A stretch of 64,000 nucleotides of DNA, taken from positions 8,060,001 through 8,124,000 of the forward strand of contig NZ_JACHND010000001.1 of assembly GCF_014205275.1 (NCBI RefSeq). Reading direction: 5' to 3'. Shown here piece by piece: positions 1 through 64,000 of the stretch. The notes below the pieces were generated by a model that was not told where the DNA came from, did not search any database, and worked only from the letters and a program-made list of their open reading frames with translations. How positions within the stretch are numbered: the first letter of the stretch is position 1; each line of letters begins with the position of its first letter. Source of the DNA: Sphaerisporangium siamense (GTDB lineage: Bacteria > Actinomycetota > Actinomycetes > Streptosporangiales > Streptosporangiaceae). The position numbers and the translations under genes are program-made.

Positions 1-199
1 GCGCGAGCCCGCCGACCCGGCCGGCGTCGTCGCCTGGCTGGCCGAGCGCGGCGGCCTGCGTGCGAGCGCGGTGGAGCACCTCGCCTCGGTGCGCGTGACG
101 GTGCTGTGCCCGGGCACGGCGCCGTGGCCGACGCCGGCCGAGGCCGAGCACGTGCTCGCCACCGCGCGGCGCCTGCGCGAGCGTCTCGGCCCGGCCTGA
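1..199 (+). CDS. C-terminal end of an unidentified protein (partial)
   Basis: An open frame enters from the left edge (first full codon at position 2) and ends at a TGA at 197-199, giving about 65 residues. Codons are almost all G/C-ending, as in the real genes of this window. The visible residues are charged and alanine-rich, with a PAEAEHVLATARRLRERLG-type amphipathic helix near the end. No motif identifies a function, and the start lies outside the window. It is convergent with the alanine dehydrogenase gene, about 110 bp away. Confidence 0.45.
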   Translation, partial: REPADPAGVVAWLAERGGLRASAVEHLASVRVTVLCPGTAPWPTPAEAEHVLATARRLRERLGPA

Positions 200-310
200 C
201 ACGCACCGTGCCATCCGCACGGCGAGCGGTGGCGGGCCGCCTGGACGCGCGGTGTGGGAGGCCCGGAGCCGGCGGGCCACCACAGGGCGTCGTGGGCCGG
301 AGCCCGCGTG

Positions 311-1423
311 CTAGGCCAGGACGCCGGAGGCCGCGGTGAACGGCAGGCCGTGGGCGTCGGCGACCGGCTGGTAGGTCAGCCGGCCGTCGTGGGTGTTCAG
401 GCCGAGCGCCAGGGCGGGGTCCGCGCGCAGCGCCTCGCGCCAGCCGAGGTCGGCCAGCTTGACCGCGTAGGGCAGGGTGGCGTTGGTCAGCGCGTTCGTC
501 GAGGTGTTGGCCACCGACCCGGGCATGTTGGCCACGCAGTAGAACACCGACCCGTGCACCTTGTAGGTCGGGTCCGCGTGCGTGGTGGGACGGGAGTCCT
601 CGAAGCAGCCGCCCTGGTCGATGGCGATGTCGACGAGCACAGAGCCCGCCTTCATGCGCGAGACCAGCTCGTTGGAGACGAGCGTCGGGGCCTTGGCGCC
701 CGGGATCAGCACGGCGCCGATGACCAGGTCGGCCTCCAGGACGGCCTGCTCCAGGGCGTAGGCGGTGGAGACGATGGTGCGCAGACGGCCCTGGTAGATG
801 GCGTCGATGTGGCGGAGCCTGTCGATGTTGACGTCCAGGATCGTCACGTCCGCGCCCATCCCGACCGCGACCTGCGCCGCGTTCAGGCCGGAGACGCCGC
901 CGCCGATGACGACGACCTTGGCCGGGGCCACGCCGGGCACCCCGCCGGGCAGCACGCCGCGGCCCCCGTTGAAGCGCATCAGGTTGTAGGCGCCGACCTG
1001 CGGGGCCAGCCGGCCCGCCACCTCGGACATCGGGGCCAGCAGCGGCAGGGAGTTGCCGACCTGGACCGTCTCGTAGGCGATGCCGGTGACCTTGCGCTCC
1101 AGCAGGGCGTCGGTGCACGGCCGGGACGCGGCGAGGTGCAGGTAGGTGAACAGCACCTGGCCCTCGCGCATCCGGTGGTACTCCTCGGCGATGGGCTCCT
1201 TGACCTTGAGGATGAGGTCGGCCTCGCCCCACACGGCGTCGGCGCCGTCGAGGATCTTGGCGCCGGCGAACAGGTACTCCTCGTCGGTGATCTGCGAGCC
1301 GAGACCCGCGCCACGCTGGACGTAGACGTCGTGGCCGTGGCGGACGAGCTCGTGCACGCCGGCCGGGGTGGCGGCGACGCGGTACTCGTGGTTCTTGACC
1401 TCGGCGGGCACGCCGATCTTCAT
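311..1423 (-). CDS. ald: Alanine dehydrogenase
   Basis: About 370 residues, the usual length for NAD-dependent alanine dehydrogenase, which reversibly deaminates L-alanine to pyruvate and ammonia in the cytoplasm. The N-terminus [17 protein letters not shown] carries the substrate-binding Arg and Lys region. A Rossmann loop [17 protein letters not shown] lies near residues 170-186, and the family signatures [20 protein letters not shown] and [10 protein letters not shown] follow. The ATG at 1423 is chosen because AGAAAGGA precedes it and the frame upstream is not conserved-looking. It sits 74 bp downstream of the aminotransferase on the same strand and is probably co-transcribed, so it could recycle the alanine made by a pyruvate-dependent transaminase. 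Convergent with the fragment at the left edge. Confidence 0.95.
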
Positions 1424-1497
1424 CGCGGATTCCTTTCTGGTGCTCGGATGACCGTCGGCGCGAGCCGGGCGCGGACGTGGGACGTTGAGGCCTGGCG

Positions 1498-2889
1498 CTA
1501 CAAACGCTTCCAGGCCTCGGTGAGGACGGAGCGCAGGATCGACTCGATCTCGTCGAACTGCTCCGGGCCGCTGATCAGCGGCGGCGCGAGCTGGACGACC
1601 GGGTCGCCCCGGTCGTCGGCCCGGCAGTACAGGCCGGCGTCGAACAGCGCCTTGGACAGGAAGCCCCGCAGCAGCCGCTCCGACTCCGCCTCGTTGAAGG
1701 TCTGCCTGGTCTCCTTGTCCTTGACCAGCTCGATTCCGTAGAAGTAGCCGGAGCCGCGGACGTCGCCGACGATCGGCAGGTCGCGCAGCTTCTCCAGCGT
1801 GGCGCGGAAGACGGGCTCGTTCCGCCGCACGTGGCCGAGGATGTCCTCGCGCTCGAACAGGTCGAGGTTGGCCAGGGCGACCGCCGCCGAGACGGGGTGA
1901 CCGCCGAAAGTGTAGCCGTGGGCGAACATGGCCGTGCCCGACTCGAACGGCTCGAACAGCCTCTCGGAGGCGATCATCGCGCCGATCGGCGAGTAGCCGC
2001 TGGTCAGGCCCTTGGCACAGGTGATGATGTCGGGCACGTAGTCGAACTTCTGCCCGCCGAACATCGTGCCGAGCCGGCCGAAGGCGCAGATGACCTCGTC
2101 CGAGACGAGCAGCACGTCGTGGGCGTCGCAGATCTCGCGCAGGCGCTGGAAGTAGCCGGGCGGCGGCGGGATGCAGCCTCCGGCGTTCTGCACCGGCTCG
2201 ACGAAGACGGCCGCGACGGTGTCGGGGCCCTCCATCTCGATGGCCTTGCCGACCTGGTCGGCGGCCCACCGGCCGAACTGCTCGGGCGTCATGCCCGGCA
2301 CGCCGGTGATCTCGTCGGCGCGGTAGTGGTTGGTGTTCGGCACGCGCACCGAGCCGGGGACGAGCGGCTCGAAGAACTGCTTGAACGCCGGGATGCCGGT
2401 GATCGACAGGGCGCCCTGCGGGGTGCCGTGGTAGGCGATCGCCCGGCTGATCACCTTGTGCTTGAGCGGCTTGCCGGTGAGCTTGAAGTACTGCTTGGCG
2501 AGCTTCCACGCGGTCTCGACGGCCTCGCCGCCGCCGGTGGTGAAGAACACCCGGTTGAGGTCGCCGGGGGTGAGGCGCGCGAGCCGCTCGGCCAGCTCGG
2601 CGGCCTTGGGGTGGGCGTAGGACCATAGAGGGAAGAAGGCGAGTTCCTGAGCCTGCTTGGCGGCCGCCTCGGCGAGCTCGGCCCGCCCGTGTCCCACCTG
2701 GACGACGAACAGCCCCGCCAGGCCGTCGAGGTAGCGCTTGCCGTGGATGTCGTAGATGTAGGCACCGTCGCCGCGCACGATGGTCGGCACCTCGCCGCCG
2801 CCGTGGGTGCTGTGACGGGTGAAGTGCAACCACAGATGGTCTTGTGCTGCCTTCAGGACGGCGGCCGTGTCGGTCTCAGGCTGCGTCAT
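1498..2889 (-). CDS. Class III (omega) aminotransferase, PLP-dependent
   Basis: A 463-residue fold-type I aminotransferase of class III. The PLP lysine is in DIITCAKGLTSGYSPIGA, the Asp that contacts the pyridine nitrogen is in LLVSDEVICAFGR, and the glycine-rich FFTTGGGEAVETAWKLAKQY region binds the cofactor phosphate. ATG 2889 is preceded by GAGGAAG; an ATG-like start 14 codons upstream lacks a ribosome site. The sequence resembles the actinobacterial group containing M. tuberculosis Rv3329. The amino donor cannot be read from sequence (omega-amino acid, polyamine or beta-alanine are all possible). Pairing with alanine dehydrogenase suggests pyruvate as acceptor, with alanine as co-product. 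Confidence 0.9.
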   Translation of the reverse strand: MTQPETDTAAVLKAAQDHLWLHFTRHSTHGGGEVPTIVRGDGAYIYDIHGKRYLDGLAGLFVVQVGHGRAELAEAAAKQAQELAFFPLWSYAHPKAAELAERLARLTPGDLNRVFFTTGGGEAVETAWKLAKQYFKLTGKPLKHKVISRAIAYHGTPQGALSITGIPAFKQFFEPLVPGSVRVPNTNHYRADEITGVPGMTPEQFGRWAADQVGKAIEMEGPDTVAAVFVEPVQNAGGCIPPPPGYFQRLREICDAHDVLLVSDEVICAFGRLGTMFGGQKFDYVPDIITCAKGLTSGYSPIGAMIASERLFEPFESGTAMFAHGYTFGGHPVSAAVALANLDLFEREDILGHVRRNEPVFRATLEKLRDLPIVGDVRGSGYFYGIELVKDKETRQTFNEAESERLLRGFLSKALFDAGLYCRADDRGDPVVQLAPPLISGPEQFDEIESILRSVLTEAWKRL

Positions 2890-3190
2890 GGCTATCTTCC
2901 TCAGTGATCTCGGCTCTTCCTCAGTGTGCATGCTTCACACGAGTGATTACAACTGGTTACGTAGTGACACTATGCAAGAACCTCGGAATCCGCGATAGCG
3001 GTATGTAAAAACGACGAAATCCGTTTGAAGCGACCAGGGAATCCGTATCCCGCGCCCCGCGCGGGGAAACCGGACACGCCGGGGGGAGACCCCGATCTTT
3101 CGGGGAGTGGCACGTACCGGCGCAGGCCACTCCCGGTCTGTGGTGCAATGTGTCGGATCAGACAAAGACGATGCGGGGGGACATGCAGTC
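2890..3190. promoter_or_regulatory. Divergent promoter region, aminotransferase/ald and M20 peptidase
   Basis: Three hundred bases without a gene between divergent transcription units, and more AT-rich than its surroundings. It holds a 12-base direct repeat TCTTCCTCAGTG at 2895-2906 and 2915-2926, so the minus-strand leader carries its GAGGAAG ribosome-site sequence twice. An 11-bp palindrome TAGTG-A-CACTA lies at 2962-2972 and could be an operator. On the minus strand TTGCAT and TGTAAT hexamers are possible promoter elements but their spacing is poor. No RNA fold or small gene is evident. Confidence 0.4.
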
Positions 3191-4582
3191 GTGACTCCTG
3201 AGGAAACCGGTACCGGGAACACAGGGGCCTCCGAGGCCTTCCACTACCTGGAGGCCATCGAGAAATCCATCACGGCACAGATGCCGAGGGCCGTCGACGA
3301 GCTGATGCGGCTCGTCTCCATCCCCTCGGTCGCCTTCCCCGGTCACCCCGAGGAGCCCGTGCTCGCCGCCGCCGCGGCCACCGAAGAGCTGCTGCGGAGC
3401 ACCGGCCTCCCCCACGTGCGGCAGATCCCCGTCGAGGGCAGCTTCCCGGCCGTGTACGCCGAGGCCCCCGCTCCCCCGGGCACGCCCACCGTCCTGCTGT
3501 ACGCGCACTACGACGTGCAGCCCGCCGGGGACCCGGCGCTGTGGCGCACGCCCCCGTTCGAGCCCACCCTGATCGACGGGCGGCTCTACGGGCGCGGCGC
3601 GGCCGACGACAAGTCGGGCATCATGGCGCACGTCCTCGCGCTGCGCGCCTTCCAGGGCCGGTTCCCGGTGGGCATCAAGGTCATCATCGAGGGTCAGGAG
3701 GAGTACGCCGGCGAGCGCCTGGAGGAGTTCGTCGAGCGGAACCCCGACCTGCTGCGCGCCGACGCCATCATCGTGGCCGACGTCGGCAACCCCACCGTGG
3801 GCGACCCCGCGGTCACCACCTCGCTGCGGGGCCTGGCGGCGTTCACGATCGAGGTGCGCGCGCTGAAGGAGTCCCTGCACAGCGGCTCCTTCGGCGGCGC
3901 GGCCCCCGACGCGCTGGCCGCGCTGATCCGCATGCTGGCGACCCTGCACGACGACAGGGGCGACGTCCGCGTGCCCGGCCTGCCGCGCGGCATATTCCCC
4001 GGCGCGGGACCCGATGAGGGCTCGTTCCGCCACGCGGCCGGGGTGCTGGACGGCGCCGCGCTGGTCGGCTCCGGCTCCCTCGCCGACCGTCTGTGGTCGT
4101 CCTACGCCATCACCGTCACCGGCCTGGACGTGCCGAGCGTGAACGGCGCGATCAACGCCGTCCAGGCGGTGGCGCGGGCCCGCGTGACGGTCCGCGTCCC
4201 TCCGGCGGGCGACCCGGGCAAGGCCGCCGCCGACGTGCTGGACTACCTGCGCACCGTCGCGCCGTGGGGCGTCCAGGTGTCGGTCACCGACCAGGTGCTC
4301 GGCTCGGGCTACCTGGCCGACGGCGGCGGGCGGGCGCGCACGGCGCTGAACCGCGCGCTGGAGCGGGCGTACGGGCGCGCGCCGCGCGACATCGGCGCGG
4401 GCGGCTCGATCCCGCTGGTGTCCACGCTGGCCAAGCAGTTCCCCGCGGCCGAGATCCTGCTGTTCGGCGCCGAGGACGAGGCCGCCGCGATCCACGCGCC
4501 GAACGAGCGGCTGGTCCTGGACGAGCTGCGCCGCACGGCGATCGCCGAGGCCCTGTTCCTGGCGGACTACGCCGCCTTCTGA
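3191..4582 (+). CDS. M20-family dipeptidase (metallopeptidase)
   Basis: Cytoplasmic zinc-dependent dipeptidase of the M20 family (CNDP/PepV-like), about 463 residues. Metal-binding and catalytic motifs appear in order: LLYAHYDVQPAGD (first metal His), GRGAADDKSG (bridging Asp), and IIEGQEEYAGE (catalytic Glu and metal ligand). A dimerisation/lid domain with ALKESLHSGSFGG follows, then the closing metal ligand AIHAPNERL. GTG 3191 is chosen because GCGGGGGGA lies 9 bases before it. An ATG at 3107 would add 28 residues unlike the family. The gene stands alone and faces the YbaB-like pair across a hairpin. Peptide specificity cannot be told. Confidence 0.92.
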   Translation: MTPEETGTGNTGASEAFHYLEAIEKSITAQMPRAVDELMRLVSIPSVAFPGHPEEPVLAAAAATEELLRSTGLPHVRQIPVEGSFPAVYAEAPAPPGTPTVLLYAHYDVQPAGDPALWRTPPFEPTLIDGRLYGRGAADDKSGIMAHVLALRAFQGRFPVGIKVIIEGQEEYAGERLEEFVERNPDLLRADAIIVADVGNPTVGDPAVTTSLRGLAAFTIEVRALKESLHSGSFGGAAPDALAALIRMLATLHDDRGDVRVPGLPRGIFPGAGPDEGSFRHAAGVLDGAALVGSGSLADRLWSSYAITVTGLDVPSVNGAINAVQAVARARVTVRVPPAGDPGKAAADVLDYLRTVAPWGVQVSVTDQVLGSGYLADGGGRARTALNRALERAYGRAPRDIGAGGSIPLVSTLAKQFPAAEILLFGAEDEAAAIHAPNERLVLDELRRTAIAEALFLADYAAF

Positions 4583-4616
4583 GTTCCCGGCCGCCACGCC
4601 GCCTTCTGGCCCGCCT

Positions 4617-4650
4617 GCTCGTCCCCGTCGCCCTCGGCGCGGGGACGAGC
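4617..4650. terminator. Bidirectional hairpin between convergent genes
   Basis: Perfect 10-bp stem GCTCGTCCCC / GGGGACGAGC with a 14-base loop, located between the stop of the peptidase and the stop of the YbaB-like gene. There is no T-run, as is usual in high-GC actinobacteria. Confidence 0.6.
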
Positions 4651-4674
4651 GCCGTTCTGCGGGCGTCCGCCGCG

Positions 4675-5076
4675 TCAGGGGCGGGTGAAGGAGCGGAGCA
4701 GGCGGCGGCACTCCTCCTCGACCGCCTCCGGGCCCGGCGCCCCGGCGGGCAGGATCTCGCCCAGCGCCCCGGCGACGAGGTCGCGGGCCTTGCGCTCGGC
4801 GTCGTCCTGGGCGCGGCCGACCGCGAGCAGCAGTTCCTCCGCCAGGGTGCGGCTGTCCGCGCGCGTGGCGCGCGGCGCGAAGACCACCTCGCGCACCAGG
4901 CCGTCCGCCGTCGTGGTGACCCGGACGCGGCCGTCCCCGGCCTCGCCCTCGCCGACGATCGCGGCCAGCTCCTCCTCGGCGTCCTCGGCCCACGCGAGGA
5001 CGCGCGCCGCGCGCTCGGCGTCCTGTTCGATCTCGCCGTCCCGCCAGGCCGCGGGATCGGGGTTCAAGCCGTACAC
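4675..5076 (-). CDS. YbaB/EbfC-like protein, second of pair
   Basis: A 133-residue, acidic, helix-beta-helix protein. The stretch RVRVTTTADGLVREVVFAPRATRADSRTLAEELLLAVGRAQDDAERKA fits the YbaB/EbfC fold, a nucleoid-associated dimer. In actinomycetes such copies often lie next to WXG100/ESX genes. The start is GTG 5076 because AAGGAG lies 5-6 bases before it; the GTG at 5082 overlaps that ribosome site. It follows its paralogue by 25 bp and is surely co-transcribed. It diverges from the secretion substrate and toxin genes. A DNA-binding role is family knowledge; a role in the toxin island is inference. Confidence 0.75.
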   Translation of the reverse strand: MYGLNPDPAAWRDGEIEQDAERAARVLAWAEDAEEELAAIVGEGEAGDGRVRVTTTADGLVREVVFAPRATRADSRTLAEELLLAVGRAQDDAERKARDLVAGALGEILPAGAPGPEAVEEECRRLLRSFTRP

Positions 5077-5101
5077 GATCACTCCTTGGCCGCGTGGGAC
5101 G

Positions 5102-5512
5102 TCATCCGGTCTCGTGGGCGATCCGCTCGACCCGCTGCCGGACGAAGCGTTCGTCGAGCGCCTCGGGCAGCGGCGCGGCGCGCTCGGCCGCCCGCTCGGC
5201 GATCGCCCGGGCGCGCCGGCCCGCGGCGTCCTGTGCCCGGCTGATCGCCGCCAGCGCCTCCCGGCCCAGTTCGTCGGGGCTCAGCCGCATGACGCGCGGG
5301 TCGAACCGGACGGACGTGAGCCGTCCCCGGCCGTCGGCGACGACCGACATCAGGCCGTCCGCGCCCTCGCCCTCCCCGGTGACCCGCGCGATCTCGGCCT
5401 GCGCCTCCATGAGACCGCGCAGCGCGTCCTCGGCGCCGCGGACGATCAGCTCCAGGTGGTCGAGGTCGTCGGTCCACGGGGTCGGCGACGAGGGTGACGA
5501 CGGTGATGACAC
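5102..5512 (-). CDS. YbaB/EbfC-like protein, first of pair
   Basis: A 136-residue paralogue of the next gene. A long helix (DDLDHLELIVRGAEDALRGL) is followed by the LMSVVADGRGRLTSVRFDPRVMRLSPDELGREALAAI core and a C-terminal helix. GTG 5512 is preceded by GAGGGAG at proper spacing. The short serine-rich N-terminus is not conserved-looking. First gene of a two-gene minus-strand operon whose promoter must lie between 5512 and 5670, back to back with the WXG100-like gene. Known YbaB proteins bind DNA as dimers; here a homo- or hetero-dimer of the pair is possible. Confidence 0.75.
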   Translation of the reverse strand: MSSPSSPSSPTPWTDDLDHLELIVRGAEDALRGLMEAQAEIARVTGEGEGADGLMSVVADGRGRLTSVRFDPRVMRLSPDELGREALAAISRAQDAAGRRARAIAERAAERAAPLPEALDERFVRQRVERIAHETG

Positions 5513-5656
5513 GGCTGGCTCCCTCCTCGGGCGTCGGCGTCTCGTCAGGATGCTAGCGGCCGATCATCGTCCCGGCGGCGAATCCGGACGCCCACCCCCT
5601 GAACCGGGCAGTCCCGACGAACGCCGTAATACCCAGCGAACCGCATCGATCATGGC

Positions 5657-5662
5657 TAGCCT
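5657..5662 (+). promoter_or_regulatory. -10 element TAGCCT for a leaderless transcript
   Basis: TAGCCT ends 7 bases before the ATG at 5670, placing the expected transcription start on or next to the start codon. No Shine-Dalgarno sequence precedes that ATG. No clear -35 element is seen. Confidence 0.45.
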
Positions 5663-5669
5663 GCGGGGC

Positions 5670-6020
5670 ATGGAACGGGGCTTTGACATGACGCACGAGA
5701 CCCTGGAGGCGTCCGCGACGCGCCTGCGGGTCCACGGGGCGGAGTACGCGTCGGCGGTCCGCGCGCTGACCGCGCAGGGGGTCGGCGCGGCGTCGTGGGG
5801 GGACGACGGGCTGATGGGCCCGCTGGTCGCCGCCTACATCCAGTGCAAGGACACCGCGCTCGCCGCGTTCACGCACATGGGCGACGTGGTCGGCACGACC
5901 GGCGACGCCATGGGCGCCGCGACGGGACGGGTCAGGTACGTGGAGGACGACGTGACCGGCGGCCTCGGCGGCTTGACCGGCCTGACCGGGCCGGACGGCA
6001 CGGGTGCCACATGGACGTGA
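5670..6020 (+). CDS. WXG100-like type VII secretion protein
   Basis: A 116-residue, mostly helical protein without signal peptide (MTHETLEASATRLRVHGAEY, then the SWGDDGLMGPLVAAYIQ turn). Size, helix-turn-helix hairpin pattern, the Trp-Gly turn and position fit the WXG100/ESAT-6-like secretion partners of type VII systems. ATG 5670 fits a leaderless start; ATG 5688, preceded by GAACGGGG, is the alternative. Its last ten bases overlap the start of the toxin gene, so translation is probably coupled. Inferred role: heterodimer partner that takes the toxin to an ESX-like translocase, none of whose core genes lie in this window. Confidence 0.6.
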   Translation: MERGFDMTHETLEASATRLRVHGAEYASAVRALTAQGVGAASWGDDGLMGPLVAAYIQCKDTALAAFTHMGDVVGTTGDAMGAATGRVRYVEDDVTGGLGGLTGLTGPDGTGATWT

Positions 6021-6883
6021 CGCTGCCCCCGTGGGCCGCGACCGTCCTGAACCTGGCCGGGGTGCCCTGGCCGAACATCCGCGAGAGCGCGCTGCGCGCG
6101 GAGGCGCAGGCGTGGCGCGACCTCGGCCGCCTCTCCGGCACGGCCGCGCAGGGCGCGGACGGGACCGTCGTCCGAACGTCGGGGACCTACCAGGGAGCGT
6201 CCGCGACGGCCCTGGCCGGCCACTGGGACAGGACCGGCGGCGGCGGGCACCTGGGCCTCGCCGCGCACGCGACCCGCTACGCGCCCGTGCTGCTGGACGG
6301 CGCCGCGACGGTCGTCACCGGCACCAAGATCGCGATCATCTCGCAGGCGGCGGTCGCCGCCGTGCGGCTCGCCTCCACCATGCTCGCCGGCGGCCCCCTC
6401 GCGCTCGGGACGGCCACCGCGACCGTGCTGGCCACGCGCTACGCCATGGCGAGGATCCTGCGCGAGGCCGGCGAGGGCGGGGCCCGGGTGCTCGCCCCCG
6501 GCCTCACCCGCCGGGTCACCGAGCCGCTGGCCAACATCCTGAGGAACGCGCGCGGCCCGGGCGGCGGTCCGGCCCTCGCCGGGGCCGGGGGCCGGGTGGT
6601 CACGCCGCGGGGCCTCGGCGCGCCGGGGCGTGGCGGCAACCCGCTGGACGACCTCATGATGACGATGGGGCGCGGCAAGAAGGGCGGCGGTGGCGGCACC
6701 TCCGGGCACGCGCGCAAGCGCCAGAGCCAGCGAGGCATCAGCGACGACATGGTGCAGCAGGCCATCGCGACCGGACGGCAGGTCCCCGGCAAAACCGCCG
6801 ACACCGTCGTGCACCTCGGCCGTAATGTCGCCGTCGTCAGGAACAAGAAGACCGGCAAGATCATAACGACGTACCGCCGATAG
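6011..6883 (+). CDS. Type VII-type polymorphic toxin, DUF4258-like C-terminal domain
   Basis: 290 residues. Residues 1-100 (WPNIRESALRAEAQAWRDLG) resemble the WXG100-like N-terminal domain of CpnT-type effectors. Residues 105-150 are a hydrophobic, alanine-rich helical stretch. A Gly/Pro linker spans about 180-231. Residues 232-290 (GHARKRQSQRGISDDMVQQA, then VVRNKKTGKIITTYRR) match the pattern of DUF4258, a small domain that recurs at the C-termini of polymorphic toxins and is suspected to be an RNase of the BECR-like fold. The basic His/Arg residues at 233-241 and the Thr-Tyr-Arg-Arg end are candidate active-site residues. ATG 6011 overlaps the preceding stop. The next gene, 16 bp on, is the likely immunity gene. 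Domain names are from memory; activity is inference. Confidence 0.65.
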   Translation: MDVTLPPWAATVLNLAGVPWPNIRESALRAEAQAWRDLGRLSGTAAQGADGTVVRTSGTYQGASATALAGHWDRTGGGGHLGLAAHATRYAPVLLDGAATVVTGTKIAIISQAAVAAVRLASTMLAGGPLALGTATATVLATRYAMARILREAGEGGARVLAPGLTRRVTEPLANILRNARGPGGGPALAGAGGRVVTPRGLGAPGRGGNPLDDLMMTMGRGKKGGGGGTSGHARKRQSQRGISDDMVQQAIATGRQVPGKTADTVVHLGRNVAVVRNKKTGKIITTYRR

Positions 6884-6899
6884 GGAGGGGACTTCACCC

Positions 6900-7130
6900 G
6901 TGCGGATCGAATACGACCAGGAGAACGACGTCGCGTACGTCTACCTGGTCGACCACATCGGCCAGGGCGAGGCGGGGACGCAGATCCCCGTCGAGGCCGG
7001 CGCCCTGCGGGGCGAGGTCATCCTGGACCTGGACGCCCAGGGCCTGCTGCTCGGCGTCGAGATCATCGGCGCCTCCCAGGTGCTGCGCCCCGAGCTGCTC
7101 GCCCAGGCCCACGACCCCGAGGAGTTCTGA
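6900..7130 (+). CDS. DUF2283-like small protein, probable immunity protein
   Basis: A 76-residue acidic protein beginning MRIEYDQENDVAYVYLVD, the hallmark of DUF2283 (Y-D-x-E-x-D-xxY-x-x-hydrophobic). It continues with GEVILDLDAQGLLLGVEIIGASQVL. DUF2283 genes are often found beside DUF4258 genes in bacterial genomes. Here it follows the DUF4258-like toxin by 16 bp, with GGGAGGGG before its GTG. Acidic charge and adjacency suggest it neutralises the basic toxin domain. The N-terminus lacks a signal, consistent with protection of the producer's cytoplasm. It is convergent with the LysR gene, 9 bp away. Confidence 0.7.
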   Translation: MRIEYDQENDVAYVYLVDHIGQGEAGTQIPVEAGALRGEVILDLDAQGLLLGVEIIGASQVLRPELLAQAHDPEEF

Positions 7131-7139
7131 CCCCGCGCC

Positions 7140-8048
7140 TCAGACGGTCGCGGCGGCCTCGCGCAGCGCCTCCAGCAGGGCCGTGGTGGCGGGCGGGTCG
7201 GGAGGCTCGCCGTAGGTCGCGGCGAAGACCCGCCGGGACGACCTGGGCAGCGCGCTCACCCGCACGCCCGGGTGCCGGTGCGCGGACAGGGCCAGGGCGG
7301 GCAGCACCGTGACCCCGAGGCCGGCCGCGACCATGGCCTGCACGGCCACGTAGTCGTCGGTCGTGAACGCGATGGCGGGCTCGAAGCCGGCCGCGGCGCA
7401 CAGGTCGAGCAGGTGGCCGCGGCAGCGGTCGCACCCGGCGATCCACTTGGCCCCTGCGTACGCGGCGGGCGCGTCGTTCCCGTGGTTCTCCGCCTCCCGC
7501 GCCGCGGGATCCGCCGCGCCCGCCGTCACGAGGAGGGTCGGGTCCTCGAAGAGGGGCGTGAGGCGGACGCCGCCGTCCTCGGCGGGCTCCGGACGGCCGT
7601 AGCCGAACGTCACCGCCACGTCGGCCCGGCCCGCGCGCAGCATGGCGAGCGCCTCGGGCGGCTCGGCCTCGGCCAGCCGCAGGTCCAGGCCGGGGTGGGC
7701 ACGCGCGAGCCGTACGGCGGCGGCGGGGACGAACGTGCCGAGCGCGGAGGGGAACGCCGCGAGCCTGACCCGGCCCGCCCGCATGCCGACGTGCGCCGCC
7801 AGCTCGGCCGAGGCCGAGTCGAGCCGCCCGATGATCTCGGCGGCGCGGTCGGCGAGGAGCCTGCCCGCCTCGGTGAGCCGGACGCCCCGGCCGGCGCGCC
7901 GGATCAGGACGGCGCCCGTCTCGGCCTCCAGCCGGGCGAGGTGGTGGCTGACCGACGGCTGCGAGTAGTTCAGCTCCCTGGCCGCCGCCGTCACCGAGCC
8001 GGTCCTGGCCACGGCGTCGAGGACGCGCAGCCGCAGCATGTCGAGCAT
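7140..8048 (-). CDS. LysR-family transcriptional regulator
   Basis: 302 residues with an N-terminal winged HTH (LRLRVLDAVARTGSVTAAARELNYSQPSVSHHLARLEAETG) and a LysR substrate-binding domain (about 90-300). Within the effector domain is a cysteine pair, AGCDRCRGHLLDLCAAAG, near residues 205-222. It is divergent from the dehydratase gene, with only 57 bp between them, so it probably regulates that gene and itself. ATG 8048 lies 6 bases after a TACCAT -10-like hexamer, suggesting a leaderless message. The effector may be an amino acid, given the dehydratase and LysE exporter next door. Confidence 0.9.
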   Translation of the reverse strand: MLDMLRLRVLDAVARTGSVTAAARELNYSQPSVSHHLARLEAETGAVLIRRAGRGVRLTEAGRLLADRAAEIIGRLDSASAELAAHVGMRAGRVRLAAFPSALGTFVPAAAVRLARAHPGLDLRLAEAEPPEALAMLRAGRADVAVTFGYGRPEPAEDGGVRLTPLFEDPTLLVTAGAADPAAREAENHGNDAPAAYAGAKWIAGCDRCRGHLLDLCAAAGFEPAIAFTTDDYVAVQAMVAAGLGVTVLPALALSAHRHPGVRVSALPRSSRRVFAATYGEPPDPPATTALLEALREAAATV

Positions 8049-8054
8049 TCATCA

Positions 8055-8060
8055 ATGGTA
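8055..8060 (-). promoter_or_regulatory. -10 element TACCAT of the LysR gene
   Basis: On the minus strand TACCAT lies 6 bases before the ATG at 8048, fitting a leaderless transcript. The surrounding dyad ATC-AATGGTATC-GAT (8051-8065) is a possible LysR site in the 57-bp divergent spacer. Confidence 0.4.
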
Positions 8061-8105
8061 TCGATGGGTTCGCCCGGGAATTGGCATTGGACTTATGGGT
8101 GGGCG

Positions 8106-9080
8106 ATGGCCGACCGTGGGGACGTGACTCCCACGCCTCCGTCCATCACCGCCGTCCTCGACGCGGCCCGCCTGGTCGCCGCCCACCTGCCGCAGACCCC
8201 GATGTGGTCCTATCCCGTGCTCAACGAGCGGCTCGGCGCCGAAATCCACGTCAAGCACGAGAACGTCCAGCCCACCGGGGCCTTCAAGGTGCGCGGCGGC
8301 GTCAACCTGCTCGCCCGGTTGCCGCGGTCCCGGCGCGAGCGCGGGGTGCTCGCCTACTCGACCGGCAACCACGCCCAGTCCATCGCCTACGCCGCGCGCC
8401 TGTTCGGCGTGCCGTGCACGATCGTGATGCCGGAGAACCCGAACGAGGCCAAGGTCGCGGCCGTGCGCGCCCTGGGGGCCACCGTCGAGATCAAGGGCGC
8501 CACCATGGTCGAGGCGGGCGAGCACGCGGCCGCGCTGGCCGAAGAGCGCGGCCTGCATCTGGTCGGCGTCGCCGACGACCCGGACCTGATCGCCGGGGTC
8601 GGCTCGCTGTACCTGGAGATGCTGACTCGGCGGCCCGACCTGGACGTGATCGTCGTGCCCGTGGGGGCGGGCACGGGGGCCTCGGCGGCGTGCCTGGTGG
8701 CCTCGGCCGTCGCGCCGCGCTGCCGGGTCGTCGCGGTGCAGTCCGCGGGCGCCCCCGCCGCGCACGATTCCTGGCGCGAGGGGCGGCTGGTGCGGCGTCC
8801 GGTGCGGACGGCCGCCGACGGGCTCGCCACGGGCTCGGCCTTCGCCCTGCCTCAGGGGATCATGCGCGGGCTGGACGACTTCGTACTGGTCTCCGACGAC
8901 GACATCAGGGCCGCCCAGTGGCTGCTGCTCAGCGAGGCGCACACGCTGGCCGAGATGGCCGGCGCCGCGCCGCTGGCGGCGCTCATCGCCCGCGAGGACG
9001 CGTTCGCGGGCCTCAAGGTGGGCCTGGTCTGCACGGGCGGCAACGCCGGGCCGGCCGAGCTGCGGCGCGTCCTGGGCTGA
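8106..9080 (+). CDS. Threonine/serine dehydratase-like PLP enzyme
   Basis: A 324-residue fold-type II PLP enzyme without an ACT regulatory domain. The Schiff-base lysine is in QPTGAFKVRGGVN. The cofactor-phosphate loop is VPVGAGTGAS, and the substrate loop STGNHAQS is also seen. This is the catabolic/biodegradative threonine ammonia-lyase family, which releases ammonia and a 2-oxo acid from threonine or serine. EutB-type dehydratases belong here too. ATG 8106 has a weak GGGTGGGCG before it; GTG 8124 is an in-frame alternative. It is divergent from a LysR gene and followed by a LysE-type exporter, suggesting an amino acid disposal unit. Exact substrate unknown. Confidence 0.88.
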   Translation: MADRGDVTPTPPSITAVLDAARLVAAHLPQTPMWSYPVLNERLGAEIHVKHENVQPTGAFKVRGGVNLLARLPRSRRERGVLAYSTGNHAQSIAYAARLFGVPCTIVMPENPNEAKVAAVRALGATVEIKGATMVEAGEHAAALAEERGLHLVGVADDPDLIAGVGSLYLEMLTRRPDLDVIVVPVGAGTGASAACLVASAVAPRCRVVAVQSAGAPAAHDSWREGRLVRRPVRTAADGLATGSAFALPQGIMRGLDDFVLVSDDDIRAAQWLLLSEAHTLAEMAGAAPLAALIAREDAFAGLKVGLVCTGGNAGPAELRRVLG

Positions 9081-9157
9081 CGCGCGGAGCCGGCGAGGCC
9101 GGCGCCCAAGGGGACCGGCCGCGGGAAATCGCGTGGACGGCGGGGCGGGCGGGTTCC

Positions 9158-9163
9158 TAACAT
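9158..9163 (+). promoter_or_regulatory. -10 element TAACAT for leaderless lysE-type gene
   Basis: TAACAT ends 7 bases before ATG 9171. A weak TGGACG at 9134-9139 gives an 18-base spacer. There is no Shine-Dalgarno before the start. Confidence 0.5.
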
Positions 9164-9170
9164 CTGCGGC

Positions 9171-9812
9171 ATGCCATCCGTCACCACGCTCGCGGTGTTC
9201 GCCGCCGCGGCGCTCGCGCTGCTGCTCGTGCCCGGTCCCGCCGTCGTCTACATCGTCACCCGCAGCGTGGCGCAGGGCCGCTCGGCCGGGCTCGTCTCGG
9301 TGGCGGGCGTCCACACCGGCTCGGCCGTCCACGTGGTGGCCGCCGCGCTCGGGCTGAGCGCGCTGCTGGCCGCGTCGGCCACGGCGTTCACGCTGGTGAA
9401 GTACCTGGGCGCGGCCTACCTGGTGTGGCTCGGGCTGCGCAAGCTGCTCTCCCGGCCCGGCGGCGAGGCCGAGCGGGTGACGCGCTCGGCGTCCCGGCCG
9501 CGGCTGTTCGCGGAGGGGTTCGTCGTCAACGTGCTCAACCCCAAGACCGCGATCTTCTTCCTCGCCTTCCTGCCGCAGTTCACCGACCCCGCGCGCGGCC
9601 CGGTCGCGGCGCAGATCGCGCTGCTCGGTGCGATCTGGATCGTCCTCGGCATGGCCAGCGACGGCACGTACGCGCTGCTGTCGGCCGCGCTCGCGGGCCG
9701 CCTGCGCCGCTCGGCGACCGCCACGCGGCGGCTCGACGTGGCCAGCGGGGTCGTCTACCTCGGCCTCGGCGCGGTGGCCGCTTTCGCGGGAGACGGCCCC
9801 CGCAAGGCGTGA
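9171..9812 (+). CDS. LysE/RhtB-family amino acid exporter
   Basis: 213 residues with about five to six membrane segments. The N-terminal VPGPAVVYIVTRSVAQGRSAG is the LysE/RhtB signature, and the FVVNVLNPKTAIFFLAFLPQF motif follows helix 3. The protein exports amino acids or homoserine-lactone-like compounds from the cytoplasm. ATG 9171 lies 7 bases after TAACAT and looks leaderless, so this gene has its own promoter even though it follows the dehydratase on the same strand by 90 bp. Convergent with the acyl-CoA synthetase at 9853. Confidence 0.9.
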   Translation: MPSVTTLAVFAAAALALLLVPGPAVVYIVTRSVAQGRSAGLVSVAGVHTGSAVHVVAAALGLSALLAASATAFTLVKYLGAAYLVWLGLRKLLSRPGGEAERVTRSASRPRLFAEGFVVNVLNPKTAIFFLAFLPQFTDPARGPVAAQIALLGAIWIVLGMASDGTYALLSAALAGRLRRSATATRRLDVASGVVYLGLGAVAAFAGDGPRKA

Positions 9813-9852
9813 GGCGGCGCCGGGGGCGGGTTCACGCCAAGGACGGCGCCGG

Positions 9853-11436
9853 TCACGCGGATGTGGCGACGGCGCCGGCCCAGCGGTAGTCGGCCTTGCC
9901 GGACGGGGAGCGCACCACGTTCTCCACGAAGGCGTAGCTGCGCGGCACCTTGTATCCCGACAGGCGGCCCCGGCAGTAGGCGTCCAGCTCGCCGGCGGTC
10001 GGCGCGGCGCCCCGGCGCGGCTCGACCACGGCGGCCACCCTGCTGCCCCAGCGCTCGTCGGGGACCCCGGTGACGACGGCGTCGAACACCTCGGGGTGGC
10101 CCTTGAGCACGGCCTCCACCTCCTCGGCGAAGACCTTCGCGCCGCCGCTGTTGATGCACTGGGACCCGCGCCCGAACACCAGGACGGCGCCGTCCTCCTC
10201 GACCGTGGCGAGGTCGCCGGTGAGCAGCCACCGCGTGCCCGCCGCGTCGGTGACGAAGGCGCGCGCCGTCTTCTCGGGGTCGTTGTAGTAGCCGACGGCG
10301 ATGTTCCCCGCCGTGGCGAGCGTCCCGATCTCCCCCGAGCCGGGCCGTACCGGCCGCAGCGCGTCGTCGAGCACGGCCAGCGTCGCGGTCCCGAGGGGCC
10401 GGTACCGCAGGCCGGACTCCGGGGACGACCCGGGGACGGCGGCGGCGGTGAAGCCGGACTCGGTGGAGCCGAAGCCGTCCCGGATCAGGACGTGCGGCAG
10501 CAGCTCGCCGAGCCGTTCCCGCACCGCGCCGCTGAGGATCGCGCCCGTCGAGCTGATCGCCATCAGCGACGACAGGTCGTACGCGCCGTCGGCGATCGCG
10601 TCGGCGAGGGGCCGGGCCATGGCGTCGCCGGTGATGGTGACGCCGAACACCTTCTCGCGCTCGATCGCGCGTAGCACCTCCACGGCGTCGAATCTGCGCG
10701 TGTAGACGACGGTCCCTCCCATCCACCAGCTGATGAAGGTGGCCATCTGCGCGGCGCCGTGCGCCAGCGGGGCCGCCGGCATCATGACGACCCGGCGTGG
10801 GCCGCTCGCCGACTCGATGACCTGGCGCGGCTCGGTGAGCGGCGGGCCGAACGGGTTGCCGCCGCCGAACGCCGCGAACAGGTCCCTGGTCCGCCACATG
10901 ACGCCCTTGGGCATGCCGGTGGTGCCGCCGGTGTAGATGATGTAGAGGTCGTCGCCGGACCGGCGGGGGAAGCCGTCGCGCCCCTCCGGCCGCCCGGCCA
11001 GCGCCCGCTCGTACGGGACGGCCCCGGCGACGCGCGTGGGCCCTCCGACGGCGATGAGCGTGGCGAGCTTCGGGCAGCGGGGCGCGGCCGCGGCGACGCG
11101 GTCGTCGAACTCCACGTCGTACAGCAGGGCGACGATGTCGGAGTCGGTGTAGAGGTAGACCAGCTCGCGTTCGACGTACCGGTAGTTGACGTTGACGGGG
11201 ACCGCCCTGATCTTCAGGACGGCGAGCAGTGCCGCGATGTGCTCGACGCCGTTGTAGAGCTGGACGCCGACGTGCGCGCCGGGGCGCACGCCGCGCCCGG
11301 CCAGGTAGTGGGCGAGGCGGTTGGCGTGCGCGTCGAGTTCGGCGAAGGTGAGGCGGCGCTCGCCGCAGACCACGGCGACCCGGTCGCCGATCGCGTCGGC
11401 CAGTCCTTCGAAGAGGTCGGCGTGGTTGAACTCCAT
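9853..11436 (-). CDS. Acyl-CoA synthetase (AMP-binding, FadD-like)
   Basis: A 527-residue ANL-superfamily adenylate-forming ligase. The P-loop YIIYTGGTTGMPKGVMW (A3) is intact. Other signatures are FGSTESG (A5), LLTGDLATVEEDG (A7) and SGGAKVFAEEVEAVL (A8). The catalytic lysine is in RSPSGKADYRW (A10). This form resembles the actinobacterial FadD17/FadD19-like group that activates long-chain or steroid side-chain acids with ATP and CoA. ATG 11436 has AGGAG upstream. It follows a second synthetase by 170 bp on the same strand, which suggests one operon. Substrate is inference. Confidence 0.88.
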   Translation of the reverse strand: MEFNHADLFEGLADAIGDRVAVVCGERRLTFAELDAHANRLAHYLAGRGVRPGAHVGVQLYNGVEHIAALLAVLKIRAVPVNVNYRYVERELVYLYTDSDIVALLYDVEFDDRVAAAAPRCPKLATLIAVGGPTRVAGAVPYERALAGRPEGRDGFPRRSGDDLYIIYTGGTTGMPKGVMWRTRDLFAAFGGGNPFGPPLTEPRQVIESASGPRRVVMMPAAPLAHGAAQMATFISWWMGGTVVYTRRFDAVEVLRAIEREKVFGVTITGDAMARPLADAIADGAYDLSSLMAISSTGAILSGAVRERLGELLPHVLIRDGFGSTESGFTAAAVPGSSPESGLRYRPLGTATLAVLDDALRPVRPGSGEIGTLATAGNIAVGYYNDPEKTARAFVTDAAGTRWLLTGDLATVEEDGAVLVFGRGSQCINSGGAKVFAEEVEAVLKGHPEVFDAVVTGVPDERWGSRVAAVVEPRRGAAPTAGELDAYCRGRLSGYKVPRSYAFVENVVRSPSGKADYRWAGAVATSA

Positions 11437-11606
11437 CGGGGGGCTCCTCGTGTCCTGGGGATGGCGCGGGTCCGGGCCTCGCCGCCTCCGTGCCTCGCTC
11501 TCCTCCCGCGAGCCCCGGGTTCGCCGGCCACTTCGCTTCATATCAGGGGGAAGGCCCATCCGCCCCGGCAATGGCCGATCTCCGTGCCGGGCGGGCCGGC
11601 GCCGGG

Positions 11607-13163
11607 TCAGATGGCACGGTCACGGCCCGCCCAGTACGGGTCGCGCAGCTTGCGCTTGAGCAGCTTGCCGCTCGGGTCGCGCGGCATCTCGTCGATGAAG
11701 TCGACGGAGCGCGGCCACTTCATCCTGGCGACGCGGCCCTCAAGGGACCGCAGGAGCTCGGCGGCGAGTTCCGGGCCGGGCTCGGCGCCGGGCAGGGGTT
11801 CGACGACGGCTTTGACCCGCTCGCCCCACTCCTCGTCCGGGACGCCGAAGACGGCGACGTCGGCCACCTTGGGGTGGACCATCAGCTCGTTCTCGATCTC
11901 GGCGGGGTAGATGTTGGCCCCGCCCGAGATGATCACGTCGGCCTTGCGGTCGTGGAGGAACAGGAAGCCGTCCTCGTCCAGGTGGCCGACGTCGCCGACC
12001 GTGAAGTACTCGCCGTCCTCCCTGGCCAGCCGGTTCTCGCGGGTCTTGACGGGGTCGCCCTTGTAGGCGAAGCCGCCCCGGCCGAGCTTCATGTAGACGG
12101 TGCCGTGGGCGCCCGGGGGGACCGGGCGGCCCTCGTCGTCCACGACCAGCAGCGCGCCGGACGGCCACGCCTTGCCGACCGTGCCGGGGTGCTTCCTCCA
12201 GTCCTCGGGCGTGGCGATCGCGCCGCCGCCCTCGGTCGCCGCGTAGTACTCGTACACGCGGTCGCCCCACCAGTCGAGCATGGCCCGCTTGACCGGGACG
12301 GGGCAGGGCGCCGCCGCGTGGATGATCCACCGCACCGAGGACAGGTCGTGGGCGTGCCTGACCTTCTCGGGCAGCGACAGCAGGTGCTTGAAGTGCGTGG
12401 GCACCATGTGGGAGCTGGTCACCCGGTACGCCGCGCAGAGCCGCAGCATCTCCTCGGCGTTCCATTTGTCCATGTAGACGAGGGTGTGGCCCATGTGCAG
12501 GGCCGTGCCGCTGAACAGCGTGACCGCGGTGTGGTAGGCGGGCGAGGTGACCAGGTGGACGTTCGGCCTTCCGGGGGTGACGCCGAACATCGTGAGCAGC
12601 GCCGTCGTCATCTCCGCCGCGTCGTCGGGGTCGAGGCCGCTCAGGGGCCGCCTGACGCCCTTGGGCCTGCCCGTCGTGCCGGAGGTGTAGTGCATGGTGG
12701 CCCCGGCGGTGCGCCCGGACGGCGGGGTGCCGGGATGCCGGCCGGTCAGCTCCGCGACCGGGCGGAATTCCGGGGCGGCGCCGAACGAGAACCGCCGGTC
12801 CGGGGCGATGGGCTCGCCACCGCGCGCGCCCTCGGCGGCGTACCGCTCGTGGACGAAGAGGGCCTTGGCCTCGCTGTCGGCGACGATGTGGGCGATCTCG
12901 GGTCCGGTGAGGTGCCAGTTGACCGGCGTGTAGTACCAGCCCGCCCGCAGGGCCGCGAGGTAGAGCGTGAGGCCGTCGGCGCCGTTCGGCACGAGCCCGC
13001 AGAAGCCGTCCCCCGTCCTCAGCCCGAGGGCGCGCAGCGCGTGGACGAGCCGGTCGGCGCGGGTGAGCAGGTCGCCGGCGGTGTGCTCCGTGCCGTCGGG
13101 GTCGACCGCCGCGATCCACCCCGGGTCCGCCTCCGCGAGCCTCCAGAAGCCGAGCGATCCCAT
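11607..13163 (-). CDS. Acyl-CoA synthetase (AMP-binding, second copy)
   Basis: A 518-residue ANL ligase with MHYTSGTTGRPKGVRRPL (P-loop), YYAATEGGG, YFTVGDVGHLDEDGFLFL, SGGANIYPAEIENEL and the catalytic RDPSGKLLKRKLR. It is closest in style to FadD4/BaiB-like bile or aryl acid CoA ligases of actinomycetes. It shares only the general fold with its neighbour, so this is not a recent duplication. ATG 13163 lies at the head of the unit, and its promoter must be in the 298-bp gap shared with the divergent LysR gene. It may be controlled by that regulator. Confidence 0.87.
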   Translation of the reverse strand: MGSLGFWRLAEADPGWIAAVDPDGTEHTAGDLLTRADRLVHALRALGLRTGDGFCGLVPNGADGLTLYLAALRAGWYYTPVNWHLTGPEIAHIVADSEAKALFVHERYAAEGARGGEPIAPDRRFSFGAAPEFRPVAELTGRHPGTPPSGRTAGATMHYTSGTTGRPKGVRRPLSGLDPDDAAEMTTALLTMFGVTPGRPNVHLVTSPAYHTAVTLFSGTALHMGHTLVYMDKWNAEEMLRLCAAYRVTSSHMVPTHFKHLLSLPEKVRHAHDLSSVRWIIHAAAPCPVPVKRAMLDWWGDRVYEYYAATEGGGAIATPEDWRKHPGTVGKAWPSGALLVVDDEGRPVPPGAHGTVYMKLGRGGFAYKGDPVKTRENRLAREDGEYFTVGDVGHLDEDGFLFLHDRKADVIISGGANIYPAEIENELMVHPKVADVAVFGVPDEEWGERVKAVVEPLPGAEPGPELAAELLRSLEGRVARMKWPRSVDFIDEMPRDPSGKLLKRKLRDPYWAGRDRAI

Positions 13164-13401
13164 CGGGCCTCCCTGGTCCGGCGTCGATGCCGGGGACCTC
13201 CCCCGGATCGGCCGCGGCGAACCGGTCGCTGCTCCCCCGCCCCGGACCTGACAGGACGGGAGGATCTGCGGCGGGACTTCGTTCCGGTCCCGGCCGCGGG
13301 AGCGCTTGGGCGATGTGGCCGGAACAGTCCGTTCACCTGGGATGGATGCGCACGGAAGGGGCTGCTGTGGAGAATGACTTCGGCGTTACCCGACACATAA
13401 C

Positions 13402-13455
13402 TGTAAATTTTCATGACAAGGCGGTATTGCGACCATATCGCGGTGGTCGTACGTT
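13402..13455 (+). promoter_or_regulatory. LysR box plus -35/-10 of a leaderless lysR gene
   Basis: TGT-N11-ACA (13402-13418), a classical LysR T-N11-A box in an AT-rich island, is followed by TTGCGA (13427-13432), a 17-base spacer and TACGTT (13450-13455). The ATG at 13462 comes 6 bases later. This suggests an autoregulated leaderless promoter, shared with the divergent synthetase operon. The rest of the 298-bp gap shows nothing else. Confidence 0.55.
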
Positions 13456-13461
13456 TCCGGT

Positions 13462-14421
13462 ATGGATCTGGAGCTCCGACACCTCAAGATCGTGCGCGCG
13501 GTCGCTGAGGCCGGGAGCGTCACCAAGGCGGCCACCCAGTTAGGTCTGGCCCAGCCGTCACTAACCGCGCAGCTGAAACGCATCGAACGCACACTCGGCG
13601 GCGCTCTCTTCGAGCGCGACCGGAACGGCGCGCGCCCCACCCCCCTCGGTCAACTGGTCCTCACCCGGGCACGCGTCCTGCTGCCCGCCGTACGGGAACT
13701 TCAGGAAGAGGCGGTGCGGTTCGCCAACAGCTACGAGGGAATCCCCGGCTTCCGGATAGGCGCCACCCATGGCCCGATCCTCGGCGGCCTGGTGGAACGC
13801 CTCACCGCCGCGCATCCCAACACCCCCGTCAGCACGAGCACGTCCTGGTCGGCGCGGGAGCTGACCTCGCTCGTCAGCGCCGGGCGGCTGGACTTCGCGC
13901 TCATCGGCACCTGCGGCGACACCCCGCCTCCCTCGGCCGAGGCCATGATCTGGAGCGTGGTGGGAACCGACCCCGTCTTCGCCCTGCTCAGCGAGCGGCA
14001 CCCCCTCGCCGGAGAGAAGGAGCTGGAGCTGGCGAGCCTCGCCGACGAGGGATGGGCCGTGGCCCCCGGGGACGGCTGCTTCGCCGACTGCTTCGCGGGC
14101 GCCTGCGCGCGGGCCGGCTTCGTCCCCAAGACGGTGTACGAGACGGACGTGGCTACCTGCCTCCACCTGGCGAAGGTGGGCAAGGCCGCGGTGCTCTGCC
14201 AGGCGACGTTCGAGCTGACGGCGGGCCTGGTCATGATCCCGCTCGTGGGGGCGCCGCTGCGCTGGAGGCATCTTCTCGGCTGGCACTCCGACTCGCTCGC
14301 CGCCCGGGCCGCGCGGGCCATCGCGCACCACGCGCGGGACGCCCACGACGACGCCATCAGGCGCAGCGCGCCGTACGCCGAATGGTTGGTACGAAATCCC
14401 CATTTTGGGACGGTTCCATAA
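13462..14421 (+). CDS. LysR-family regulator beside secreted proteases
   Basis: 319 residues with an HTH at 1-60 (LRHLKIVRAVAEAGSVTKAATQLGLAQPSLTAQLKRIERTLG) and a LysR effector domain behind it. The effector domain is cysteine-containing (TCGD, GDGCFADCFAGACARAG). In streptomycetes, LysR activators next to extracellular protease genes are known. Here the first S1 protease gene starts 89 bp downstream, and both protease genes carry a common upstream element. The divergent acyl-CoA synthetase operon is an alternative target. The start at 13462 fits a leaderless promoter. Confidence 0.88.
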   Translation: MDLELRHLKIVRAVAEAGSVTKAATQLGLAQPSLTAQLKRIERTLGGALFERDRNGARPTPLGQLVLTRARVLLPAVRELQEEAVRFANSYEGIPGFRIGATHGPILGGLVERLTAAHPNTPVSTSTSWSARELTSLVSAGRLDFALIGTCGDTPPPSAEAMIWSVVGTDPVFALLSERHPLAGEKELELASLADEGWAVAPGDGCFADCFAGACARAGFVPKTVYETDVATCLHLAKVGKAAVLCQATFELTAGLVMIPLVGAPLRWRHLLGWHSDSLAARAARAIAHHARDAHDDAIRRSAPYAEWLVRNPHFGTVP

Positions 14422-14435
14422 TGCGGCGATAGGAC

Positions 14436-14477
14436 CGAAACGATAGTTCCGCTCGCAACGGGTTCGCGGGCTACGGT
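14436..14477 (+). promoter_or_regulatory. Shared upstream element and -10 of protease gene 1
   Basis: CGAAACGATAGTTCCGC (14436-14452) lies ahead of TACGGT (14472-14477). The same arrangement recurs before the second protease, with one base changed in the 17-base element and a spacing within one base. TACGGT is the probable -10. The element covers the poor -35 position, as an activator site would. A 33-base leader with GGGAG precedes ATG 14511. Confidence 0.6.
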
Positions 14478-14510
14478 GGCGGCGCATCCCCCAAACACCA
14501 GGGAGTACTC

Positions 14511-15998
14511 ATGCTCCGTAGCCGCGCGATCACGGCAGCGTGCGCCGTCACCGCTGGCGTGCTGGCATTTCTCGCTTCTCCGGCCAGTGCAGAACCCGAA
14601 TTTTCGGGCCAGTCCGCAAACTCCACAGCCAAGCCCCCGGCGGGTATGATCCAGGCCCTTCAGCGTGACCTGGGTCTCACCGCCGAGCAGGCCGAATCCC
14701 GCCTGATCAACGAGTCACGCCTGACGAACGTCGAGGCCCGGATCCGCAAGCAGCTCGGCAGCCGTTACGCCGGCTCCTGGCTCAGCGGCCCGACCTCCTC
14801 CACGCTGACGGTCGCCACCAGCGATTCGGCCTCGACGTCGTCGGTGTCGGGCGCGGGCGTCCAGGCCAAGGTCGTCCGGCACAGCCTGGCGTCCCTGAAC
14901 GCCGCCAAGGACGCCCTCGACCAGGCCAGCAGGAAGACCTCCACGAAGTCCACCCCGGTCTGGTACGTCGACGTGCGCACCAACGCCGTCGTCGTCAGGA
15001 CCCCCCAGGTCGCGGACGCCGAGGGGTTCATCGCGGCCAGCGGCGCCGACAGGAGCGCCGTCCGCGTCGAGGTCTCCGACGAGGCGCCGCGGACGTACTA
15101 CGACCTGCGCGGCGGCGAGGCGTACTACATCGGCAGCGGCAGCCGCTGCTCCATCGGCTTCCCGGTCACCCGGGGCACCCAGGGCGGCTTCGCCACCGCC
15201 GGCCACTGCGGCTCCACCGGCGCCTCCACCACCGGCTTCAACCGGGTCGCGCAGGGCAGCTTCCAGGGCTCCTCGTTCCCGGGCAACGACTACGCCTGGG
15301 TCGCGACGAACAGCAACTGGACCCCGCAGCCGTGGGTCATCCAGAACGGCGCCAACATCCAGGTCGCCGGCTCCACCGTCGCCGTGGAAGGCGCCTCGGT
15401 CTGCCGGTCCGGCTCGACCACCGGCTGGCACTGCGGCACCGTCCAGCAGCGCAACAGCAGCGTGACCTACTCGCAGGGCACCATCTACGAGGTGACCCGC
15501 ACCAGCGTCTGCGCCGAGCCCGGCGACTCCGGCGGCTCGTTCATCTCCGGCAGCCAGGCGCAGGGCGTGACCTCCGGCGGATCGGGCAACTGCTCCTCCG
15601 GCGGCACGACCTACTTCCAGCCGGTCAACGAGATCCTCTCGACCTATGGCCTGACGCTGAAGACCACCGGCGGCGGACCCGACCCGACGGGCTGCACCGG
15701 CTACCAGCAGAAGCTGTCCGGCACGCTGACGAGCAACCAGAGCCAGTACCAGCCGAGCGGCGGCTCCTACACCGCCAACGCCGGCGTGCACCGTCTCTGC
15801 CTCGACGGCCCCTCCGGCACGGACTACGACATCTACCTGCAGAAGCTCAACGGCTCCACCTGGACCGACGTCGCGAGCGGCACCACGCCCAACCCCGACG
15901 AGACCGTCAGCTACACCGGCACGGCGGGCACCTACCGGGTGCGCGTCCACGCCTACAGCGGCTCCGGCGCCTACACCCTGGGCCTGACCAAGCCGTAA
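14511..15998 (+). CDS. Secreted S1 serine protease (streptogrisin type) with PPC domain
   Basis: 495 residues. Signal peptide 1-27 (ending ASPASA). Prodomain about 30-195, including an alpha-lytic-protease pro-region motif (LQRDLGLTAEQAESRL). The mature chymotrypsin-like domain begins near YYDLRGGEAYYIGSGSRCS. Triad: His232 (ATAGHCG), Asp260 (PGNDYAW), Ser340 (EPGDSGGSF). Cysteine pairs 213/233, 298/308 and 334/361 fit the family disulfides. A C-terminal PPC (pre-peptidase C-terminal) domain spans about 395-495, following a short Gly/Pro linker, and may aid secretion or substrate binding. It is self-processed outside the cell. The neighbour at 16977 is a paralogue lacking PPC. Start supported by GGGAG. 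Confidence 0.95.
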   Translation: MLRSRAITAACAVTAGVLAFLASPASAEPEFSGQSANSTAKPPAGMIQALQRDLGLTAEQAESRLINESRLTNVEARIRKQLGSRYAGSWLSGPTSSTLTVATSDSASTSSVSGAGVQAKVVRHSLASLNAAKDALDQASRKTSTKSTPVWYVDVRTNAVVVRTPQVADAEGFIAASGADRSAVRVEVSDEAPRTYYDLRGGEAYYIGSGSRCSIGFPVTRGTQGGFATAGHCGSTGASTTGFNRVAQGSFQGSSFPGNDYAWVATNSNWTPQPWVIQNGANIQVAGSTVAVEGASVCRSGSTTGWHCGTVQQRNSSVTYSQGTIYEVTRTSVCAEPGDSGGSFISGSQAQGVTSGGSGNCSSGGTTYFQPVNEILSTYGLTLKTTGGGPDPTGCTGYQQKLSGTLTSNQSQYQPSGGSYTANAGVHRLCLDGPSGTDYDIYLQKLNGSTWTDVASGTTPNPDETVSYTGTAGTYRVRVHAYSGSGAYTLGLTKP

Positions 15999-16044
15999 GG
16001 CTCGGCCCGGCCCAGGCCGGGAAGAGCAACGCACGACAGTGAGC

Positions 16045-16076
16045 GGCGCCGCCGTCCGGCCCTGGACGGCGGCGCC
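16045..16076. terminator. Strong hairpin after protease gene 1
   Basis: Perfect 13-bp stem (GGCGCCGCCGTCC and its complement) with a 6-base loop between two convergent genes, so it can serve both. Confidence 0.75.
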
Positions 16077-16091
16077 GCGCCCTTCCGGCGC

Positions 16092-16625
16092 TCAGCCCAC
16101 GGTCTGGAGCTTGAAGACGAGGTGCCGGTCGGCGATCGCGACCTGGGCCGAGCCGACCACGCCGGCGAACCGGCCGGTGCCGCCGACGATCGCGGCGGTG
16201 GTGTTCCACGGCGGCCCGCCGGAGCGGTCGTCCATGCCGAGCAGGACGACCTGGCCGCCGCGGGTGCGCAATACGCGGCTGCACTGCGCGATGACACCAT
16301 GCTGGGTCACGGCGGCGGCGGAACAACGGGTGCTTCCGTCGCCGACGCGATTCTTCCGCACGTCGTGGAGCGTGAAATAGCCGACCCACGAGTCGCCGGT
16401 CTTCGGACGGGCGGGGCGGGTGTTGGTGATTCTGGTGCCGTAGTAAACGAGCTCGGCGGCCTTGGCGCCGGGCTTGAGCACCGAGACGGGCACGGCGGGC
16501 CGGGGCTCCGGGGAGGACGCCGCGGCCGAGGCCGATATGGGCGGCAGAACCGCGACGGAGGCGCCGGAGAGGGCCGTGACCAGCACGGCCACGACCTGGC
16601 GCCAGCGGGGCGTGAATCCTGACAT
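16092..16625 (-). CDS. Secreted AOC-barrel/dirigent-like protein
   Basis: 177 residues from ATG 16625 (TGGAG just upstream). A signal peptide covers about 1-40 (RWRQVVAVLVTALSGASVAV, cleavage after a SASA run). The rest is a compact beta-rich domain ending with AAIVGGTGRFAGVVGSAQVAI. The GGTGRFAGxxG motif is typical of the allene-oxide-cyclase-barrel/dirigent-like proteins that actinomycetes secrete. Enzymatic activity is not established for bacterial members. Two cysteines (TRCSAA, AQCSRV) may form a disulfide. It is sandwiched between two proteases but on the opposite strand. Function unknown. Confidence 0.7.
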   Translation of the reverse strand: MSGFTPRWRQVVAVLVTALSGASVAVLPPISASAAASSPEPRPAVPVSVLKPGAKAAELVYYGTRITNTRPARPKTGDSWVGYFTLHDVRKNRVGDGSTRCSAAAVTQHGVIAQCSRVLRTRGGQVVLLGMDDRSGGPPWNTTAAIVGGTGRFAGVVGSAQVAIADRHLVFKLQTVG

Positions 16626-16976
16626 TTCAACTCCAAATCGGAGGAGAGGGAATGCGAGAGGATGTCCATTTCGCCATGAAGTGGCGAAACACGGTGACAC
16701 ATTCTGCCCGCCCCTTCATCGCCCAGGCAACGCCCATATTCGCGACATAGGCCCATCCATTTCACATTCGCGGATCAAAATTCTGCGACCCCGGCGGGTT
16801 CCGGTCGCGTAAACCCGAAGCCCCTGGCGTCAGGGAGATATATATGCCTCCGACCGATATGTCCGACAGATAGTAATTAGGCTGGTCATAACTCGATGAT
16901 ATGGGCGAAACGATAGCTCCGCGTCCTGCGCGCCGCCGGTTACGGTGACGGCACCCCCCGAACATGAGGAGAGCCC
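16626..16976. promoter_or_regulatory. Divergent intergenic region with shared element before protease gene 2
   Basis: This 351-bp AT-richer gap separates the barrel-protein gene (minus) from the second protease (plus). At 16906-16922 it carries CGAAACGATAGCTCCGC, and at 16941-16946 TACGGT, matching the arrangement before the first protease. GAGGAGA precedes ATG 16977. The stretch 16840-16900, with a TATATAT run and repeated CCGACxGATA-like segments, has no recognised element. No other gene is seen. Confidence 0.55.
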
Positions 16977-18134
16977 ATGCTTCGTAGACGCACCGTCACC
17001 GCCGGATGCGCCTTGGCGATCAGCACTCTCACCATCCTGGCCACCCCGGCGCTCGCCGACCGCGACCCGCTGGCGGCCGGCTCGGCCCCGTCGCAGCCCG
17101 CGCCGACCATGGTGGACGCGATGAGCCGCGACCTCGGCATCACCAAGGAGCAGGCCGAGTCCCGCCTGCTCAACGAGGCGCGCCTCACCGGCACCGAGGC
17201 CAAGGTCCGGGAGAGCCTCGGCGGCGGCTTCGCCGGCTCCTGGCTCAGCGGGCCCACCTCCGCCACGCTCACCGTCGCCACCACCGACGCCGCCGCGGCG
17301 TCCAAGGTGTCCGGCACCGGCGTCCAGGCCGTGGTCGTCGAGCGCAGCCTCGCCCAGCTCAACGCCGTCAAGGACGCCCTGGACAACGCCGCCGCCAAGG
17401 CGCCGAAGTCCACCCCCGTCTGGTTCGTCGACGCGCGCACCAACAGCGTCGTCGTCCAGTCGTCCCAGCCCGCCGAGGCCGAGGCGTTCATCGCGGCCAG
17501 CGGCGCCGACAAGGCCGCCGTCCGCGTCGAGCGGTCGGGCGAGGCCCCGCGGACGTACTACGACCTGCGCGGCGGCGACGCCTACTACATCGGCAGCGGC
17601 AGCCGCTGCTCGATCGGCTTCTCGGTGCGGCGCGGCACCACGCCGGGCTTCGTCTCCGCCGGTCACTGCGGCAGGGCGGGCCAGACGACCTCCGGGTACA
17701 ACAGGGTCGCGCAGGGCTCCTTCCAGGGCTCCTCGTTCCCCGGCAACGACTACTCCTGGGTGTCGGTGAACAGCAACTGGACCCCGGCCGGCGTCGTCAA
17801 GGGCAGCGGCGGCGCCAACGTCGCCGTCCGCGGCTCCACGGTGGCCGTCGAGGGCGCCTCGATCTGCCGGTCCGGCTCGACCACCGGCTGGCGGTGCGGC
17901 ACCGTCCAGCAGCGCAACACCAGCGTGACCTACTCGCAGGGCACCGTGCGCGAGGTCACCCGCACCAACGTGTGCGCCGAGCCCGGCGACTCCGGCGGCT
18001 CGTTCATCTCCGGCAGCCAGGCGCAGGGCGTGACCTCCGGCGGATCGGGCAACTGCTCCTCCGGCGGCACGACCTTCTTCCAGCCGGTCAACGAGATCCT
18101 CTCGGTCTACGGCCTGACCCTCGTCACGAGCTAG
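16977..18134 (+). CDS. Secreted S1 serine protease (streptogrisin type), short paralogue
   Basis: 385 residues with the same plan as the upstream protease but ending after the catalytic domain, without PPC. Signal peptide to about residue 27 (ATPALA). Pro-region with MSRDLGITKEQAESRLL. Triad His230 (VSAGHCG), Asp258 (PGNDYSW), Ser339 (EPGDSGGSF). The six mature cysteines are kept. A 103-bp block (17973-18075) is identical to the first gene (15510-15612), far above the similarity elsewhere, which suggests recent gene conversion. It shares the upstream 17-base element, so both are likely co-regulated. Secreted and self-activated. Confidence 0.95.
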   Translation: MLRRRTVTAGCALAISTLTILATPALADRDPLAAGSAPSQPAPTMVDAMSRDLGITKEQAESRLLNEARLTGTEAKVRESLGGGFAGSWLSGPTSATLTVATTDAAAASKVSGTGVQAVVVERSLAQLNAVKDALDNAAAKAPKSTPVWFVDARTNSVVVQSSQPAEAEAFIAASGADKAAVRVERSGEAPRTYYDLRGGDAYYIGSGSRCSIGFSVRRGTTPGFVSAGHCGRAGQTTSGYNRVAQGSFQGSSFPGNDYSWVSVNSNWTPAGVVKGSGGANVAVRGSTVAVEGASICRSGSTTGWRCGTVQQRNTSVTYSQGTVREVTRTNVCAEPGDSGGSFISGSQAQGVTSGGSGNCSSGGTTFFQPVNEILSVYGLTLVTS

Positions 18135-18146
18135 CGCGCACCAGCC

Positions 18147-18185
18147 AAGGCGCCGCCGCCCCTCCCCCCAGGGCGGCGGCGCCTT
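18147..18185 (+). terminator. Strong hairpin after protease gene 2
   Basis: Perfect 15-bp stem (AAGGCGCCGCCGCCC and its complement) with a 9-base loop of mostly C, 12 bases after the stop. It separates the protease from the GntR operon. Confidence 0.8.
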
Positions 18186-18289
18186 CGTCGTTCCCGGGTG
18201 GCGGTTCTCCGGCGACCGCCACGGAACCCGCAGGTCGCAGCGCTCCCGTCCGCGCCCCGAGTGGCGCAATCTCCGCGTTATCCACCTTT

Positions 18290-18308
18290 TCCTACCTGCT
18301 AGATAGGA
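18290..18308 (+). promoter_or_regulatory. Possible GntR operator overlapping the operon promoter
   Basis: Dyad TCCTA-N9-TAGGA lies about 36 bases before the GntR start. TAGATA and TAGGAT within it could act as a -10. Position fits autoregulation. The consensus for this regulator is unknown. Confidence 0.35.
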
Positions 18309-18343
18309 TTAGGTGCGCAGACGCCGAGACGGACGGAGACGCC

Positions 18344-19114
18344 ATGGAAGCGAGCCGGGCGCGGGACGTCCCCGTGCTGACCGACGCCGCGCGACGCCGC
18401 GCCGACCGGGCCAGGCAGATCGCCGACCTGCTCCGCCGCCAGATCACCCACCGCCACTACGACGGCGGCCACCTGCCGCTGGAAGCGGCCCTCGCCCGCG
18501 AGTTCGGCACCTCGCGCAACACCATCCGCGAGGCCCTGGACCTGCTGCGCGAGGAAGGGCTGATCGACCGCTGCCCCGGCGTCGGCACGCGCGTGGCGGC
18601 CGAGAAGTACCCGCACGGGCTGCACCGGCTGCTCGGCCTGGCCGAGACCCTGCGCGAGCACGGCGAGGTGACCAACGAGGTGCGGACGATGGGGCTGATC
18701 CGCCCGCCCGCGGCGGTCAGCGCCCGCCTGGAGATCCCCGGAGGCGAACCGGTCGTCTACGTCGAGCGCGTGCGGCGGCTGAACGGGGTGCCCCTGTCCC
18801 TCGACCTGACCTACCTGGTGCGCGAGGTCGGCGAGCCGCTGTTCGAGGCCGACCTGGCGCACAACGACATCTTCGTGCTGCTGGAGCGGATCGCCGGACA
18901 GCCCCTGGGCATGGCCGAGCTCACGGTCGAGGCCGTCAACGCCGACGCCCACACCGCCGCCGTGCTGGACGCGGCCAGGGGGGCCGCGCTGCTCATGGTC
19001 GAGCGGCTCGCGCACCTGGCGGACGGGCGGCCGGTGGACCTGGAGTTCATCCGCTTCCGCGGCGACCGGCTCACCATGCGCGGCCATCTGACGCGGTCCG
19101 CCGGCGAGGCGTGA
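18344..19114 (+). CDS. GntR-family regulator (HutC/UTRA type)
   Basis: 256 residues. A winged HTH lies at about 20-90 (ARQIADLLRRQITHRHYDGG, LPLEAALAREFGTSRNTIRE, ALDLLREEGLIDRCPGVGTR). A UTRA ligand domain lies at about 105-250 (PAAVSARLEIPGGEPVVYVE, LEFIRFRGDRLTMRGHL). ATG 18344 has GGAG 6 bases upstream. It is the first gene of a tightly packed run with a ferredoxin, ABC importer and flavoprotein, so it is probably the substrate-responsive switch of that run. UTRA domains bind small acids or sugars; the ligand here is unknown. Confidence 0.9.
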   Translation: MEASRARDVPVLTDAARRRADRARQIADLLRRQITHRHYDGGHLPLEAALAREFGTSRNTIREALDLLREEGLIDRCPGVGTRVAAEKYPHGLHRLLGLAETLREHGEVTNEVRTMGLIRPPAAVSARLEIPGGEPVVYVERVRRLNGVPLSLDLTYLVREVGEPLFEADLAHNDIFVLLERIAGQPLGMAELTVEAVNADAHTAAVLDAARGAALLMVERLAHLADGRPVDLEFIRFRGDRLTMRGHLTRSAGEA

Positions 19115-19159
19115 CCGGAGAACCCCCCTGCGACCGGAGAACCCCTGCGAGGAGCATCG

Positions 19160-19387
19160 ATGACCCTGGCGAACACCCGGCTCGACGTGCCGGTGACGAT
19201 CAACGAGGCGCTGTGCATCGACGGCTGCACGCTCTGCGTGGACGTCTGCCCGCTGGACTCCCTGGCCATCCACGAGGTGAGCGGAAAGGCGTACATGCAC
19301 GTGGACGAGTGCTGGTACTGCGGGCCGTGCGCCGACCGGTGCCCGGTCGACGCCGTCACCGTCAACATCCCCTATCTGCTGCGGTGA
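19160..19387 (+). CDS. Two-cluster 4Fe-4S ferredoxin (AprB-like)
   Basis: 75 residues. It has two cluster motifs: C19-x3-C23-x2-C26-x3-C30-P and C51-x2-C54-x2-C57-x3-C61-P. The extra residue in the first motif and the HVDECWYCGPCADRCP segment recall the beta subunit of APS-reductase-like enzymes rather than a standard bacterial ferredoxin, though AprB is longer. It is cytoplasmic, and the probable electron partner of the FAD protein encoded four genes downstream. AGGAG precedes ATG 19160. The gene lies 45 bp after the GntR gene and 11 bp before the lipoprotein gene, within one operon. Confidence 0.88.
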   Translation: MTLANTRLDVPVTINEALCIDGCTLCVDVCPLDSLAIHEVSGKAYMHVDECWYCGPCADRCPVDAVTVNIPYLLR

Positions 19388-19398
19388 GAGGGCACACG

Positions 19399-20790
19399 AT
19401 GCGCGCGAGGATCCGCGCCGCCGCGGCCGCCCTGGCGGCGGTCGCGTTCCTGCCAGGCTGCTCGGTCGCGGGGAACGCCTCCTCCAGCGACAAGATCACC
19501 GTGGTCGTCGGCTATCAGTCGAAGACCATCAACACCGTGACCGCGGGCACGCTGCTGCGGTCGCTCGGCTACCTGGAGCGGCGGCTCGGCCCGAAGTACC
19601 GGGTCGAGTGGCAGGACCACGACACCGGCGCGCCGATCACCGCCAAGATGGTCGCCGGGAAGATCGACATCGGCTCGATGGGCGACTACCCGCTGCTGAT
19701 CAACGCCTCGCGCACGCAGTCCGCCGAGCCCGCGCGCACCGCGCTGGTGTCGGTCACCGGGTACAACCTGCGCGGCGGCCTCAACATGGTCGTCGTCGCG
19801 CCCGGCTCGCGCGCCACGACGCTGGCCGACCTGAAGGGCGGCAAGGTCTCGGCGAGCGTCGGCTCGGCGGGGCACGGCACGCTCGTCCAGGCGCTGCGGC
19901 GGGCGGGGATCGACGGCGTCGAGACCGTGAACCAGCAGCCGCCGGTGGGGGCCTCGGCCCTGCAGGCGGGGGACGTCGCGGCGTACGCGCAGTTCGTGGC
20001 CTGGCCGGGGCTGCTGGTCTTCAAGGGGCAGGCGCGCCTGCTGTACGACGGGTCCGCGCTCGGGGTGCCGACCTTCCACGGCGTCGTCGTGCGCAGGGCG
20101 TACGCCGGGGAGCGGCCCGAGGTCGTGCGGGCGTTCCTCGGCGCGCAGATCGACGCGACCCGGTACCTGCACGAGCACCCGCTGGAGGCCGCGCAGACCG
20201 TGGCGAAGGCGACCGGGCTGCCCGCCGAGGTGGTCTACCTCTACAACGGCCCGAACGGCATCGCGACGTTCGACGTCACGCTCAAGCCCCGGCTGGTCGA
20301 GGCGCTGCGGAACGACGTGCCCTACCTGGCGTCCATCGGCGGCGACTTCAAGCCCGTCGAGGTGTCGCGCTTCGCCGACGACTCGTTCCTGCGCGCCGCG
20401 TACGGCCCCTCGTACGGCGCCGACGTGGCCGCCACCGCGAACCCGGCGCGGATCACCGGCGCCGACTCGGCGTGTGGCGTGCCGGTGAACGACGCGGGCA
20501 CGGCGGGCGAGCTGTGGGTCTCGGGGACGGCGACCCGGCCCGCCGCGACCCCCACCTGCCTGCTGCGGCAGATCCGCGCCCTCGGCGGGACCTACCGCGC
20601 CGCCTACGTCCCCGACGCGGCCACGGGCACCCGCTGGTTCGCCGACAAGGCGGTCTGGGTGCGCGACCCCGCCAGGGACGCCACCGCCCGGTTCCTGCCC
20701 TTCACCACCGCGGCCGGGGCCGGGGAGTACGTGTCCCGGCACGACGGGGCGCGGGTCGTGGACTTCCGCACCGCGCTGAAGGAGGCGTGA
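19399..20790 (+). CDS. ABC substrate-binding lipoprotein with NosL-like C-terminal domain
   Basis: 463 residues. Signal sequence with a lipobox-like LPGC (Cys21). Residues about 30-345 form an SsuA/NMT1-type periplasmic binding fold ([54 protein letters not shown]), as in sulfonate, nitrate and taurine importers. Residues about 357-463 look like a fused NosL domain: ACGVPVND (compare the CGMPV copper motif), [60 protein letters not shown]. NosL is a Cu(I)-binding lipoprotein. Such a fusion is unfamiliar to me. The stop overlaps the next start (TGATG). Ligand unknown. Confidence 0.8.
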
Positions 20791-21635
20791 TGCCGGTCGG
20801 CACGGCGCCCGGCCCGCTCGCCCGGGCGCGGCAGGCGCCGCCCGCCAAGGCCCGCCGGGCGGGACGGCGGAGCCGGCTCGTCAGGGTCGCGTCCCTCGCA
20901 GCCGCCGCGGCGCTGTGGCAGTTCCTGACCGCCGCGGACGTGCGGCTCTGGTTGCGCTTCGACCGGCTGCCCTCGCCCTCGGAGGTCGCGGGCACGTTCG
21001 GGCGGCGGCTGTCGGAGTCCGGCTACTACCTCGACCTGGCGCAGAGCGTGATCCGCATCCTCAGCGGGTTCACGCTCGCGGCCGTGCTCGGCGTCGCGGT
21101 GGGCGTCCTCGTGGCCCGCTCGCCGCGTGCCGGCGACGTGCTGCTGCCGCTGCTGGAGGTCGCGCGGCCGATCCCGGCGATCGCGCTGGTCCCCATCGCG
21201 ATCCTCGTCTTCCCGCGCGACGAGCAGGGCATCGTGTTCATCACGTTCGCCGCCGCCTTCTTCCCCGTCATGGTGAGCACCCGCCACGCCGTGCGGGCGC
21301 TGCCCACCCTGTGGGAGGACGCGGTGCGCACCATGGGCGGCGGGCGGCGGCGCGTGCTGGTGAACGTGATCCTGCCGGGCGTGCTGCCCGGCGTCTTCGG
21401 CGGGCTGTCGGTCGGCATGGGCGTGGCCTGGATCTGCGTGATCTCCGCGGAGATGATCTCCGGCGAGTTCGGCGTCGGCTACCGGACCTGGCAGGCGTAC
21501 ACGGTCGTCGACTACCCGGGGGTGATCGTCGGCATGGCGACCATCGGCCTGCTCGGCTGGCTGACCTCGGCCGGCGTCGAGCTGCTCGGGCGGCGGCTCA
21601 CCCGGTGGCTGCCGCGCGCCGAGGGTTCCTCGTGA
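20790..21635 (+). CDS. ABC transporter permease (SsuC/TauC type)
   Basis: 281 residues with a basic N-terminus and about six membrane helices. The cytoplasmic EAA-type loop [24 protein letters not shown] marks contact with the ATPase. This is the binding-protein-dependent transport inner-membrane family used for sulfonates, nitrate and taurine. Its start overlaps the stop of the binding-protein gene, and its end overlaps the GTG of the ATPase gene, so all three are translationally coupled. [20 protein letters not shown] is the usual helix 4 region. Confidence 0.92.
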
Positions 21636-22390
21636 CCTCCGGCACCGCCGCCAGGCGGGCGGCGCCGGCCAGGACCGGCATGGGCGTGCGCCTCACCGGC
21701 GTGTCGCTGGGGTACGGCGGGCGGCGGGTGCTGGGCGAGGTGGACCTGGAGGCACGGCCCGGCGAGGTGCTGGTGGTCGTGGGGCCGTCCGGTTCCGGCA
21801 AGTCCACGATCCTGCGCGCCGTGGCCGGGCTGCTCGCGCCGGACAGCGGCACGGTGACCGCCGACGGTGTGCCCGTCACCGGCCCGGGACCCGACCGCGC
21901 CATGGTCTTCCAGGAGGACGCCCTGCTGCCCTGGCGCACCGTGCGCGGCAACGTCGAGCTGCCGCTGGACATCCGCGGCGTGCCGAGGACCGCGCGGCGC
22001 GCCGCCGCCCAGGACTGGATCGAGCGCGTGGGGCTCGCGGGCTGGGAGGACCGCCTCCCCCGCGAGCTGTCCGGCGGGATGCGCCAGCGTGTCCAGCTCG
22101 CCCGCTCCCTGGCGGGCGCTCCCCGCGCCGTCCTCATGGACGAGCCGTTCGGCGCCCTGGACGCCCAGACGCGCGGCGTGATGCAGCGCCTGCTCGCCCA
22201 GGTGCTGGAGGACGCGCCCGCCACCGTCGTCTTCGTCACCCACGACGTGGAGGAGGCGCTGCTACTCGCCGACCGCGTCGCCGTGCTCGGCCGGGGCGGG
22301 GTGCACGCCGTCCACGACAACGACCGCGCCCCCGGGGCCGGCGCCGCGCTGCGGGGCAGAATCCTCGCCGAACTGCAGGAGCTTTCATGA
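21632..22390 (+). CDS. ABC transporter ATP-binding protein (SsuB/TauB type)
   Basis: 252 residues. Walker [14 protein letters not shown]-loop [14 protein letters not shown], signature [16 protein letters not shown], Walker [13 protein letters not shown] and H-loop [12 protein letters not shown] are all present, so it should hydrolyse ATP. The DALLPWRTV sequence is characteristic of nitrate/sulfonate/taurine importer ATPases. GTG 21632 overlaps the permease stop (GTGA); ATG 21680 is a possible later start. Its own stop overlaps the flavoprotein start (ATGA). Confidence 0.93.
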
Positions 22391-25248
22391 TGGAGATCCC
22401 GTCCCTGGACGACCGGCTGCGCCTCTCCTGCGAGGTCCTGGTCGTGGGCGGCGGCACCGCGGGGACGATGGCCGCCATCACCGCCGCCGAGCGCGGCGCC
22501 GACGTGATCCTGCTGGAGAAGGCGCACGTCCGGCACAGCGGCGCGCTCGCCATGGGCATGGACGGCGTCAACAACGCCGTCATCCCCGGCAGGGCCACCC
22601 CCGAGGACTACGTCGCCGAGATCACCCGGGCCAACGACGGCGTGGTCAACCAGCGCACCGTCCACCAGACGGCCACCCGCGGGTACGAGATGGTGCGGCG
22701 GCTGGAGCGCTACGGCGTCAAGTTCGAGAAGGACGAGCACGGCGAGTACAACGTGCGCCGCGTGCACCGGTCCGGCAGCTACGTGCTGCCCATGCCGGAG
22801 GGCAAGGACGTCAAGAAGGTGCTCTACCGCGTGCTGCGGCGCCGCGAGATCCGCGAGCGCGTCCGCGTCGAGAACCGCGTCATGCCGGTCCGCGTGCTCG
22901 TCCGGGACGGCCGCGCGGTGGGGGTCGCCGGGTTCGACACCCGTTCCGGGCGGTTCGTCACGGTGTCGGCGGGCGCGGTCATCCTCGCCACCGGGGCCGG
23001 CGGACGCCTCGGCCTGCCCGCCAGCGGCTACCTGTACGGCACCTACGAGAACCCCACCAACGCCGGGGACGGCCACGCCATGGCCTACCACGCCGGAGCC
23101 GAGCTCAGCGGCATCGAGTGCTTCCAGATCAACCCGCTGATCAAGGACTACAACGGGCCCGCGTGCGCCTACGTGGCCAACCCGTTCGGCGGCTACCAGG
23201 TGAACAACCAGGGCGAGCGGTTCGTCGACTGCGACTACTGGTCGGGCCAGATGATGGCCGAGGTCGCCAAGGAGATCGGGTCCGCGCGCGGGCCCATCTA
23301 CCTCAAGCTCAGCCACCTGCCCGGCGAGACGATCACGGCGCTGGAGGACATCCTGCACACCACCGAGCGCCCGACGCGGGGCACCTTCCACGCCGGGCGC
23401 GGGCACGACTACCGCACCCACGACGTCGAGATGCACATCTCCGAGATCGGGCTGTGCGGCGGGCACTCGGCGTCCGGCGTGTGGGTGGACGAGAACGGCG
23501 CCACCACCGTGCCCGGCCTGTACGCGGCCGGGGACCTGGCCTGCGTGCCGCACAACTACATGATCGGGGCGTTCGTCTTCGGCGACCTGGCCGGAGCCCA
23601 CGCCAGCCAGGCCTTCGTCCCGCCGGGGTCGCTGCCCGAGGACCAGATCGCCGACGCCCACGCGCTGGTCTACCGGCCGCTGCGCAACCCCGGCGGGCCG
23701 CCGCAGCCGCAGGTGGAGTACAAGCTGCGCCGGTTCGTCAACGACTACGTGGCCCCGCCGAAGTCCGGCGCCAAGCTGCGGATCGCACTGGAGACGTTCG
23801 AGCGCATGCGCGGCGAGATCGCGGCGATGGGCGCGCGGACCCCGCACGAGCTGATGCGCTGCGTGGAGGTGGACTTCATCCGCGACTGCGCCGAGATGGC
23901 GGCGCGCGCCTCGCTGGTGCGCGACGAGAGCCGCTGGGGCCTCTACCACGACCGCGCCGACGTGCCCGGGCGCGACGACGAGCGCTGGCTCTACCACCTG
24001 AACCTGCGCAAGGACGCCTCCGGCCGCATGTCCTTCGTCAAGCGGCCCGTGGAGCCGTACCTGGTGCCCGTGGAAGGCTTCACGCCCCGCGCCACCGCAC
24101 CGGTCGAGCTCGGCCCCCACGACCCCTCCCCCGCCGGGACGCCGGCCGCGCCGGACGGCGCCGGGCCCGCGCACGACGCCGGCGGGCCGGGGAACCCGCG
24201 CGGGCGGACCGCGGCGGCGCGGCGGCCGGCCGTCGAGACCATCGGGCGCTCCCCGCGCATCCTCGAACTCGTGCGGCTGGCCGAGGAGCAGCCGCCGCTG
24301 TCCCGCCTGGCCCCGTACCTGTCCGACCCCGACCCCAAGGTGCGGCGCGCCGCGGTGGTCACGCTCACCGAGACCACGCCGGACGGCGTCGGCGAGGCGC
24401 TGGTCCAGGCGCTCGGCGACGCCCACGGCACCGTGCGCCGGGCCGCCGCCACGGGGCTCAGGGAGCTTCTGGAGATCCTCCCTCCGTCCTCCGAGTTCGG
24501 ACGCCTGCTCCACGGCGCCGCCACGGCCGGCGACCCTGTGGCGCGCGCCGCCGTCCTGGAGGCGCTGCGCGCCCTGCGGCTCGGCGGCTCGGAGGTGTTC
24601 GCGACCGCGCTCGCCGACCCCGACCCCGGCGTCCGCATCGCCGCCGTCCGCGGGCTGGTCTCCTTGGACGACGCCGTGGCGGTGGCCCGCGCCGCCGCCG
24701 ACCCCTCCCGAGAGGTCCGCGTCACCGCCGCCAAAGCCCTCGGCACGATGACCACGGATGCGGATGCGGTCACTGGGCAGGAGACGGACGAGGACTTCGG
24801 CGGGGACATTCGCAGGGACGTCGGCGATGGTGGGGACGTTCGGTCGCCGGTGGTGGCGGCGCTCGCCGCGCTGGCCGAGGATCCGGAGCCGCTCGTCCGC
24901 GCGGCGGCCCTGGGGGCGTCCGCGGGCGTCGGCGCGCCTCCTCCGCTGCTCGGGACCGCCGTGCGCTGCCTGGCCGCCGAGGCGAGCTGGGAGGTGCGCG
25001 TGGGCGCGGCGCGGGGACTGTCGGCGGCGCCCGCCGAGGTGGCGATCGGCCCGCTGGCCTCTGCCCTGGCCGACCCGAACCTCGACGTCCGCAAGGCGGC
25101 CGTGCTCGCGCTGTCCGGTTTCGTGGCCGTCCACCCCGACGCCGCCGACGCCCTGCGCCCCGCCCTGGCCGACTCCGACGCGGACGTGCGCGCCTACGCC
25201 CGCCGCGCCCTCGACACCACGCGGCTAGCGGGGCAGGCGGCGCCATAG
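22387..25248 (+). CDS. AprA/FrdA-like FAD oxidoreductase fused to HEAT repeats
   Basis: 953 residues. Residues 15-560 are a FAD-dependent oxidoreductase of the fumarate reductase/succinate dehydrogenase/APS reductase flavoprotein group: dinucleotide motif [75 protein letters not shown] and [16 protein letters not shown]. After a Pro/Gly/Ala linker (about 580-625), residues 635-950 consist of alpha-helical HEAT/PBS-lyase-type repeats ([64 protein letters not shown]). It is coupled to the ABC ATPase. The ferredoxin in the operon is the likely redox partner. The 3' end overlaps dprE2 by 24 bp. Substrate unknown; a sulfur compound is a guess based on AprA and the importer type. Confidence 0.85.
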
Positions 25249-26058
25249 CGTGCGCGGCAGCACGCGCATCGCCGTGAAGACCAGGCGGAGCCCGCGCGGC
25301 ACCCACACGACGGGGGAACCGTCCCGCAGGCCCTGGACGATCGCGACGGCCACCTCGGCCGGGGTCGTCGCCATCGGGGCGGCGGGGAGGCCCTTGGTCA
25401 TGCGGCCCCGGACGAACCCCGGCCGGACCACCATCACGCGGGCGCCCGAGCCGTGCAGGGCGTCGCCGAGCCCTTGGGCGAAGCCGTCCAGGCCCGCCTT
25501 CGCGGCGCCGTACACGAAGTTCGCCCGCCGCACGCGCACGCCCGCGACCGAGGAGAGCACGACGAGCGTGCCGTGCCCCTGCTCGCGCAACCGGCGGGCC
25601 ACCGACAGGCCGGCGGAGACGTGGCCGCCGAGGTTGACGGCCATCGACTCGGCCGCCGACACCGGGTCGTCCTCGTAGGCGGCCTGGTCGCCGAGCACGC
25701 CGAACGCGGCGATCACGACGTCGAGGTCGCCGGCCAGGCGCACGGCGGTGTCGATCACCTTGGCGTGCGTCTCGGGGTGGGCGGCGTCGAAGTCGATCTC
25801 GTGCACCTCGGCCCCGAGCCGCGCGAGCCGCCCGACGGGCCCGTTGTGGTGCGCGTCGCCGCCCCCTTCCCGGTCGGCGGCGCCGGCCGCGGGCCCGTCC
25901 GCGCCGGCGGGGCGCGACGCCGTGACCGGAGTGGGGCGGGTCGCCAGGACGACCGTGCGGGCGCCCGCGCGGACCAGGAGCTCGGCCGTCGCGAGGCCGA
26001 TCTCGCTGCGTCCGCCGAGCAGCAGCACCGTGTCGACGGAGCCGAGGGCGTTCTTCAC
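25225..26058 (-). CDS. dprE2: Decaprenylphospho-ribose 2-epimerase, reductase subunit (SDR)
   Basis: 277 residues from GTG 26058, which has GAGGAGG 8 bases upstream (a GTG at 26115 would add 19 residues encoded by the repeat). SDR fold with TVLLLGGRSEIGLATAELL (cofactor loop), VIAAFGVLGD, VVLSSVAGVRVRRANFVYGAAKAG (catalytic Ser, Tyr and Lys). DprE2 reduces the 2-keto intermediate made by DprE1, yielding decaprenylphospho-arabinose for arabinan. An unusual Gly/Ala-rich insert (PAGADGPAAGAADREGGGDA) sits after beta-2. The gene follows dprE1 with a 32-bp tandem repeat at the junction. Convergent overlap with the flavoprotein gene. Confidence 0.9.
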   Translation of the reverse strand: MKNALGSVDTVLLLGGRSEIGLATAELLVRAGARTVVLATRPTPVTASRPAGADGPAAGAADREGGGDAHHNGPVGRLARLGAEVHEIDFDAAHPETHAKVIDTAVRLAGDLDVVIAAFGVLGDQAAYEDDPVSAAESMAVNLGGHVSAGLSVARRLREQGHGTLVVLSSVAGVRVRRANFVYGAAKAGLDGFAQGLGDALHGSGARVMVVRPGFVRGRMTKGLPAAPMATTPAEVAVAIVQGLRDGSPVVWVPRGLRLVFTAMRVLPRTLWRRLPR

Positions 26059-26148
26059 CGGTCCGGCCTCCTCGCCAGATCGCACGTCACGGGCCGAGCC
26101 TCCTCGCCGGGTCACACGTCACAGGCCGAGCCTCCTCGCGAGGTCGGA
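26055..26148. repeat. 32-bp tandem repeat at the dprE1/dprE2 junction
   Basis: Three head-to-tail units of exactly 32 bp start at 26055, 26087 and 26119 (the third partly inside dprE1). Each begins TCAC and holds GGCC-CTCCTCG, i.e. on the coding strand a GAGGAGG ribosome site followed by GTGA. The third unit carries the dprE1 stop, and the first carries the dprE2 start. The units are diverged by a few bases. Confidence 0.8.
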
Positions 26149-27444
26149 GCGGAACACGCCCTCGGGGTCCAGGCGCCGTCGTATCCTCGCCCATTCGGCG
26201 AGGCGCGGGTACATCACGGGCAGCAGCTCGGCCCGCATGCGGGCGTCCTTGGCCAGGTAGAGACGCCCCCCGGCCTCGGCCACCCACGTGTCGAAGACGC
26301 GCAGCAGGCGCGCGAGCCCCGGCAGACCGGCCGGGATGTCCAGCGCGAGCGTCCAGCCGGGCAGCGGGAAGGAGAGCATGCCCGGCGTGCCCGGGCCGAA
26401 CCGCTTGAGCACGGGGACGAACGACACCACGCCCTCGGCCGACAGCCGGGACACCACCCGCCGCAGGGTGCCCTCCGCGCCGAACGGGACGGCGAACTGG
26501 TACTGGACGAACCCCCGTGATCCGTACATCCGATTCCATCCCTCCATGAAGTCCAGAGGATGGAAGAACGGCGCGATGTCCTGGATGACGCGCCGCTCAC
26601 GGGCCTTGGCGTACCAGGCCTGGTTGAACGCGCGCACGGTGACCTGGTTGAGCAGCCCGTCCGGCGCCCACGGCGGGGCGGCCACCCGGGCCGCCGGGGC
26701 GAACGCCAGCGGGTCCCCGGCGTGGGGGATCTCGTCACGGCGGGCGTGGTCGCCGCGCGTCAGCACGCCGCGTCCCATGCGCGCGCCGCGCGTGAGCAGG
26801 TCGACCCACGCCACGGTGTAGCGGTGGCCGTCGTCGGTCGCGGCCATGACCTCCAGCGTGTGGTCCAGGTCGCGGGTGCGCGTCACCTCCACGGCCACCC
26901 GGGAGGTCTCGATGGGCACGCAGCCGAAGCTCGCCTCGACGACGACGCCGGTGAGGCCCATGCCGCCGACGGTGGCCCAGAACGCCTCGTCGGACGGCGT
27001 CAGCACGCGGGTCGTCCCGTCGGCCGTGAGCAGCGTGAGCGAGCGGAGGTGGGCGCCGAAGGAGGAGTCCAGGTGGTGGTTCTTGCCGTGCACGTCGGCG
27101 GCGACGGCCCCGCCCACGGTGACGTGCCGGGTTCCCGGCGTGACCGGGACGAACCAGCCCTTGGGCACCAGGCCGGTCATCAGGTCGTGCAGGCTCGTCC
27201 CCCCGGAGGCGGTGACGACGCCGGTGGCGGGGTCGAGCGACCAGCGCGGCTCCAGCCGCGTGAGGTCGGCGACGAGCCCGCCGGCGTTCTGCGCGGCGTC
27301 GCCGTAGGCCCGGCCGAGTCCGCGGGCGATGAGGCCGCGCGGCGGCGACCCGGCGACCAGGGCCGCGAGCTCGGCCACGGTGCGGGGCGCGACGAGCGTG
27401 GCGGGGGTGGGCGCGGTGCGTCCCCAGCCGGTCAGGAAGGTCAT
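26119..27444 (-). CDS. dprE1: Decaprenylphospho-ribose 2-oxidase (DprE1)
   Basis: 441 residues. FAD-binding PCMH domain (ARGLGRAYGDAAQNAGG, PVTPGTRHVTVGGAVAADVH, GKNHHLDSSFG) and a substrate domain with the ALO-type C-terminus (GGRLYLAKDARM, DPEGVFRSDLARRLGL). It oxidises the C2 hydroxyl of decaprenylphospho-ribose on the membrane, the first half of epimerisation. The conserved lysine of the LYLAKD motif is present. The residue equivalent to Cys387 of the M. tuberculosis enzyme (GWNICVDFP there) is Ala367 here (GWTLALDIP), as reported for M. avium. ATG 27444 has GGTGAGG upstream. Operon with dprE2. Confidence 0.93.
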   Translation of the reverse strand: MTFLTGWGRTAPTPATLVAPRTVAELAALVAGSPPRGLIARGLGRAYGDAAQNAGGLVADLTRLEPRWSLDPATGVVTASGGTSLHDLMTGLVPKGWFVPVTPGTRHVTVGGAVAADVHGKNHHLDSSFGAHLRSLTLLTADGTTRVLTPSDEAFWATVGGMGLTGVVVEASFGCVPIETSRVAVEVTRTRDLDHTLEVMAATDDGHRYTVAWVDLLTRGARMGRGVLTRGDHARRDEIPHAGDPLAFAPAARVAAPPWAPDGLLNQVTVRAFNQAWYAKARERRVIQDIAPFFHPLDFMEGWNRMYGSRGFVQYQFAVPFGAEGTLRRVVSRLSAEGVVSFVPVLKRFGPGTPGMLSFPLPGWTLALDIPAGLPGLARLLRVFDTWVAEAGGRLYLAKDARMRAELLPVMYPRLAEWARIRRRLDPEGVFRSDLARRLGL

Positions 27445-27499
27445 CTCGATGCCTCACCCTAGCCCACGCCCGGCCCGCCGACGCGTCCGCGCGCGGCCC

Positions 27500-29710
27500 C
27501 TATTTGCCCGGTTCGGGGTCCCGGGGAAGGCCGAGCATGCGCTCGGCGATGATGTTGAGCTGGACCTCGGTGGTGCCGCCGTAGATGGTCATGGCGCGGG
27601 TGGACAGCACGGCGCGGTTCCAGTAGCCCGCGTCGCCGAGCTTCATGTCGGCGGCGGTCACCGCGGACGTGCCGAGCAGGCCCACCGCGCACTCGGCGAC
27701 GTTCTGGGCGTGCGAGGTGGACAGCAGCTTGCGCACCGAGGCGTCGGCGCCCGGCTCGGACCCGGCGAGCTGCTTCAGCGTGACGCGCAGGCTGAGCGCG
27801 TTGATGGAGTGGCTCTCGCAGACGACGTCGGCGAGCTGGAGCCGCTCGGCGGGGGTGAGGTCGCGGCCGAGCCGGGAGACCAGGCCGAGCAGGTCGGGGA
27901 CCGAGGAGCCGGTGCCGCCCGACCCCGACGACAGGGACACGCGCTCGTTGGACAGGGTGTTGCGCGCGACCCGCCAGCCGTCGCCGACCTCGCCCACGAC
28001 CAGGTCGCCGGGGACGAACACGTCGTCGAAGAACACCTCGTTGAAGAGGTTCTCGCCGGTCATCTCGGTCAGCGGGCGCACGGTGACGCCGGGGGCCTTC
28101 ATGTCCACGATGAAGTAGGTGATGCCGTCGTGCTTGGGCTTGGACGGGTCGGTCCTGGCGACGCAGATGCCCCATTCGGCGACGTGCGCGATGGACGTCC
28201 AGACCTTCTGGCCGTTGAGCCGCCACCCGCCCTCGACCTTCTCCGCCTTCATCTGCAGGGAGGCCAGGTCGGAGCCCGCGCCCGGCTCGCTGAAGAGCTG
28301 GCACCAGATCAGCTCGCCGGACAGCGTGGCGGGCAGGAAGCGTTCCTGCTGCGCCGGGGTGCCGTACGCCGCGATGGACGGCACCACCCAGGCGCCGATG
28401 ATCATCTGGGGCAGGCGCACCCGGGCGGCCTTCAGCTCCTGGTGGATGAGCACCTGCTCCAGCGGGGTCGCGCCGCGCCCCCACGGGGCGGGCAGGTAGG
28501 GCATCACGAAGCCCTTGGCCGCGAGGGCGCGCCGCTGCTCCTTGCCCTCCAGCGCCGCGATCTCGGCGATCTCGCCGCGGATCGCGGCGCGCATCGCCTC
28601 GGACTCCTCGGGGAGGTCGATGCGCATCTCGCGGGTGGTCCCCGACACGGCGTGCGCGGCCACCGCCTCCGCCCACGCGGCGGACGGGCCGAGCAGCGCG
28701 CGCAGCGTCAGCGCGCGGCGGTAGTGGAGGTGGGCGTCGTGCTCGAAGGTGTAGCCGATGCCGCCGAAGATCTGGATGGCGTCCTTGGCGCACCGGACGG
28801 CGGCGTCCGGGGCCATGACCCCGGCGACGGCGGCGGCGTACCCGAGCTCGGCGCCGGTGGCGCGGGTGGCGTCCCAGACGGTGGCGCGGGCCTGCTCCAG
28901 GGCGACGAGCATGCGGGCCGCCTTGTGCTTGACGCCCTGGAACTGGCCGATGGGACGGCCGAACTGCACGCGCACCTTGGCGTACTCGGCGGCGGCCCGC
29001 ACGCACCAGGCGGCGACGCCGGCCGCCTCGGCGCCGAGCAGGATCGCCGCGGTGTCGCGGACGGCCGCGCCGGTCAGGCCGTCGAGCACCCGCTCCCCCG
29101 GCACGCGCACGGAGCTCGCCTCGACCCTGGCGACGCCGCGGGTCAGGTCGAGGCTCGCGAGCGGGGTGACGGTCAGGACGTCCTTGGACAGGGCCACCCA
29201 TTCCTCGCCCCGGTCGGTGCGCACCGGCAGCACGAGGACGTCCGCGAGCGCGCCGCCGAGGACGGGTTCGACGGCGCCGTCCACGGTCAGCACGCCCTCG
29301 CCGGAGCGCACGCCGGTCAGCGCGCCGCCGAGGGCGACCGCGCCGGTCAGGGAGCCGTCGGCCAGGCCGGGCAGCAGCTCGGCGCGGGCCTTGCCGTCGG
29401 AGGCGAGGATCACCGCCGAGGCGAGCACGGTCGGCACGTACGGGCCGGGGGCGACGCGCTCGCCGAGCGCCTCGACGGCCACCGCGGTCTCCAGCAGGCC
29501 GAAGCCGGCGCCGCCGTACTCCTCGGGAACGTGCAGGCCGAGCAGTCCTTGGCCGGCCAGAGCGGGCCAGAAGGGGGGACGCTCCTCGGTCCCGGCGCCG
29601 ACGGCCGTGCCCACCGCCTCGCGCACGGTCTCGGGCCGGATGGCGCGCTCGGCCCAGCCGGTCACGGACTCGCGCAGCGCCTCGTGCTCCTCGCTCAATC
29701 CGATCGCCAT
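27500..29710 (-). CDS. Fused two-domain acyl-CoA dehydrogenase
   Basis: 736 residues containing two acyl-CoA dehydrogenase units in one chain. The first (about 1-360) carries YAKVRVQFGRPIGQFQGVKH and AIQIFGGIGYTFEHDAHLHY. The second (about 380-736) carries WCQLFSEPGAGSDLASLQ, NGQKVWTSIAHVAEWGI and AMTIYGGTTEVQLNIIAERM. Fused enzymes of this kind (for example FadE34 in mycobacteria) act on steroid or bile-acid side chains and bind one FAD per pair. That substrate is inference. ATG 29710 has GGAGGG upstream. The next gene on this strand, dprE1, is unrelated. The two acyl-CoA synthetases 14 kb away might serve the same pathway. Confidence 0.9.
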   Translation of the reverse strand: MAIGLSEEHEALRESVTGWAERAIRPETVREAVGTAVGAGTEERPPFWPALAGQGLLGLHVPEEYGGAGFGLLETAVAVEALGERVAPGPYVPTVLASAVILASDGKARAELLPGLADGSLTGAVALGGALTGVRSGEGVLTVDGAVEPVLGGALADVLVLPVRTDRGEEWVALSKDVLTVTPLASLDLTRGVARVEASSVRVPGERVLDGLTGAAVRDTAAILLGAEAAGVAAWCVRAAAEYAKVRVQFGRPIGQFQGVKHKAARMLVALEQARATVWDATRATGAELGYAAAVAGVMAPDAAVRCAKDAIQIFGGIGYTFEHDAHLHYRRALTLRALLGPSAAWAEAVAAHAVSGTTREMRIDLPEESEAMRAAIRGEIAEIAALEGKEQRRALAAKGFVMPYLPAPWGRGATPLEQVLIHQELKAARVRLPQMIIGAWVVPSIAAYGTPAQQERFLPATLSGELIWCQLFSEPGAGSDLASLQMKAEKVEGGWRLNGQKVWTSIAHVAEWGICVARTDPSKPKHDGITYFIVDMKAPGVTVRPLTEMTGENLFNEVFFDDVFVPGDLVVGEVGDGWRVARNTLSNERVSLSSGSGGTGSSVPDLLGLVSRLGRDLTPAERLQLADVVCESHSINALSLRVTLKQLAGSEPGADASVRKLLSTSHAQNVAECAVGLLGTSAVTAADMKLGDAGYWNRAVLSTRAMTIYGGTTEVQLNIIAERMLGLPRDPEPGK

Positions 29711-29744
29711 GACACCCTCCGATTCGGCCCTCAGAACGCGTGAC

Positions 29745-29757
29745 AGAATCATATTCT
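29745..29757 (-). promoter_or_regulatory. Palindrome in the acyl-CoA dehydrogenase promoter
   Basis: AGAAT-CAT-ATTCT lies 35 bases before the ATG and overlaps minus-strand TATGAT and TAGAAT hexamers that could serve as -10. It looks like a TetR-type operator of the KstR/FadR sort, but the spacing differs from the KstR consensus by one base. No clear -35. Confidence 0.4.
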
Positions 29758-29932
29758 AGAAGATGCTTCCATGGCCATGGCCGTCCACGGGCCGGGCCTC
29801 GCCCAACCTACTCACTACGCAGCGTCACCACCAGAGGGCCATGGACGCGACCATGCTCGGCGTTTGCCTGCACACGCTTCTACCCACGCCGCAGAGCGGT
29901 CACGGATCGTCGATCGTCCGCCCGGGAAGGGG

Positions 29933-31237
29933 TCAGAGGGGACGTACCGTCCAGAAGAGCATGTTGAGGTCGTAGTAGAGGGCCTTGCGGGTGTCCGGCA
30001 CCGTGGCGAACAGCATCCCCGGCTTCTTGCCGCCGTTCGCGAGGACGATCACCTGCGCCTGCGAGGAGTGCTTCTTGCCCTGCACGACGTAGGTCACCTT
30101 GTACCCGAGCATCCACCCCAGGCCGTACGGGGTGCGCCGCGACGCCGTCCAGGCGAACTTCGACCCCGCGGGCTGGTGGCGCAGGCTCCACTTGACCGCC
30201 TTGCCCGCCAGCGCCCGGTACTCCTCGTAGGTGGCGGGCCGCTTCGGCACGGCGACGGGAAGCGGGGCCGAGCCGATCAGCGCCTGCCGCCCGGACGACC
30301 CGGTCCGCTGCGCCGCGGCGAAGCCGTCTTGGGACGCCTTCGCCCACGGGGCCGTGTAGCGCGGGTAGCTGAGGCGCGCCTTCTTGTCGAGCACGTACGA
30401 GGCCACCGAGGAGCCGGGGGCGGGGAAGACCGTCATCGGCTTGGCCGCGGGCACCGGAGGCACGACGATGGGCTTCGGCGCGGGCGGCGACGCCTTCGAC
30501 GGCGCCGGACCGCCGCCCCCCGCGGGGCCGACCGGCACCTGCGCGGGCCGGTCGCCGGAGAACAGCACGAACACCAGCACGACGACCACCGCCGTGACCA
30601 GCGCCGCGCCGATGCCGTAGACCACCCTGAGGGGGATGTCGCCGACCCGCAGGAGCACCGCCCTCGTCCAGCGGCGCACCGGGCCCACCCGCACGGGGCG
30701 CGGCCCAGCCGGCCGGGAAGGAGGCTCCTCGCCCGCCCAGTACGGGAACCCCGCCGGCTCGGCGACCGGGGGCTCGTCCTCCGGCCGCGCGACCACGACC
30801 GGCCTGCCGGGGACGCGGAGCCTCGGCGTCGTCGGGATGCCGGACTCGTCGGGCGGGGCGCCGGCGGCGGGCTCATGGGCGCCGGACTCGTGGGCGGGGG
30901 GCTCGTAGGGGGCGACGCGTTCGTACGGATGCGGGAACGATCCACGCCCGCGCCGGACGTCCACCGTGTCGTCGGCCTGCTCACCGGCCTGGTCACCGGC
31001 GCGGTCGCCGGTCCGGTCACGGCCGTCGTCCGGGACGTCCTTCCCGGTGGCCCGGGCGGCGTCCTCGGCGGTTCCCGCGCCTTTCGCCCCGTTCCCGCCG
31101 GCCGCCGCGATGACGGCCGCCAGTTGGTCGGGCGTCATCCGGGGCATCGGCGTGGTGGGCGCGTCATAGGAGGGGACGTACGTCGGAGACCGCCCCGCAC
31201 CAGGGCGGTCAGGGGTGTCTCCCGAGCCGTCCACCAT
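29933..31237 (-). CDS. Single-pass membrane protein of unknown function
   Basis: 434 residues. The N-terminal 200 residues are low-complexity, acidic and proline-rich (cytoplasmic, probably disordered; RMTPDQLAAVIAAAGG is the only helix). One membrane segment lies at about 205-232 (VVYGIGAALVTAVVVVLVFV). A Pro/Ala-rich spacer is followed by an extracellular alpha/beta domain (about 285-434) with WAKASQDGFAAAQRT, YEEYRALAGKAVKWSLRHQP and KALYYDLNMLFWTVRPL. I do not recognise the domain. The start at 31237 lies 6 bases after TAGTCT (leaderless-like). It is divergent from an HtrA-like protease; a link to cell-envelope stress is possible but unproven. Confidence 0.75.
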   Translation of the reverse strand: MVDGSGDTPDRPGAGRSPTYVPSYDAPTTPMPRMTPDQLAAVIAAAGGNGAKGAGTAEDAARATGKDVPDDGRDRTGDRAGDQAGEQADDTVDVRRGRGSFPHPYERVAPYEPPAHESGAHEPAAGAPPDESGIPTTPRLRVPGRPVVVARPEDEPPVAEPAGFPYWAGEEPPSRPAGPRPVRVGPVRRWTRAVLLRVGDIPLRVVYGIGAALVTAVVVVLVFVLFSGDRPAQVPVGPAGGGGPAPSKASPPAPKPIVVPPVPAAKPMTVFPAPGSSVASYVLDKKARLSYPRYTAPWAKASQDGFAAAQRTGSSGRQALIGSAPLPVAVPKRPATYEEYRALAGKAVKWSLRHQPAGSKFAWTASRRTPYGLGWMLGYKVTYVVQGKKHSSQAQVIVLANGGKKPGMLFATVPDTRKALYYDLNMLFWTVRPL

Positions 31238-31243
31238 GTCGGC

Positions 31244-31249
31244 AGACTA
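31244..31249 (-). promoter_or_regulatory. -10 element TAGTCT for the membrane protein gene
   Basis: On the minus strand TAGTCT ends 6 bases before ATG 31237; no Shine-Dalgarno is present. Fits the leaderless pattern seen elsewhere in the window. Confidence 0.45.
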
Positions 31250-31454
31250 CGTCACAAATGGCGATGCATGTGGCGCGCCACCCCATCAATATGCCGCGCC
31301 GGAGCAGGTGACGGGCAGGCGACCGACCGAGCCCTCGGACGAAGAGCGTTACTCCCGTTACCAAAGACCACACTTCACATAAGGCACACCAAGATCTACT
31401 CATTGTCCGAAATGGCGGGCATCTCGGGCGAGGCGGCCGGGAACCACATCATCC

Positions 31455-32546
31455 ATGGCAATGACACCAGGTAACCGGCGTTCCGGGCGCGCCCGCCGCG
31501 TCGCCGCAGCCGTGCCCGCCGTGGCCCTGGTGGTCGGCGGCTGCGGCCTCGCCGGATCGCCCGCCGCGACGAACACGTCCTACACAGGGACGGACACGAC
31601 GCCGCCGCCCGGCTCGACCACCGAGGAGCAGGCGTACGAGCGGACCATCGCGCAGGTGCTGCCGTCGATCGTGCAGATCACCACGCGCGGCGGCCTCGGC
31701 TCGGGCGTCGTGTACGACACCGCCGGGCACATCCTGACCAACGCCCACGTCGTCGGCAAGTCCAAGACCTTCGAGGTGACGCTCGCCACCGGCGGCAGGC
31801 CGCGCAAGGCCAACCTCGTCGCGTCCTACCCGCTCGGCGACCTGGCCGTGATCCGGGTCACCGACCGTTCGGGGCTCACGCCGGCGCGGTTCGGCGACTC
31901 CACCAAGCTCAGGGTGGGGCAGATCGTCCTCGCGATGGGCAACCCGCTCGGCCTGTCCGGCAGCGTGACGAACGGCATCGTCTCGGCCCTCGGCCGCACG
32001 GTGACGGAACCGCAGGGCGGGGGGTCGCCGGGCGCCACCATCACCAACGCGATCCAGACCTCCGCCGCGATCAACCCGGGGAACAGCGGCGGCGCCCTGA
32101 CGAGCCTGGGCGGCGAGGTCATCGGCATCCCGACGCTCGCGGCGATCAACCCCGACCTGGGCGGCGGCGCGGCGCCCGGCATCGGGTTCGCCATCCCGAG
32201 CAGCACCGCCAAGGACGTCGCCGAGCAGATCATCAAGTACGGCCGGGTGACGAACACGCGCCGCGCGGCCCTCGGGATCCGGGTCAACACCGTGGTCGGA
32301 CCGGACGGCCAGCCGGTCGGCGTGGGCGTGGCCCAGGTGGACCCGAACAGCGGCTCCGCCAAGGCGGGCATCCGGCCGGGCGACATCATCCTGAGCGTCA
32401 ACGGCAAGCCGACGCCCACCGCCGCCGCGCTGTCGGAGGTGCTCGCGGGCCTCACCCCGGGGTCCACGGCCGGCGTGGAACTTTTGCACCCCGACGGGAA
32501 GACCACGACGGTGAACGTCACCCTCGGCATCCTGTCCGGAAGCTGA
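31455..32546 (+). CDS. HtrA/DegP-like lipoprotein serine protease with PDZ domain
   Basis: 363 residues. Lipoprotein signal ending at VVGGC (Cys30). Trypsin-like domain about 60-260 with His98 (ILTNAHVVG), Asp129 (PLGDLAVIRV) and Ser211 (INPGNSGGAL). One PDZ domain spans about 265-363 (GVAQVDPNSGSAKAGIRPGD, IILSVNGKPT). It would degrade or refold damaged exported proteins at the outer face of the membrane. ATG 31455 and ATG 31461 are both possible; no strong ribosome site is visible. The 217-bp upstream region is AT-richer near 31370-31420 with a CATAAG-type hexamer, but no definite promoter. Confidence 0.93.
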   Translation: MAMTPGNRRSGRARRVAAAVPAVALVVGGCGLAGSPAATNTSYTGTDTTPPPGSTTEEQAYERTIAQVLPSIVQITTRGGLGSGVVYDTAGHILTNAHVVGKSKTFEVTLATGGRPRKANLVASYPLGDLAVIRVTDRSGLTPARFGDSTKLRVGQIVLAMGNPLGLSGSVTNGIVSALGRTVTEPQGGGSPGATITNAIQTSAAINPGNSGGALTSLGGEVIGIPTLAAINPDLGGGAAPGIGFAIPSSTAKDVAEQIIKYGRVTNTRRAALGIRVNTVVGPDGQPVGVGVAQVDPNSGSAKAGIRPGDIILSVNGKPTPTAAALSEVLAGLTPGSTAGVELLHPDGKTTTVNVTLGILSGS

Positions 32547-32713
32547 CTCCCCTCACCCGCCCCGCGGCGTGACAGGGCGTCGAGCTGCGGGAGCGGGCCG
32601 GAGTAGAGCCTGCTGTACTCCGGGTCTCCCGTTGGCGGGATCGCCCGGCCACGCGGCGGATTCGTACGTTCATAAGAGTGACGAACGCACCGGACGACGA
32701 ACAGGAGCACCGC

Positions 32714-32779
32714 ATGTCCCATCACAGGCGGACCGGCCAGGTGAACCAGGCGCGGGGCACCGGCCCCGCCCAGCGGTGA
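32714..32779 (+). CDS. Possible 21-residue leader peptide
   Basis: ATG 32714 is preceded by AGGAG at ideal spacing and opens a basic 21-residue frame (MSHHRRTGQVNQARGTGPAQR) that stops 13 bases before the GTG of the HTH gene. The spacing suggests translational coupling to that gene. Upstream at 32668-32690 lie TACGTT and a CGTTC/GAACG dyad. Nothing like it is known to me; it may be a leader or a chance frame. Confidence 0.35.
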   Translation: MSHHRRTGQVNQARGTGPAQR

Positions 32780-32792
32780 GGCGCGATCGGCC

Positions 32793-33191
32793 GTGATCGA
32801 CCCCAGCCGCATCCAGACGTCGAAGGACATGTCCGAGCAGTTGCGCGCGTTGTTCAAGGAGGGACGCTGGAGCCATCGCCGCCTGGGCGAGGCCGCGGGC
32901 CTCAGCCCGGCCACCGTGCACGCCATCGTCAGCGGGGCCACCGAGCTGCCCCGCACCGGCACCCTGGTCGCCTTCGTGACCGCGTGCGGCCAGCCCAAGG
33001 AGCCGTGGATCGCGGCGCGCCGCCGCGTGGCCGACGTCACCGTGACGAACCCGACGCGGGAGCAGCTCAGGCGCCAGGTGGATCAGCTACGGGCCCGCGC
33101 GGAACGCGCGGAGGCCGAGCTCGGTGCCCTGCTGAGGAACAGGACGGAGGTCTGCTCCGGCCCGCCCGTCAGCGGCGGAGGAAGGCCGTGA
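32793..33191 (+). CDS. Small XRE-type HTH protein with coiled-coil tail
   Basis: 132 residues. An HTH lies at about 15-60 (SEQLRALFKEGRWSHRRLGE, AAGLSPATVHAIVSGATELP) and matches the XRE/Cro fold. Residues 85-120 form a heptad-like charged helix (REQLRRQVDQLRARAERAEA, ELGALLRN) that probably dimerises. Such proteins are frequent in actinomycetes, often near Scr1/DUF397-type genes, but targets are unknown. GTG 32793 has only a weak ribosome site, so expression may depend on the upstream mini-ORF. The last 23 bases overlap the hydrolase gene on the other strand. Confidence 0.7.
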   Translation: MIDPSRIQTSKDMSEQLRALFKEGRWSHRRLGEAAGLSPATVHAIVSGATELPRTGTLVAFVTACGQPKEPWIAARRRVADVTVTNPTREQLRRQVDQLRARAERAEAELGALLRNRTEVCSGPPVSGGGRP

Positions 33192-33852
33192 CGGCGGTGA
33201 GGAACTCCGCCGGGCGGGTGCCGTGGATCTCGTGCCCCGCGTCGACCGTGACCAGCTCGGCGCCGGGGATGCGGGCGGCGAGCTCTCTGACCTGCTCCTG
33301 CGGCAGGTGGCTCGACGGGCCGCCCGCCAGCACGAGCGTCGGCGCGGTGATCTTCGCGAGCCCTTCCAGCCAGGCCGGGTCGGGGTCGTCGCGCTGCCGT
33401 GCCGTCTGCTCGACCATGGCCCAGTCGAACTCCAGCGGCCCCTCCGGACGCGGCGGGACCGCCAGGCCGGCCGGGACGGGCAGCGGCACGTCCTCCAGCA
33501 CCAGGCGCTCGACCCGGTCCGGGTACTCCTGCGCGACCAGGTAGGCGACGAACCCGCCGAGCGAGTGTCCGACCAGCGACGCCCGTTCCAGGCCGAGCAC
33601 GTCGAGCAGGCCCACCACGTCGTCGCGCATCGAGGTCAGCGCGTACCTGCCGGGCCGGTCGCTGCGGCCGTGTCCGCGCAGACTCAGCGCATGCACCCGG
33701 AAGGACTCCGCCAGCGGGCCGATCACCCGGTCCCAGTCGGTGTGGTCGTAGCCCCGGCCCGGCAGCAGCAGCAGCGGAGGCGCCGCCGGATCACCCTCCG
33801 TCCGATACGCGAGCCTGACCCCGTTGACGAGCGCGAACCGAAGATCCCCCAT
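33169..33852 (-). CDS. Alpha/beta hydrolase
   Basis: 227 residues from ATG 33852. Oxyanion region LLLLPGRGYDHTDW, nucleophile elbow ASLVGHSLGGFVAYL (Ser), acid-loop region APTLVLAGGPSSHLP and catalytic His in TVDAGHEIHG form a complete triad. It is a cytoplasmic serine hydrolase of the esterase/haloalkane-dehalogenase-like fold. Substrate cannot be inferred. The start lies 7 bases after TACGGT, so it appears leaderless with its own promoter. It is downstream of tmRNA, separated from it by a hairpin. Confidence 0.85.
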   Translation of the reverse strand: MGDLRFALVNGVRLAYRTEGDPAAPPLLLLPGRGYDHTDWDRVIGPLAESFRVHALSLRGHGRSDRPGRYALTSMRDDVVGLLDVLGLERASLVGHSLGGFVAYLVAQEYPDRVERLVLEDVPLPVPAGLAVPPRPEGPLEFDWAMVEQTARQRDDPDPAWLEGLAKITAPTLVLAGGPSSHLPQEQVRELAARIPGAELVTVDAGHEIHGTRPAEFLTAVTAFLRR

Positions 33853-33859
33853 GCCCACC

Positions 33860-33865
33860 ACCGTA
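33860..33865 (-). promoter_or_regulatory. -10 element TACGGT of the hydrolase gene
   Basis: Minus-strand TACGGT ends 7 bases before ATG 33852, with no ribosome site between; leaderless type. Confidence 0.45.
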
Positions 33866-33931
33866 AGCGCCGCCCCCGGCCCGCCGGACCGCGTTCGCGC
33901 GAAGAGGAAAACCGCCCCGGGAAACACGGAA

Positions 33932-33955
33932 GGCCCCGCCCATGTGGGCGGGGCC
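33932..33955 (-). terminator. tmRNA terminator
   Basis: Perfect 10-bp hairpin GGCCCCGCCC / GGGCGGGGCC with a 4-base loop, beginning 3 bases beyond the CCA end of tmRNA on the minus strand. Confidence 0.75.
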
Positions 33956-33958
33956 GTG

Positions 33959-34336
33959 TGGTGGAGGTGGCGGGAATCGAACCCGCGTCCTTCGGCACCA
34001 CGTCAGGGCTTCTCCGGGTGCAGCTTGCTGTGATTTTCTCGGCCCCGGTGATCACGCAAGCAAGTCACCGACGGGCCCAGTCACTGTTTGGTTTCCCTAC
34101 CGACCCCGTGACCGGGTCGATCGGTTTAGCCTCCTAGCGATGCCAGATCCCGGGCCGGAGGCTATCCCGGGCTGACAAGGGCGAGGTCCTCGCTCAGGCG
34201 GCGAGGGCCAGCTGGCCCTGAGTGCGCGTGTTATTGGCACTTATTGTGTGCGGTCACAGTGTTAACGAGGTTATGTCCGCAGTCCTCGACCCGCTTCCCC
34301 TGGCGTGACATGTCAAAGTCGAAACCGGTCACCCCC
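33959..34336 (-). ncRNA. ssrA: tmRNA (transfer-messenger RNA)
   Basis: 378 nt. The 5' end GGGGGTG pairs over 7 bp (one G-U) with CACCTCC before an encoded ACCA. The 5' region GGTTTCGACTT and the T-arm GGGTTCGATTCCC are standard for tmRNA. The tag frame begins with the GCC resume codon at 34236-34238 and reads ANNTRTQGQLALAA followed by TGA at 34194-34196; the charged Ala precedes it. The ALAA end is the usual ClpXP degron. It rescues stalled ribosomes with SmpB, whose gene lies 2.2 kb upstream on the same strand, after ftsE and ftsX. A PBP-like gene stands between smpB and ssrA. Confidence 0.97.
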
Positions 34337-34370
34337 TGGCAGCCAGGCCCGTGAGGGCCCGGCTACTTCG

Positions 34371-34401
34371 AAGATACTCTAGACAACACCCTGGGCGTCA
34401 A
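34371..34401 (-). promoter_or_regulatory. ssrA promoter
   Basis: Minus-strand TTGACG (34396-34401), a 19-base spacer and TATCTT (34371-34376), about 35 bases before the mature 5' end of tmRNA, which is then produced by processing. Confidence 0.6.
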
Positions 34402-34521
34402 CTTGATTCCTTCGGGCATCGGCGGCCCCACAGGCCGCCCGGCATGCCGAAACCCCCGGAGACGTGGCACGCGGCGCACGCCCCCGGGGGCCGACCGGCA
34501 GGGTCGAGCCGGTCCGGACGG

Positions 34522-34600
34522 CAGGGCTTCCCCCGAGATGAAGCCCTGGTCTCATCACGGCGACTGAGACCGCAACCCCCAAGCGGTGCCCAGTCACTCA
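34522..34600 (+). ncRNA. 6C-type small RNA
   Basis: Two successive C-loop hairpins. AGGGCTTC/GAAGCCCT (34523-34547) has the loop CCCCGAGAT, with a fifth C from the stem. ACCGC/GCGGT (34569-34587) has the loop AACCCCCAA. Between them GGTCTC and GAGACC can form an alternative helix. Paired stems with C5-6 loops define the actinobacterial 6C RNA (B11 in M. tuberculosis), which base-pairs with mRNAs. Downstream, a weak GGACG...CGTCC pairing followed by TTTTT at about 34649-34653 may end it. It sits in the 345-bp gap between the ssrA promoter and the PBP-like gene and faces away from ssrA. Identification is from memory of the motif. Confidence 0.65.
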
Positions 34601-34681
34601 GGAAGACGCAGGACGGGGCCCGGATGGTTGCTCGCGTCCGCGACATTTTTCCGCGGGCCGCCCGGCCGCGCCCCCGAGGGC

Positions 34682-36562
34682 CTACGGCGCCGTGGCCGTC
34701 CCGCGGAAGAACTGCCCGGCGATCCTGGCGGACGCGCCGGGGTCGGCGGCCTCGGTCACCACGGCGACCGCGACGTCCCCCTGCCAGCCGACGAACCACG
34801 ACAGCGGCCGCGGGCGCTTCTTGTAGACGTAGGCGACGCCGGACGAGACGCCGTAGACGTCCTCCCCTGGCGCGGCGGCGGCGGCCGCCGACCCCGAGGC
34901 GACGCCCGCGCGCATGAGCCCGCGCAGATCGTCCAGCGTCGCGGTGTCCAGCGCCATGGGACCCGGCTGCGGGGCCGGCGGGGCCTGGGCCGCGGCGTCG
35001 GGGGCGGACGGGGAGGTGACCAGCGTGGGCGGCCGCCAGGTGCCGGACTTCACGGCGGCCGCGACCAGGGCCATCGTCAGCGGGCTGACCCGCACGGTCT
35101 GCCCTGCGATGATCTTGGCCTTGGCGGCGTCGCCGGCCGCCTGCGGCACCGTGCCGCTGAAGGACCGCAGCGGCAGCGACCAGCCGACGCCGACGCCGAA
35201 CCGCGCGGCCGTCTGGGACAGCTCGGCGGCGTCGACCCGGCGCGCCAGCGACGCCAGCGCGGTCACGCATCCCTGGGCGAACCCGGTTCTGATGGTGAGC
35301 GAGCCGCCCGAGGGAACCGACGCCTGCTGGAACCGCGCGCCGCCGACCGTGCGGTCGGCCGGGCACGGCACCTTCTGCCGCAGGTCCACCCCCGCCCGCA
35401 GCAGCGCCTCCAGCGCGACGATCGAGAAGGTGCTGCCAGGCGGGAACCTCCCGGCGAGCCCGTCGCGCAGCTGGTCCATCTCGTGGGCGCCGACGGCGAG
35501 GATCTCGCCGGTGGACGCCTTGACCGCGACCAGCGTGGCGGGCGCCGTGCCGCTGACGGCGAGGTCGGCCGCGCGCTGCACGCCCTTGTCGATGGTCGTC
35601 TTCACCGAGGTGGTGTTGGTCCTGCCCGGCCATTTGGCGAGCTCGGCGACCGGCTCGTTGGTCTTGAGGTCGTAGGTGATGACCTTGGTGCCGGTGGAGC
35701 CGGTGAGCTGGTCCTGGTAGGCCTTCTGCAGCCCGCCCTGGCCCACGGTGTCGCCGGCCAGCTGCGGGCCGCCGAGCTGCTGCTCGGTCTCCGGGGTGAT
35801 CGCGCCGACCTTGCCGATGATGTCGGCGGGCTCGGCGGGCGCGACCGGCTGCGACTTCTTGTCGATGGTCAGGTCGGGGATCTCGTCCAGCCGGTCGCGG
35901 AGCTGGGCGTACTTGCGCCCGCCGAAGGTGACCAGCGGCACGAAGTCCTGCGGCGGGGCGGACCTGATGCGGCTGAGCAGACGGTCCTGGGGGAAGCCGG
36001 TCAGGTGGTAGAGCCGCTCGCAGACGCCGACCGGGTCCTTCACCCGGGCCGGGTAGACGCCGGCGACGTAGAGGGTGGCCTCGCGCTGGAGGGGGTCGCC
36101 GTTGCGGTCCTCGATGGGCTGGCGCCCCTCGGTGGAGACCTCGACGGCGAAGCGCTGGCCCGGGTGCAGCTCGGGGTGGATGACGCTGGGCGACCAGCGG
36201 ACCTTCCACCTGCCGTCCACCAGGTGCAGGGGCAGCTTGTTGTCGTACTGCCACAGCGGGTTGTTGTCCCCGAGGTCGACCTGGGCGCGGAAGTCGGCGA
36301 CCGCCGAGTCGCCGTCCGTGGTCAGGCCCTTGAGCGAGAAGCGGATCGACGCGGCGTCGAGCTGCACCCCGGTGTCCTCCAGGGCCTTGCCGACGACCTT
36401 GGGGTCGCCGTCGGTGCGGCCCGCGGCGTCGTCGTAGCGGCCGGTCTGCCAGCCGACGAGGAACTCGCTGACGGCGTCGTGCGGCGACGGCTCGGCGAAG
36501 CAGGCGGACGCCGTGGGGACGAGCACGGCGCACGCCAGCCCCGCCGACAACGTTCTTCTCAT
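34682..36562 (-). CDS. PBP-like protein with degenerate transpeptidase domain
   Basis: 626 residues. Lipobox-like TASAC (Cys21). An NTF2-like MecA-N domain (about 25-135) and a PBP dimerisation domain (140-310) precede a transpeptidase-like domain (330-626), the architecture of PBP2a-type class B PBPs. The catalytic motifs are broken. SxxK reads S377-T-F-S380, with Ser for Lys. SxN reads GCV (431-433). KTG reads SSG (573-575). The surrounding landmarks (FPPGSTFS, GQTVRVSPLTMALVAAAV, SWFVGWQGDVAVAVV) are kept. It is therefore probably exported and folded but unable to acylate. It lies after smpB (23 bp) and may share its message. Function unknown; scaffold or decoy role is inference. Confidence 0.85.
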   Translation of the reverse strand: MRRTLSAGLACAVLVPTASACFAEPSPHDAVSEFLVGWQTGRYDDAAGRTDGDPKVVGKALEDTGVQLDAASIRFSLKGLTTDGDSAVADFRAQVDLGDNNPLWQYDNKLPLHLVDGRWKVRWSPSVIHPELHPGQRFAVEVSTEGRQPIEDRNGDPLQREATLYVAGVYPARVKDPVGVCERLYHLTGFPQDRLLSRIRSAPPQDFVPLVTFGGRKYAQLRDRLDEIPDLTIDKKSQPVAPAEPADIIGKVGAITPETEQQLGGPQLAGDTVGQGGLQKAYQDQLTGSTGTKVITYDLKTNEPVAELAKWPGRTNTTSVKTTIDKGVQRAADLAVSGTAPATLVAVKASTGEILAVGAHEMDQLRDGLAGRFPPGSTFSIVALEALLRAGVDLRQKVPCPADRTVGGARFQQASVPSGGSLTIRTGFAQGCVTALASLARRVDAAELSQTAARFGVGVGWSLPLRSFSGTVPQAAGDAAKAKIIAGQTVRVSPLTMALVAAAVKSGTWRPPTLVTSPSAPDAAAQAPPAPQPGPMALDTATLDDLRGLMRAGVASGSAAAAAAPGEDVYGVSSGVAYVYKKRPRPLSWFVGWQGDVAVAVVTEAADPGASARIAGQFFRGTATAP

Positions 36563-36585
36563 GCGCACGCCAAGGCTCCCCGGCG

Positions 36586-37053
36586 TCACCGGTTGCGGTA
36601 CCGCAGGGCGCGGGCCATCTCGCGGGTCGCCTGCTTCTCGGCGAGGTCGTGGCGCTTGTCCCAGGTCTTCTTGCCTCGCGCGATGCCGATCTCGATCTTC
36701 GCCCTGCCGTCCTTGAAGTACAGGGCGAGGGGGACCAGCGTGAGCCCCGACTCCTTCGTCTTGGCGATGATCTTGCCGATCTCTTTCCTGTGGAGCAGGA
36801 GCTTGCGCGGGCGGCGCGCGGCGTGGTTGGTCCACGTGCCCATGTGGTACTCGGGGATGTGGACGTTCATCAGCCACACCTCGTCGTCCTTCACCTGGGC
36901 GAAGCCGTCCGCGAGGCTCGCGCGGCCCGCGCGCAGGGACTTGACCTCCGTCCCCATGAGGACGAGCCCGGCCTCGTAGGTGTCCTCGATGTGATAGTCG
37001 TGCCGGGCACGCTTGTTCTGGGCGATGAGCTTACGCCCGCTCTCACGTGGCAT
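36586..37053 (-). CDS. smpB: SsrA-binding protein SmpB
   Basis: 155 residues, standard length. Oligonucleotide-binding core with [42 protein letters not shown] and the basic C-terminal tail [20 protein letters not shown] that enters the ribosomal decoding site. It escorts tmRNA to stalled ribosomes. ATG 37053 lies 7 bases after TAGGCT and 23 bases after the ftsX stop, so it may be made both from the ftsEX message and from its own leaderless transcript. Confidence 0.97.
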
Positions 37054-37060
37054 AGCTGCG

Positions 37061-37066
37061 AGCCTA
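37061..37066 (-). promoter_or_regulatory. -10 element TAGGCT before smpB
   Basis: Minus-strand TAGGCT ends 7 bases before ATG 37053, between the ftsX stop and smpB; no ribosome site is present. Confidence 0.45.
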
Positions 37067-37076
37067 CCGGGGCCCG

Positions 37077-37985
37077 TCACACCCGCAGGTATCGCCGGAG
37101 CATGAAGAACGAGGCCACGATGCAGATCAGGACGCCCACCACGGTGGTCAGCGTGATCACCTGGGCGACGTCGCTCCAGCTTAGCTGGGTGGACAGCACG
37201 AAGTACTGTTTCATGCCGTCGAACAGCACGATCTTGGCGAACATCAGCAGGACCGCCGAGATCACGCCGCCGACCAGGCCGGCGATCGTGCCCTCCATCA
37301 CGAACGGCAACTGGATGTAGAGGTTGGAGGCGCCGACCAGGCGCATGATGCCGGTCTCACGTCTGCGGTTGTAGGCGGACAACCGCACGGTGTTGCCGAT
37401 CAGCAGGATCGCCGCGAACACCTGGATCATCGCCACGACGAGCGCGGCCCAGCGCAGCTTGCCCATGAGCCCGAAGAACTTGTCCAGCAGTTCCTGGTCG
37501 TTGACCACGTTGGACACTCCGGGGGCGCCGCTGAGCGCGTCCACGACGGCCTTGTAGTCGTTGGGGTCCTTGAGCTTGACGCGGAAGGACTCCGGCATGT
37601 CCTCGGGCTTGACCGCGGAGAGCAGGACGTTGTTGCTGCTGAAGGTCGCCTTCCAGTTGTCGTAGGCCTTCTGCTGGCCCTCGAAGAAGACGGTCTCCAC
37701 CTGCTTCATTTGCTTGATCTGGGCCTGCAGCGCCTGCTTCTCCTGCTCGCTGACGGCCCCGCGCCCCTTGCACGCCTCGAACGGGTCGTTCTTCTTGCAC
37801 AGGTAGGCCGAGAGCTGGACCTTGTCGGTCCAGAAGTTGCTCATGTTCCCGACCTGTGCGTTGATCATCAGCCCAATGCCGAGCAGCGCCATTCCGATGG
37901 CCACGGTCACGATGACGGCGATGGTCATCGTGAGGTTTCGGCGCAGGCCGATCCAGACCTCAGAGAAGATGAAGTTTGCCCGCAT
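37077..37985 (-). CDS. ftsX: Cell division protein FtsX
   Basis: 302 residues. TM1 at about 21-45 ([20 protein letters not shown]). An extracellular loop of about 120 residues includes two cysteines (AYLCKK, FEACKG) likely disulfide-linked, as in mycobacterial FtsX. TM2-4 occur at about 170-300, with the FtsX/MacB motif [20 protein letters not shown]. With FtsE it forms an ABC-like complex that activates peptidoglycan hydrolases at the septum or tip. It lies 34 bp after ftsE, with GGGGAC before ATG. Confidence 0.96.
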
Positions 37986-38019
37986 GCTTTGGGTGTCCCC
38001 TGTTGCTCTCGCTTGGTGA

Positions 38020-38709
38020 TCAGTACGCCTGGCCGTAGACGCCGCGCGACTGATCGCGGACGATCTTGCCGTCCTCCAGCTCGACCACGCGCTTGCGCAT
38101 GGAGTCGACGATGGCGGCGTCATGGGTGGCCATGACGACGGTGGTGCCGGTCCGGTTGATCCGGTCGAGCACCTTCATGATGCCGATGCTGGTCGCGGGG
38201 TCGATGTTGCCGGTCGGCTCGTCCGCCAGCAGGATCATCGGACGGTTCACGAACGCGCGCGCCATCGCGACGCGCTGCTGCTCGCCTCCGGACAGCTCGT
38301 CGGGCATGCGGTGGGCCTTGCCCTCCAGGCCGACCAGCTCCACGACCTCGGGCACGACCTTGCGGATGAACCGCCGGGGCTTGCCGATGACCTCCAGGGC
38401 GAAGGCCACGTTCTCGTAGACGTTCTTGTTGGGCAGCAGCCGGAAGTCCTGGAACACGCAGCCGATACGACGGCGTAGGTGCGGCACCTTGAAGTTGGAC
38501 AGGCGCGCCAGATCCTTGCCGGCGACGTGGATGGCGCCCGAGTTGGGGCGCTCCTCCTTCAGGACCAGCCGGAGAAAGGTTGACTTCCCCGACCCCGAAG
38601 GACCGACCAGGAACACGAACTCACCCTTGTCGACGTCCACGCTCACGTGGTCGAGGGCGGGCCGGTTCTGGTTAACGTAGACCTTGGTGACATTATCGAA
38701 ATGGATCAC
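38020..38709 (-). CDS. ftsE: Cell division ATP-binding protein FtsE
   Basis: 229 residues from GTG 38709 ([11 protein letters not shown], the conserved family start). Walker [15 protein letters not shown]-loop CVFQDFRLL, signature [16 protein letters not shown], Walker [14 protein letters not shown] and H-loop [12 protein letters not shown] are intact. It couples ATP hydrolysis to FtsX. No Shine-Dalgarno precedes the GTG. A four-codon frame (GTG ATG CGC CTG TGA, 38720-38706) ends on it and could couple initiation. Heads the ftsE-ftsX-smpB run. Confidence 0.95.
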
Positions 38710-38727
38710 AGGCGCATCACGGCATGC

Positions 38728-38852
38728 CAGTCTAGGGGTTGGGACGGTCGCGGGAGTGGCCGCGTGAGCCACATCGCATTGCTCGCCGACCGGGGGGCGC
38801 CGGTCTTTACCATTGATCGACGTTCCGGTTGGCCGAGGCTCAGTCTAGGGGT
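38728..38852 (-). promoter_or_regulatory. Duplicated -10 region upstream of ftsE
   Basis: The 12-base sequence ACCCCTAGACTG (minus strand) occurs at 38728-38739 and again at 38841-38852, each containing the hexamer TAGACT. The proximal copy ends 19 bases before GTG 38709. These may be two promoters. The 236-bp region is shared with the divergent 63-residue gene. Confidence 0.45.
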
Positions 38853-38945
38853 AACACTGGCATGGAACGTCCATAACGGAAACAAAACGATTCCACACTC
38901 GCTAACGGCCTGGTAAAGCGATCATCGTGGAGAGGGAGATATCCC

Positions 38946-39137
38946 GTGAGCTGCGAACACCTCATCTGCGCACAGTGCGCCGGCCCCGTGGTCGAGGGAC
39001 GCTGCCCCGCGTGCAGGGCCGCCAGGAGCAGGGTGCACCACCATGGGTTCGGCGGCCTGTCGCCCGTGCTCATCGCGGTCGTACTCGTCGCGCTGCTGGT
39101 CTTCACGCTGGCGCTCAGGCACCTGTACGGCGCCTGA
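38946..39137 (+). CDS. Small zinc-ribbon-like membrane protein
   Basis: 63 residues. The N-terminal half has four cysteines in C-x2-C pairs (LICAQCAG and RCPACRA), plus an extra Cys3, resembling a rubredoxin-type zinc knuckle, followed by a HHH cluster. Residues 38-58 (PVLIAVVLVALLVFTLALRH) form one membrane helix. GTG 38946 has AGAGGGAGAT upstream. It is divergent from ftsE and convergent with prfB. I know no function; possible redox or metal role is inference. Confidence 0.7.
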   Translation: MSCEHLICAQCAGPVVEGRCPACRAARSRVHHHGFGGLSPVLIAVVLVALLVFTLALRHLYGA

Positions 39138-39176
39138 CGGACCATCCCCCGCGGCAAGGACGGCCCCGCGCCGCCC

Positions 39177-39223
39177 GTGACGGCGAGGGCGCGCGGACCT
39201 CAGGCCCTCGCGCCCGCCGTCAC
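39177..39223. terminator. Bidirectional hairpin overlapping the prfB stop
   Basis: Outer stem GTGACGGCG/CGCCGTCAC and inner stem GGGCGCG/CGCGCCC, with one bulged A, form a long hairpin between convergent genes. Confidence 0.65.
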
Positions 39224-40338
39224 TGCGAGGCGCCGGTCTCCTGGCGGCGCATCCAGCGGATCTCGCCCTCGATGAAATCGTCCAGGTCACCGTCGAGGAC
39301 GGCGCTCGGGTTGCCCGCCTCGACCGAGGTGCGAAGATCCTTGACGATCTGGTAGGGGTGCAGGACGTAATTGCGGATCTGCGTGCCCCACGAGGTGGTG
39401 GACTCGCCGCGCAGCTCCGACATCTTCTCCGCCTCCTCCTGCCGCTTGCGCTCCAAGAGCTTGGCCTGCAGGACGGTCATGGCCGAGGCGCGGTTCTGCA
39501 GCTGGGAGCGCTCGTTCTGGCAGGACACCACGATGCCGGTGGGCAGGTGGGTGATGCGGACCGCGGAGTCGGTGGTGTTGACGCCCTGGCCGCCGGGGCC
39601 CGAGGAGCGGTACACGTCGATGCGCAGATCGTCCTCGTTGATATCGATGTGGTCGGTCTGCTCGACGACCGGCACGATGTCGACGCCGGCGAAGGAGGTC
39701 TGGCGGCGGCCCTGGTTGTCGAACGGGCTGATGCGCACGAGGCGGTGGGTGCCGTGCTCGCCGCGCAGAGTGCCGTAGGCGTAGGGCGCCTTGACCACGA
39801 AGGTGGCCGACTTGATGCCGGCCTCTTCGGCGTAGGAGGTGTCGTAGACCTCGGTCGAGTAGTTCTTGCGCTCGGCCCAGCGCAGGTACATGCGCAGGAG
39901 CATCTGCGCCCAATCGGCGGCGTCCACGCCCCCGGCCTGGGAGTTGATCGTGATCAGCGCCTCGCGGGCGTCGTAGGGGCCCGACAGCAGCGTGCGGACC
40001 TCCAGCGCGTTGATGTCGCCGCGCAGGGAGACCAGCTCGCGCAGGGCCTCCTCACGGGTGTCGGCGTCGTCCTCGGCCTCGGCCAGCTCGTGCAGGACCG
40101 CGACGTCCTCCAGCCGGCGGCTCAGGCCCTCGACGCGGTTGAGCTCGCCCTGCAGGTGAGAGAGCCTGCTCGTGACCTTCTGGGCGGCCTCGGGGTCGTT
40201 CCACAGATCGGGCGCGGCGGCCTGCTCCTCAAGATCGGCGATCTGCTTGCGCATGCTGTCGAGATCGAGGACGTCCTGAATGCCCTTCAGGATGCCGTTA
40301 AGCTCGCGGATCTCTTCTGAGGGATCGATGGCTGCCAC
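39220..40338 (-). CDS. prfB: Peptide chain release factor 2
   Basis: 372 residues. The UGA/UAA-recognition tripeptide SPF occurs in [18 protein letters not shown], and the catalytic GGQ in [18 protein letters not shown]. The N-terminal helical domain is complete. Unlike in E. coli there is no in-frame stop or frameshift site near codon 25; the frame is continuous. GTG 40338 is chosen because TACCCT lies 8 bases before it, giving a leaderless start; TTG 40347 is an alternative. It terminates translation at UGA, a frequent stop in this window. Divergent from a lipoprotein gene. Confidence 0.96.
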
Positions 40339-40346
40339 ATCTGCCA

Positions 40347-40352
40347 AGGGTA
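40347..40352 (-). promoter_or_regulatory. -10 element TACCCT of prfB
   Basis: Minus-strand TACCCT ends 8 bases before GTG 40338. No Shine-Dalgarno lies between them. Confidence 0.45.
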
Positions 40353-40414
40353 CGCGACAGCGCGGGCACCTCGCGCGTCGCTAGCATGGGCGGGGGACCG
40401 ATCGGGAGGCGAGC

Positions 40415-41482
40415 GTGAAAAGGACCATGCGTGCCGCCTTCGTGGTGCTCCTGTTCGGCCTCGCGGCCTGCTCGCCGGGCGGTTCCGCGCCCGGCCGCGC
40501 GCCCGCCGCGGCCACCCCGGTGCGCGGCGCGGGCGCCGCCGCCACGAGCTCTGTCATCGCGTCCCCCTCCCCCACCGCCGAACCGCCCGCGGTGACGCTG
40601 GAGGAGGCCGCCGCGGTCGCCCGCGAGGTGCTCGGGGCCGACGACGCGGCGCGGGCCGCGGGCGCGGAGTCCTACGCCCTCGACCTGGCCCGTGACGCGC
40701 AGCGCCTGGTCACGGTGACGGCGTTCAAGTCCACGCGCATGAGCCCGCCGCGCTACACCTGGGGCGCGCCGAAGGTCATCGTGCCCCGGCTGGACCGCTA
40801 CCCGTACTGGTTCGCCGCGGTCGCCGAGCGGCGCGACTCCGCCGGCGACGACCGCACGGCCGTGCTGGTCTTCATGAAGGAGTACAGCACCTCGCTGTGG
40901 CAGCTCGGCTTCTCCTCGCTGCTCTACCCCGGCGCCGAGCCCCCGGCCGTGCTGCTCGACGGCGAGGGGTACGCCACGCCGCTCGCCACCCGGGACGAGT
41001 CGCTGGCGATCAGCCCGCACCTGATGGCCCCGCTGCACGCGACCATCGCCGAGGAGGGGCCGGGCGGGTACGCCGCGAGCCTGATCGCGCCCGGCCCGCA
41101 GACGACCGGCTACTTCACCGAGGTCGGCAAGGTCCAGCCCGAGGAGAAGCGGCGCGGCCTGCTGTACGACTCGATCTTCGCCGCCACCACCTTCCCGATC
41201 TTCGCGCTGCGCGCCCCCGACGGCGGCGCGGTGATCATGTACTCGCTGACGCGCACGACGTCGCGGCAGGTCAAGACCGACAACGCGCTCGGCCTGGTGC
41301 CCGTGCCGAAGGACGTCCGCTGGGCCACCGACAGCCCCGTGGTGCGGCGCAGGCTCCGTGTCGAGGAGACCCAGCAGTACATCGGGCACATCTCGCGCAG
41401 GGGCGCCGCCGAGCCCGCCAAGGTGATCGGGTTCGACGGCACCCCGACCGGCGTGTCCAGCGACATGCCGGCCGGCGACTGA
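40415..41482 (+). CDS. Lipoprotein of unknown function
   Basis: 355 residues. Lipobox LFGLAAC (Cys19) after a basic KRTMR start. A Pro/Ala/Ser spacer runs to about residue 58. A mixed alpha/beta domain follows (VTLEEAAAVAREVLGADDAA, KVIVPRLDRYPYWFAAVAER, TAVLVFMKEYSTSLWQLGFS, YIGHISRRGAAEPAKVIGFD). Similar actinobacterial surface lipoproteins have no assigned role. GTG 40415 has GGGAGG upstream, and a TAGCAT hexamer at 40382-40387 is a likely -10. Ten bases separate its stop from the convergent glutamate dehydrogenase gene. Confidence 0.8.
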   Translation: MKRTMRAAFVVLLFGLAACSPGGSAPGRAPAAATPVRGAGAAATSSVIASPSPTAEPPAVTLEEAAAVAREVLGADDAARAAGAESYALDLARDAQRLVTVTAFKSTRMSPPRYTWGAPKVIVPRLDRYPYWFAAVAERRDSAGDDRTAVLVFMKEYSTSLWQLGFSSLLYPGAEPPAVLLDGEGYATPLATRDESLAISPHLMAPLHATIAEEGPGGYAASLIAPGPQTTGYFTEVGKVQPEEKRRGLLYDSIFAATTFPIFALRAPDGGAVIMYSLTRTTSRQVKTDNALGLVPVPKDVRWATDSPVVRRRLRVEETQQYIGHISRRGAAEPAKVIGFDGTPTGVSSDMPAGD

Positions 41483-41492
41483 GGGGCCGCGC

Positions 41493-44400
41493 TCAGCCCT
41501 GTGGGTAGGGCAGGTTGCTGGTGGCGACCAGCGTGCGGATCGCGCGCAGCGCCACCGACAGCGTCGCGAGGTCGAAGTGGTCGCTCTCCCAGATCTCCGA
41601 CAGCGTCTGCCGCGCCCGCGCGACCGCCGCCGAGTTGGCCTTCGACCACCCGGCCAGGCGCTCCTCGGGAGACAGCCCCGGGAGGCTGTGGGTGAGCACG
41701 TCCCTGGTCAGCGTCGCGTGCGCCGCGTACAGGTCGTCGCGCAGCGCGGCGCGGGCCATGGAGTTCCAGCGGTTGTCGCGCGGCAGGGCGATGACGCGTT
41801 CCCTGAGCCGGGCGAGCTGGAGCCGGTCGGCCAGGTCGAAGTAGACCTCGGCCACCTCCCCGACGGGCCGCGACGTCCGGGAGGCGATCTCGACCAGGTC
41901 GAAGGTCGAGTACGCCGGCACCATCACCGCCGCCCGCTCGGCCAGGTCGGCGGGCACGCCCCGCGCGACGAACCCGTCACGGCGCTCCTCGAAGGCCGCC
42001 AGGTCCGGCCCCGCGAGCAGCTTGGGCAGGTGCGGCAGCAGGCCGTCCGCGCCTTCGGCGAAGAACCGCGCGGTGGAGGCCAGGTCGATCGGCGGCCTGC
42101 GGTTGCCGAGCAGCCACCGCGCGCCCCGCTCGGCGAGCTTGCGGCCCTCCAGGAGCATGGCGAGCTGCGTCGCGGTGTCGACCTTGTTGTCCAGGGCCTC
42201 CACGGCGCGCCAGAAGGTCGGCAGCTCGAAGACCTCCCGGGACACCAGGTAGGCCCTGGCGATGTCGGGGACCGAGGCGCCGATCTCCTCGCCGAAGCGG
42301 AAGATGAACGTGGTGCCGCTGGCGTTGACCAGGTCGTTGACCACGCAGGTCGCGATGATCTCGCGGCGCAGCGGGTGGCCGTCCATGGCGGCGCGGAACC
42401 GCTCGCGCAGCGCCGAGGGGAAGTAGGACACCAGCCACGGTTCCAGGAAGGGATCGTCGGGGAGGTCGGAGGCCAGGAGCTGGTGGTCCACGGTGAGCTT
42501 GGTGTAGGCGAGCAGCACCGAGAACTCGGGGGCGGTGAGCCCGAGACCGGCCTGGCGCCGCTCGGCGAGCGTCTTGTCCGAGGGCAGGGCCTCCAGCTCA
42601 CGGTTGATCACCCCTTCCCGCTCCAGCTTGCGCAGGTAGCGGGCGTGGATGTGCAGCATCTCGGGGGCCTGCGCCCGCGCGGCGGCGAGCACGACGTTCT
42701 GCGCCTTGTTGTCGCGCAGCACGAGCCCGGCGACCTCGTCGGTCATGTCCAGGAAGAGCTGGTCGCGCTCGCGGTCGCCGAGCCGGCCCTCCCGCACGAC
42801 GCGGTCCAGGAGGATCTTGATGTTGACCTCGTGGTCGGAGGTGTCGACGCCCGCAGAGTTGTCGATGAAGTCGGTGTTGACGTACCCGCCGTTCAGGGCG
42901 AACTCGATGCGGGCGAGCTGGGTGAGCCCGAGGTTGCCGCCCTCGCCCACGACCTTGCACCGCAGCTCGCCGGCGTTGACCCGCAGGGAGTCGTTGGCCT
43001 TGTCGCCGACGTCGGCGTGGCTCTCGGAGGACGCCTTGACGTAGGTGCCGATGCCGCCGTTCCACAGCAGGTCGACGGGGGCCTTCAGGATCGCGCTGAT
43101 CAGGTCGTTGGGGGTGAGCGCCGACACGCCGTCGGGGATGCCGAGCGCGGCGCGCATCTGCGGGGAGACGGGGACGGACTTGGCGGCGCGCGGCCACACC
43201 CCACCGCCCGAGGAGATCAGCTCGGGGTTGTAGTCGGCCCAGGAGCTGCGCGGCAGCGCGAACAGGCGGGCGCGCTCCTCGAAGCCGCGGGCGGCGTCGG
43301 GGGACGGGTCGACGAAGACGTGCCGGTGGTCGAAGGCGGCGACCAGCCTGATGTGGCGGGACAGCAGCATGCCGTTGCCGAAGACGTCCCCGGACATGTC
43401 GCCCACGCCGACGACGGTGAAGTCGGTGCTCTGGACGTCCACGCCCATGGACCGGAAGTGGTAGGCGACCGACTCCCAGGCGCCGCGCGCGGTGATGCCC
43501 ATGGCCTTGTGGTCGTAGCCGACCGAGCCGCCGGAGGCGAAGGCGTCGCCGAGCCAGAAGCCGTAGTCCTTGGCGACGCTGTTGGCGATGTCGGAGAACG
43601 TCGCGGTGCCCTTGTCCGCGGCCACCACCAGGTAGGTGTCGTCGCCGTCGTGGCGGACGACGTCCTGCGGGGGCACGACGACGTTGTCCACGAGGTTGTC
43701 GGTGACGTCCAGCAGGCCGGAGATGAACTGCCGGTAGCAGGCCACGCCCTCGGCCATCAGCTCGTCGCGGCCCCCGCCCGCGGGCGGCCTCTTGACGACG
43801 AACCCGCCCTTGGAGCCGGTGGGCACGATGACGGTGTTCTTCACCATCTGGGCCTTGACCAGGCCGAGCACCTCGGTGCGGAAGTCCTCCATGCGGTCCG
43901 ACCAGCGCAGCCCGCCGCGGGCCACCTTGCCGAACCGCAGGTGCACGCCCTCGACGCGCGGCGAGTACACGAAGATCTCGAACTTCGGCCGGGGCAGCGG
44001 GAGCACGCTGATCGCCGACGAGTCGAACTTGACGGATATATACGGCTTGCGCTTGCCGGCCACGCGCTGGAACGCGTTGGTCCGCAGCGTGGCGAGCACG
44101 ATCTCCAGGTACGCGCGCAGGATGCGGTCCTCGTCGAGCGAGGCGACCTCCTCCAGCGCGGCCAGGATCTCCTCGCGCAGCGCCTCGCTCAGGTCCTCGC
44201 GGGCGTCGTCGCCGCGGCGCGGGTCCAGCCGGGCCTCGAACAGGCGGACGAGCAGCCGCGCCAGCCGCACGTTACCGAGGAGCACCTTCTCGATGTACCG
44301 CTGGCTGAAGGTCGTGCCCGCCTGGCGCAGGTACTTGGCGTACATCCGCAGGATCTGCGCCTGCTCCCAGGTCAGCCCGGCCGCGAGCACGAGCCCGTTG

Positions 44401-46394
44401 AAGCCGTCGCTCTCGATCTCGCCGCGCCACAGCGCCGCGAAGGCGTCCTGGAACAGGCGCTTGAAGTCCTCCAGGCCGAGATCTTCGGTGAGAGGGCAGC
44501 GCAGGCCGAAGTCGTAGATCCAGCCGGTCTCGTCGCCGGCCCGCGCGATCTGGTACGGCCGCTCGTCCACCACCTCGACGCCCATGCGGGACAACAGGGG
44601 CAGCACCTGCGACAGCGACACCGCCGCGCCGATGCGGTACACCTTGAACCGCAGGTCGCACTGGCCGCGGTCCCCCGGCTGGTACAGGTCCATCGCGATG
44701 CCGTCCGAGACCGCCAGCTCCTCCAGGCGGCGCAGGTCGGCGACGGCGGTGGCCGGGCCGAAGTCCGCCTTGTACCCCTCGGGGAAGGCCCTGAGGTAGC
44801 GGCGGGTCAGCGTGGCGACGTCCGCCGCGCCGAGCCCGGACTCCGCGGCGCCCGGGGAGGCGAGCTCTCCGATGGCCGTGACGAGGTCGTCCTCCCAGGA
44901 GCGGGTGGTCGCGGCGACGGCGGCCTCCAGCGCGGCCAGGTCCACCTCGGCGCCGGCCAGGCGCTTGCCGCGCTCGCCGCGGATCACCACGTGCAGGCGG
45001 GCCAGCGGCGACTCGTCGATCATGGTGCTGTAATCGAGGGTCTTGCCGCCGAGGGCGCGCATCAGGATGTCCTGCATGCGGACGCGCACGTCGGTGGTGT
45101 AGCGGTCGCGGGGCAGGTAGATCAGGCAGGAGATGTACCGGCCGTAGTCGTCCCTGCGGAGGAACAGCTTCACCTGCTTGCGCTCGCGCAGGCGCAGCAC
45201 GCCCAGCCCGACCTCCAGCAGTTCGGCGACCGGGATCTGGAAGAGCTCCGAGCGCGGGTAGGTCTCCAGCACCTCGATGAGGTCCTTGCCGTCGTAGCCG
45301 TCCGGGTCGAACCCGGCCAGCTCCAGGACCTCCTCCAGCTTGCGGCGCAGCACCGGGATGTGGGAGATCGACTCGCTGTAGGCGACGTGGGTGAACAGGC
45401 CGAGGAACCGGCGCTCGCCGATGACCTCGCCCTCGGGTGAGAACAGCTTCACGCCGACGTAGTCGAGGTAGGCCGGGCGGTGCACGGTGGCGCGGCTGTT
45501 GGCCTTGGTGACGATGAACAGCTGTTTCTCCCGGGCCCGGGCCCGGATCTCCGGCGGCATCGCCGCGAAGCTCGCCGAGCCCGCCTTGTCGGCGCGCAGG
45601 ATGCCGAGGCCGGTGCCCGGCAGCGCGCGGAGGCGGTCGCCGTCCGGCGCGCTCTCCAGGCGGTACTCGCGGTACCCGAGGAAGGTGAAGTGGCCGTCGG
45701 CCAGCCAGCGCAGCAGCTCGACGCTCTCCTCCACCCCGCCGGAGGCGGCGCCCGGCGGCAGGGCGGGCGGGCCGGCCTCCAGGTCCAGGGCGATGCCCTC
45801 GGCCAGGGCCCGCATCTTGGTGAAGTCCTCGACGGCGTAGCGGACGTCGCCGAGCACCCGCTGCAGGTCCTTCTCGACCTCCTCCAGCACCGCCGGGTCG
45901 CTCTGCCGGTCGATCTCGATGTGGATCCAGGACTCCTCCAGCGCCTGCCCGCCCGCGGCGTCGTCGTCGCGTTCGAGCATGCGGCCGGTGAGGTCGCGGC
46001 GGACCCGCATCTGCGGGTGGACGATCAGGTGGACGCCGATGCCGTGGCGGTCCAGCTCCATCGTCGCCGAGTCGACGAGGAACGACATGTCGTCGGTGAC
46101 GATCTCGACGACCGAGCGGCCGGGGTCGTACCCGTGCTCCGCGACCGTGGGGTCGTACGCGCGCACCAGGGCCCGTCCCTGCGGGCGGTGGCGCGCGAAG
46201 CCGCGGTGCGCCATCGCCGGCCGGTACAGCCCGGCGGCGTCGCGTCCGGTCAGCTCCTCGGGCGCGACATGCCGGTAGTAGAGCCGCAGGAAGGCGAGGA
46301 CGTCCTCTCCGTCCAGGCCGTCGCCGCCGGGGGGACCGGCGCACAGTTCGGCCGCGGATCGGAGAAGATGATCTTTCTCCTTGTCGAGGGGCAT
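41493..46394 (-). CDS. gdh: NAD-specific glutamate dehydrogenase, large (GDH180) type
   Basis: 1633 residues, the length of the GDH180 class first described in Streptomyces and also present as Rv2476c. It oxidatively deaminates glutamate to 2-oxoglutarate. A long N-terminal region with ACT-like segments (SVVEIVTDDMSFLVDSATME, VHLIVHPQMRVRRDLTG) precedes the catalytic core near 820-1160 (HLRFGKVARGGLRWSDRMED, KNTVIVPTGSKGGFVVK, VVGVGDMSGDVFGNGMLLSR, AFDHRHVFVDPSPD, LLWNGGIGTYVK). A helical C-terminal domain follows. ATG 46394 has AAGGAG upstream. In mycobacteria this enzyme is inhibited by the FHA protein GarA; no such gene lies nearby. Monocistronic. Confidence 0.96.
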   Translation of the reverse strand: MPLDKEKDHLLRSAAELCAGPPGGDGLDGEDVLAFLRLYYRHVAPEELTGRDAAGLYRPAMAHRGFARHRPQGRALVRAYDPTVAEHGYDPGRSVVEIVTDDMSFLVDSATMELDRHGIGVHLIVHPQMRVRRDLTGRMLERDDDAAGGQALEESWIHIEIDRQSDPAVLEEVEKDLQRVLGDVRYAVEDFTKMRALAEGIALDLEAGPPALPPGAASGGVEESVELLRWLADGHFTFLGYREYRLESAPDGDRLRALPGTGLGILRADKAGSASFAAMPPEIRARAREKQLFIVTKANSRATVHRPAYLDYVGVKLFSPEGEVIGERRFLGLFTHVAYSESISHIPVLRRKLEEVLELAGFDPDGYDGKDLIEVLETYPRSELFQIPVAELLEVGLGVLRLRERKQVKLFLRRDDYGRYISCLIYLPRDRYTTDVRVRMQDILMRALGGKTLDYSTMIDESPLARLHVVIRGERGKRLAGAEVDLAALEAAVAATTRSWEDDLVTAIGELASPGAAESGLGAADVATLTRRYLRAFPEGYKADFGPATAVADLRRLEELAVSDGIAMDLYQPGDRGQCDLRFKVYRIGAAVSLSQVLPLLSRMGVEVVDERPYQIARAGDETGWIYDFGLRCPLTEDLGLEDFKRLFQDAFAALWRGEIESDGFNGLVLAAGLTWEQAQILRMYAKYLRQAGTTFSQRYIEKVLLGNVRLARLLVRLFEARLDPRRGDDAREDLSEALREEILAALEEVASLDEDRILRAYLEIVLATLRTNAFQRVAGKRKPYISVKFDSSAISVLPLPRPKFEIFVYSPRVEGVHLRFGKVARGGLRWSDRMEDFRTEVLGLVKAQMVKNTVIVPTGSKGGFVVKRPPAGGGRDELMAEGVACYRQFISGLLDVTDNLVDNVVVPPQDVVRHDGDDTYLVVAADKGTATFSDIANSVAKDYGFWLGDAFASGGSVGYDHKAMGITARGAWESVAYHFRSMGVDVQSTDFTVVGVGDMSGDVFGNGMLLSRHIRLVAAFDHRHVFVDPSPDAARGFEERARLFALPRSSWADYNPELISSGGGVWPRAAKSVPVSPQMRAALGIPDGVSALTPNDLISAILKAPVDLLWNGGIGTYVKASSESHADVGDKANDSLRVNAGELRCKVVGEGGNLGLTQLARIEFALNGGYVNTDFIDNSAGVDTSDHEVNIKILLDRVVREGRLGDRERDQLFLDMTDEVAGLVLRDNKAQNVVLAAARAQAPEMLHIHARYLRKLEREGVINRELEALPSDKTLAERRQAGLGLTAPEFSVLLAYTKLTVDHQLLASDLPDDPFLEPWLVSYFPSALRERFRAAMDGHPLRREIIATCVVNDLVNASGTTFIFRFGEEIGASVPDIARAYLVSREVFELPTFWRAVEALDNKVDTATQLAMLLEGRKLAERGARWLLGNRRPPIDLASTARFFAEGADGLLPHLPKLLAGPDLAAFEERRDGFVARGVPADLAERAAVMVPAYSTFDLVEIASRTSRPVGEVAEVYFDLADRLQLARLRERVIALPRDNRWNSMARAALRDDLYAAHATLTRDVLTHSLPGLSPEERLAGWSKANSAAVARARQTLSEIWESDHFDLATLSVALRAIRTLVATSNLPYPQG

Positions 46395-46879
46395 GTCGCT
46401 CTCACTCCTTTGTGAGGGATTCAACGTCGTCCAGATGGTCATGGCAGGCACCGTGCTTCCGGTCCGGGGGAGGTCGCCACGGCGGTGTGGTCCGGCCATG
46501 CCCGTGGTTGAGAGGAGGCTAGAGGAAAAACGCCGCCGGGAAGCGGGGCTCGCGGGCCGGGGCGCGCGTTGTCAGGGGCTTCCGCGGCCACGCCTGCAAC
46601 GCCCCCGTACGTGCTCCCCGACACCGGACACCTCCCCCTGGCGGGCCGGCCTCCCGATCGTCGTTGACCCAGGCCGCGTTCCCGCCTACCCGATACCAGC
46701 CCATCACACATAAAACGTCAACCAGCGCGAAACTGCGCATTCCCCGCACCTTCGAGCCTGTCGCGTGTCATCCGCACGGCTTGCCCGATTTGTGATAAAC
46801 CAACGTTCCTCTGGGGACGTCTGACGTAACGGGCGCGCCACGCGCCCGCCGATGACCGTCCTTTGGGGGCTTCGAGGCG
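46395..46879. other. Divergent intergenic region, gdh and flavin oxidase
   Basis: 485 bp without a convincing gene. Near 46790 TTGCCC and GATAAA hexamers on the plus strand may be a promoter for the oxidase. A 7-bp hairpin GGGCGCG/CGCGCCC (46831-46847) lies in its leader. On the minus strand TTGAAT is a possible gdh -10. No RNA structure was recognised. Confidence 0.35.
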
Positions 46880-48463
46880 ATGCGCGAGATCTTCGACCGG
46901 CGGAACTTCCTGCGTGCCGCCGCCGTCACGGCGGCCGGAGCGGCGGCGGCGTGCGGGCGCACGCCCCCGGAGCACACCACCGCGACGCCCTCCTCCGGCG
47001 TCCCCGCGCCGCGAGCCGCCTCCTCCGCGCCGGGAACCGCCTCCGCTCCGGCGGCGGGCGCCCCCGCGGCCACGGGAGCCAGGACGGCGCCCTCCCCCGC
47101 CGACTGGAAAGCCCTCGGCAAGGGACTGACCGGGCGGCTCATCCGGCCCGGCGACGCCTCCTACGACGCCGCGCGCCGCCTGTTCAACACCTCCTTCGAC
47201 GGCGTGCGGCCCGGCGCCGTCGCGTACTGCGCCGATCCCGACGACATCGCCGAGTGCCTCGCCTTCGCCCGGCGCACCGGCGTCCCCGTCACCTCGCGCT
47301 CCGGCGGCCACGGCTACGCCGGCTGGTCGACCGGCACCGGCCTGGTCATCGACGTCTCGCGCATGAACGGCGTCAAGGTCGCCGGCGGGCGCGCCGTGGT
47401 CGGCGCGGGCGCCCAGCTCGTGGACGTCTACGCCCGCCTGGCCGCGCGCGGGGTGAGCATCCCCGCCGGGTCGTGCCCCACGGTCGGGGTGGCGGGCCTC
47501 ACGCTCGGCGGCGGCCTCGGCGTCGTCTCCCGCAAGTACGGGCTCACCTGCGACGTGCTGGAGTCGTTGAAGATCGTCACCGCCGACGGGCGGCTGCGCA
47601 CGTGCGACGCGGACCACGACCCCGAGCTGTACTGGGCCTCGCGCGGCGGCGGGGGCGGCAACTTCGGCGTCGCGGTGTCGTTCACCTTCCGCACCCACCC
47701 GACGCGCGACGTCACCGTCTTCTACCTGCACTGGCCCTGGTCCCGCGCCGCGAAAGTGACGGCCGCCTGGCAGGCGTGGGCCCCGCACGCCCCCGACGCG
47801 CTGTGGTCGACGCTCCACCTGAGCCACGACCCCACGCCGGACGTGCTGGTCGCCGGACTGCACCTCGGGCCGCGCGCCGAGTGCGAACGGCTGCTCGCCG
47901 CGTTCGCCGCCACCGCCGGAACCCCGTCCCGCCGGACGGTCCGCCAGATGCCGTACCTGGCGGCGATGATGGACCTCGGCGGATGCGGGTCCCGCACGGT
48001 GTCCCAGTGCCACCGCCGGGGCGACCTGCCCGGGCAGACCCCCGACGGCACCTTCCCGCGCGACTCCTTCCGCGCCAAGTCGCACATGGCCTACCGGCCG
48101 CTGACGTCCGCGGGCGTCGCCGCGCTCGTCGCCCAGGTCGGGCGCGGCGGGCGCCACACCGTGCTGCTGGACGCGCTCGGCGGCGCCGTGGGACGGCCAG
48201 GCCCGGACGCGACCGCGTTCCCACACCGCGAGGCGCTGTTCAGCGTGCAGTACTACGCGCACACGGCCGGGGCGGCGACGTGGGTGCGCGGGGCGCACGC
48301 CGCGATGGCGCCGCACTTCGGCGACCACGCCTACGTCAACTACATCGACCCGGAACTGAAGAACTGGCGGCAGGCGTACTACGGGGCGAACGCCGCGCGC
48401 CTCGCCAAGGTGAAGGCCGCCTACGACCCCGGCCGCCTCTTCCGCTTCCCCCAGGCCGTCTGA
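46880..48463 (+). CDS. Tat-exported FAD-linked oxidase (BBE-type)
   Basis: 527 residues. Twin-arginine signal DRRNFLRAAAVTAAGAAAAC, with a possible lipobox at AAAC (Cys25). Pro/Ala-rich spacer to about residue 75. PCMH-type FAD domain with TSRSGGHGYAGWSTGTG (the His that carries the 8-alpha link) and AGSCPTVGVAGLTLGGGLG (a Cys at the place used for a second link in berberine-bridge enzymes). The C-terminal BBE motif YVNYIDPELKNWRQAYYG is present. It would oxidise an alcohol, sugar or aromatic substrate outside the membrane with oxygen; the substrate is unknown. The ribosome site is weak. Confidence 0.9.
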   Translation: MREIFDRRNFLRAAAVTAAGAAAACGRTPPEHTTATPSSGVPAPRAASSAPGTASAPAAGAPAATGARTAPSPADWKALGKGLTGRLIRPGDASYDAARRLFNTSFDGVRPGAVAYCADPDDIAECLAFARRTGVPVTSRSGGHGYAGWSTGTGLVIDVSRMNGVKVAGGRAVVGAGAQLVDVYARLAARGVSIPAGSCPTVGVAGLTLGGGLGVVSRKYGLTCDVLESLKIVTADGRLRTCDADHDPELYWASRGGGGGNFGVAVSFTFRTHPTRDVTVFYLHWPWSRAAKVTAAWQAWAPHAPDALWSTLHLSHDPTPDVLVAGLHLGPRAECERLLAAFAATAGTPSRRTVRQMPYLAAMMDLGGCGSRTVSQCHRRGDLPGQTPDGTFPRDSFRAKSHMAYRPLTSAGVAALVAQVGRGGRHTVLLDALGGAVGRPGPDATAFPHREALFSVQYYAHTAGAATWVRGAHAAMAPHFGDHAYVNYIDPELKNWRQAYYGANAARLAKVKAAYDPGRLFRFPQAV

Positions 48464-48477
48464 GCGGCCCCCGAACC

Positions 48478-48519
48478 CTCGGGCGTCCCTGCCGCGTGCG
48501 ACCGGCAGGGACGCCCGAG
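48478..48519. terminator. Strong bidirectional hairpin
   Basis: Perfect 17-bp stem CTCGGGCGTCCCTGCCG and its complement with an 8-base loop, 14 bases after the oxidase stop and before the convergent synthetase gene. Confidence 0.8.
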
Positions 48520-48607
48520 CCCGTCACGAACGTCACCGAGCCCCATGGGGAGGCGGGCGAGGACGCGTCAGGGTGGGCGAGGACAGGGCAAGGCGGGCGC
48601 GGGCGGG

Positions 48608-50704
48608 TCAGGGCAGGAAGTGCTTCAGCACCTCGGGGTTGGCCATCGCGCCGGTGTTGGCCGCCTTCTCCACCGGGGTGCCGAGCAGGATCTTGCGCAC
48701 GGGAACCTCCAGCTTCTTGCCGCTCAGCGTGCGCGGGATGCCCGGCACCTCGCGGACCTCGTTCGGCACGTGGCGCGGGGACAGCTCGGTCCGCAGCGCG
48801 GCCTTCAGCTCGGCCACCAGCTCGTCGGTCAGCGACGCGCCGGCCGTCATCGTCACGTACAGCAGCAGGCGGCCCTCCTGCCCGAGCTGCCCGGTGTCGA
48901 TCACCAGGCTGTCCTCGATCTGCGGGAACCTCTCGACGACCCGGTAGAACTCGCTCGTCCCCATGCGGACGCCGCCGCGGTTGAGCGTGGAGTCCGACCG
49001 GCCGTAGATCACGCAGCCGCCGTCCGGGAGGATCTTGATCCAGTCGCCGTGCCGCCACACGCCCGGATAGTCGGCGTAGTAGCTCTCGCGGTACCGCTCG
49101 CCGTCCGGGTCGTTCCAGAACATGACCGGCATGGACGGCATGGGCTTGGTCAGCACCAGCTCACCGACCTCGCCGACGACCGGGCGGCCCTCGGCGTCGT
49201 AGGACTCCACCGCCGCACCTAGGCAGCGGCACGGGATCACGCCCGCGCGCACCGGCAGCACCGGCACCGCGCCCACGAAACCCGTGCAGACGTCCGTCCC
49301 GCCGGAGAACGACCCGAGCTGGACGTCCGGCAGCACCCCGTACAACCAGGCGAACCCCTCGGGCGGCAGCGGCGAGCCCGTGGACCCGACGCCGCGCAGC
49401 CGCTCCAGCCCCGCCGGCTTCAGCTCCGCGCGCATCGAGGCGACGATGTACGGCGCGCCGGTGCCGAAGTAGGTGACGCCCTCCTCGGCCACCAGCCGCC
49501 ACAGCGCGTCCGCGCCCGGATGCGTCGCGCTGCCGTCGTACAGCACGATCGTCGCGCCCACCAGCAGGCCGCCCACCAGGTAGTTCCACATCATCCAGCC
49601 GGTGGTCGTGTACCAGAAGAACACGTCCCCCTCACCGAGGTCCTGATGGAAGCTGAGGGCCTTCAGATGCTCCAGCACGATCCCGCCGTGCCCGTGAACG
49701 ATCGGCTTCGGCAACCCCGTGGTCCCCGAGGAGTACACCACCCAAAGCGGATGCCCGAACGACACCGCCTCAAAGCCCAACTCCCCCCACTCCCCCCGCA
49801 ACTCCTCCCAAGACTCCACCCACACCCCACCAGCGAGCCCCTCCAGGAACTTGCCCCGCGCCCCGCCGGCCAGCCCCTCCCGGGACTCGGCCCGCGTGCC
49901 ACCAGGCAGCTCCTCCCCGGACCCGGCCCGCGCCCCACCGGGCAGGTCCTCTCGGGACTCGGCTCGTGCCCCGCCGGGAACCGCCTCCCCTGGCCCGGGT
50001 CGCACCCCGCCGGGAACTCCCTCCCCGAGTGCGGTCCGCACGACCACGGTCGCGGCCAGGCCGGGGAGCTTGGCGGCGACGCCGGCGACGATCTCCGAGC
50101 GGTCGAACCGGCGGCCGTTGTACGTGTAGCCGTCCACCGCGATCAGGACCTTCGGGCTGATCTGCGCGAACCTGTCGGTCACGCTGGAGGCGCCGAAGTC
50201 CGGCGAGCAGGATGACCAGATGGCGCCCAGGCTGGCCGTCGCGAGGAACGCGATCAGAGCCTCCGGCCCGTTGGGCAGATAGGCCGCCACGCGGTCGCCG
50301 CGCCCCACACCGAGCCGTACCAACCCCGTCCTTACCCGCGCGACCTCCTCGGCCAGCTCGCCATAGGTCAGCGTGCGCCGGACCCCCGTCTCGTCGCGGG
50401 CGATCACCGCCGGGCGGCCGGGGTCGCCGCGCAGCGCGTTGGCCGCGTAATTGAGGGTGGCCCCGGTGAACCATTCGGCGCCCGGCATCGTCCCACTGAT
50501 GACGGGCCCGTCACCACGCTCGCCTGCGACCTCGAAGTAGTCCCAGACCGACGCCCAGAACTCCTCGGGAGACCCGACGGACCAACGCCAGAGCTCCTCG
50601 TAGTCCTGCCCGGCACGCCCGAGCCACGCGGCGAACCGCGTGATCCGCGCGTCCCTGACCACCTCCGGCGACGGCTCCCAAAGCAGCGCACCTTCCTCAA
50701 CCAT
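48608..50704 (-). CDS. Acetoacetyl-CoA synthetase carrying a 12-residue repeat insert
   Basis: 698 residues from ATG 50704 (the family is about 650). N-terminal acetoacetate-ligase segment LWEPSPEVVRDARITRFAAW, ATP loop WVVYSSGTTGLPKPIVHGHG, FFWYTTTGWMMWNYLVGGLL, GSFSGGTDVCTGF, and the catalytic Lys in IPRTLSGKKLEVPVRKIL. It forms acetoacetyl-CoA from acetoacetate, ATP and CoA. Residues 228-299 are six 12-residue repeats of the EGLPGGARAESR type, which explain the extra length. They lie between the N-terminal subdomain and the P-loop, presumably as a surface loop. Single gene, with no partner beside it. Confidence 0.92.
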   Translation of the reverse strand: MVEEGALLWEPSPEVVRDARITRFAAWLGRAGQDYEELWRWSVGSPEEFWASVWDYFEVAGERGDGPVISGTMPGAEWFTGATLNYAANALRGDPGRPAVIARDETGVRRTLTYGELAEEVARVRTGLVRLGVGRGDRVAAYLPNGPEALIAFLATASLGAIWSSCSPDFGASSVTDRFAQISPKVLIAVDGYTYNGRRFDRSEIVAGVAAKLPGLAATVVVRTALGEGVPGGVRPGPGEAVPGGARAESREDLPGGARAGSGEELPGGTRAESREGLAGGARGKFLEGLAGGVWVESWEELRGEWGELGFEAVSFGHPLWVVYSSGTTGLPKPIVHGHGGIVLEHLKALSFHQDLGEGDVFFWYTTTGWMMWNYLVGGLLVGATIVLYDGSATHPGADALWRLVAEEGVTYFGTGAPYIVASMRAELKPAGLERLRGVGSTGSPLPPEGFAWLYGVLPDVQLGSFSGGTDVCTGFVGAVPVLPVRAGVIPCRCLGAAVESYDAEGRPVVGEVGELVLTKPMPSMPVMFWNDPDGERYRESYYADYPGVWRHGDWIKILPDGGCVIYGRSDSTLNRGGVRMGTSEFYRVVERFPQIEDSLVIDTGQLGQEGRLLLYVTMTAGASLTDELVAELKAALRTELSPRHVPNEVREVPGIPRTLSGKKLEVPVRKILLGTPVEKAANTGAMANPEVLKHFLP
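49808..50023 (-). repeat. 36-bp in-frame minisatellite within the synthetase
   Basis: Exactly six 36-bp units (216 bp). In translation they read EGVPGGVRPGPG, EAVPGGARAESR, EDLPGGARAGSG, EELPGGTRAESR, EGLAGGARGKFL, EGLAGGVWVESW, followed by a partial EELRGEW. Units are diverged but keep the frame. Confidence 0.9.
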
Positions 50705-50988
50705 GCCCCCATCTTCTACGCCCCCCGCCCCCCACGCCATCCCGCCCACACCATCCCCGGACACCTCCACCACCCGCGATTTCCCGCCTCCCGCTCCCGT
50801 GGCACGCGAGCACACGCCACCTTCCTCATCGCAGGCACGAGCCCGCCCCCGCACCTCCTGAGCAAGTCGCGGACACCCTCACGTACGGCACGGGCACCCT
50901 CACTCGCCCTCGCGTACAAGGTCGGGACGGCCCAACGGCGAACAGCTTCCCCTTGAGGCCGCAGGCGTTCCTCCCTGATCCCGCGGTG

Positions 50989-51064
50989 TTCCGCGATGCG
51001 CGTACGTTGACTCTGCCCCATTCCGCGATGCGCGCGTTGACTCCGCGGTCGTTCCGCGATGCGC
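50989..51064. repeat. Three TTCCGCGATGCGC repeats
   Basis: The 13-mer TTCCGCGATGCGC starts at 50989, 51021 and 51052, i.e. 32 and 31 bp apart. The first two copies are followed within a few bases by CGTTGACTC. Too few and too short to be CRISPR. Confidence 0.7.
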
Positions 51065-51413
51065 CCGCGCGATTCCGGCATGCGGCATGCGATTTCGGGG
51101 CGCACCGGGGCCGAAGTTTCGGACCCGAGCGCGGGAAGACCCTCGATAGCCGCGTTGACCTGCGACGACTCTCCTCACACCCCGCAGTGCGAAGATTCGG
51201 GGCCTGGGCGGCGATGTCCGCGGCCCTTAGCGTGGATCTCGCGACGGGCGAGGGCCGCGACCGGGCGGCCGTCCCCGTCGCCACCTCGCGGCGACCCCGC
51301 GAGCCCGACACCATGACGCCGACCGCGATCGTCCGGACACCCCCGATCGCCGGCGTGCGCCGCCGAGCCCCCACAGTGTCGTGACCTCGGCGACGCGAGC
51401 CTCGTGGAGCAGC

Positions 51414-51446
51414 CCCGCGGTATCCCTCATCTCGGGATACCGCGGG
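51414..51446 (-). terminator. Hairpin downstream of the DUF397 gene
   Basis: Perfect 13-bp stem CCCGCGGTATCCC / GGGATACCGCGGG with a 7-base loop, about 125 bases beyond the stop of the minus-strand DUF397 gene. Confidence 0.6.
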
Positions 51447-51572
51447 CCCCGGCCATCACCCGGCGCCTACGGCTCTTCGACTCCCCCCACAAGCGGACAC
51501 TTCCCACACGGCACTCCGAAGCGTCCCTTGACCGTCCAGCGCACAGGGGCCATTGGCACGGTCGAGGACGCT

Positions 51573-51800
51573 TCACCCCGCGAAAAAGTCGAACTCCCCC
51601 GCCCGCACCCCGGCGACGAAGGCCTCCCACTCGGCCCTGGTATAGACGATCACCGGCCCACCCGTATGACGACTATGCCGAACCGCGACCCGCTCACTCC
51701 CATCAAGCACAGGCCCGGCCTCAACACAGTCGCCACCTCCGCCGTCAGCGCTGAAGGTGCTGATATGCCAAGCGGCAGAGAGGTTCGAGGGGATGGACAT
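51573..51800 (-). CDS. DUF397 protein
   Basis: 75 residues matching the DUF397 pattern: WHISTFSADGGGGDCVEAG, VAVRHSRHTGGPVIVYTRAE, WEAFVAGVRAGEFDFFAG. Such small acidic proteins accompany XRE/DUF5753 regulators (WhiJ and Scr1-like families) in actinomycetes, in pairs that behave like toxin-antitoxin or developmental switches. ATG 51800 has AGGGAG upstream, and it lies 18 bp after the DUF5753 gene, so they form one operon. The partner here seems to lack its DNA-binding part. Confidence 0.88.
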   Translation of the reverse strand: MSIPSNLSAAWHISTFSADGGGGDCVEAGPVLDGSERVAVRHSRHTGGPVIVYTRAEWEAFVAGVRAGEFDFFAG

Positions 51801-51818
51801 GGGACTCCCTTCAAGGCG

Positions 51819-52478
51819 TCAGCCACGCCCCTGGGCCACGGCCTTGATCAACTCAACCGACTCCGCACCCGGAAGCGCATCTCGACGAATCGCATCGAAC
51901 TTGAGCATAAGCCTCTCGGCCTGATCGGCCTCGACATAAAGCGGCCCAGCAGGGCTCGGGACGTGAGCAACCACTGGGTACGGCTCAGGCATCTCGTACA
52001 CCTTGAAGGATCCGTCCGGACTGGCATGCGCTCCGCTTGATCGCGAAAGCACTCGCAGATCGATGTTCGGTTGCCGGGCGACGTCCACGAGTCTGGTGAA
52101 CTGCGCCCGCATCGTCTCGTTGCCGCCGACCGAGCGATGCAGCACGGCCTCATCGAGAACGACCACCACACGCGGCATGTTGCTCGCCAGCACCTGCTGA
52201 CGGATCAGACGAAACTCGATCCAGCGCCGGATCTGTTCGTCGGGAGCCTCTGAGTCGGCGGCACGCATGACCGACTCCATGTACTCCCGCGTCTGCAGCA
52301 GTCCTGGGACGACCATCGCGTCGAAGGAGCGAATCACCTCGGCACGCGACTCCAGCCATGCGTTGTCCACGATGCTGATCGAAGCATCCTCTGAAGAAGA
52401 CCTCGTGCGAGGAATCGCGCTGGTAGACGACGTCGATTCAGGACATCGCGGTACGGGTGCTCCGCTGCAGGCTCCCAT
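51819..52478 (-). pseudogene. DUF5753 (Scr1-like) regulator lacking its HTH domain
   Basis: The open frame encodes an intact DUF5753 region (WLESRAEVIRSFDAMVVPGL, RVVVVLDEAVLHRSVGG, FKVYEMPEPYPVVAHV, QAERLMLKFDAIRRDALPGA). Full members have about 80 residues of XRE-type HTH before it. Here only about 38 Ser/Pro-rich residues precede it from ATG 52478, with no ribosome site. No HTH is found in any minus-strand frame up to 52700. GC-rich inverted repeats lie just upstream. It is probably a 5'-truncated remnant, or a protein acting without DNA binding. It precedes the DUF397 gene by 18 bp. Confidence 0.7.
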
Positions 52479-52586
52479 CGAGTGAGCTGAGGACGCGGAT
52501 CACGGCGCGATGAAGACGGGACTCGGCTGGAGGCCGTGGCCTCCCATCGCTCAATCGATGCCAGGCATCCGGGGGTTCAGGGAGCG

Positions 52587-52634
52587 CGAGGGGCGGAGCC
52601 CCTCGTTCGGGGGGCGAGGGGGGCGGAGCCCCCT
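52587..52634. repeat. Pair of GGGGCGGAGCCCC hairpins
   Basis: CGAGGGGC-GGA-GCCCCTCG (52587-52605, 8-bp stem) is followed by GGGGGC-GGA-GCCCCC (within 52617-52634). Repeats of this type are scattered in actinomycete intergenic DNA and can end transcription. They mark the place where the upstream part of the regulator is missing. Confidence 0.65.
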
Positions 52635-52703
52635 GGGAAATACAGCCCGAGCCGGAGGGCCCCCGGGGCCCGGAGGCGAGGACCATGCCCGGGGAGGACC
52701 GGA

Positions 52704-53423
52704 TCAGGCGGGGCGGGGGGTTAGGGGGGTGGTGAGGTGGGAGATGGCGGCGGCCAGTTCTGAGGGGTTGGTCAGGTCGTCGAGGACCAGGTTGGCGCCG
52801 GCTTCGCGGAGTTCGGTGGTGGTGGAGCGGCCGGAGGCTATGGCGATCATGGTGGCGCCGGCGATGCGAGCGGCCTGGACGTCGCGGGTGGAGTCGCCGA
52901 TGAGGACGGTGTTGGAACCGTCGCAGGGGAAGCCGTACATCTGCTTGACGCGGCTCTGGGCGACCTGGAGCAGGGTGGCCTTGGGGTAGACCTCCTCGCC
53001 GTAGCCGCCGACCTCGAAGTCGACGAAGGCGTCCAGCCCGAACGCGCGGAGCTTGTGGACGGCGTTGCTCTTGATCGTGCCGGTGAGGACGGACTGGACG
53101 ACGCCATCGAGGCGGGAGACCGCCTTGAGGGCGTCCTTGGCGCCGGGCATGGCGCGGCCGTCCTTGTCCAGGCGCCTGCGGCGGCCGGCGAACGCCCCGG
53201 CGAGCGCGTCGATGAACCGGGGCAGGTGATCGTCGTTCGGGACGATGCCGTTGATGGCGAGGGTCTCGAAGATGATCTCCGAGTCGGGGCGGCCCATCGC
53301 GGGCGCGAGCTTCACCAAGGGGCGTCCGGTGACCTGGCGGAACGCGTCGGCGTAGGCCTCACGGGTGACGATCGTGACGTCGACCAGGGTCAGGTCGACG
53401 TTCCAGAGCACGAGACGGTTAAT
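52704..53423 (-). CDS. HAD-like protein, probable ATT start and Asn in motif I
   Basis: 239 residues if started at ATT 53423, which has GGAGG at ideal distance. No ATG, GTG or TTG in this frame lies near a ribosome site, and the in-frame ATG 34 codons upstream gives a basic, unlike-family extension. HAD phosphatase/phosphoglucomutase-like fold: motif I LVLWNVDLTLVD, motif II SVLTGTIKSN, motif III Lys in VYPKATLLQVA, motif IV NTVLIGDSTRDVQAARIAG. The nucleophilic Asp of DxDxT is Asn8 (N-V-D), so phosphatase activity is doubtful. It belongs to a row of HAD genes on the minus strand. Confidence 0.75.
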   Translation of the reverse strand: MNRLVLWNVDLTLVDVTIVTREAYADAFRQVTGRPLVKLAPAMGRPDSEIIFETLAINGIVPNDDHLPRFIDALAGAFAGRRRRLDKDGRAMPGAKDALKAVSRLDGVVQSVLTGTIKSNAVHKLRAFGLDAFVDFEVGGYGEEVYPKATLLQVAQSRVKQMYGFPCDGSNTVLIGDSTRDVQAARIAGATMIAIASGRSTTTELREAGANLVLDDLTNPSELAAAISHLTTPLTPRPA

Positions 53424-53675
53424 GGGGGGCCTCCGAAGGCGCGTGACCGGTGCGCTCAGAGTACGACGATTGGCGACCGAGGGCGTCCGCCGATGCCGAA
53501 CTCGTTTCGGGCGCGGGGACTCCACGCCGTCTCCACGGCTGCGGGAGGCCCGGAGCCGAGGGCAGGGCCGGAGGATGGGGCAGGGGTCGGGTCAGGAGGA
53601 TGCCAGAGCGGATCCAGGAGCCGAGACGGGAGCCGCGGCGGGGTTGGACCCGGCCGATGGAGCCGGGGCCCGGGG

Positions 53676-54314
53676 TCAGCTCGCCCACTCCAGGGCGGTG
53701 GTGAGGGATTCGACGACGGGGAAGCCGGAGGCGTCCAGGTCGGCGCGGCTGGTCATGCCGCCTGTGTAGAGGACGGCTCTGGCGCCGACGTGCTCGGCGG
53801 CGTGGGCGTCGTCGATGCTGTCGCCGATGACGAGGATCTGGGACGGGTCGACGCGCAGGGCGGCGATGTGGGCCACCATGTGCTCGGCCTTGCCGCCGCC
53901 GGGGGCGCCGTCGTTCAGCCCGTCGATGCGGTCGAAGTAGTCGGCGATGCCGAGTTCGGCGGCCTTGGCGACCAGGCGGTCGTGCGTCCACATCGACAGC
54001 AGGGACTGCGTGCGCCCGGCGTCGGTCCAGGACCGCAGCGCGGTGAGCGCGTCCTCGGCGAGGGCGCAGGAGAGCATGAGGCGGTGGTAGTGGTCGTGGA
54101 AGACCGCGTCCAGCCTCACCCACTCGCCGTCGTCCAGCGGGCGGCCGAGGATGCGCTCGTAGGCGACCCAGATCGGACGGGTGTAGGCGGCGCGGAAGGC
54201 GTCCGCGTCGAAGGCCGCGAGGCCGTAGGGCTTGAAGACCTCGTTGGTGGCCTCGACGACGGCGTCGATGTCGTGGAAGAGCGTGCCGTTCCAGTCCCAG
54301 ATGATGTGCTTCAT
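53676..54314 (-). CDS. HAD-family hydrolase
   Basis: 212 residues. Motif I HIIWDWNGTLFHD with both Asp-equivalent positions in the usual DWN form, a helical cap (about 15-90), motif II LLSMWTHDRL, motif III Lys in PGGGKAEHM, motif IV ILVIGDSIDDAHAAEHVGAR. It resembles the actinobacterial PGP-like phosphatases. Substrate unknown. ATG 54314 lies close after a TACCCT hexamer. It is 60 bp downstream of the DUF6912-like gene on the same strand. Confidence 0.88.
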   Translation of the reverse strand: MKHIIWDWNGTLFHDIDAVVEATNEVFKPYGLAAFDADAFRAAYTRPIWVAYERILGRPLDDGEWVRLDAVFHDHYHRLMLSCALAEDALTALRSWTDAGRTQSLLSMWTHDRLVAKAAELGIADYFDRIDGLNDGAPGGGKAEHMVAHIAALRVDPSQILVIGDSIDDAHAAEHVGARAVLYTGGMTSRADLDASGFPVVESLTTALEWAS

Positions 54315-54374
54315 GGCATGGTCAAGGGTAGACCAGCGCCGCGGAACGCCCCACCCGTTTTCCGGCCCGCCGGC

Positions 54375-54881
54375 TCAGCCGAGCAGGTCGGGGATCTCCT
54401 GGGTGGCGTACCACATCAGCTCGTGGGCCTCGGCGCCGTCGACCTCGAACCGCGCGTCGTCGTCGCCTCCGTCGGCGGCGAAGACGGCGGCCACGGCGGA
54501 CTCGATGTCGGGGACGGCCTGGGCGTCGTCGATGTGGACCGCCGCGACGGCGGTCAGCGGCACGGGGAGGGGAACGCGGACGCGGGAGCGGTCCTCCAGG
54601 TCGACACCGGCGGTGACGGCGGCGTCGGGGACCTCGGCGGCGACGACGACCCTGCGGGCGGGGACCTCGACGCCGTCGGCGCGGTCGGCGGCCAGCATGC
54701 GCAGGGACGCCCGGGCGGCGTCGGTGAGGGCCACGTACTCCAGCTCCTCGGTGTCCCCGGAGACGTACCACTCGACCAGGGCGGGGGTGACCGCGTAGCC
54801 GGTCAGCGGGGCCGGGCCGACCTCTCCGGTCGCCGCCGCCCGGGCGAGCCCGGGCAGTGTGCACGGCAGGTAGACGCGCAT
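54375..54881 (-). CDS. Conserved actinobacterial protein (DUF6912-like)
   Basis: 168 residues from ATG 54881 (TGAGGAACGC upstream). It begins MRVYLPCTLPGLARAA and ends ARFEVDGAEAHELMWYATQE IPDLLG, acidic and alpha/beta, with no membrane segment. I recognise the MRVYLP...LxWYxxQE pattern from actinobacterial genomes, where it often sits near HAD genes; the family has no known function. Position between two HAD genes suggests co-expression. Confidence 0.75.
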   Translation of the reverse strand: MRVYLPCTLPGLARAAATGEVGPAPLTGYAVTPALVEWYVSGDTEELEYVALTDAARASLRMLAADRADGVEVPARRVVVAAEVPDAAVTAGVDLEDRSRVRVPLPVPLTAVAAVHIDDAQAVPDIESAVAAVFAADGGDDDARFEVDGAEAHELMWYATQEIPDLLG

Positions 54882-54980
54882 GCGTTCCTCAATCACGATG
54901 GTCACGGGTCGCGGAGAACCCTTGATGCGGGATGCCGGCGCGTCAGGCGGGCGCCGGCCTCCTAAGAGTGTGCCAGCCGA

Positions 54981-55628
54981 TCATGTGAGGCGGAGCCGCA
55001 CCCGGCACAGCGCCTCCACCGCCGTGATCGTGGCGTCGGCCTCGCGGTGGTGCAGGCCGACCATGCCGATGGCCTGGGCCGCCACGATGTTGGCTTCGAT
55101 GTCGTCGATGAAGACGCACTCCTCGGCGGTCAGGTCCACCAGCCCGAGGGCGTGGTGGAAGATGCGCGGCTCGGGCTTGCGCATGCCGACCTCGCCGGAG
55201 ATGACGATGGCGTCGAAGCAGGAGTCCCAGCCGTCCCGGAGGTAGTGGTCGCCCCAGGAGTTGGACACCAGGCAGGTGGCGAGCCCGGCGGCCCGTGCGG
55301 CGCGCAGCATGGCGTACATGGGCTCGACGGGGCGGAAACCGGCGAACATGCGGGCGAGCAGCCCTTCCGCGACGGCCGGCGCGCCGTCGAGCGTGAGCAG
55401 CCGGGCGGCCAGGTCGCGCTCGAACTCGGCCGCGTCGATCTCACCGCGCTCCAGCGCGTGGATGGGGTTCTCGCCGTCGCCGCCGTCGTAGGCGTGGGAG
55501 ATGAGCCGGCTCATCAACTCGCGATAGTGGGCGGCGTCGATGCCGTCGGCGCTGAGCCACTCGGCGATGGCCTCGTGCAGGCCGGTGGTGAGCACGCCAC
55601 CCCAGTCGATCAGCACACCCTTCACCAC
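54981..55628 (-). CDS. HAD-family hydrolase (epoxide-hydrolase N-terminal-like)
   Basis: 215 residues. Motif I GVLIDWGGVLTTG, motif II CLVSNSWGDHYLRDG, motif III Lys in GMRKPEPRIFHHAL, motif IV CVFIDDIEANIVAAQAIGM. This DWGGV and DDxxxN pattern is that of the 2-haloacid dehalogenase/epoxide-hydrolase N-domain phosphatases. GTG 55628 is followed by a second GTG; AAAAGGGGG lies about 5 bases upstream. A TACGCT hexamer about 40 bases ahead may be its -10. It heads the run of HAD genes; substrate unknown. Confidence 0.88.
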   Translation of the reverse strand: MVKGVLIDWGGVLTTGLHEAIAEWLSADGIDAAHYRELMSRLISHAYDGGDGENPIHALERGEIDAAEFERDLAARLLTLDGAPAVAEGLLARMFAGFRPVEPMYAMLRAARAAGLATCLVSNSWGDHYLRDGWDSCFDAIVISGEVGMRKPEPRIFHHALGLVDLTAEECVFIDDIEANIVAAQAIGMVGLHHREADATITAVEALCRVRLRLT

Positions 55629-55678
55629 ATCTGCCCCCTTTTCACGGGTCGGCCTTTCAGCGTAAGCCGGGACGGCCG

Positions 55679-57412
55679 CTAGCGCGTCTCCAGCCCCACC
55701 GGAAGCCGTCCCTTAGGGGTGAGGTCACCGTTCAGCGCCTTGGCGGCGGCGCGGAGCGAGGCGTCGGCGTCGGCGTAGACGGCGAGGGCGATGTCGTACC
55801 CGCGCAGGCGGGTCAGCTCGTACGGCGCCCCCATCGACACCACCACGACCTTTTTGCCGGTGGCGGCCATCGCGGAGACGAGCCGGGTCTGGGCCGGGCC
55901 GGCGTCCTCCGTGGTGACCACGACGGTGTCGGCCCGGGCCGCCGCCGCGCGGGCCCGCGCGATCTCGGACGCCGTCGGCGTGTCCCCCGTGCCCACGGCC
56001 GCCGCGCCGTCCAGCATGCCGGCCAGGCGCTTGCCCGCCGGGCCGGTGACCAGGACGTCACCCGTGACCGGCAGCCGGTCGGCGCCCTTCACGGCCGTGA
56101 CCGACCGGTCGGCGACGTCCTGCACGGCCTTGCGGTGCTCGGCCGAGCGCAGGACCTCGGCGGCCTCGTCCGCGTCGGCGGCGGGGGCGGTGAGGATGCC
56201 GCGGGCCTCCTTCAGTTCCAGCAACCGGGTGACGGACCGGTCGAGCCGCTCCTTGGAGATGCGGCCGGAGCGCACGGCGGACAGCACCGCGTCGCGGGCG
56301 GCACGGAAGTCGGGGGGCATGAGCAGCAGGTCGACCCCCGCGAGGACGGCGCGGACGGCGACCTCGGCGTCGCCGTACTTCTCGCGCACGCCCGCCATGT
56401 CGAGCGCGTCGGTGCTGACCACGCCGTCGTAGCCGAGCTTGTCGCGGAGCAGCCCGGTGAGGATCGGCTTGGACAGCGTGGCGGGATCGCCGGACGGGTC
56501 CAGCTTGGGCATCACGACGTGGGCGGACATGATGATGTCCACGCCGCGCCGGGCGGCCTCCTCGAACGGCGGGGCGTCGAGCCGCTCCCACTCGGAGCGC
56601 GAGTGCTGGATCACGGGCAGCCCGCTGTGGCTGTCGACCTTGGTGTCGCCGTGCCCGGGGAAGTGCTTGGCGGCGGCGCCGACCCCGGCGTCGTGGAAGC
56701 CGTCGACCGCGGCGCCGACCATGGCGGCCACCCGCCCGGGGTCGGAGCCGTAGGAGCGCGAGCCGATGACCGGGTTCGCCGGGTTGACGTTGACGTCGGC
56801 GACGGGCGCGAAGTCGAGGTTGACGCCGACGGCCCGCAGTTCCTCGCCGGTGACGCGCGCGGCCGTGCGGGCCGAGCCGGGGTCGCGGGTGGCGCCGAGC
56901 GCCATGCTGCCGGGCACGTCGGTGACCAGCGAGCCGAGCCGGGAGACCACGCCGTTCTCCTGGTCGGCGCCGACGATCAGAGGGATCTTGGACGCCTTCT
57001 GCAGGCCGTTGGTGAGCGCGGCGAGCTGGGCGGCGTCCTGCACGTTGCCGGCCCAGGGGAAGATGATGACCCCGCCGGGACGGTACTTCTCGACGACCTC
57101 GGCCGGGCTTCCCACGCCGTACCTGGCGCGGTTCTCGCCGTGGGCCGCCCCGGCGCGGGGGCCGTAGAGGACGGGCATGAAGAGCTGGCTCACCTTGTCC
57201 TCGACGCTCATGGCGGCCAGCGTCGCCGACACGGCCGGGCTCGGCGACGCACCCGGGGAGGACGGAGCAGGGCTGGGGGGCGGGCTGGGCGGGGCGGGTG
57301 TGGACGGCCGCACGGGCGACGGCGAGGAGGACGCCCGTGGCGGCGCGCTTCCGCACGCGGCCGTCACGATCGCGATCAGGAGAAGCGCCACCGCGCGCAG
57401 AGGTCCAGCCAT
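55679..57412 (-). CDS. Glycoside hydrolase family 3, NagZ/LpqI-like lipoprotein
   Basis: 577 residues. Lipobox TAAC (Cys20) followed by a long Pro/Ser spacer to about 62. Catalytic barrel about 65-395 with the NagZ signature AAKHFPGHGDTKVDSHSGLP (contains the catalytic His loop) and the nucleophile in VVSTDALDM. A C-terminal alpha/beta sandwich (about 420-577) is also found in LpqI. It releases N-acetylglucosamine from peptidoglycan fragments at the cell surface. It neighbours a PTS locus with DasR, the GlcNAc regulator, so it may supply that transporter. ATG 57412 follows TACGGT by 7 bases (leaderless). Confidence 0.93.
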   Translation of the reverse strand: MAGPLRAVALLLIAIVTAACGSAPPRASSSPSPVRPSTPAPPSPPPSPAPSSPGASPSPAVSATLAAMSVEDKVSQLFMPVLYGPRAGAAHGENRARYGVGSPAEVVEKYRPGGVIIFPWAGNVQDAAQLAALTNGLQKASKIPLIVGADQENGVVSRLGSLVTDVPGSMALGATRDPGSARTAARVTGEELRAVGVNLDFAPVADVNVNPANPVIGSRSYGSDPGRVAAMVGAAVDGFHDAGVGAAAKHFPGHGDTKVDSHSGLPVIQHSRSEWERLDAPPFEEAARRGVDIIMSAHVVMPKLDPSGDPATLSKPILTGLLRDKLGYDGVVSTDALDMAGVREKYGDAEVAVRAVLAGVDLLLMPPDFRAARDAVLSAVRSGRISKERLDRSVTRLLELKEARGILTAPAADADEAAEVLRSAEHRKAVQDVADRSVTAVKGADRLPVTGDVLVTGPAGKRLAGMLDGAAAVGTGDTPTASEIARARAAAARADTVVVTTEDAGPAQTRLVSAMAATGKKVVVVSMGAPYELTRLRGYDIALAVYADADASLRAAAKALNGDLTPKGRLPVGLETR

Positions 57413-57419
57413 GGCGTCA

Positions 57420-57425
57420 ACCGTA
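57420..57425 (-). promoter_or_regulatory. -10 element TACGGT of the nagZ-type gene
   Basis: Minus-strand TACGGT ends 7 bases before ATG 57412 with no ribosome site. The gene therefore has its own promoter, 114 bp after the ptsI stop. Confidence 0.5.
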
Positions 57426-57526
57426 TCGGCGTCGTGACCGAACAGCTCCCGACATTTGACCTAAGACAGAACACAAGCATAGGAATCTCCGGTTCGCCGA
57501 CTGCGAACACACGATCGAAAAGTGCC

Positions 57527-59185
57527 CTAGGCCAGGCCCGGAAGCCGGTCGCGCGCGGCGGCGCGGGCCTCGCCGGGTGTACGGGCGGCCCGCGCGGCGG
57601 CGGCGGCCGCGCGGCACTGCTCCAGCGTGTGGCGGGCCAGCGCGGCCCGCACCCAGGGCAGCGCCCGCGCCGTCATCGAGAGCGAGGAGACGCCGAGCCC
57701 CGCGAGGACGCACGCCAGGGCCGGGTCGGCGCCCGCCTCCCCGCAGACGCCGCACGGCACGCCGGCCGCGGCGGCCATGGCGACCAGGTCCAGCAGGGCC
57801 GGCTGCCAGGGGTCCTGGAGGGCGGCGAGCGCGCCGGCCTCCCGGTCGGCGGCGAAGGCGTACTGGGCCAGGTCGTTGGTGCCGACCGAGAGGAAGCCGG
57901 CGACGGCGGCGATGTCGGCGGCCCTGAGCGCCGCCGCCGGGACCTCGATCATGACGCCCGCGCAGGTCAGCCCCGCCTCCTCGCAGGCGGCGGCGAACCA
58001 GGACGCGTCCTCGGCGGTCGCGACCATGGGCGCCATGACGCGCAGCACCGCGGAGGTGCCCGCGGCGGCGCGCGCCAGGGCGCGGAGCTGGACCGCGAGC
58101 ACGTCCGGGTAGGCGCGCAGAACGCGCAGGCCCCGCCGCCCGAGCGCGGGGTTGGGCTCGCGCCCCGGCGGCGGCAGGAAGGAAAGCGGCTTGTCCGCGC
58201 CCGCGTCCAGCACGCGCACGGTGACCGTCCTGCCGGGGAAGGCCGTCAGGACCTGGCGGTAGGCGGCGATCTGCTCCTCTTCCGAGGGCGCCTCCCCGCG
58301 GTCGAGGAACAGGAGCTCGGTGCGGTAGAGGCCGACGCCCTCGGCGCCGTGGCGCAGCGCGGACGGCACGTCGCCGGGGCCGCCGATGTTGGCCAGCAGC
58401 GCCACGGGGTGGCCGTCGGAGGTGGCGCCGGGGGCGGGGGCGGCGGGCATGACCGGCACGACCTCGCGCGCGGCGCGCAGCGTGGCGGTGACCTCCTCCC
58501 GCGAGGGCGCGACGCGGACGACGCCGGTGGCGCCGTCGACCAGCAGGGGCGTGCCGGGGGCGATCGAGGCCGCCCCGGGGCAGGCCACGACGGCGGGCAC
58601 GCCCATCGCCCTGGCCAGGATCGCGGTGTGGCCGGTGGGCCCGCCCTCCTCGGTGACGAAGGCCGCGACGACGTCCGGCGACAGCAGCGCGGTGTCGGCG
58701 GGCGCGAGGTCCCGTGCGACGAGCACGTACGGGCGGCCGGCCGGGCGGGGCAGGCCGGGCATGGGCACGCCGGCCAGCTCGGCGATCACCCGGTCGCGGA
58801 TGTCGTCGAGGTCTGCCACGCGGGCGCCGAGATAGCCGCCGATGCCGGACAGGATGTCGCGATAGTGGAGGAACGCCTCGAAGACCGCGCGTTCCGCGGC
58901 CGTCCCCGCACCGATGAGCGTGGTGACGTCGGTGGACAGCGCCGGGTCGCGGGCGATCATGGCCTGGGCCGCGAGCACGTCCTTGGCGTCGCCCCCCGCC
59001 GCCTCACCCCTGGCCTCCAGTTCGGCCGCCACGCGCTCCATGGCGGCCGCGGCCCGCACCGCCTCGGCGGCGGGGTCCCCGTCGTGCCGCGTCCCGGGCG
59101 CGGGTTCCTGGACGGCGCCGCTCATGACGTACGCGGGTCCGTATCCGGCGCCCGGGCTGACGCCGGCCCCTGCGAGCCTCTCCAT
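57527..59185 (-). CDS. ptsI: PTS enzyme I (PEP-protein phosphotransferase)
   Basis: 552 residues. Phosphorylated His in TEEGGPTGHTAILARAMGVP. PEP-binding barrel with GVGLYRTELLFLDRG, FLSVGTNDLAQYAFAADRE and the catalytic Cys in GVPCGVCGEAGADP. It takes phosphate from PEP and passes it to HPr in the cytoplasm. It follows ptsH by 19 bp. Alanine-rich and slightly short at the C-terminus, but complete. Confidence 0.97.
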   Translation of the reverse strand: MERLAGAGVSPGAGYGPAYVMSGAVQEPAPGTRHDGDPAAEAVRAAAAMERVAAELEARGEAAGGDAKDVLAAQAMIARDPALSTDVTTLIGAGTAAERAVFEAFLHYRDILSGIGGYLGARVADLDDIRDRVIAELAGVPMPGLPRPAGRPYVLVARDLAPADTALLSPDVVAAFVTEEGGPTGHTAILARAMGVPAVVACPGAASIAPGTPLLVDGATGVVRVAPSREEVTATLRAAREVVPVMPAAPAPGATSDGHPVALLANIGGPGDVPSALRHGAEGVGLYRTELLFLDRGEAPSEEEQIAAYRQVLTAFPGRTVTVRVLDAGADKPLSFLPPPGREPNPALGRRGLRVLRAYPDVLAVQLRALARAAAGTSAVLRVMAPMVATAEDASWFAAACEEAGLTCAGVMIEVPAAALRAADIAAVAGFLSVGTNDLAQYAFAADREAGALAALQDPWQPALLDLVAMAAAAGVPCGVCGEAGADPALACVLAGLGVSSLSMTARALPWVRAALARHTLEQCRAAAAAARAARTPGEARAAARDRLPGLA

Positions 59186-59204
59186 CGCCGCGCGTGCGCC
59201 CCGG

Positions 59205-59462
59205 TCAGGGCACCGAGACGATCGCGGCCAGTTCGTCCAGCAGCCGCTCGGCCCCGTCGCCCTCGGCGTGGATCACGATCGCCTCCCCGTGCCGGACGTC
59301 CAGCGCCAGGATGGACAGGATGCTCTTGGCGCTGACCGGCTCACCGCCCGGCTTGGCCACGGTGACGTCGATGGCGGCCTTGGCGGCGGTCTGCACGAAC
59401 GTCGCGGCGGGACGCGCGTGCAGCCCCACCTGCGACTCCACGATGACCTTGCGCTCGGGCAC
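59205..59462 (-). CDS. ptsH: PTS phosphocarrier HPr
   Basis: 85 residues. His15 in VGLHARPAATFVQTA accepts phosphate from enzyme I. The SAKSILSILAL helix carries the position equivalent to regulatory Ser46. GTG 59462 has GAGGAG 4-8 bases upstream. A dre-like site lies 21 bases before the start, suggesting DasR control as in Streptomyces. ptsH and ptsI form the tail of the minus-strand PTS run. Confidence 0.97.
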   Translation of the reverse strand: MPERKVIVESQVGLHARPAATFVQTAAKAAIDVTVAKPGGEPVSAKSILSILALDVRHGEAIVIHAEGDGAERLLDELAAIVSVP

Positions 59463-59482
59463 GGCTCCTCCTCAGGCGGGGC

Positions 59483-59493
59483 GGTCCAGACCA
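59483..59493 (-). promoter_or_regulatory. dre-like DasR site before ptsH
   Basis: TGGTCTGGACC on the minus strand matches the DasR responsive element (core TGGTCTAGACC) at all but one base. It sits in the 77-bp gap between the HAD gene and ptsH and implies an internal regulated promoter. Confidence 0.6.
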
Positions 59494-59539
59494 CCCGCTC
59501 GAAGTTGGGTACAAATAGCGGGTTATACCGGAAATATCG

Positions 59540-60178
59540 CTACAGAGTTAACGGCCATTCCACCCCCGATAAATCGGTCACCACCATGTCGGCCGCGAAC
59601 AACTCGCTCGCGTGATGGGTCGTCGCGACCCCGACACAGGTCATACCCGCCGCCTTGGCCGCCGTGATGCCCGCCAGCGAGTCCTCGAACGCGACGCAGT
59701 CCTCGGGACGCACGCCCACCGCCGCCGCGCCCGCCAGGAAACAGGACGGGTCCGGCTTGCCGACGATGACGTCCTCGGCCGAGACGATGGTCCGGACCAC
59801 GTCGCCCACGCCGACGATCTCCAGGCAGCTCTCGGCCCACCACCGCCGCGCCGAGGTGACCAGCACCACCGGCAGGCCGTGGCCGTCGATCCGCCGCACC
59901 AGGTCGGCCGCGCCCGGCACCGGGCCGATCGCGGGCAGGCCCGGGGTGTCCAGGTAGGAGGTCAGCTCGGCCAGCAGGTCCTCGACCCGCTTGCCGGGGA
60001 ACAGCAGGGACTTCTCGGCGAGCACGTCCGGGCCCCGGCGTCCCATGAACTCCCTGAGCAGGGAGTCGTCGTGGTCCACCCCGTGGTTGGCGAGCAGGAG
60101 CCGCCAGAGCTCCAGGCTCCGCCGCTCACTGTCGATCAGCGTGCCGTCGAGGTCGAACAGCGCGGCCTTCGCTCCCAC
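59540..60178 (-). CDS. HAD-family sugar phosphatase/beta-phosphoglucomutase-like
   Basis: 212 residues from GTG 60178 (AAGGGG upstream). ATG 60229 would add 17 residues. Motif I ALFDLDGTLIDSE, motif II VVLVTSARRWW, motif III Lys in VIVGKPDPSCFL, motif IV CVAFEDSLAGITAAKAAGM. The cap carries HRR-like EFMGRRGPDV. The sequence is of the subfamily that dephosphorylates or isomerises sugar phosphates. Placed inside the PTS run between EIIA and HPr genes, it may relieve sugar-phosphate build-up; that is inference. Confidence 0.9.
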   Translation of the reverse strand: MGAKAALFDLDGTLIDSERRSLELWRLLLANHGVDHDDSLLREFMGRRGPDVLAEKSLLFPGKRVEDLLAELTSYLDTPGLPAIGPVPGAADLVRRIDGHGLPVVLVTSARRWWAESCLEIVGVGDVVRTIVSAEDVIVGKPDPSCFLAGAAAVGVRPEDCVAFEDSLAGITAAKAAGMTCVGVATTHHASELFAADMVVTDLSGVEWPLTL

Positions 60179-60277
60179 CCGCCCGTCACCCCTTCCCGGG
60201 TCGCGATTCCAGCGGTACGTCCTGTCCATCCAACACGTCTTTGACCCGCGGAACATCCCTAGCCAGACGAAAGGCGC

Positions 60278-60724
60278 TCAATCCCAGGCGAACAGCCGCT
60301 CCCCCGCCCGGACGTTTCCCGTCGTGACGAGCGCGACCGCGTCCGGCTGCGCGTCCAGGGCGATCACCGGGCACATCGGGGACCGGCCGCCCGCCTCGAC
60401 CAGCGCGGGGTTCCAGGCGACGATCGGCGTGCCCGCGCGCACCCGCCGGCCCTCGGTCGCCAGCACGCGGAAGCCCTCGCCCCGCAGCTCCACCGTGTCG
60501 ATGCCGAGGTGGACCAGCACGCCGCGGCCGTCGCCGCCGACGATCACGTAGGCGTGCGCGTGCAGCTTGGCGACCGTGCCGTCGATCGGGGCCACCGCGA
60601 CGCCCGGCACGCGGGCCGGGTCGATGGCGGTGCCGAGCCCGACCAGCCCGTGGGAGAACACCGGATCGGGCACGGCGGCCAGCCCCACGACGCGCCCGGC
60701 CACCGGGGCGAGAACAGTCGTCAT
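60278..60724 (-). CDS. crr: PTS glucose-type EIIA protein
   Basis: 148 residues. Single-domain EIIA of the glucose superfamily: VLAPVAGRVVGLAAVPDPVF, AVAPIDGTVAKLHAHAYVIV, and the phosphorylated His in GVLVHLGIDTVELRGEGF. It accepts phosphate from HPr and hands it to EIIB. ATG 60724. It lies 65 bp downstream of the EIIB gene in the same run. Confidence 0.95.
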   Translation of the reverse strand: MTTVLAPVAGRVVGLAAVPDPVFSHGLVGLGTAIDPARVPGVAVAPIDGTVAKLHAHAYVIVGGDGRGVLVHLGIDTVELRGEGFRVLATEGRRVRAGTPIVAWNPALVEAGGRSPMCPVIALDAQPDAVALVTTGNVRAGERLFAWD

Positions 60725-60789
60725 GGCAGGTTCACCTTCGGGCGACCCCCGGCGGCGGGCTCGGCGTGGTCAGGAGACCTCGCGCGCCG

Positions 60790-61026
60790 TCACGAGATGA
60801 GGTCGCCGATGTCGGAGGCGATGGTGTCGGCGTCGGGCCCCACCACCACCTGGACGACGTTGCCCGCCGCCATCACCCCGTGGACGCCCGCCGCCCGCAG
60901 GACGGCGTGGTCGACCTTGGAGGCGTCCCGCACCTCGGTGCGCAGGCGCGTGATGCACGGCTCGATGTCGATGATGTTCTCGACTCCCCCGAGCCCGGCG
61001 ATGATCGCACGCGCCTCTGCCGACAT
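60790..61026 (-). CDS. PTS glucose/GlcNAc-type EIIB protein
   Basis: 78 residues. The phosphorylated Cys is in IIDIEPCITRLRTEVRD, the hallmark of EIIB of the glucose/N-acetylglucosamine family. The protein is a free EIIB, as in Streptomyces NagF-type systems, with EIIC encoded separately at 63032. ATG 61026 has GAGGAGG upstream. It sits between the SIS isomerase gene and the EIIA gene. Confidence 0.95.
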   Translation of the reverse strand: MSAEARAIIAGLGGVENIIDIEPCITRLRTEVRDASKVDHAVLRAAGVHGVMAAGNVVQVVVGPDADTIASDIGDLIS

Positions 61027-61066
61027 TTGGGACCTCCTCGATACGCCCGGGGCAACGGTAGTGACG

Positions 61067-62101
61067 CTAATCGGTCTGCGTCACCTTGTTGAGCCCGCGG
61101 GGGGAGTCGGGGTCGATGCCCCGCCGGCGGGCGAGCGACTCGGTGAGGAGCTGGGCCGGCACGATCAGGCCCATCGGCGCCACCCACTCGGGCAGCGAGG
61201 GCCCGTTGAGCGCCGCGGTCGAGGCGGTGGCGAGCTCGGCGCCGCCGCCGATGCCGTACGCGGACGCGCCCGCGCCGGTCACCCGCCGCGCCAGCGCGAC
61301 CGTGCCCTGCAGCGTGGGGCCCTCGCCCGAGGCGACGAGCAGCGCCGGGGTGCGCTCGTCCACGACGGCGATCGGCCCGTGCAGCAGGTCGGCGTAGGAC
61401 AGGCCCATGGCGTGCAGGTAGCAGGCTTCCTTGAGCTTGAGCGCGGCCTCCAGCGCGGTCGAGAAGGCCAGGCCGCGGCCGGAGACCACGACGCCCGCCA
61501 CCTCGGCGAGCCCCTCGACGACGGCGTCGACGTCGCCGGGGTCGGCGATGAGCCGCTCGACGGCGTCCGGCACGCGCTGCAGGTCGTCGGCGTTCACGTC
61601 GGCGTCGAGGCCGAGGGCGAGCACGGCGAGCGCGGCGAGCTGGGTGGTGTAGGTCTTGGTGGCGGGGACGGCCTTCTCTTCCCCGGCGAGCGTGCACAGC
61701 GCGAGGTCGGCGGCCTGGGCGAGCGGGGAGTCCTCGCCGCCGTTGGTGACCGCGACCGTGGTCGCGCCGCAGGCCTTGGCCCAGACGAGCGTCTCGACGA
61801 TCTCCTCGGTCCTGCCCGACTGCGACAGGGCGACGGCGAGCACGCCGCTCAGGTCGAGCTTGCGCTTGTAGGTCGTGGCGATGGACGGCGCGGCCAGCGA
61901 GGACATGCGCCCGGCGTGGGCCTCGATCAGGTAGCGGCCGTACACGGCGGCGTTGTCGGAGGTGCCCCGCGCGATGAAGAGGAGCTGCCGGGTGTCCCGG
62001 GCGAGCGCCCTGACCTCGTCCACCCGGGGGACGAGGGCGTCGAGGGTGGCCCGCAGGGCGGCCGGCTGCTCGGCGATCTCGCTGCGCATCTTGGTCGTCA
62101 T
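61067..62101 (-). CDS. SIS-domain sugar-phosphate isomerase/deaminase (NagB-II/GlmS-like)
   Basis: 344 residues with two SIS domains: FIARGTSDNAAVYGRYLIE and ALSQSGRTEEIVETLVWAKA (first), KLKEACYLHAMGLSYADLLHGP (second). It ends DSPRGLNKVTQTD like the isomerase half of GlmS. No glutaminase domain is present. Such proteins deaminate or isomerise amino-sugar phosphates, e.g. glucosamine-6-phosphate to fructose-6-phosphate. With the PTS genes it would process imported amino sugar. ATG 62101 is divergent from dasR across a 156-bp region with a DasR palindrome. Confidence 0.9.
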   Translation of the reverse strand: MTTKMRSEIAEQPAALRATLDALVPRVDEVRALARDTRQLLFIARGTSDNAAVYGRYLIEAHAGRMSSLAAPSIATTYKRKLDLSGVLAVALSQSGRTEEIVETLVWAKACGATTVAVTNGGEDSPLAQAADLALCTLAGEEKAVPATKTYTTQLAALAVLALGLDADVNADDLQRVPDAVERLIADPGDVDAVVEGLAEVAGVVVSGRGLAFSTALEAALKLKEACYLHAMGLSYADLLHGPIAVVDERTPALLVASGEGPTLQGTVALARRVTGAGASAYGIGGGAELATASTAALNGPSLPEWVAPMGLIVPAQLLTESLARRRGIDPDSPRGLNKVTQTD

Positions 62102-62168
62102 CCGTACCCGTCCTTCAGCTTCGGTAGGGCGAGATCGGGCCGTTATCGATCCGTCGCCGGTCCGTACG

Positions 62169-62211
62169 TTGACACTGATTTCTGACGTGTGGTCTAGTCC
62201 GGACTAGACCA
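62169..62211. promoter_or_regulatory. dasR promoter with 22-bp dre palindrome
   Basis: TTGACA (62169-62174) and TCTAGT (62193-62198), 18 bases apart, form a plus-strand promoter. The -10 lies inside the perfect palindrome TGGTCTAGTCC/GGACTAGACCA (62190-62211). Each half resembles a dre half-site. Placement should allow DasR to shut off both its own gene and the divergent SIS/EIIB/EIIA run. Confidence 0.75.
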
Positions 62212-62257
62212 GCATGAACTTTAACTTATAACGACATAGAGATCGAGAGGAGAATAG

Positions 62258-62998
62258 GTGCCGCAGATCGACCCCGACAGCCCCGTCCCGAAGTACTTCC
62301 AGCTGCGCGAGATCCTCCTCGACCTCATCGAGAGCAACGAGCTTTCCATCGGGGCGGCGATCCCCTCCGAGCGAGAGCTTTGCCAGCGCTTCGGCCTGTC
62401 GCGGATGACTGTACGCCAGGCGGTCGACCACCTCGTCTCCGAGGGGCGCCTACACCGCGTCGCCGGCAAAGGCACCTTCGTCGCCCGTCCGAAGATCGAG
62501 ATGGCGCTGCGGCTCACCTCCTTCAGCGACGACATGCGGGCGCGCGGCATGGAGCCCGGCTCCCGCGACCTCGACCGGCGCGTGGTCCGGGCCAGCGCAC
62601 ACCTCGCCAGGGAACTCGGCATCCAGCCGGGCGAGGCCGTCCACTTCATCGAGCGGCTGCGCACCGCCGACGGCGAACCCCTGTGCATCGAACGGGCTCA
62701 CATCCCTGTATCTTTCGCGCCGGATCTGGCATCGTTCGACCTGTCCGGCCGATCCCTCTACGCGCTCCTGGAGACGCGGCACGGGGTCGTGCTGGACGCC
62801 GGAGAACTGACCATCGACGGGGGCATCGCCGACCCGGGCGACGCCGACCTGCTCAAGATGCCCAGAGGCGGGGCCGTGCTGCTGCTCCAGCGCCGGTCGT
62901 TCTCGGGCGGCGTCTGTGTCGAGTTCGGGGTGTCGACCTACCGCGCCGACCGGTACCAGCTCCGCACGGTGCTGGAGATACCGACACGGCGCAGCTGA
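62258..62998 (+). CDS. dasR: GntR/HutC regulator DasR
   Basis: 246 residues. Winged HTH at about 10-80 (LREILLDLIESNELSIGAAI, PSERELCQRFGLSRMTVRQ, AVDHLVSEGRLHRVAGKGTF). UTRA domain at 95-240 (EMALRLTSFSDDMRARGMEP, CIERAHIPVSFAPDLASF, CVEFGVSTYRADRYQLRTVL). This closely resembles DasR, whose ligand is glucosamine-6-phosphate and which represses PTS and chitin genes in Streptomyces. GTG 62258 has GAGGAGAAT upstream. Autoregulation is suggested by the palindrome overlapping its promoter. The EIIC gene follows by 33 bp. Confidence 0.93.
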   Translation: MPQIDPDSPVPKYFQLREILLDLIESNELSIGAAIPSERELCQRFGLSRMTVRQAVDHLVSEGRLHRVAGKGTFVARPKIEMALRLTSFSDDMRARGMEPGSRDLDRRVVRASAHLARELGIQPGEAVHFIERLRTADGEPLCIERAHIPVSFAPDLASFDLSGRSLYALLETRHGVVLDAGELTIDGGIADPGDADLLKMPRGGAVLLLQRRSFSGGVCVEFGVSTYRADRYQLRTVLEIPTRRS

Positions 62999-63031
62999 AT
63001 CCTCCCTTCCCCGACCTGGAGGAATAGCCGA

Positions 63032-64000
63032 TGAGCTCCGCCTCGGCCGAAGCGGGCCTCCCCGCGCCCCCGCCCCCGAGAGCCGGCGTCATGTCGATCC
63101 TGTCGCGCATCGGCCGCTCGCTGATGCTGCCGATCGCGGCCCTTCCCGCGGCGGCCCTGCTGCGCCGGCTCGGCCAGGACGACCTCCTCGGCCGCACCCA
63201 CAACGCGGCGCTCGACAAGATCGCCGAGGTGGTCGGCGGCGCGGGCACGGCGCTCTTCGACAACCTTCCCCTGCTCTTCGCGATCGGCGTGGCCATCGGG
63301 TACGCGCGGCGCTCGGACGGCTCGACCGGCCTGGCCGCGCTGATCGGCTACCTGGTGTTCGACCGGGTCTCCAAGCTCCTGTTCTTCGACGCCTCCGGCT
63401 ACGCCGTCCACGACCGCGTCGCCCAGACCGTCCTGGACGCCGAGGGCAGGCCCGCCCAGGTGATCAACCTGGCCGCGGGCAACCCCACCGGCGTGCTCGG
63501 CGGCATCGTCATCGGCCTGGTCACCGCCGTGCTCTACCAGCGCTACCACCGCATCAAGCTGCCCACCTGGCTGGCGTTCTTCGGCGGGCGCCGGTTCGTC
63601 CCCATCGTCACGGCGTTCGCCGCCCTGGTGCTCGGCGTGGTGTTCGGCGTCCTGTGGCAGCCCGTCGGCGAGTGGATGACCGCCTTCGGAGGCTGGCTCG
63701 CCGACCACTCCACCGCGGGCGCCGGCATCTACGGCGTCGCCAACCGCCTGCTGATCCCGTTCGGCCTGCACCACTTCCTGAACTCGATGGTGTGGTTCCA
63801 GGTGCCGGACTGCACGGTCGGCGGCCGGCAGTTCGCCGGCGACCTCACCTGCTACCTGCAGGGCAACCCCGGCTCCGGCGAGTTCATGGCGGGGTTCTTC
63901 CCCGTCATCATGTTCGGCCTGCCCGCCGCGGCGATCGCCATCTGGCGCGCCGCGCCGCCGCACCGCCGCCGCGCCGTGGGCGGCATCATGATCTCGGCGG
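63032..64000 (+). CDS. PTS EIIC permease, GlcNAc/glucose type (partial)
   Basis: 323 codons to the right edge; the end lies outside. ATG 63032 has GGAGGA 10 bases upstream. Membrane protein of the glucose-superfamily EIIC: GRSLMLPIAALPAAALLRRL, ALFDNLPLLFAIGVAIGYAR, NPTGVLGGIVIGLVTAVLYQ, RLLIPFGLHHFLNSMVWFQV. No EIIB or EIIA domain is seen in this part. It imports and phosphorylates the sugar using the separate EIIB (60790) and EIIA (60278). Neighbourhood with DasR, NagZ and a GlmS-like isomerase favours N-acetylglucosamine. Co-transcribed with dasR. Confidence 0.93.

Follow-up and report, generated by a model that had tools for sequence, protein, structure and literature searches.

A compact six-gene set at positions 18344-25248 of the window (the whole 64,000-nucleotide stretch of Sphaerisporangium siamense DNA analyzed here) encodes a GntR regulator, a two-cluster ferredoxin, a lipoprotein, a permease, an ATPase and a flavoprotein with HEAT repeats. 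We tentatively read it as an operon for sulfur acquisition under GntR control, in which a sulfonate-type compound would be imported and sulfite released from it by a ferredoxin-linked enzyme; for this reading as a whole we see a little less than an even chance. The broader proposal of an earlier note, that a specific compound is imported and converted by redox chemistry, was supported as the most economical reading of an AprA-like flavoprotein/ferredoxin pair next to a sulfonate-class importer. The intergenic distances along the six genes are, in order, 45, 11, -4, -4 and -4 nucleotides, which bears out the tight packing described in that note and gives four nucleotides for each of the last three overlaps. 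The features of the locus are as follows.

18198..18208, + strand: second upstream box, GTGGCGGTTCT, upstream of gntR
18261..18269, + strand: GTGGCGCAA box, upstream of gntR
18291..18307, no strand assigned: imperfect inverted repeat CCTACCTGCTAGATAGG, candidate GntR operator upstream of gntR
18344..19114, + strand: GntR/UTRA (HutC-type) transcriptional regulator, 256 aa; UTRA 114.1 bits, GntR 55.8 bits
19160..19387, + strand: 2[4Fe-4S] ferredoxin, 75 aa, beta-subunit-like; Fer4 dicluster domain, eight Cys and Trp52
19399..20790, + strand: lipoprotein substrate-binding protein; NMT1-type binding domain, SsuA/TauA-type (about residues 31-335), plus a C-terminal domain
20787..21635, + strand: ABC permease, GTG start (ATG at 20790 is an alternative); BPD_transp_1 73.5 bits
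21632..22390, + strand: ABC ATPase, GTG start; ABC_tran 106.7 bits
22387..25248, + strand: flavoprotein-HEAT fusion, 953 aa; NCBIfam NF010374/PRK13800, 1547.8 bits
22435..23547, + strand: FAD-binding domain (FAD_binding_2), flavoprotein residues 17-387, by domain search
23722..24066, + strand: Succ_DH_flav_C domain, flavoprotein residues 446-560, by domain search
24253..25236, + strand: HEAT-repeat domain, flavoprotein residues 623-950 approximately, by domain search and structure model

The arrangement was compared in 80 fetched actinobacterial loci and 18 non-actinobacterial ones. All six genes are present in 72 of the 80 (71 by ORF scan and L117 by tblastn), four are cut by a contig start (L059, L105, L106 and L114), and in L060, L066, L072 and L124 the ferredoxin immediately precedes the flavoprotein with no importer between them. 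Since the six-gene arrangement recurs in actinobacterial loci and the same parts are found in the 18 non-actinobacterial loci, it is more than a product of chance. Flavoprotein and HEAT repeats form a single ORF, the fusion reported earlier, in 77 of the 80 actinobacterial loci; L057, L117 and L119 terminate within it. The fusion was seen only in actinobacterial loci, and HEAT is a gene of its own, close to the flavoprotein/ferredoxin pair, in 18/18 non-actinobacterial loci, which supports a separable module. In its structure model most residues exceed a pLDDT of 90, and the loop at 793-816 is poorly modelled. A defence role was rejected for the HEAT part, the sole match being a generic HEAT-ARM model (45.6 bits). 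Rough gene calling gave no general additional partner gene in actinobacteria: of the ORF clusters outside the six genes, those recurring in at least 5 loci were restricted to mycobacteria or to Nocardia or, among those checked, turned out to be overlapping frames inside the operon. Exporters of sulfite or sulfate lie near four relatives, LLM oxidoreductases adjoin some relatives' loci, and FdxA and a ferredoxin-NADP reductase lie in the neighbourhood of L024.

Upstream of gntR, the inverted-repeat pattern CCTACCTGCTAGATAGG was found in 7 of 71 regions (the window counted) against 0.47 expected from shuffles, and related forms were also visible. The sequence GTGGCGYAA was located at most 300 nucleotides upstream of gntR in 51 of the 71 regions as a raw count, and the extended GTGGCGCAA-box pattern occurs a single time genome-wide. 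A riboswitch or RNA leader was rejected as an explanation of the conserved boxes, as the Rfam gathering score was not reached in six loci (of 80) and a search of window positions 18000-18420 gave sub-threshold matches only. The regulator, which reached no NCBIfam cut-off among the matches listed, presumably controls the operon.

The lipoprotein, permease and ATPase would take up a sulfonate-type organosulfur compound. The four PDB relatives of the binding protein identified by sequence are of the SsuA/TauA type, one of them deposited as a nitrate transport protein and yet titled SsuA, and a fold comparison placed SsuA or TauA in the top five positions, followed by bicarbonate and nitrate binders. 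The best Pfam match is NMT1/THI5, and the curated cut-off of the SsuA family (TIGR01728) was not reached. From these relatives, the sulfonate half of the suggested sulfonate/nitrate-type importer stands, while the nitrate type becomes less likely. The C-terminal domain of the binding protein matches NosL in relatives, above the cut-off of 24 in L141 (32.6 bits) and below it in L142 (20.9 bits) and L024 (17.5 bits); no NosL match was found in the window binding protein. A copper site was considered in view of NosL and discarded, as the alignment has no conserved Cys. The ferredoxin retains eight Cys and also Trp52, the aligned counterpart of Trp42 in the beta subunit of PAPS reductase; in the available text on the enzyme of Methanothermococcus thermolithotrophicus (MtPAPSR), this subunit's Trp is proposed to carry electrons to FAD (PMC10322725). 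The motif of two [4Fe-4S] clusters plus Trp was present in 96 of 101 loci; four of the five misses are cut by contig ends, and L117 has a ferredoxin outside the pattern.

The flavoprotein exceeded the cut-offs of the two models of its own family, without the HEAT part (NF006131/PRK08275, 863 against 587 bits, residues 12-563) and with it (NF010374/PRK13800, 1547.8 against 1196 bits, residues 2-943). It is undescribed only in part: NCBI models exist, labelled "fumarate reductase/succinate dehydrogenase", but our literature search found no paper on the function of the family. The portions of PMC7661421 and PMC8557817 available to us, on actinobacteria growing on organosulfur sources, do not mention it; the word PRK13800 occurs in the available text of PMC8401276. 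The phylogeny suggested earlier, against AprA, FrdA and SdhA, resolved the family as a separate clade beside the APS/PAPS-reductase alpha subunits and away from SdhA, a Frd-like protein and NadB; together with the two-cluster, Trp-bearing ferredoxin, this bears out an AprA-like flavoprotein with a ferredoxin partner. The placement of the AsfA candidate in a first tree was uninformative because its branch was so long (10), and the tree was rebuilt with that row dropped. We take the active-site numbers of AprA to be Asn74, His398, Arg265, Trp234 and Arg317; the letters at the first four were confirmed against the 2fja sequence. The equivalents of Asn74 and His398 are N62 and H360 in 101/101 family members, the latter His also being found in SdhA and NadB, and the residue of the genome's own SdhA opposite Asn74 varies between our two alignments. 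Arg265 and Trp234 are replaced by Leu and Tyr in 101/101 members and retained in the six AprA/PAPSR/PRK06854 rows of the alignment. At Arg317 one alignment shows Met and the other is in a different register; at Gln145 one alignment shows Val in four family rows. The flavin-domain structure model (46 close relatives) had a mean pLDDT of 67.3, with 23-47 across residues 201-390, and its Foldseek list (PAPS reductase on top, TM 0.50 by target) was set aside as evidence.

The NCBI name, which would make the flavoprotein a subunit of fumarate reductase or of succinate dehydrogenase, was not supported by our tests and seems to us hardly credible. Although the two cut-offs so named are exceeded, the protein missed TIGR01812 (136.7 against 567.3 bits) and, among the matches listed, every other SDH/FRD cut-off; it forms a separate clade, bears an NPL motif in 101/101 members where the genome's own SdhA and NadB have HPT, and stands among six genes with no SdhB-type iron-sulfur subunit or membrane subunit, in a genome with another SdhA-type protein. 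By the same trees and motif, the kinship to fumarate-reductase pairs noted earlier finds no support. The nearest characterized enzymes are the APS/PAPS reductases, and the replaced Arg265 keeps them from explaining the operon. It is highly improbable that flavoprotein and ferredoxin form an assimilatory APS or PAPS reductase, in spite of PAPS reductase being the closest solved relative and of a related PRK06854 alpha-beta pair in Ilyobacter with cysC, cysD and a GTP-binding protein. Such activity is unlikely because both Arg265 and Trp234 are lost throughout the family; moreover, the flavoprotein lies far under the cut-offs of aprA (TIGR02061, 118.1 against 641.75 bits) and of the MtPAPSR-type PAPS reductase (NF005331/PRK06854, 266.2 against 557 bits), and the operon has an importer and no sulfurylase or APS kinase.

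The flavoenzyme might instead dehydrogenate its substrate and pass electrons to the ferredoxin, with the same import and partner proteins and with a sulfonate, a sulfinate or a sulfur-free anion or heterocycle entering via the NMT1/THI5-type binding protein. Dehydrogenases in the superfamily, the NMT1/THI5 top match, the lost Arg265 and the FdxA and ferredoxin-NADP reductase of L024 are consistent with this direction, but the tree groups the flavoprotein with APS/PAPS reductases rather than dehydrogenases and the nearest solved relatives of the binding protein are sulfonate binders; we consider it unlikely, though worth keeping in view. Less probable still is a mere electron-transfer pair that serves a separate monooxygenase, the role proposed for AsfAB in the desulfonation of arylsulfonates, even though the asf cluster has like parts (binding protein, ABC transporter, reductase/ferredoxin and regulator, in the available text of PMC4267179), SsuD-like monooxygenases, all under the SsuD cut-off, exist elsewhere in the genome, and LLM oxidoreductases adjoin some relatives. 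The conserved core has no monooxygenase, and the residues kept invariant near the flavin point to a small molecule as specific substrate. Cupriavidus metallidurans CH34 has asfAB on its second replicon (available text of PMC2864759). The sole Fer4_7 match over cut-off in CH34 adjoins a flavoprotein frame, our AsfA candidate by gene position beside the ferredoxin gene. That frame is only 25% identical to the window flavoprotein, short of orthology, and AsfA was rejected as its characterized homologue, subject to this putative assignment; a tblastn search of the megaplasmid gave one match at E<=1e-5 (26.6% identity). The candidate's four NCBIfam matches at 1e-20 include none of the flavoprotein family's models, and the candidate ferredoxin lacks the Trp.

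In the sulfonate reading that we prefer, the redox enzyme would have the architecture of dissimilatory APS reductase and of the PAPS reductase of Methanothermococcus, with the flavoprotein as alpha and the ferredoxin as beta subunit. Trp52 of the ferredoxin would relay electrons from the clusters to FAD, whose N5 could attack the sulfonyl sulfur, so that sulfite is released and assimilated. The HEAT module may be a separable partner or docking domain; that it docks the ferredoxin or another partner, as the earlier note suggested, is a guess. Substrate, reductive direction and alpha-beta complex are likewise putative. The aerobic routes known for obtaining sulfur from sulfonates rely on the O2-dependent oxygenases SsuD and TauD; if the reading is right, a ferredoxin-flavin route would be a further way for bacteria to mobilize organic sulfur from sulfonates, in soil actinomycetes, rhizobia, Acinetobacter and cyanobacteria, and a protein family named fumarate reductase by NCBI would receive a function. 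A wider proposal, which we regard as doubtful, is that the APS-reductase fold has a third functional branch, concealed under this name in actinobacteria, proteobacteria and cyanobacteria: a sulfonate reductase with a HEAT scaffold that depends on ferredoxin but not on O2 and cleaves the C-S bond via a flavin N5-sulfite adduct.

Among known systems, ssuABCDE and tauABCD presumably share the binding-protein fold and importer type, whereas the window operon has no SsuD or TauD oxygenase and its binding protein has an additional C-terminal domain. AprAB (2fja, 3gyx) belongs to the same superfamily and shares the Asn74/His398 equivalents and a two-cluster ferredoxin partner, but differs at Arg265, Trp234 and Gln145, in ferredoxin length (166 aa in 3gyx_B) and in its nucleotide-pathway genes, absent here. 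MtPAPSR (8a8o; available text of PMC10322725) has a sequence-related FAD alpha subunit and a beta ferredoxin with two [4Fe-4S] clusters and the putative electron-carrying Trp; in the window flavoprotein the active-site Arg and Trp are replaced and the stretch at the presumed PAPS-binding place is different and longer, and the operon has a HEAT module and an importer in place of sulfate-activation genes. In spite of its LysR regulator (available text of PMC4267179) and the divergent CH34 candidates, asfRABC of Pseudomonas putida S-313, with asfAB of C. metallidurans, shares with the window operon a reductase/flavoprotein, a ferredoxin, a sulfonate-type importer and a regulator, here GntR.

The operon at window positions 18344-25248 comprises six genes on one strand, encoding in order a GntR/UTRA regulator, a ferredoxin of 75 aa, a lipoprotein binding protein, a permease, an ATPase and a 953-aa flavoprotein with HEAT repeats at its end. 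The intergenic distances are 45, 11, -4, -4 and -4 nt. The following features flank it:

14511-15998 and 16977-18134: tandem pair of similar genes for secreted serine-protease-like proteins, just upstream of the operon, with the GDSGGS motif in their translations
18145-18185: strong GC hairpin 3' of the second protease-like gene
25225-27444, minus strand: dprE2 and dprE1, a pair converging on the operon (NCBIfam cut-offs exceeded)
27500-29752, minus strand: 750-aa protein resembling, by sequence appearance, two acyl-CoA-dehydrogenase halves

The frames of the flavoprotein and of dprE2 (NCBIfam) overlap by 24 nt, tail to tail. The 750-aa protein reached no cut-off among the 17 NCBIfam models listed, and the protease-like genes, the first of which is longer at the C-terminus than its tandem neighbour, gave no NCBIfam match at 1e-10. 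The hairpin, probably the terminator of the second of them, matched only 6C RNA, below threshold. An alignment of 19 upstream regions placed a pair of GTGGCG boxes, with CGCAGGTCA-like sequence between them, at 18198-18269 in the window and 5' of gntR elsewhere. GTGGCGYAA was found upstream in 51 of 71 regions, a count made without a shuffle control, and the extended GTGGCG box occurs once in the whole genome, at this operon. Under a strict pattern, a CCTAC-type inverted repeat precedes gntR in seven of 71 loci, including the window (0.47 expected), which is probably an undercount because in many loci the start codon was extrapolated.

The six-gene set is conserved as a system. Scanning a single genome from each species gave at least 591 stretches encoding a relative; the best 80 were kept and all are actinobacterial by title. 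All six genes are present in 72 of these 80 loci (71 by ORF scan, plus locus L117 by tblastn), four are cut by the contig start (L059, L105, L106 and L114), and four lack the importer (L060, L066, L072 and L124), the ferredoxin gene lying immediately 5' of the flavoprotein-HEAT gene with nothing between. These four loci suggest a core of ferredoxin and flavoprotein-HEAT, with an importer that may sit elsewhere or be lost. Flavoprotein and HEAT repeats form a single ORF in 77 of the 80 loci, L057, L117 and L119 ending within it. In a sample of 396 genomes from the phylum, 12 exceeded the family cut-off, our own among them, and the distribution is therefore patchy. L072 has a second flavoprotein stretch as well (3739-4746, 30% identical). 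In L150, from the actinobacterial genome G288, a flavoprotein copy is broken across frames with a stop and has apparently decayed.

Plasmid records gave 124 matches at E<=1e-5; among the best 60, 51 had at least 52% identity and the remaining nine less than 30%. Outside actinobacteria we inspected 18 loci that hold a close relative, 17 of them annotated and one (L026) unannotated. All 18 hold a ferredoxin and a separate HEAT gene (313-333 aa), and in 15, all except L019, L022 and L023, the long binding protein, the permease and the ATPase are within reach. The order in L020, L021, L027, L028 and L142 is GntR, flavoprotein, ferredoxin, binding protein, permease, ATPase, HEAT; it differs in the others. 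Since flavoprotein and HEAT repeats are fused in one phylum and separate neighbours elsewhere, they probably work together.

The flavoprotein scored 1547.8 bits against NF010374 (cut-off 1196) and 863 against NF006131 (cut-off 587), and passed no other cut-off among the 25 models shown. In maximum-likelihood trees the 28 family rows formed one clade (support 99/99; 97/98 without the AsfA row), which in both trees adjoins AprA (dissimilatory APS reductase alpha), MtPAPSR (the Methanothermococcus PAPS reductase, 8a8o) and four PRK06854-type rows. SdhA, Frd-like and NadB rows lay opposite (split support 100/98 and 100/100), with the reservation that the AprA, SdhA and NadB end branches are long and that the tree tool warns such joins can mislead. 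Consistent with the tree, the best solved structures for the family profile were PAPS reductase alpha (277 bits), AprA (197) and SdhA (135). Mean column identity of 70% across 13 members from three phyla suggests a single substrate for the family. Separately, on Ilyobacter plasmid pILYOP02 (L144:5303-10634) a PAPSR-type alpha-beta pair, scoring 861 bits against 8a8o alpha, lies with cysC, cysD and the gene of a GTP-binding protein; this resembles a bacterial case of MtPAPSR-type sulfate assimilation.

Genes near the relatives hint at sulfur. Among the 17 annotated non-actinobacterial loci, TauE/SafE occurs in L021, L029, L141 and L143, and YeiH or a 'putative sulfate exporter' in the last three; as three of these four exporter loci are cyanobacterial, independent cases are few. 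L028 has a TSUP transporter about 7 kb off, LLM oxidoreductases lie near in L020, L138 and L142, and L142 also holds 3-mercaptopropionate dioxygenase and rhodanese. DUF971, or the same domain under another name (L022, L024, L027, L028, L137-L140, L142), and Mrp/NBP35 (L019, L029, L141, L143) would fit iron-sulfur cluster supply. The genome of the window itself holds a nitrite/sulfite reductase homologue. The cyanobacterial relatives encode a LysR regulator some 670 aa long (L029:5562-7577, L141:6307-8343, L143:6577-8577); in L029 its C-terminal half matches the window binding protein and, weakly, an NMT1-type domain, as if the regulator might sense the imported compound itself.

Active-site letters were tallied over 101 members (the window, 80 actinobacterial and 20 plasmid loci). 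The alignment register was anchored on Asn74, Trp234, Arg265 and His398 of AprA, together with Gln145, which PMC10322725 names in the A. fulgidus enzyme; the letters at all five fit. Asn62 and His360 are invariant, and Lys253 is replaced once, by Glu. All 101 members have Leu251 at the Arg265 position and Tyr220 at that of Trp234. His398 is common to SdhA and NadB too, our own SdhA has Ala opposite Asn74 in one alignment and Asn in the other, so the contrast there is not firm, and Arg317 of AprA found no reliable placement. The family motif is NPL, versus HPT at the equivalent place in our own SdhA and NadB. By these residues, the predicted pocket fits neither APS/PAPS reductases nor succinate/fumarate enzymes.

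We tentatively prefer, at somewhat under even chances, sulfonate-type import with reductive sulfite release by the flavoprotein and ferredoxin. A weak link of the sulfite-release reading is the lost Arg265. Ranked next, and rather unlikely, is an oxidative route in which the flavoenzyme dehydrogenates its substrate and passes electrons to the ferredoxin.

The constituent parts and folds of the operon are already known; our literature search, thin on subscription journals, found no paper on this combination of genes. In 96 of 101 loci the ferredoxin carries eight Cys together with DECW[YF]C; the other five are the four contig-cut loci and L117, where it is present and the pattern missed it. Aligned through the beta subunit from Ilyobacter, its Trp falls opposite MtPAPSR beta Trp42, for which PMC10322725 proposes electron transfer. 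Profile scores favour polyferredoxins, and since AprB and PAPSR beta rank only 7th and 8th of 8, the putative likeness to PAPSR beta rests on the Trp and not on the score. The AsfB candidate of Cupriavidus metallidurans CH34, in contrast, is without the Trp that this family's ferredoxin has.
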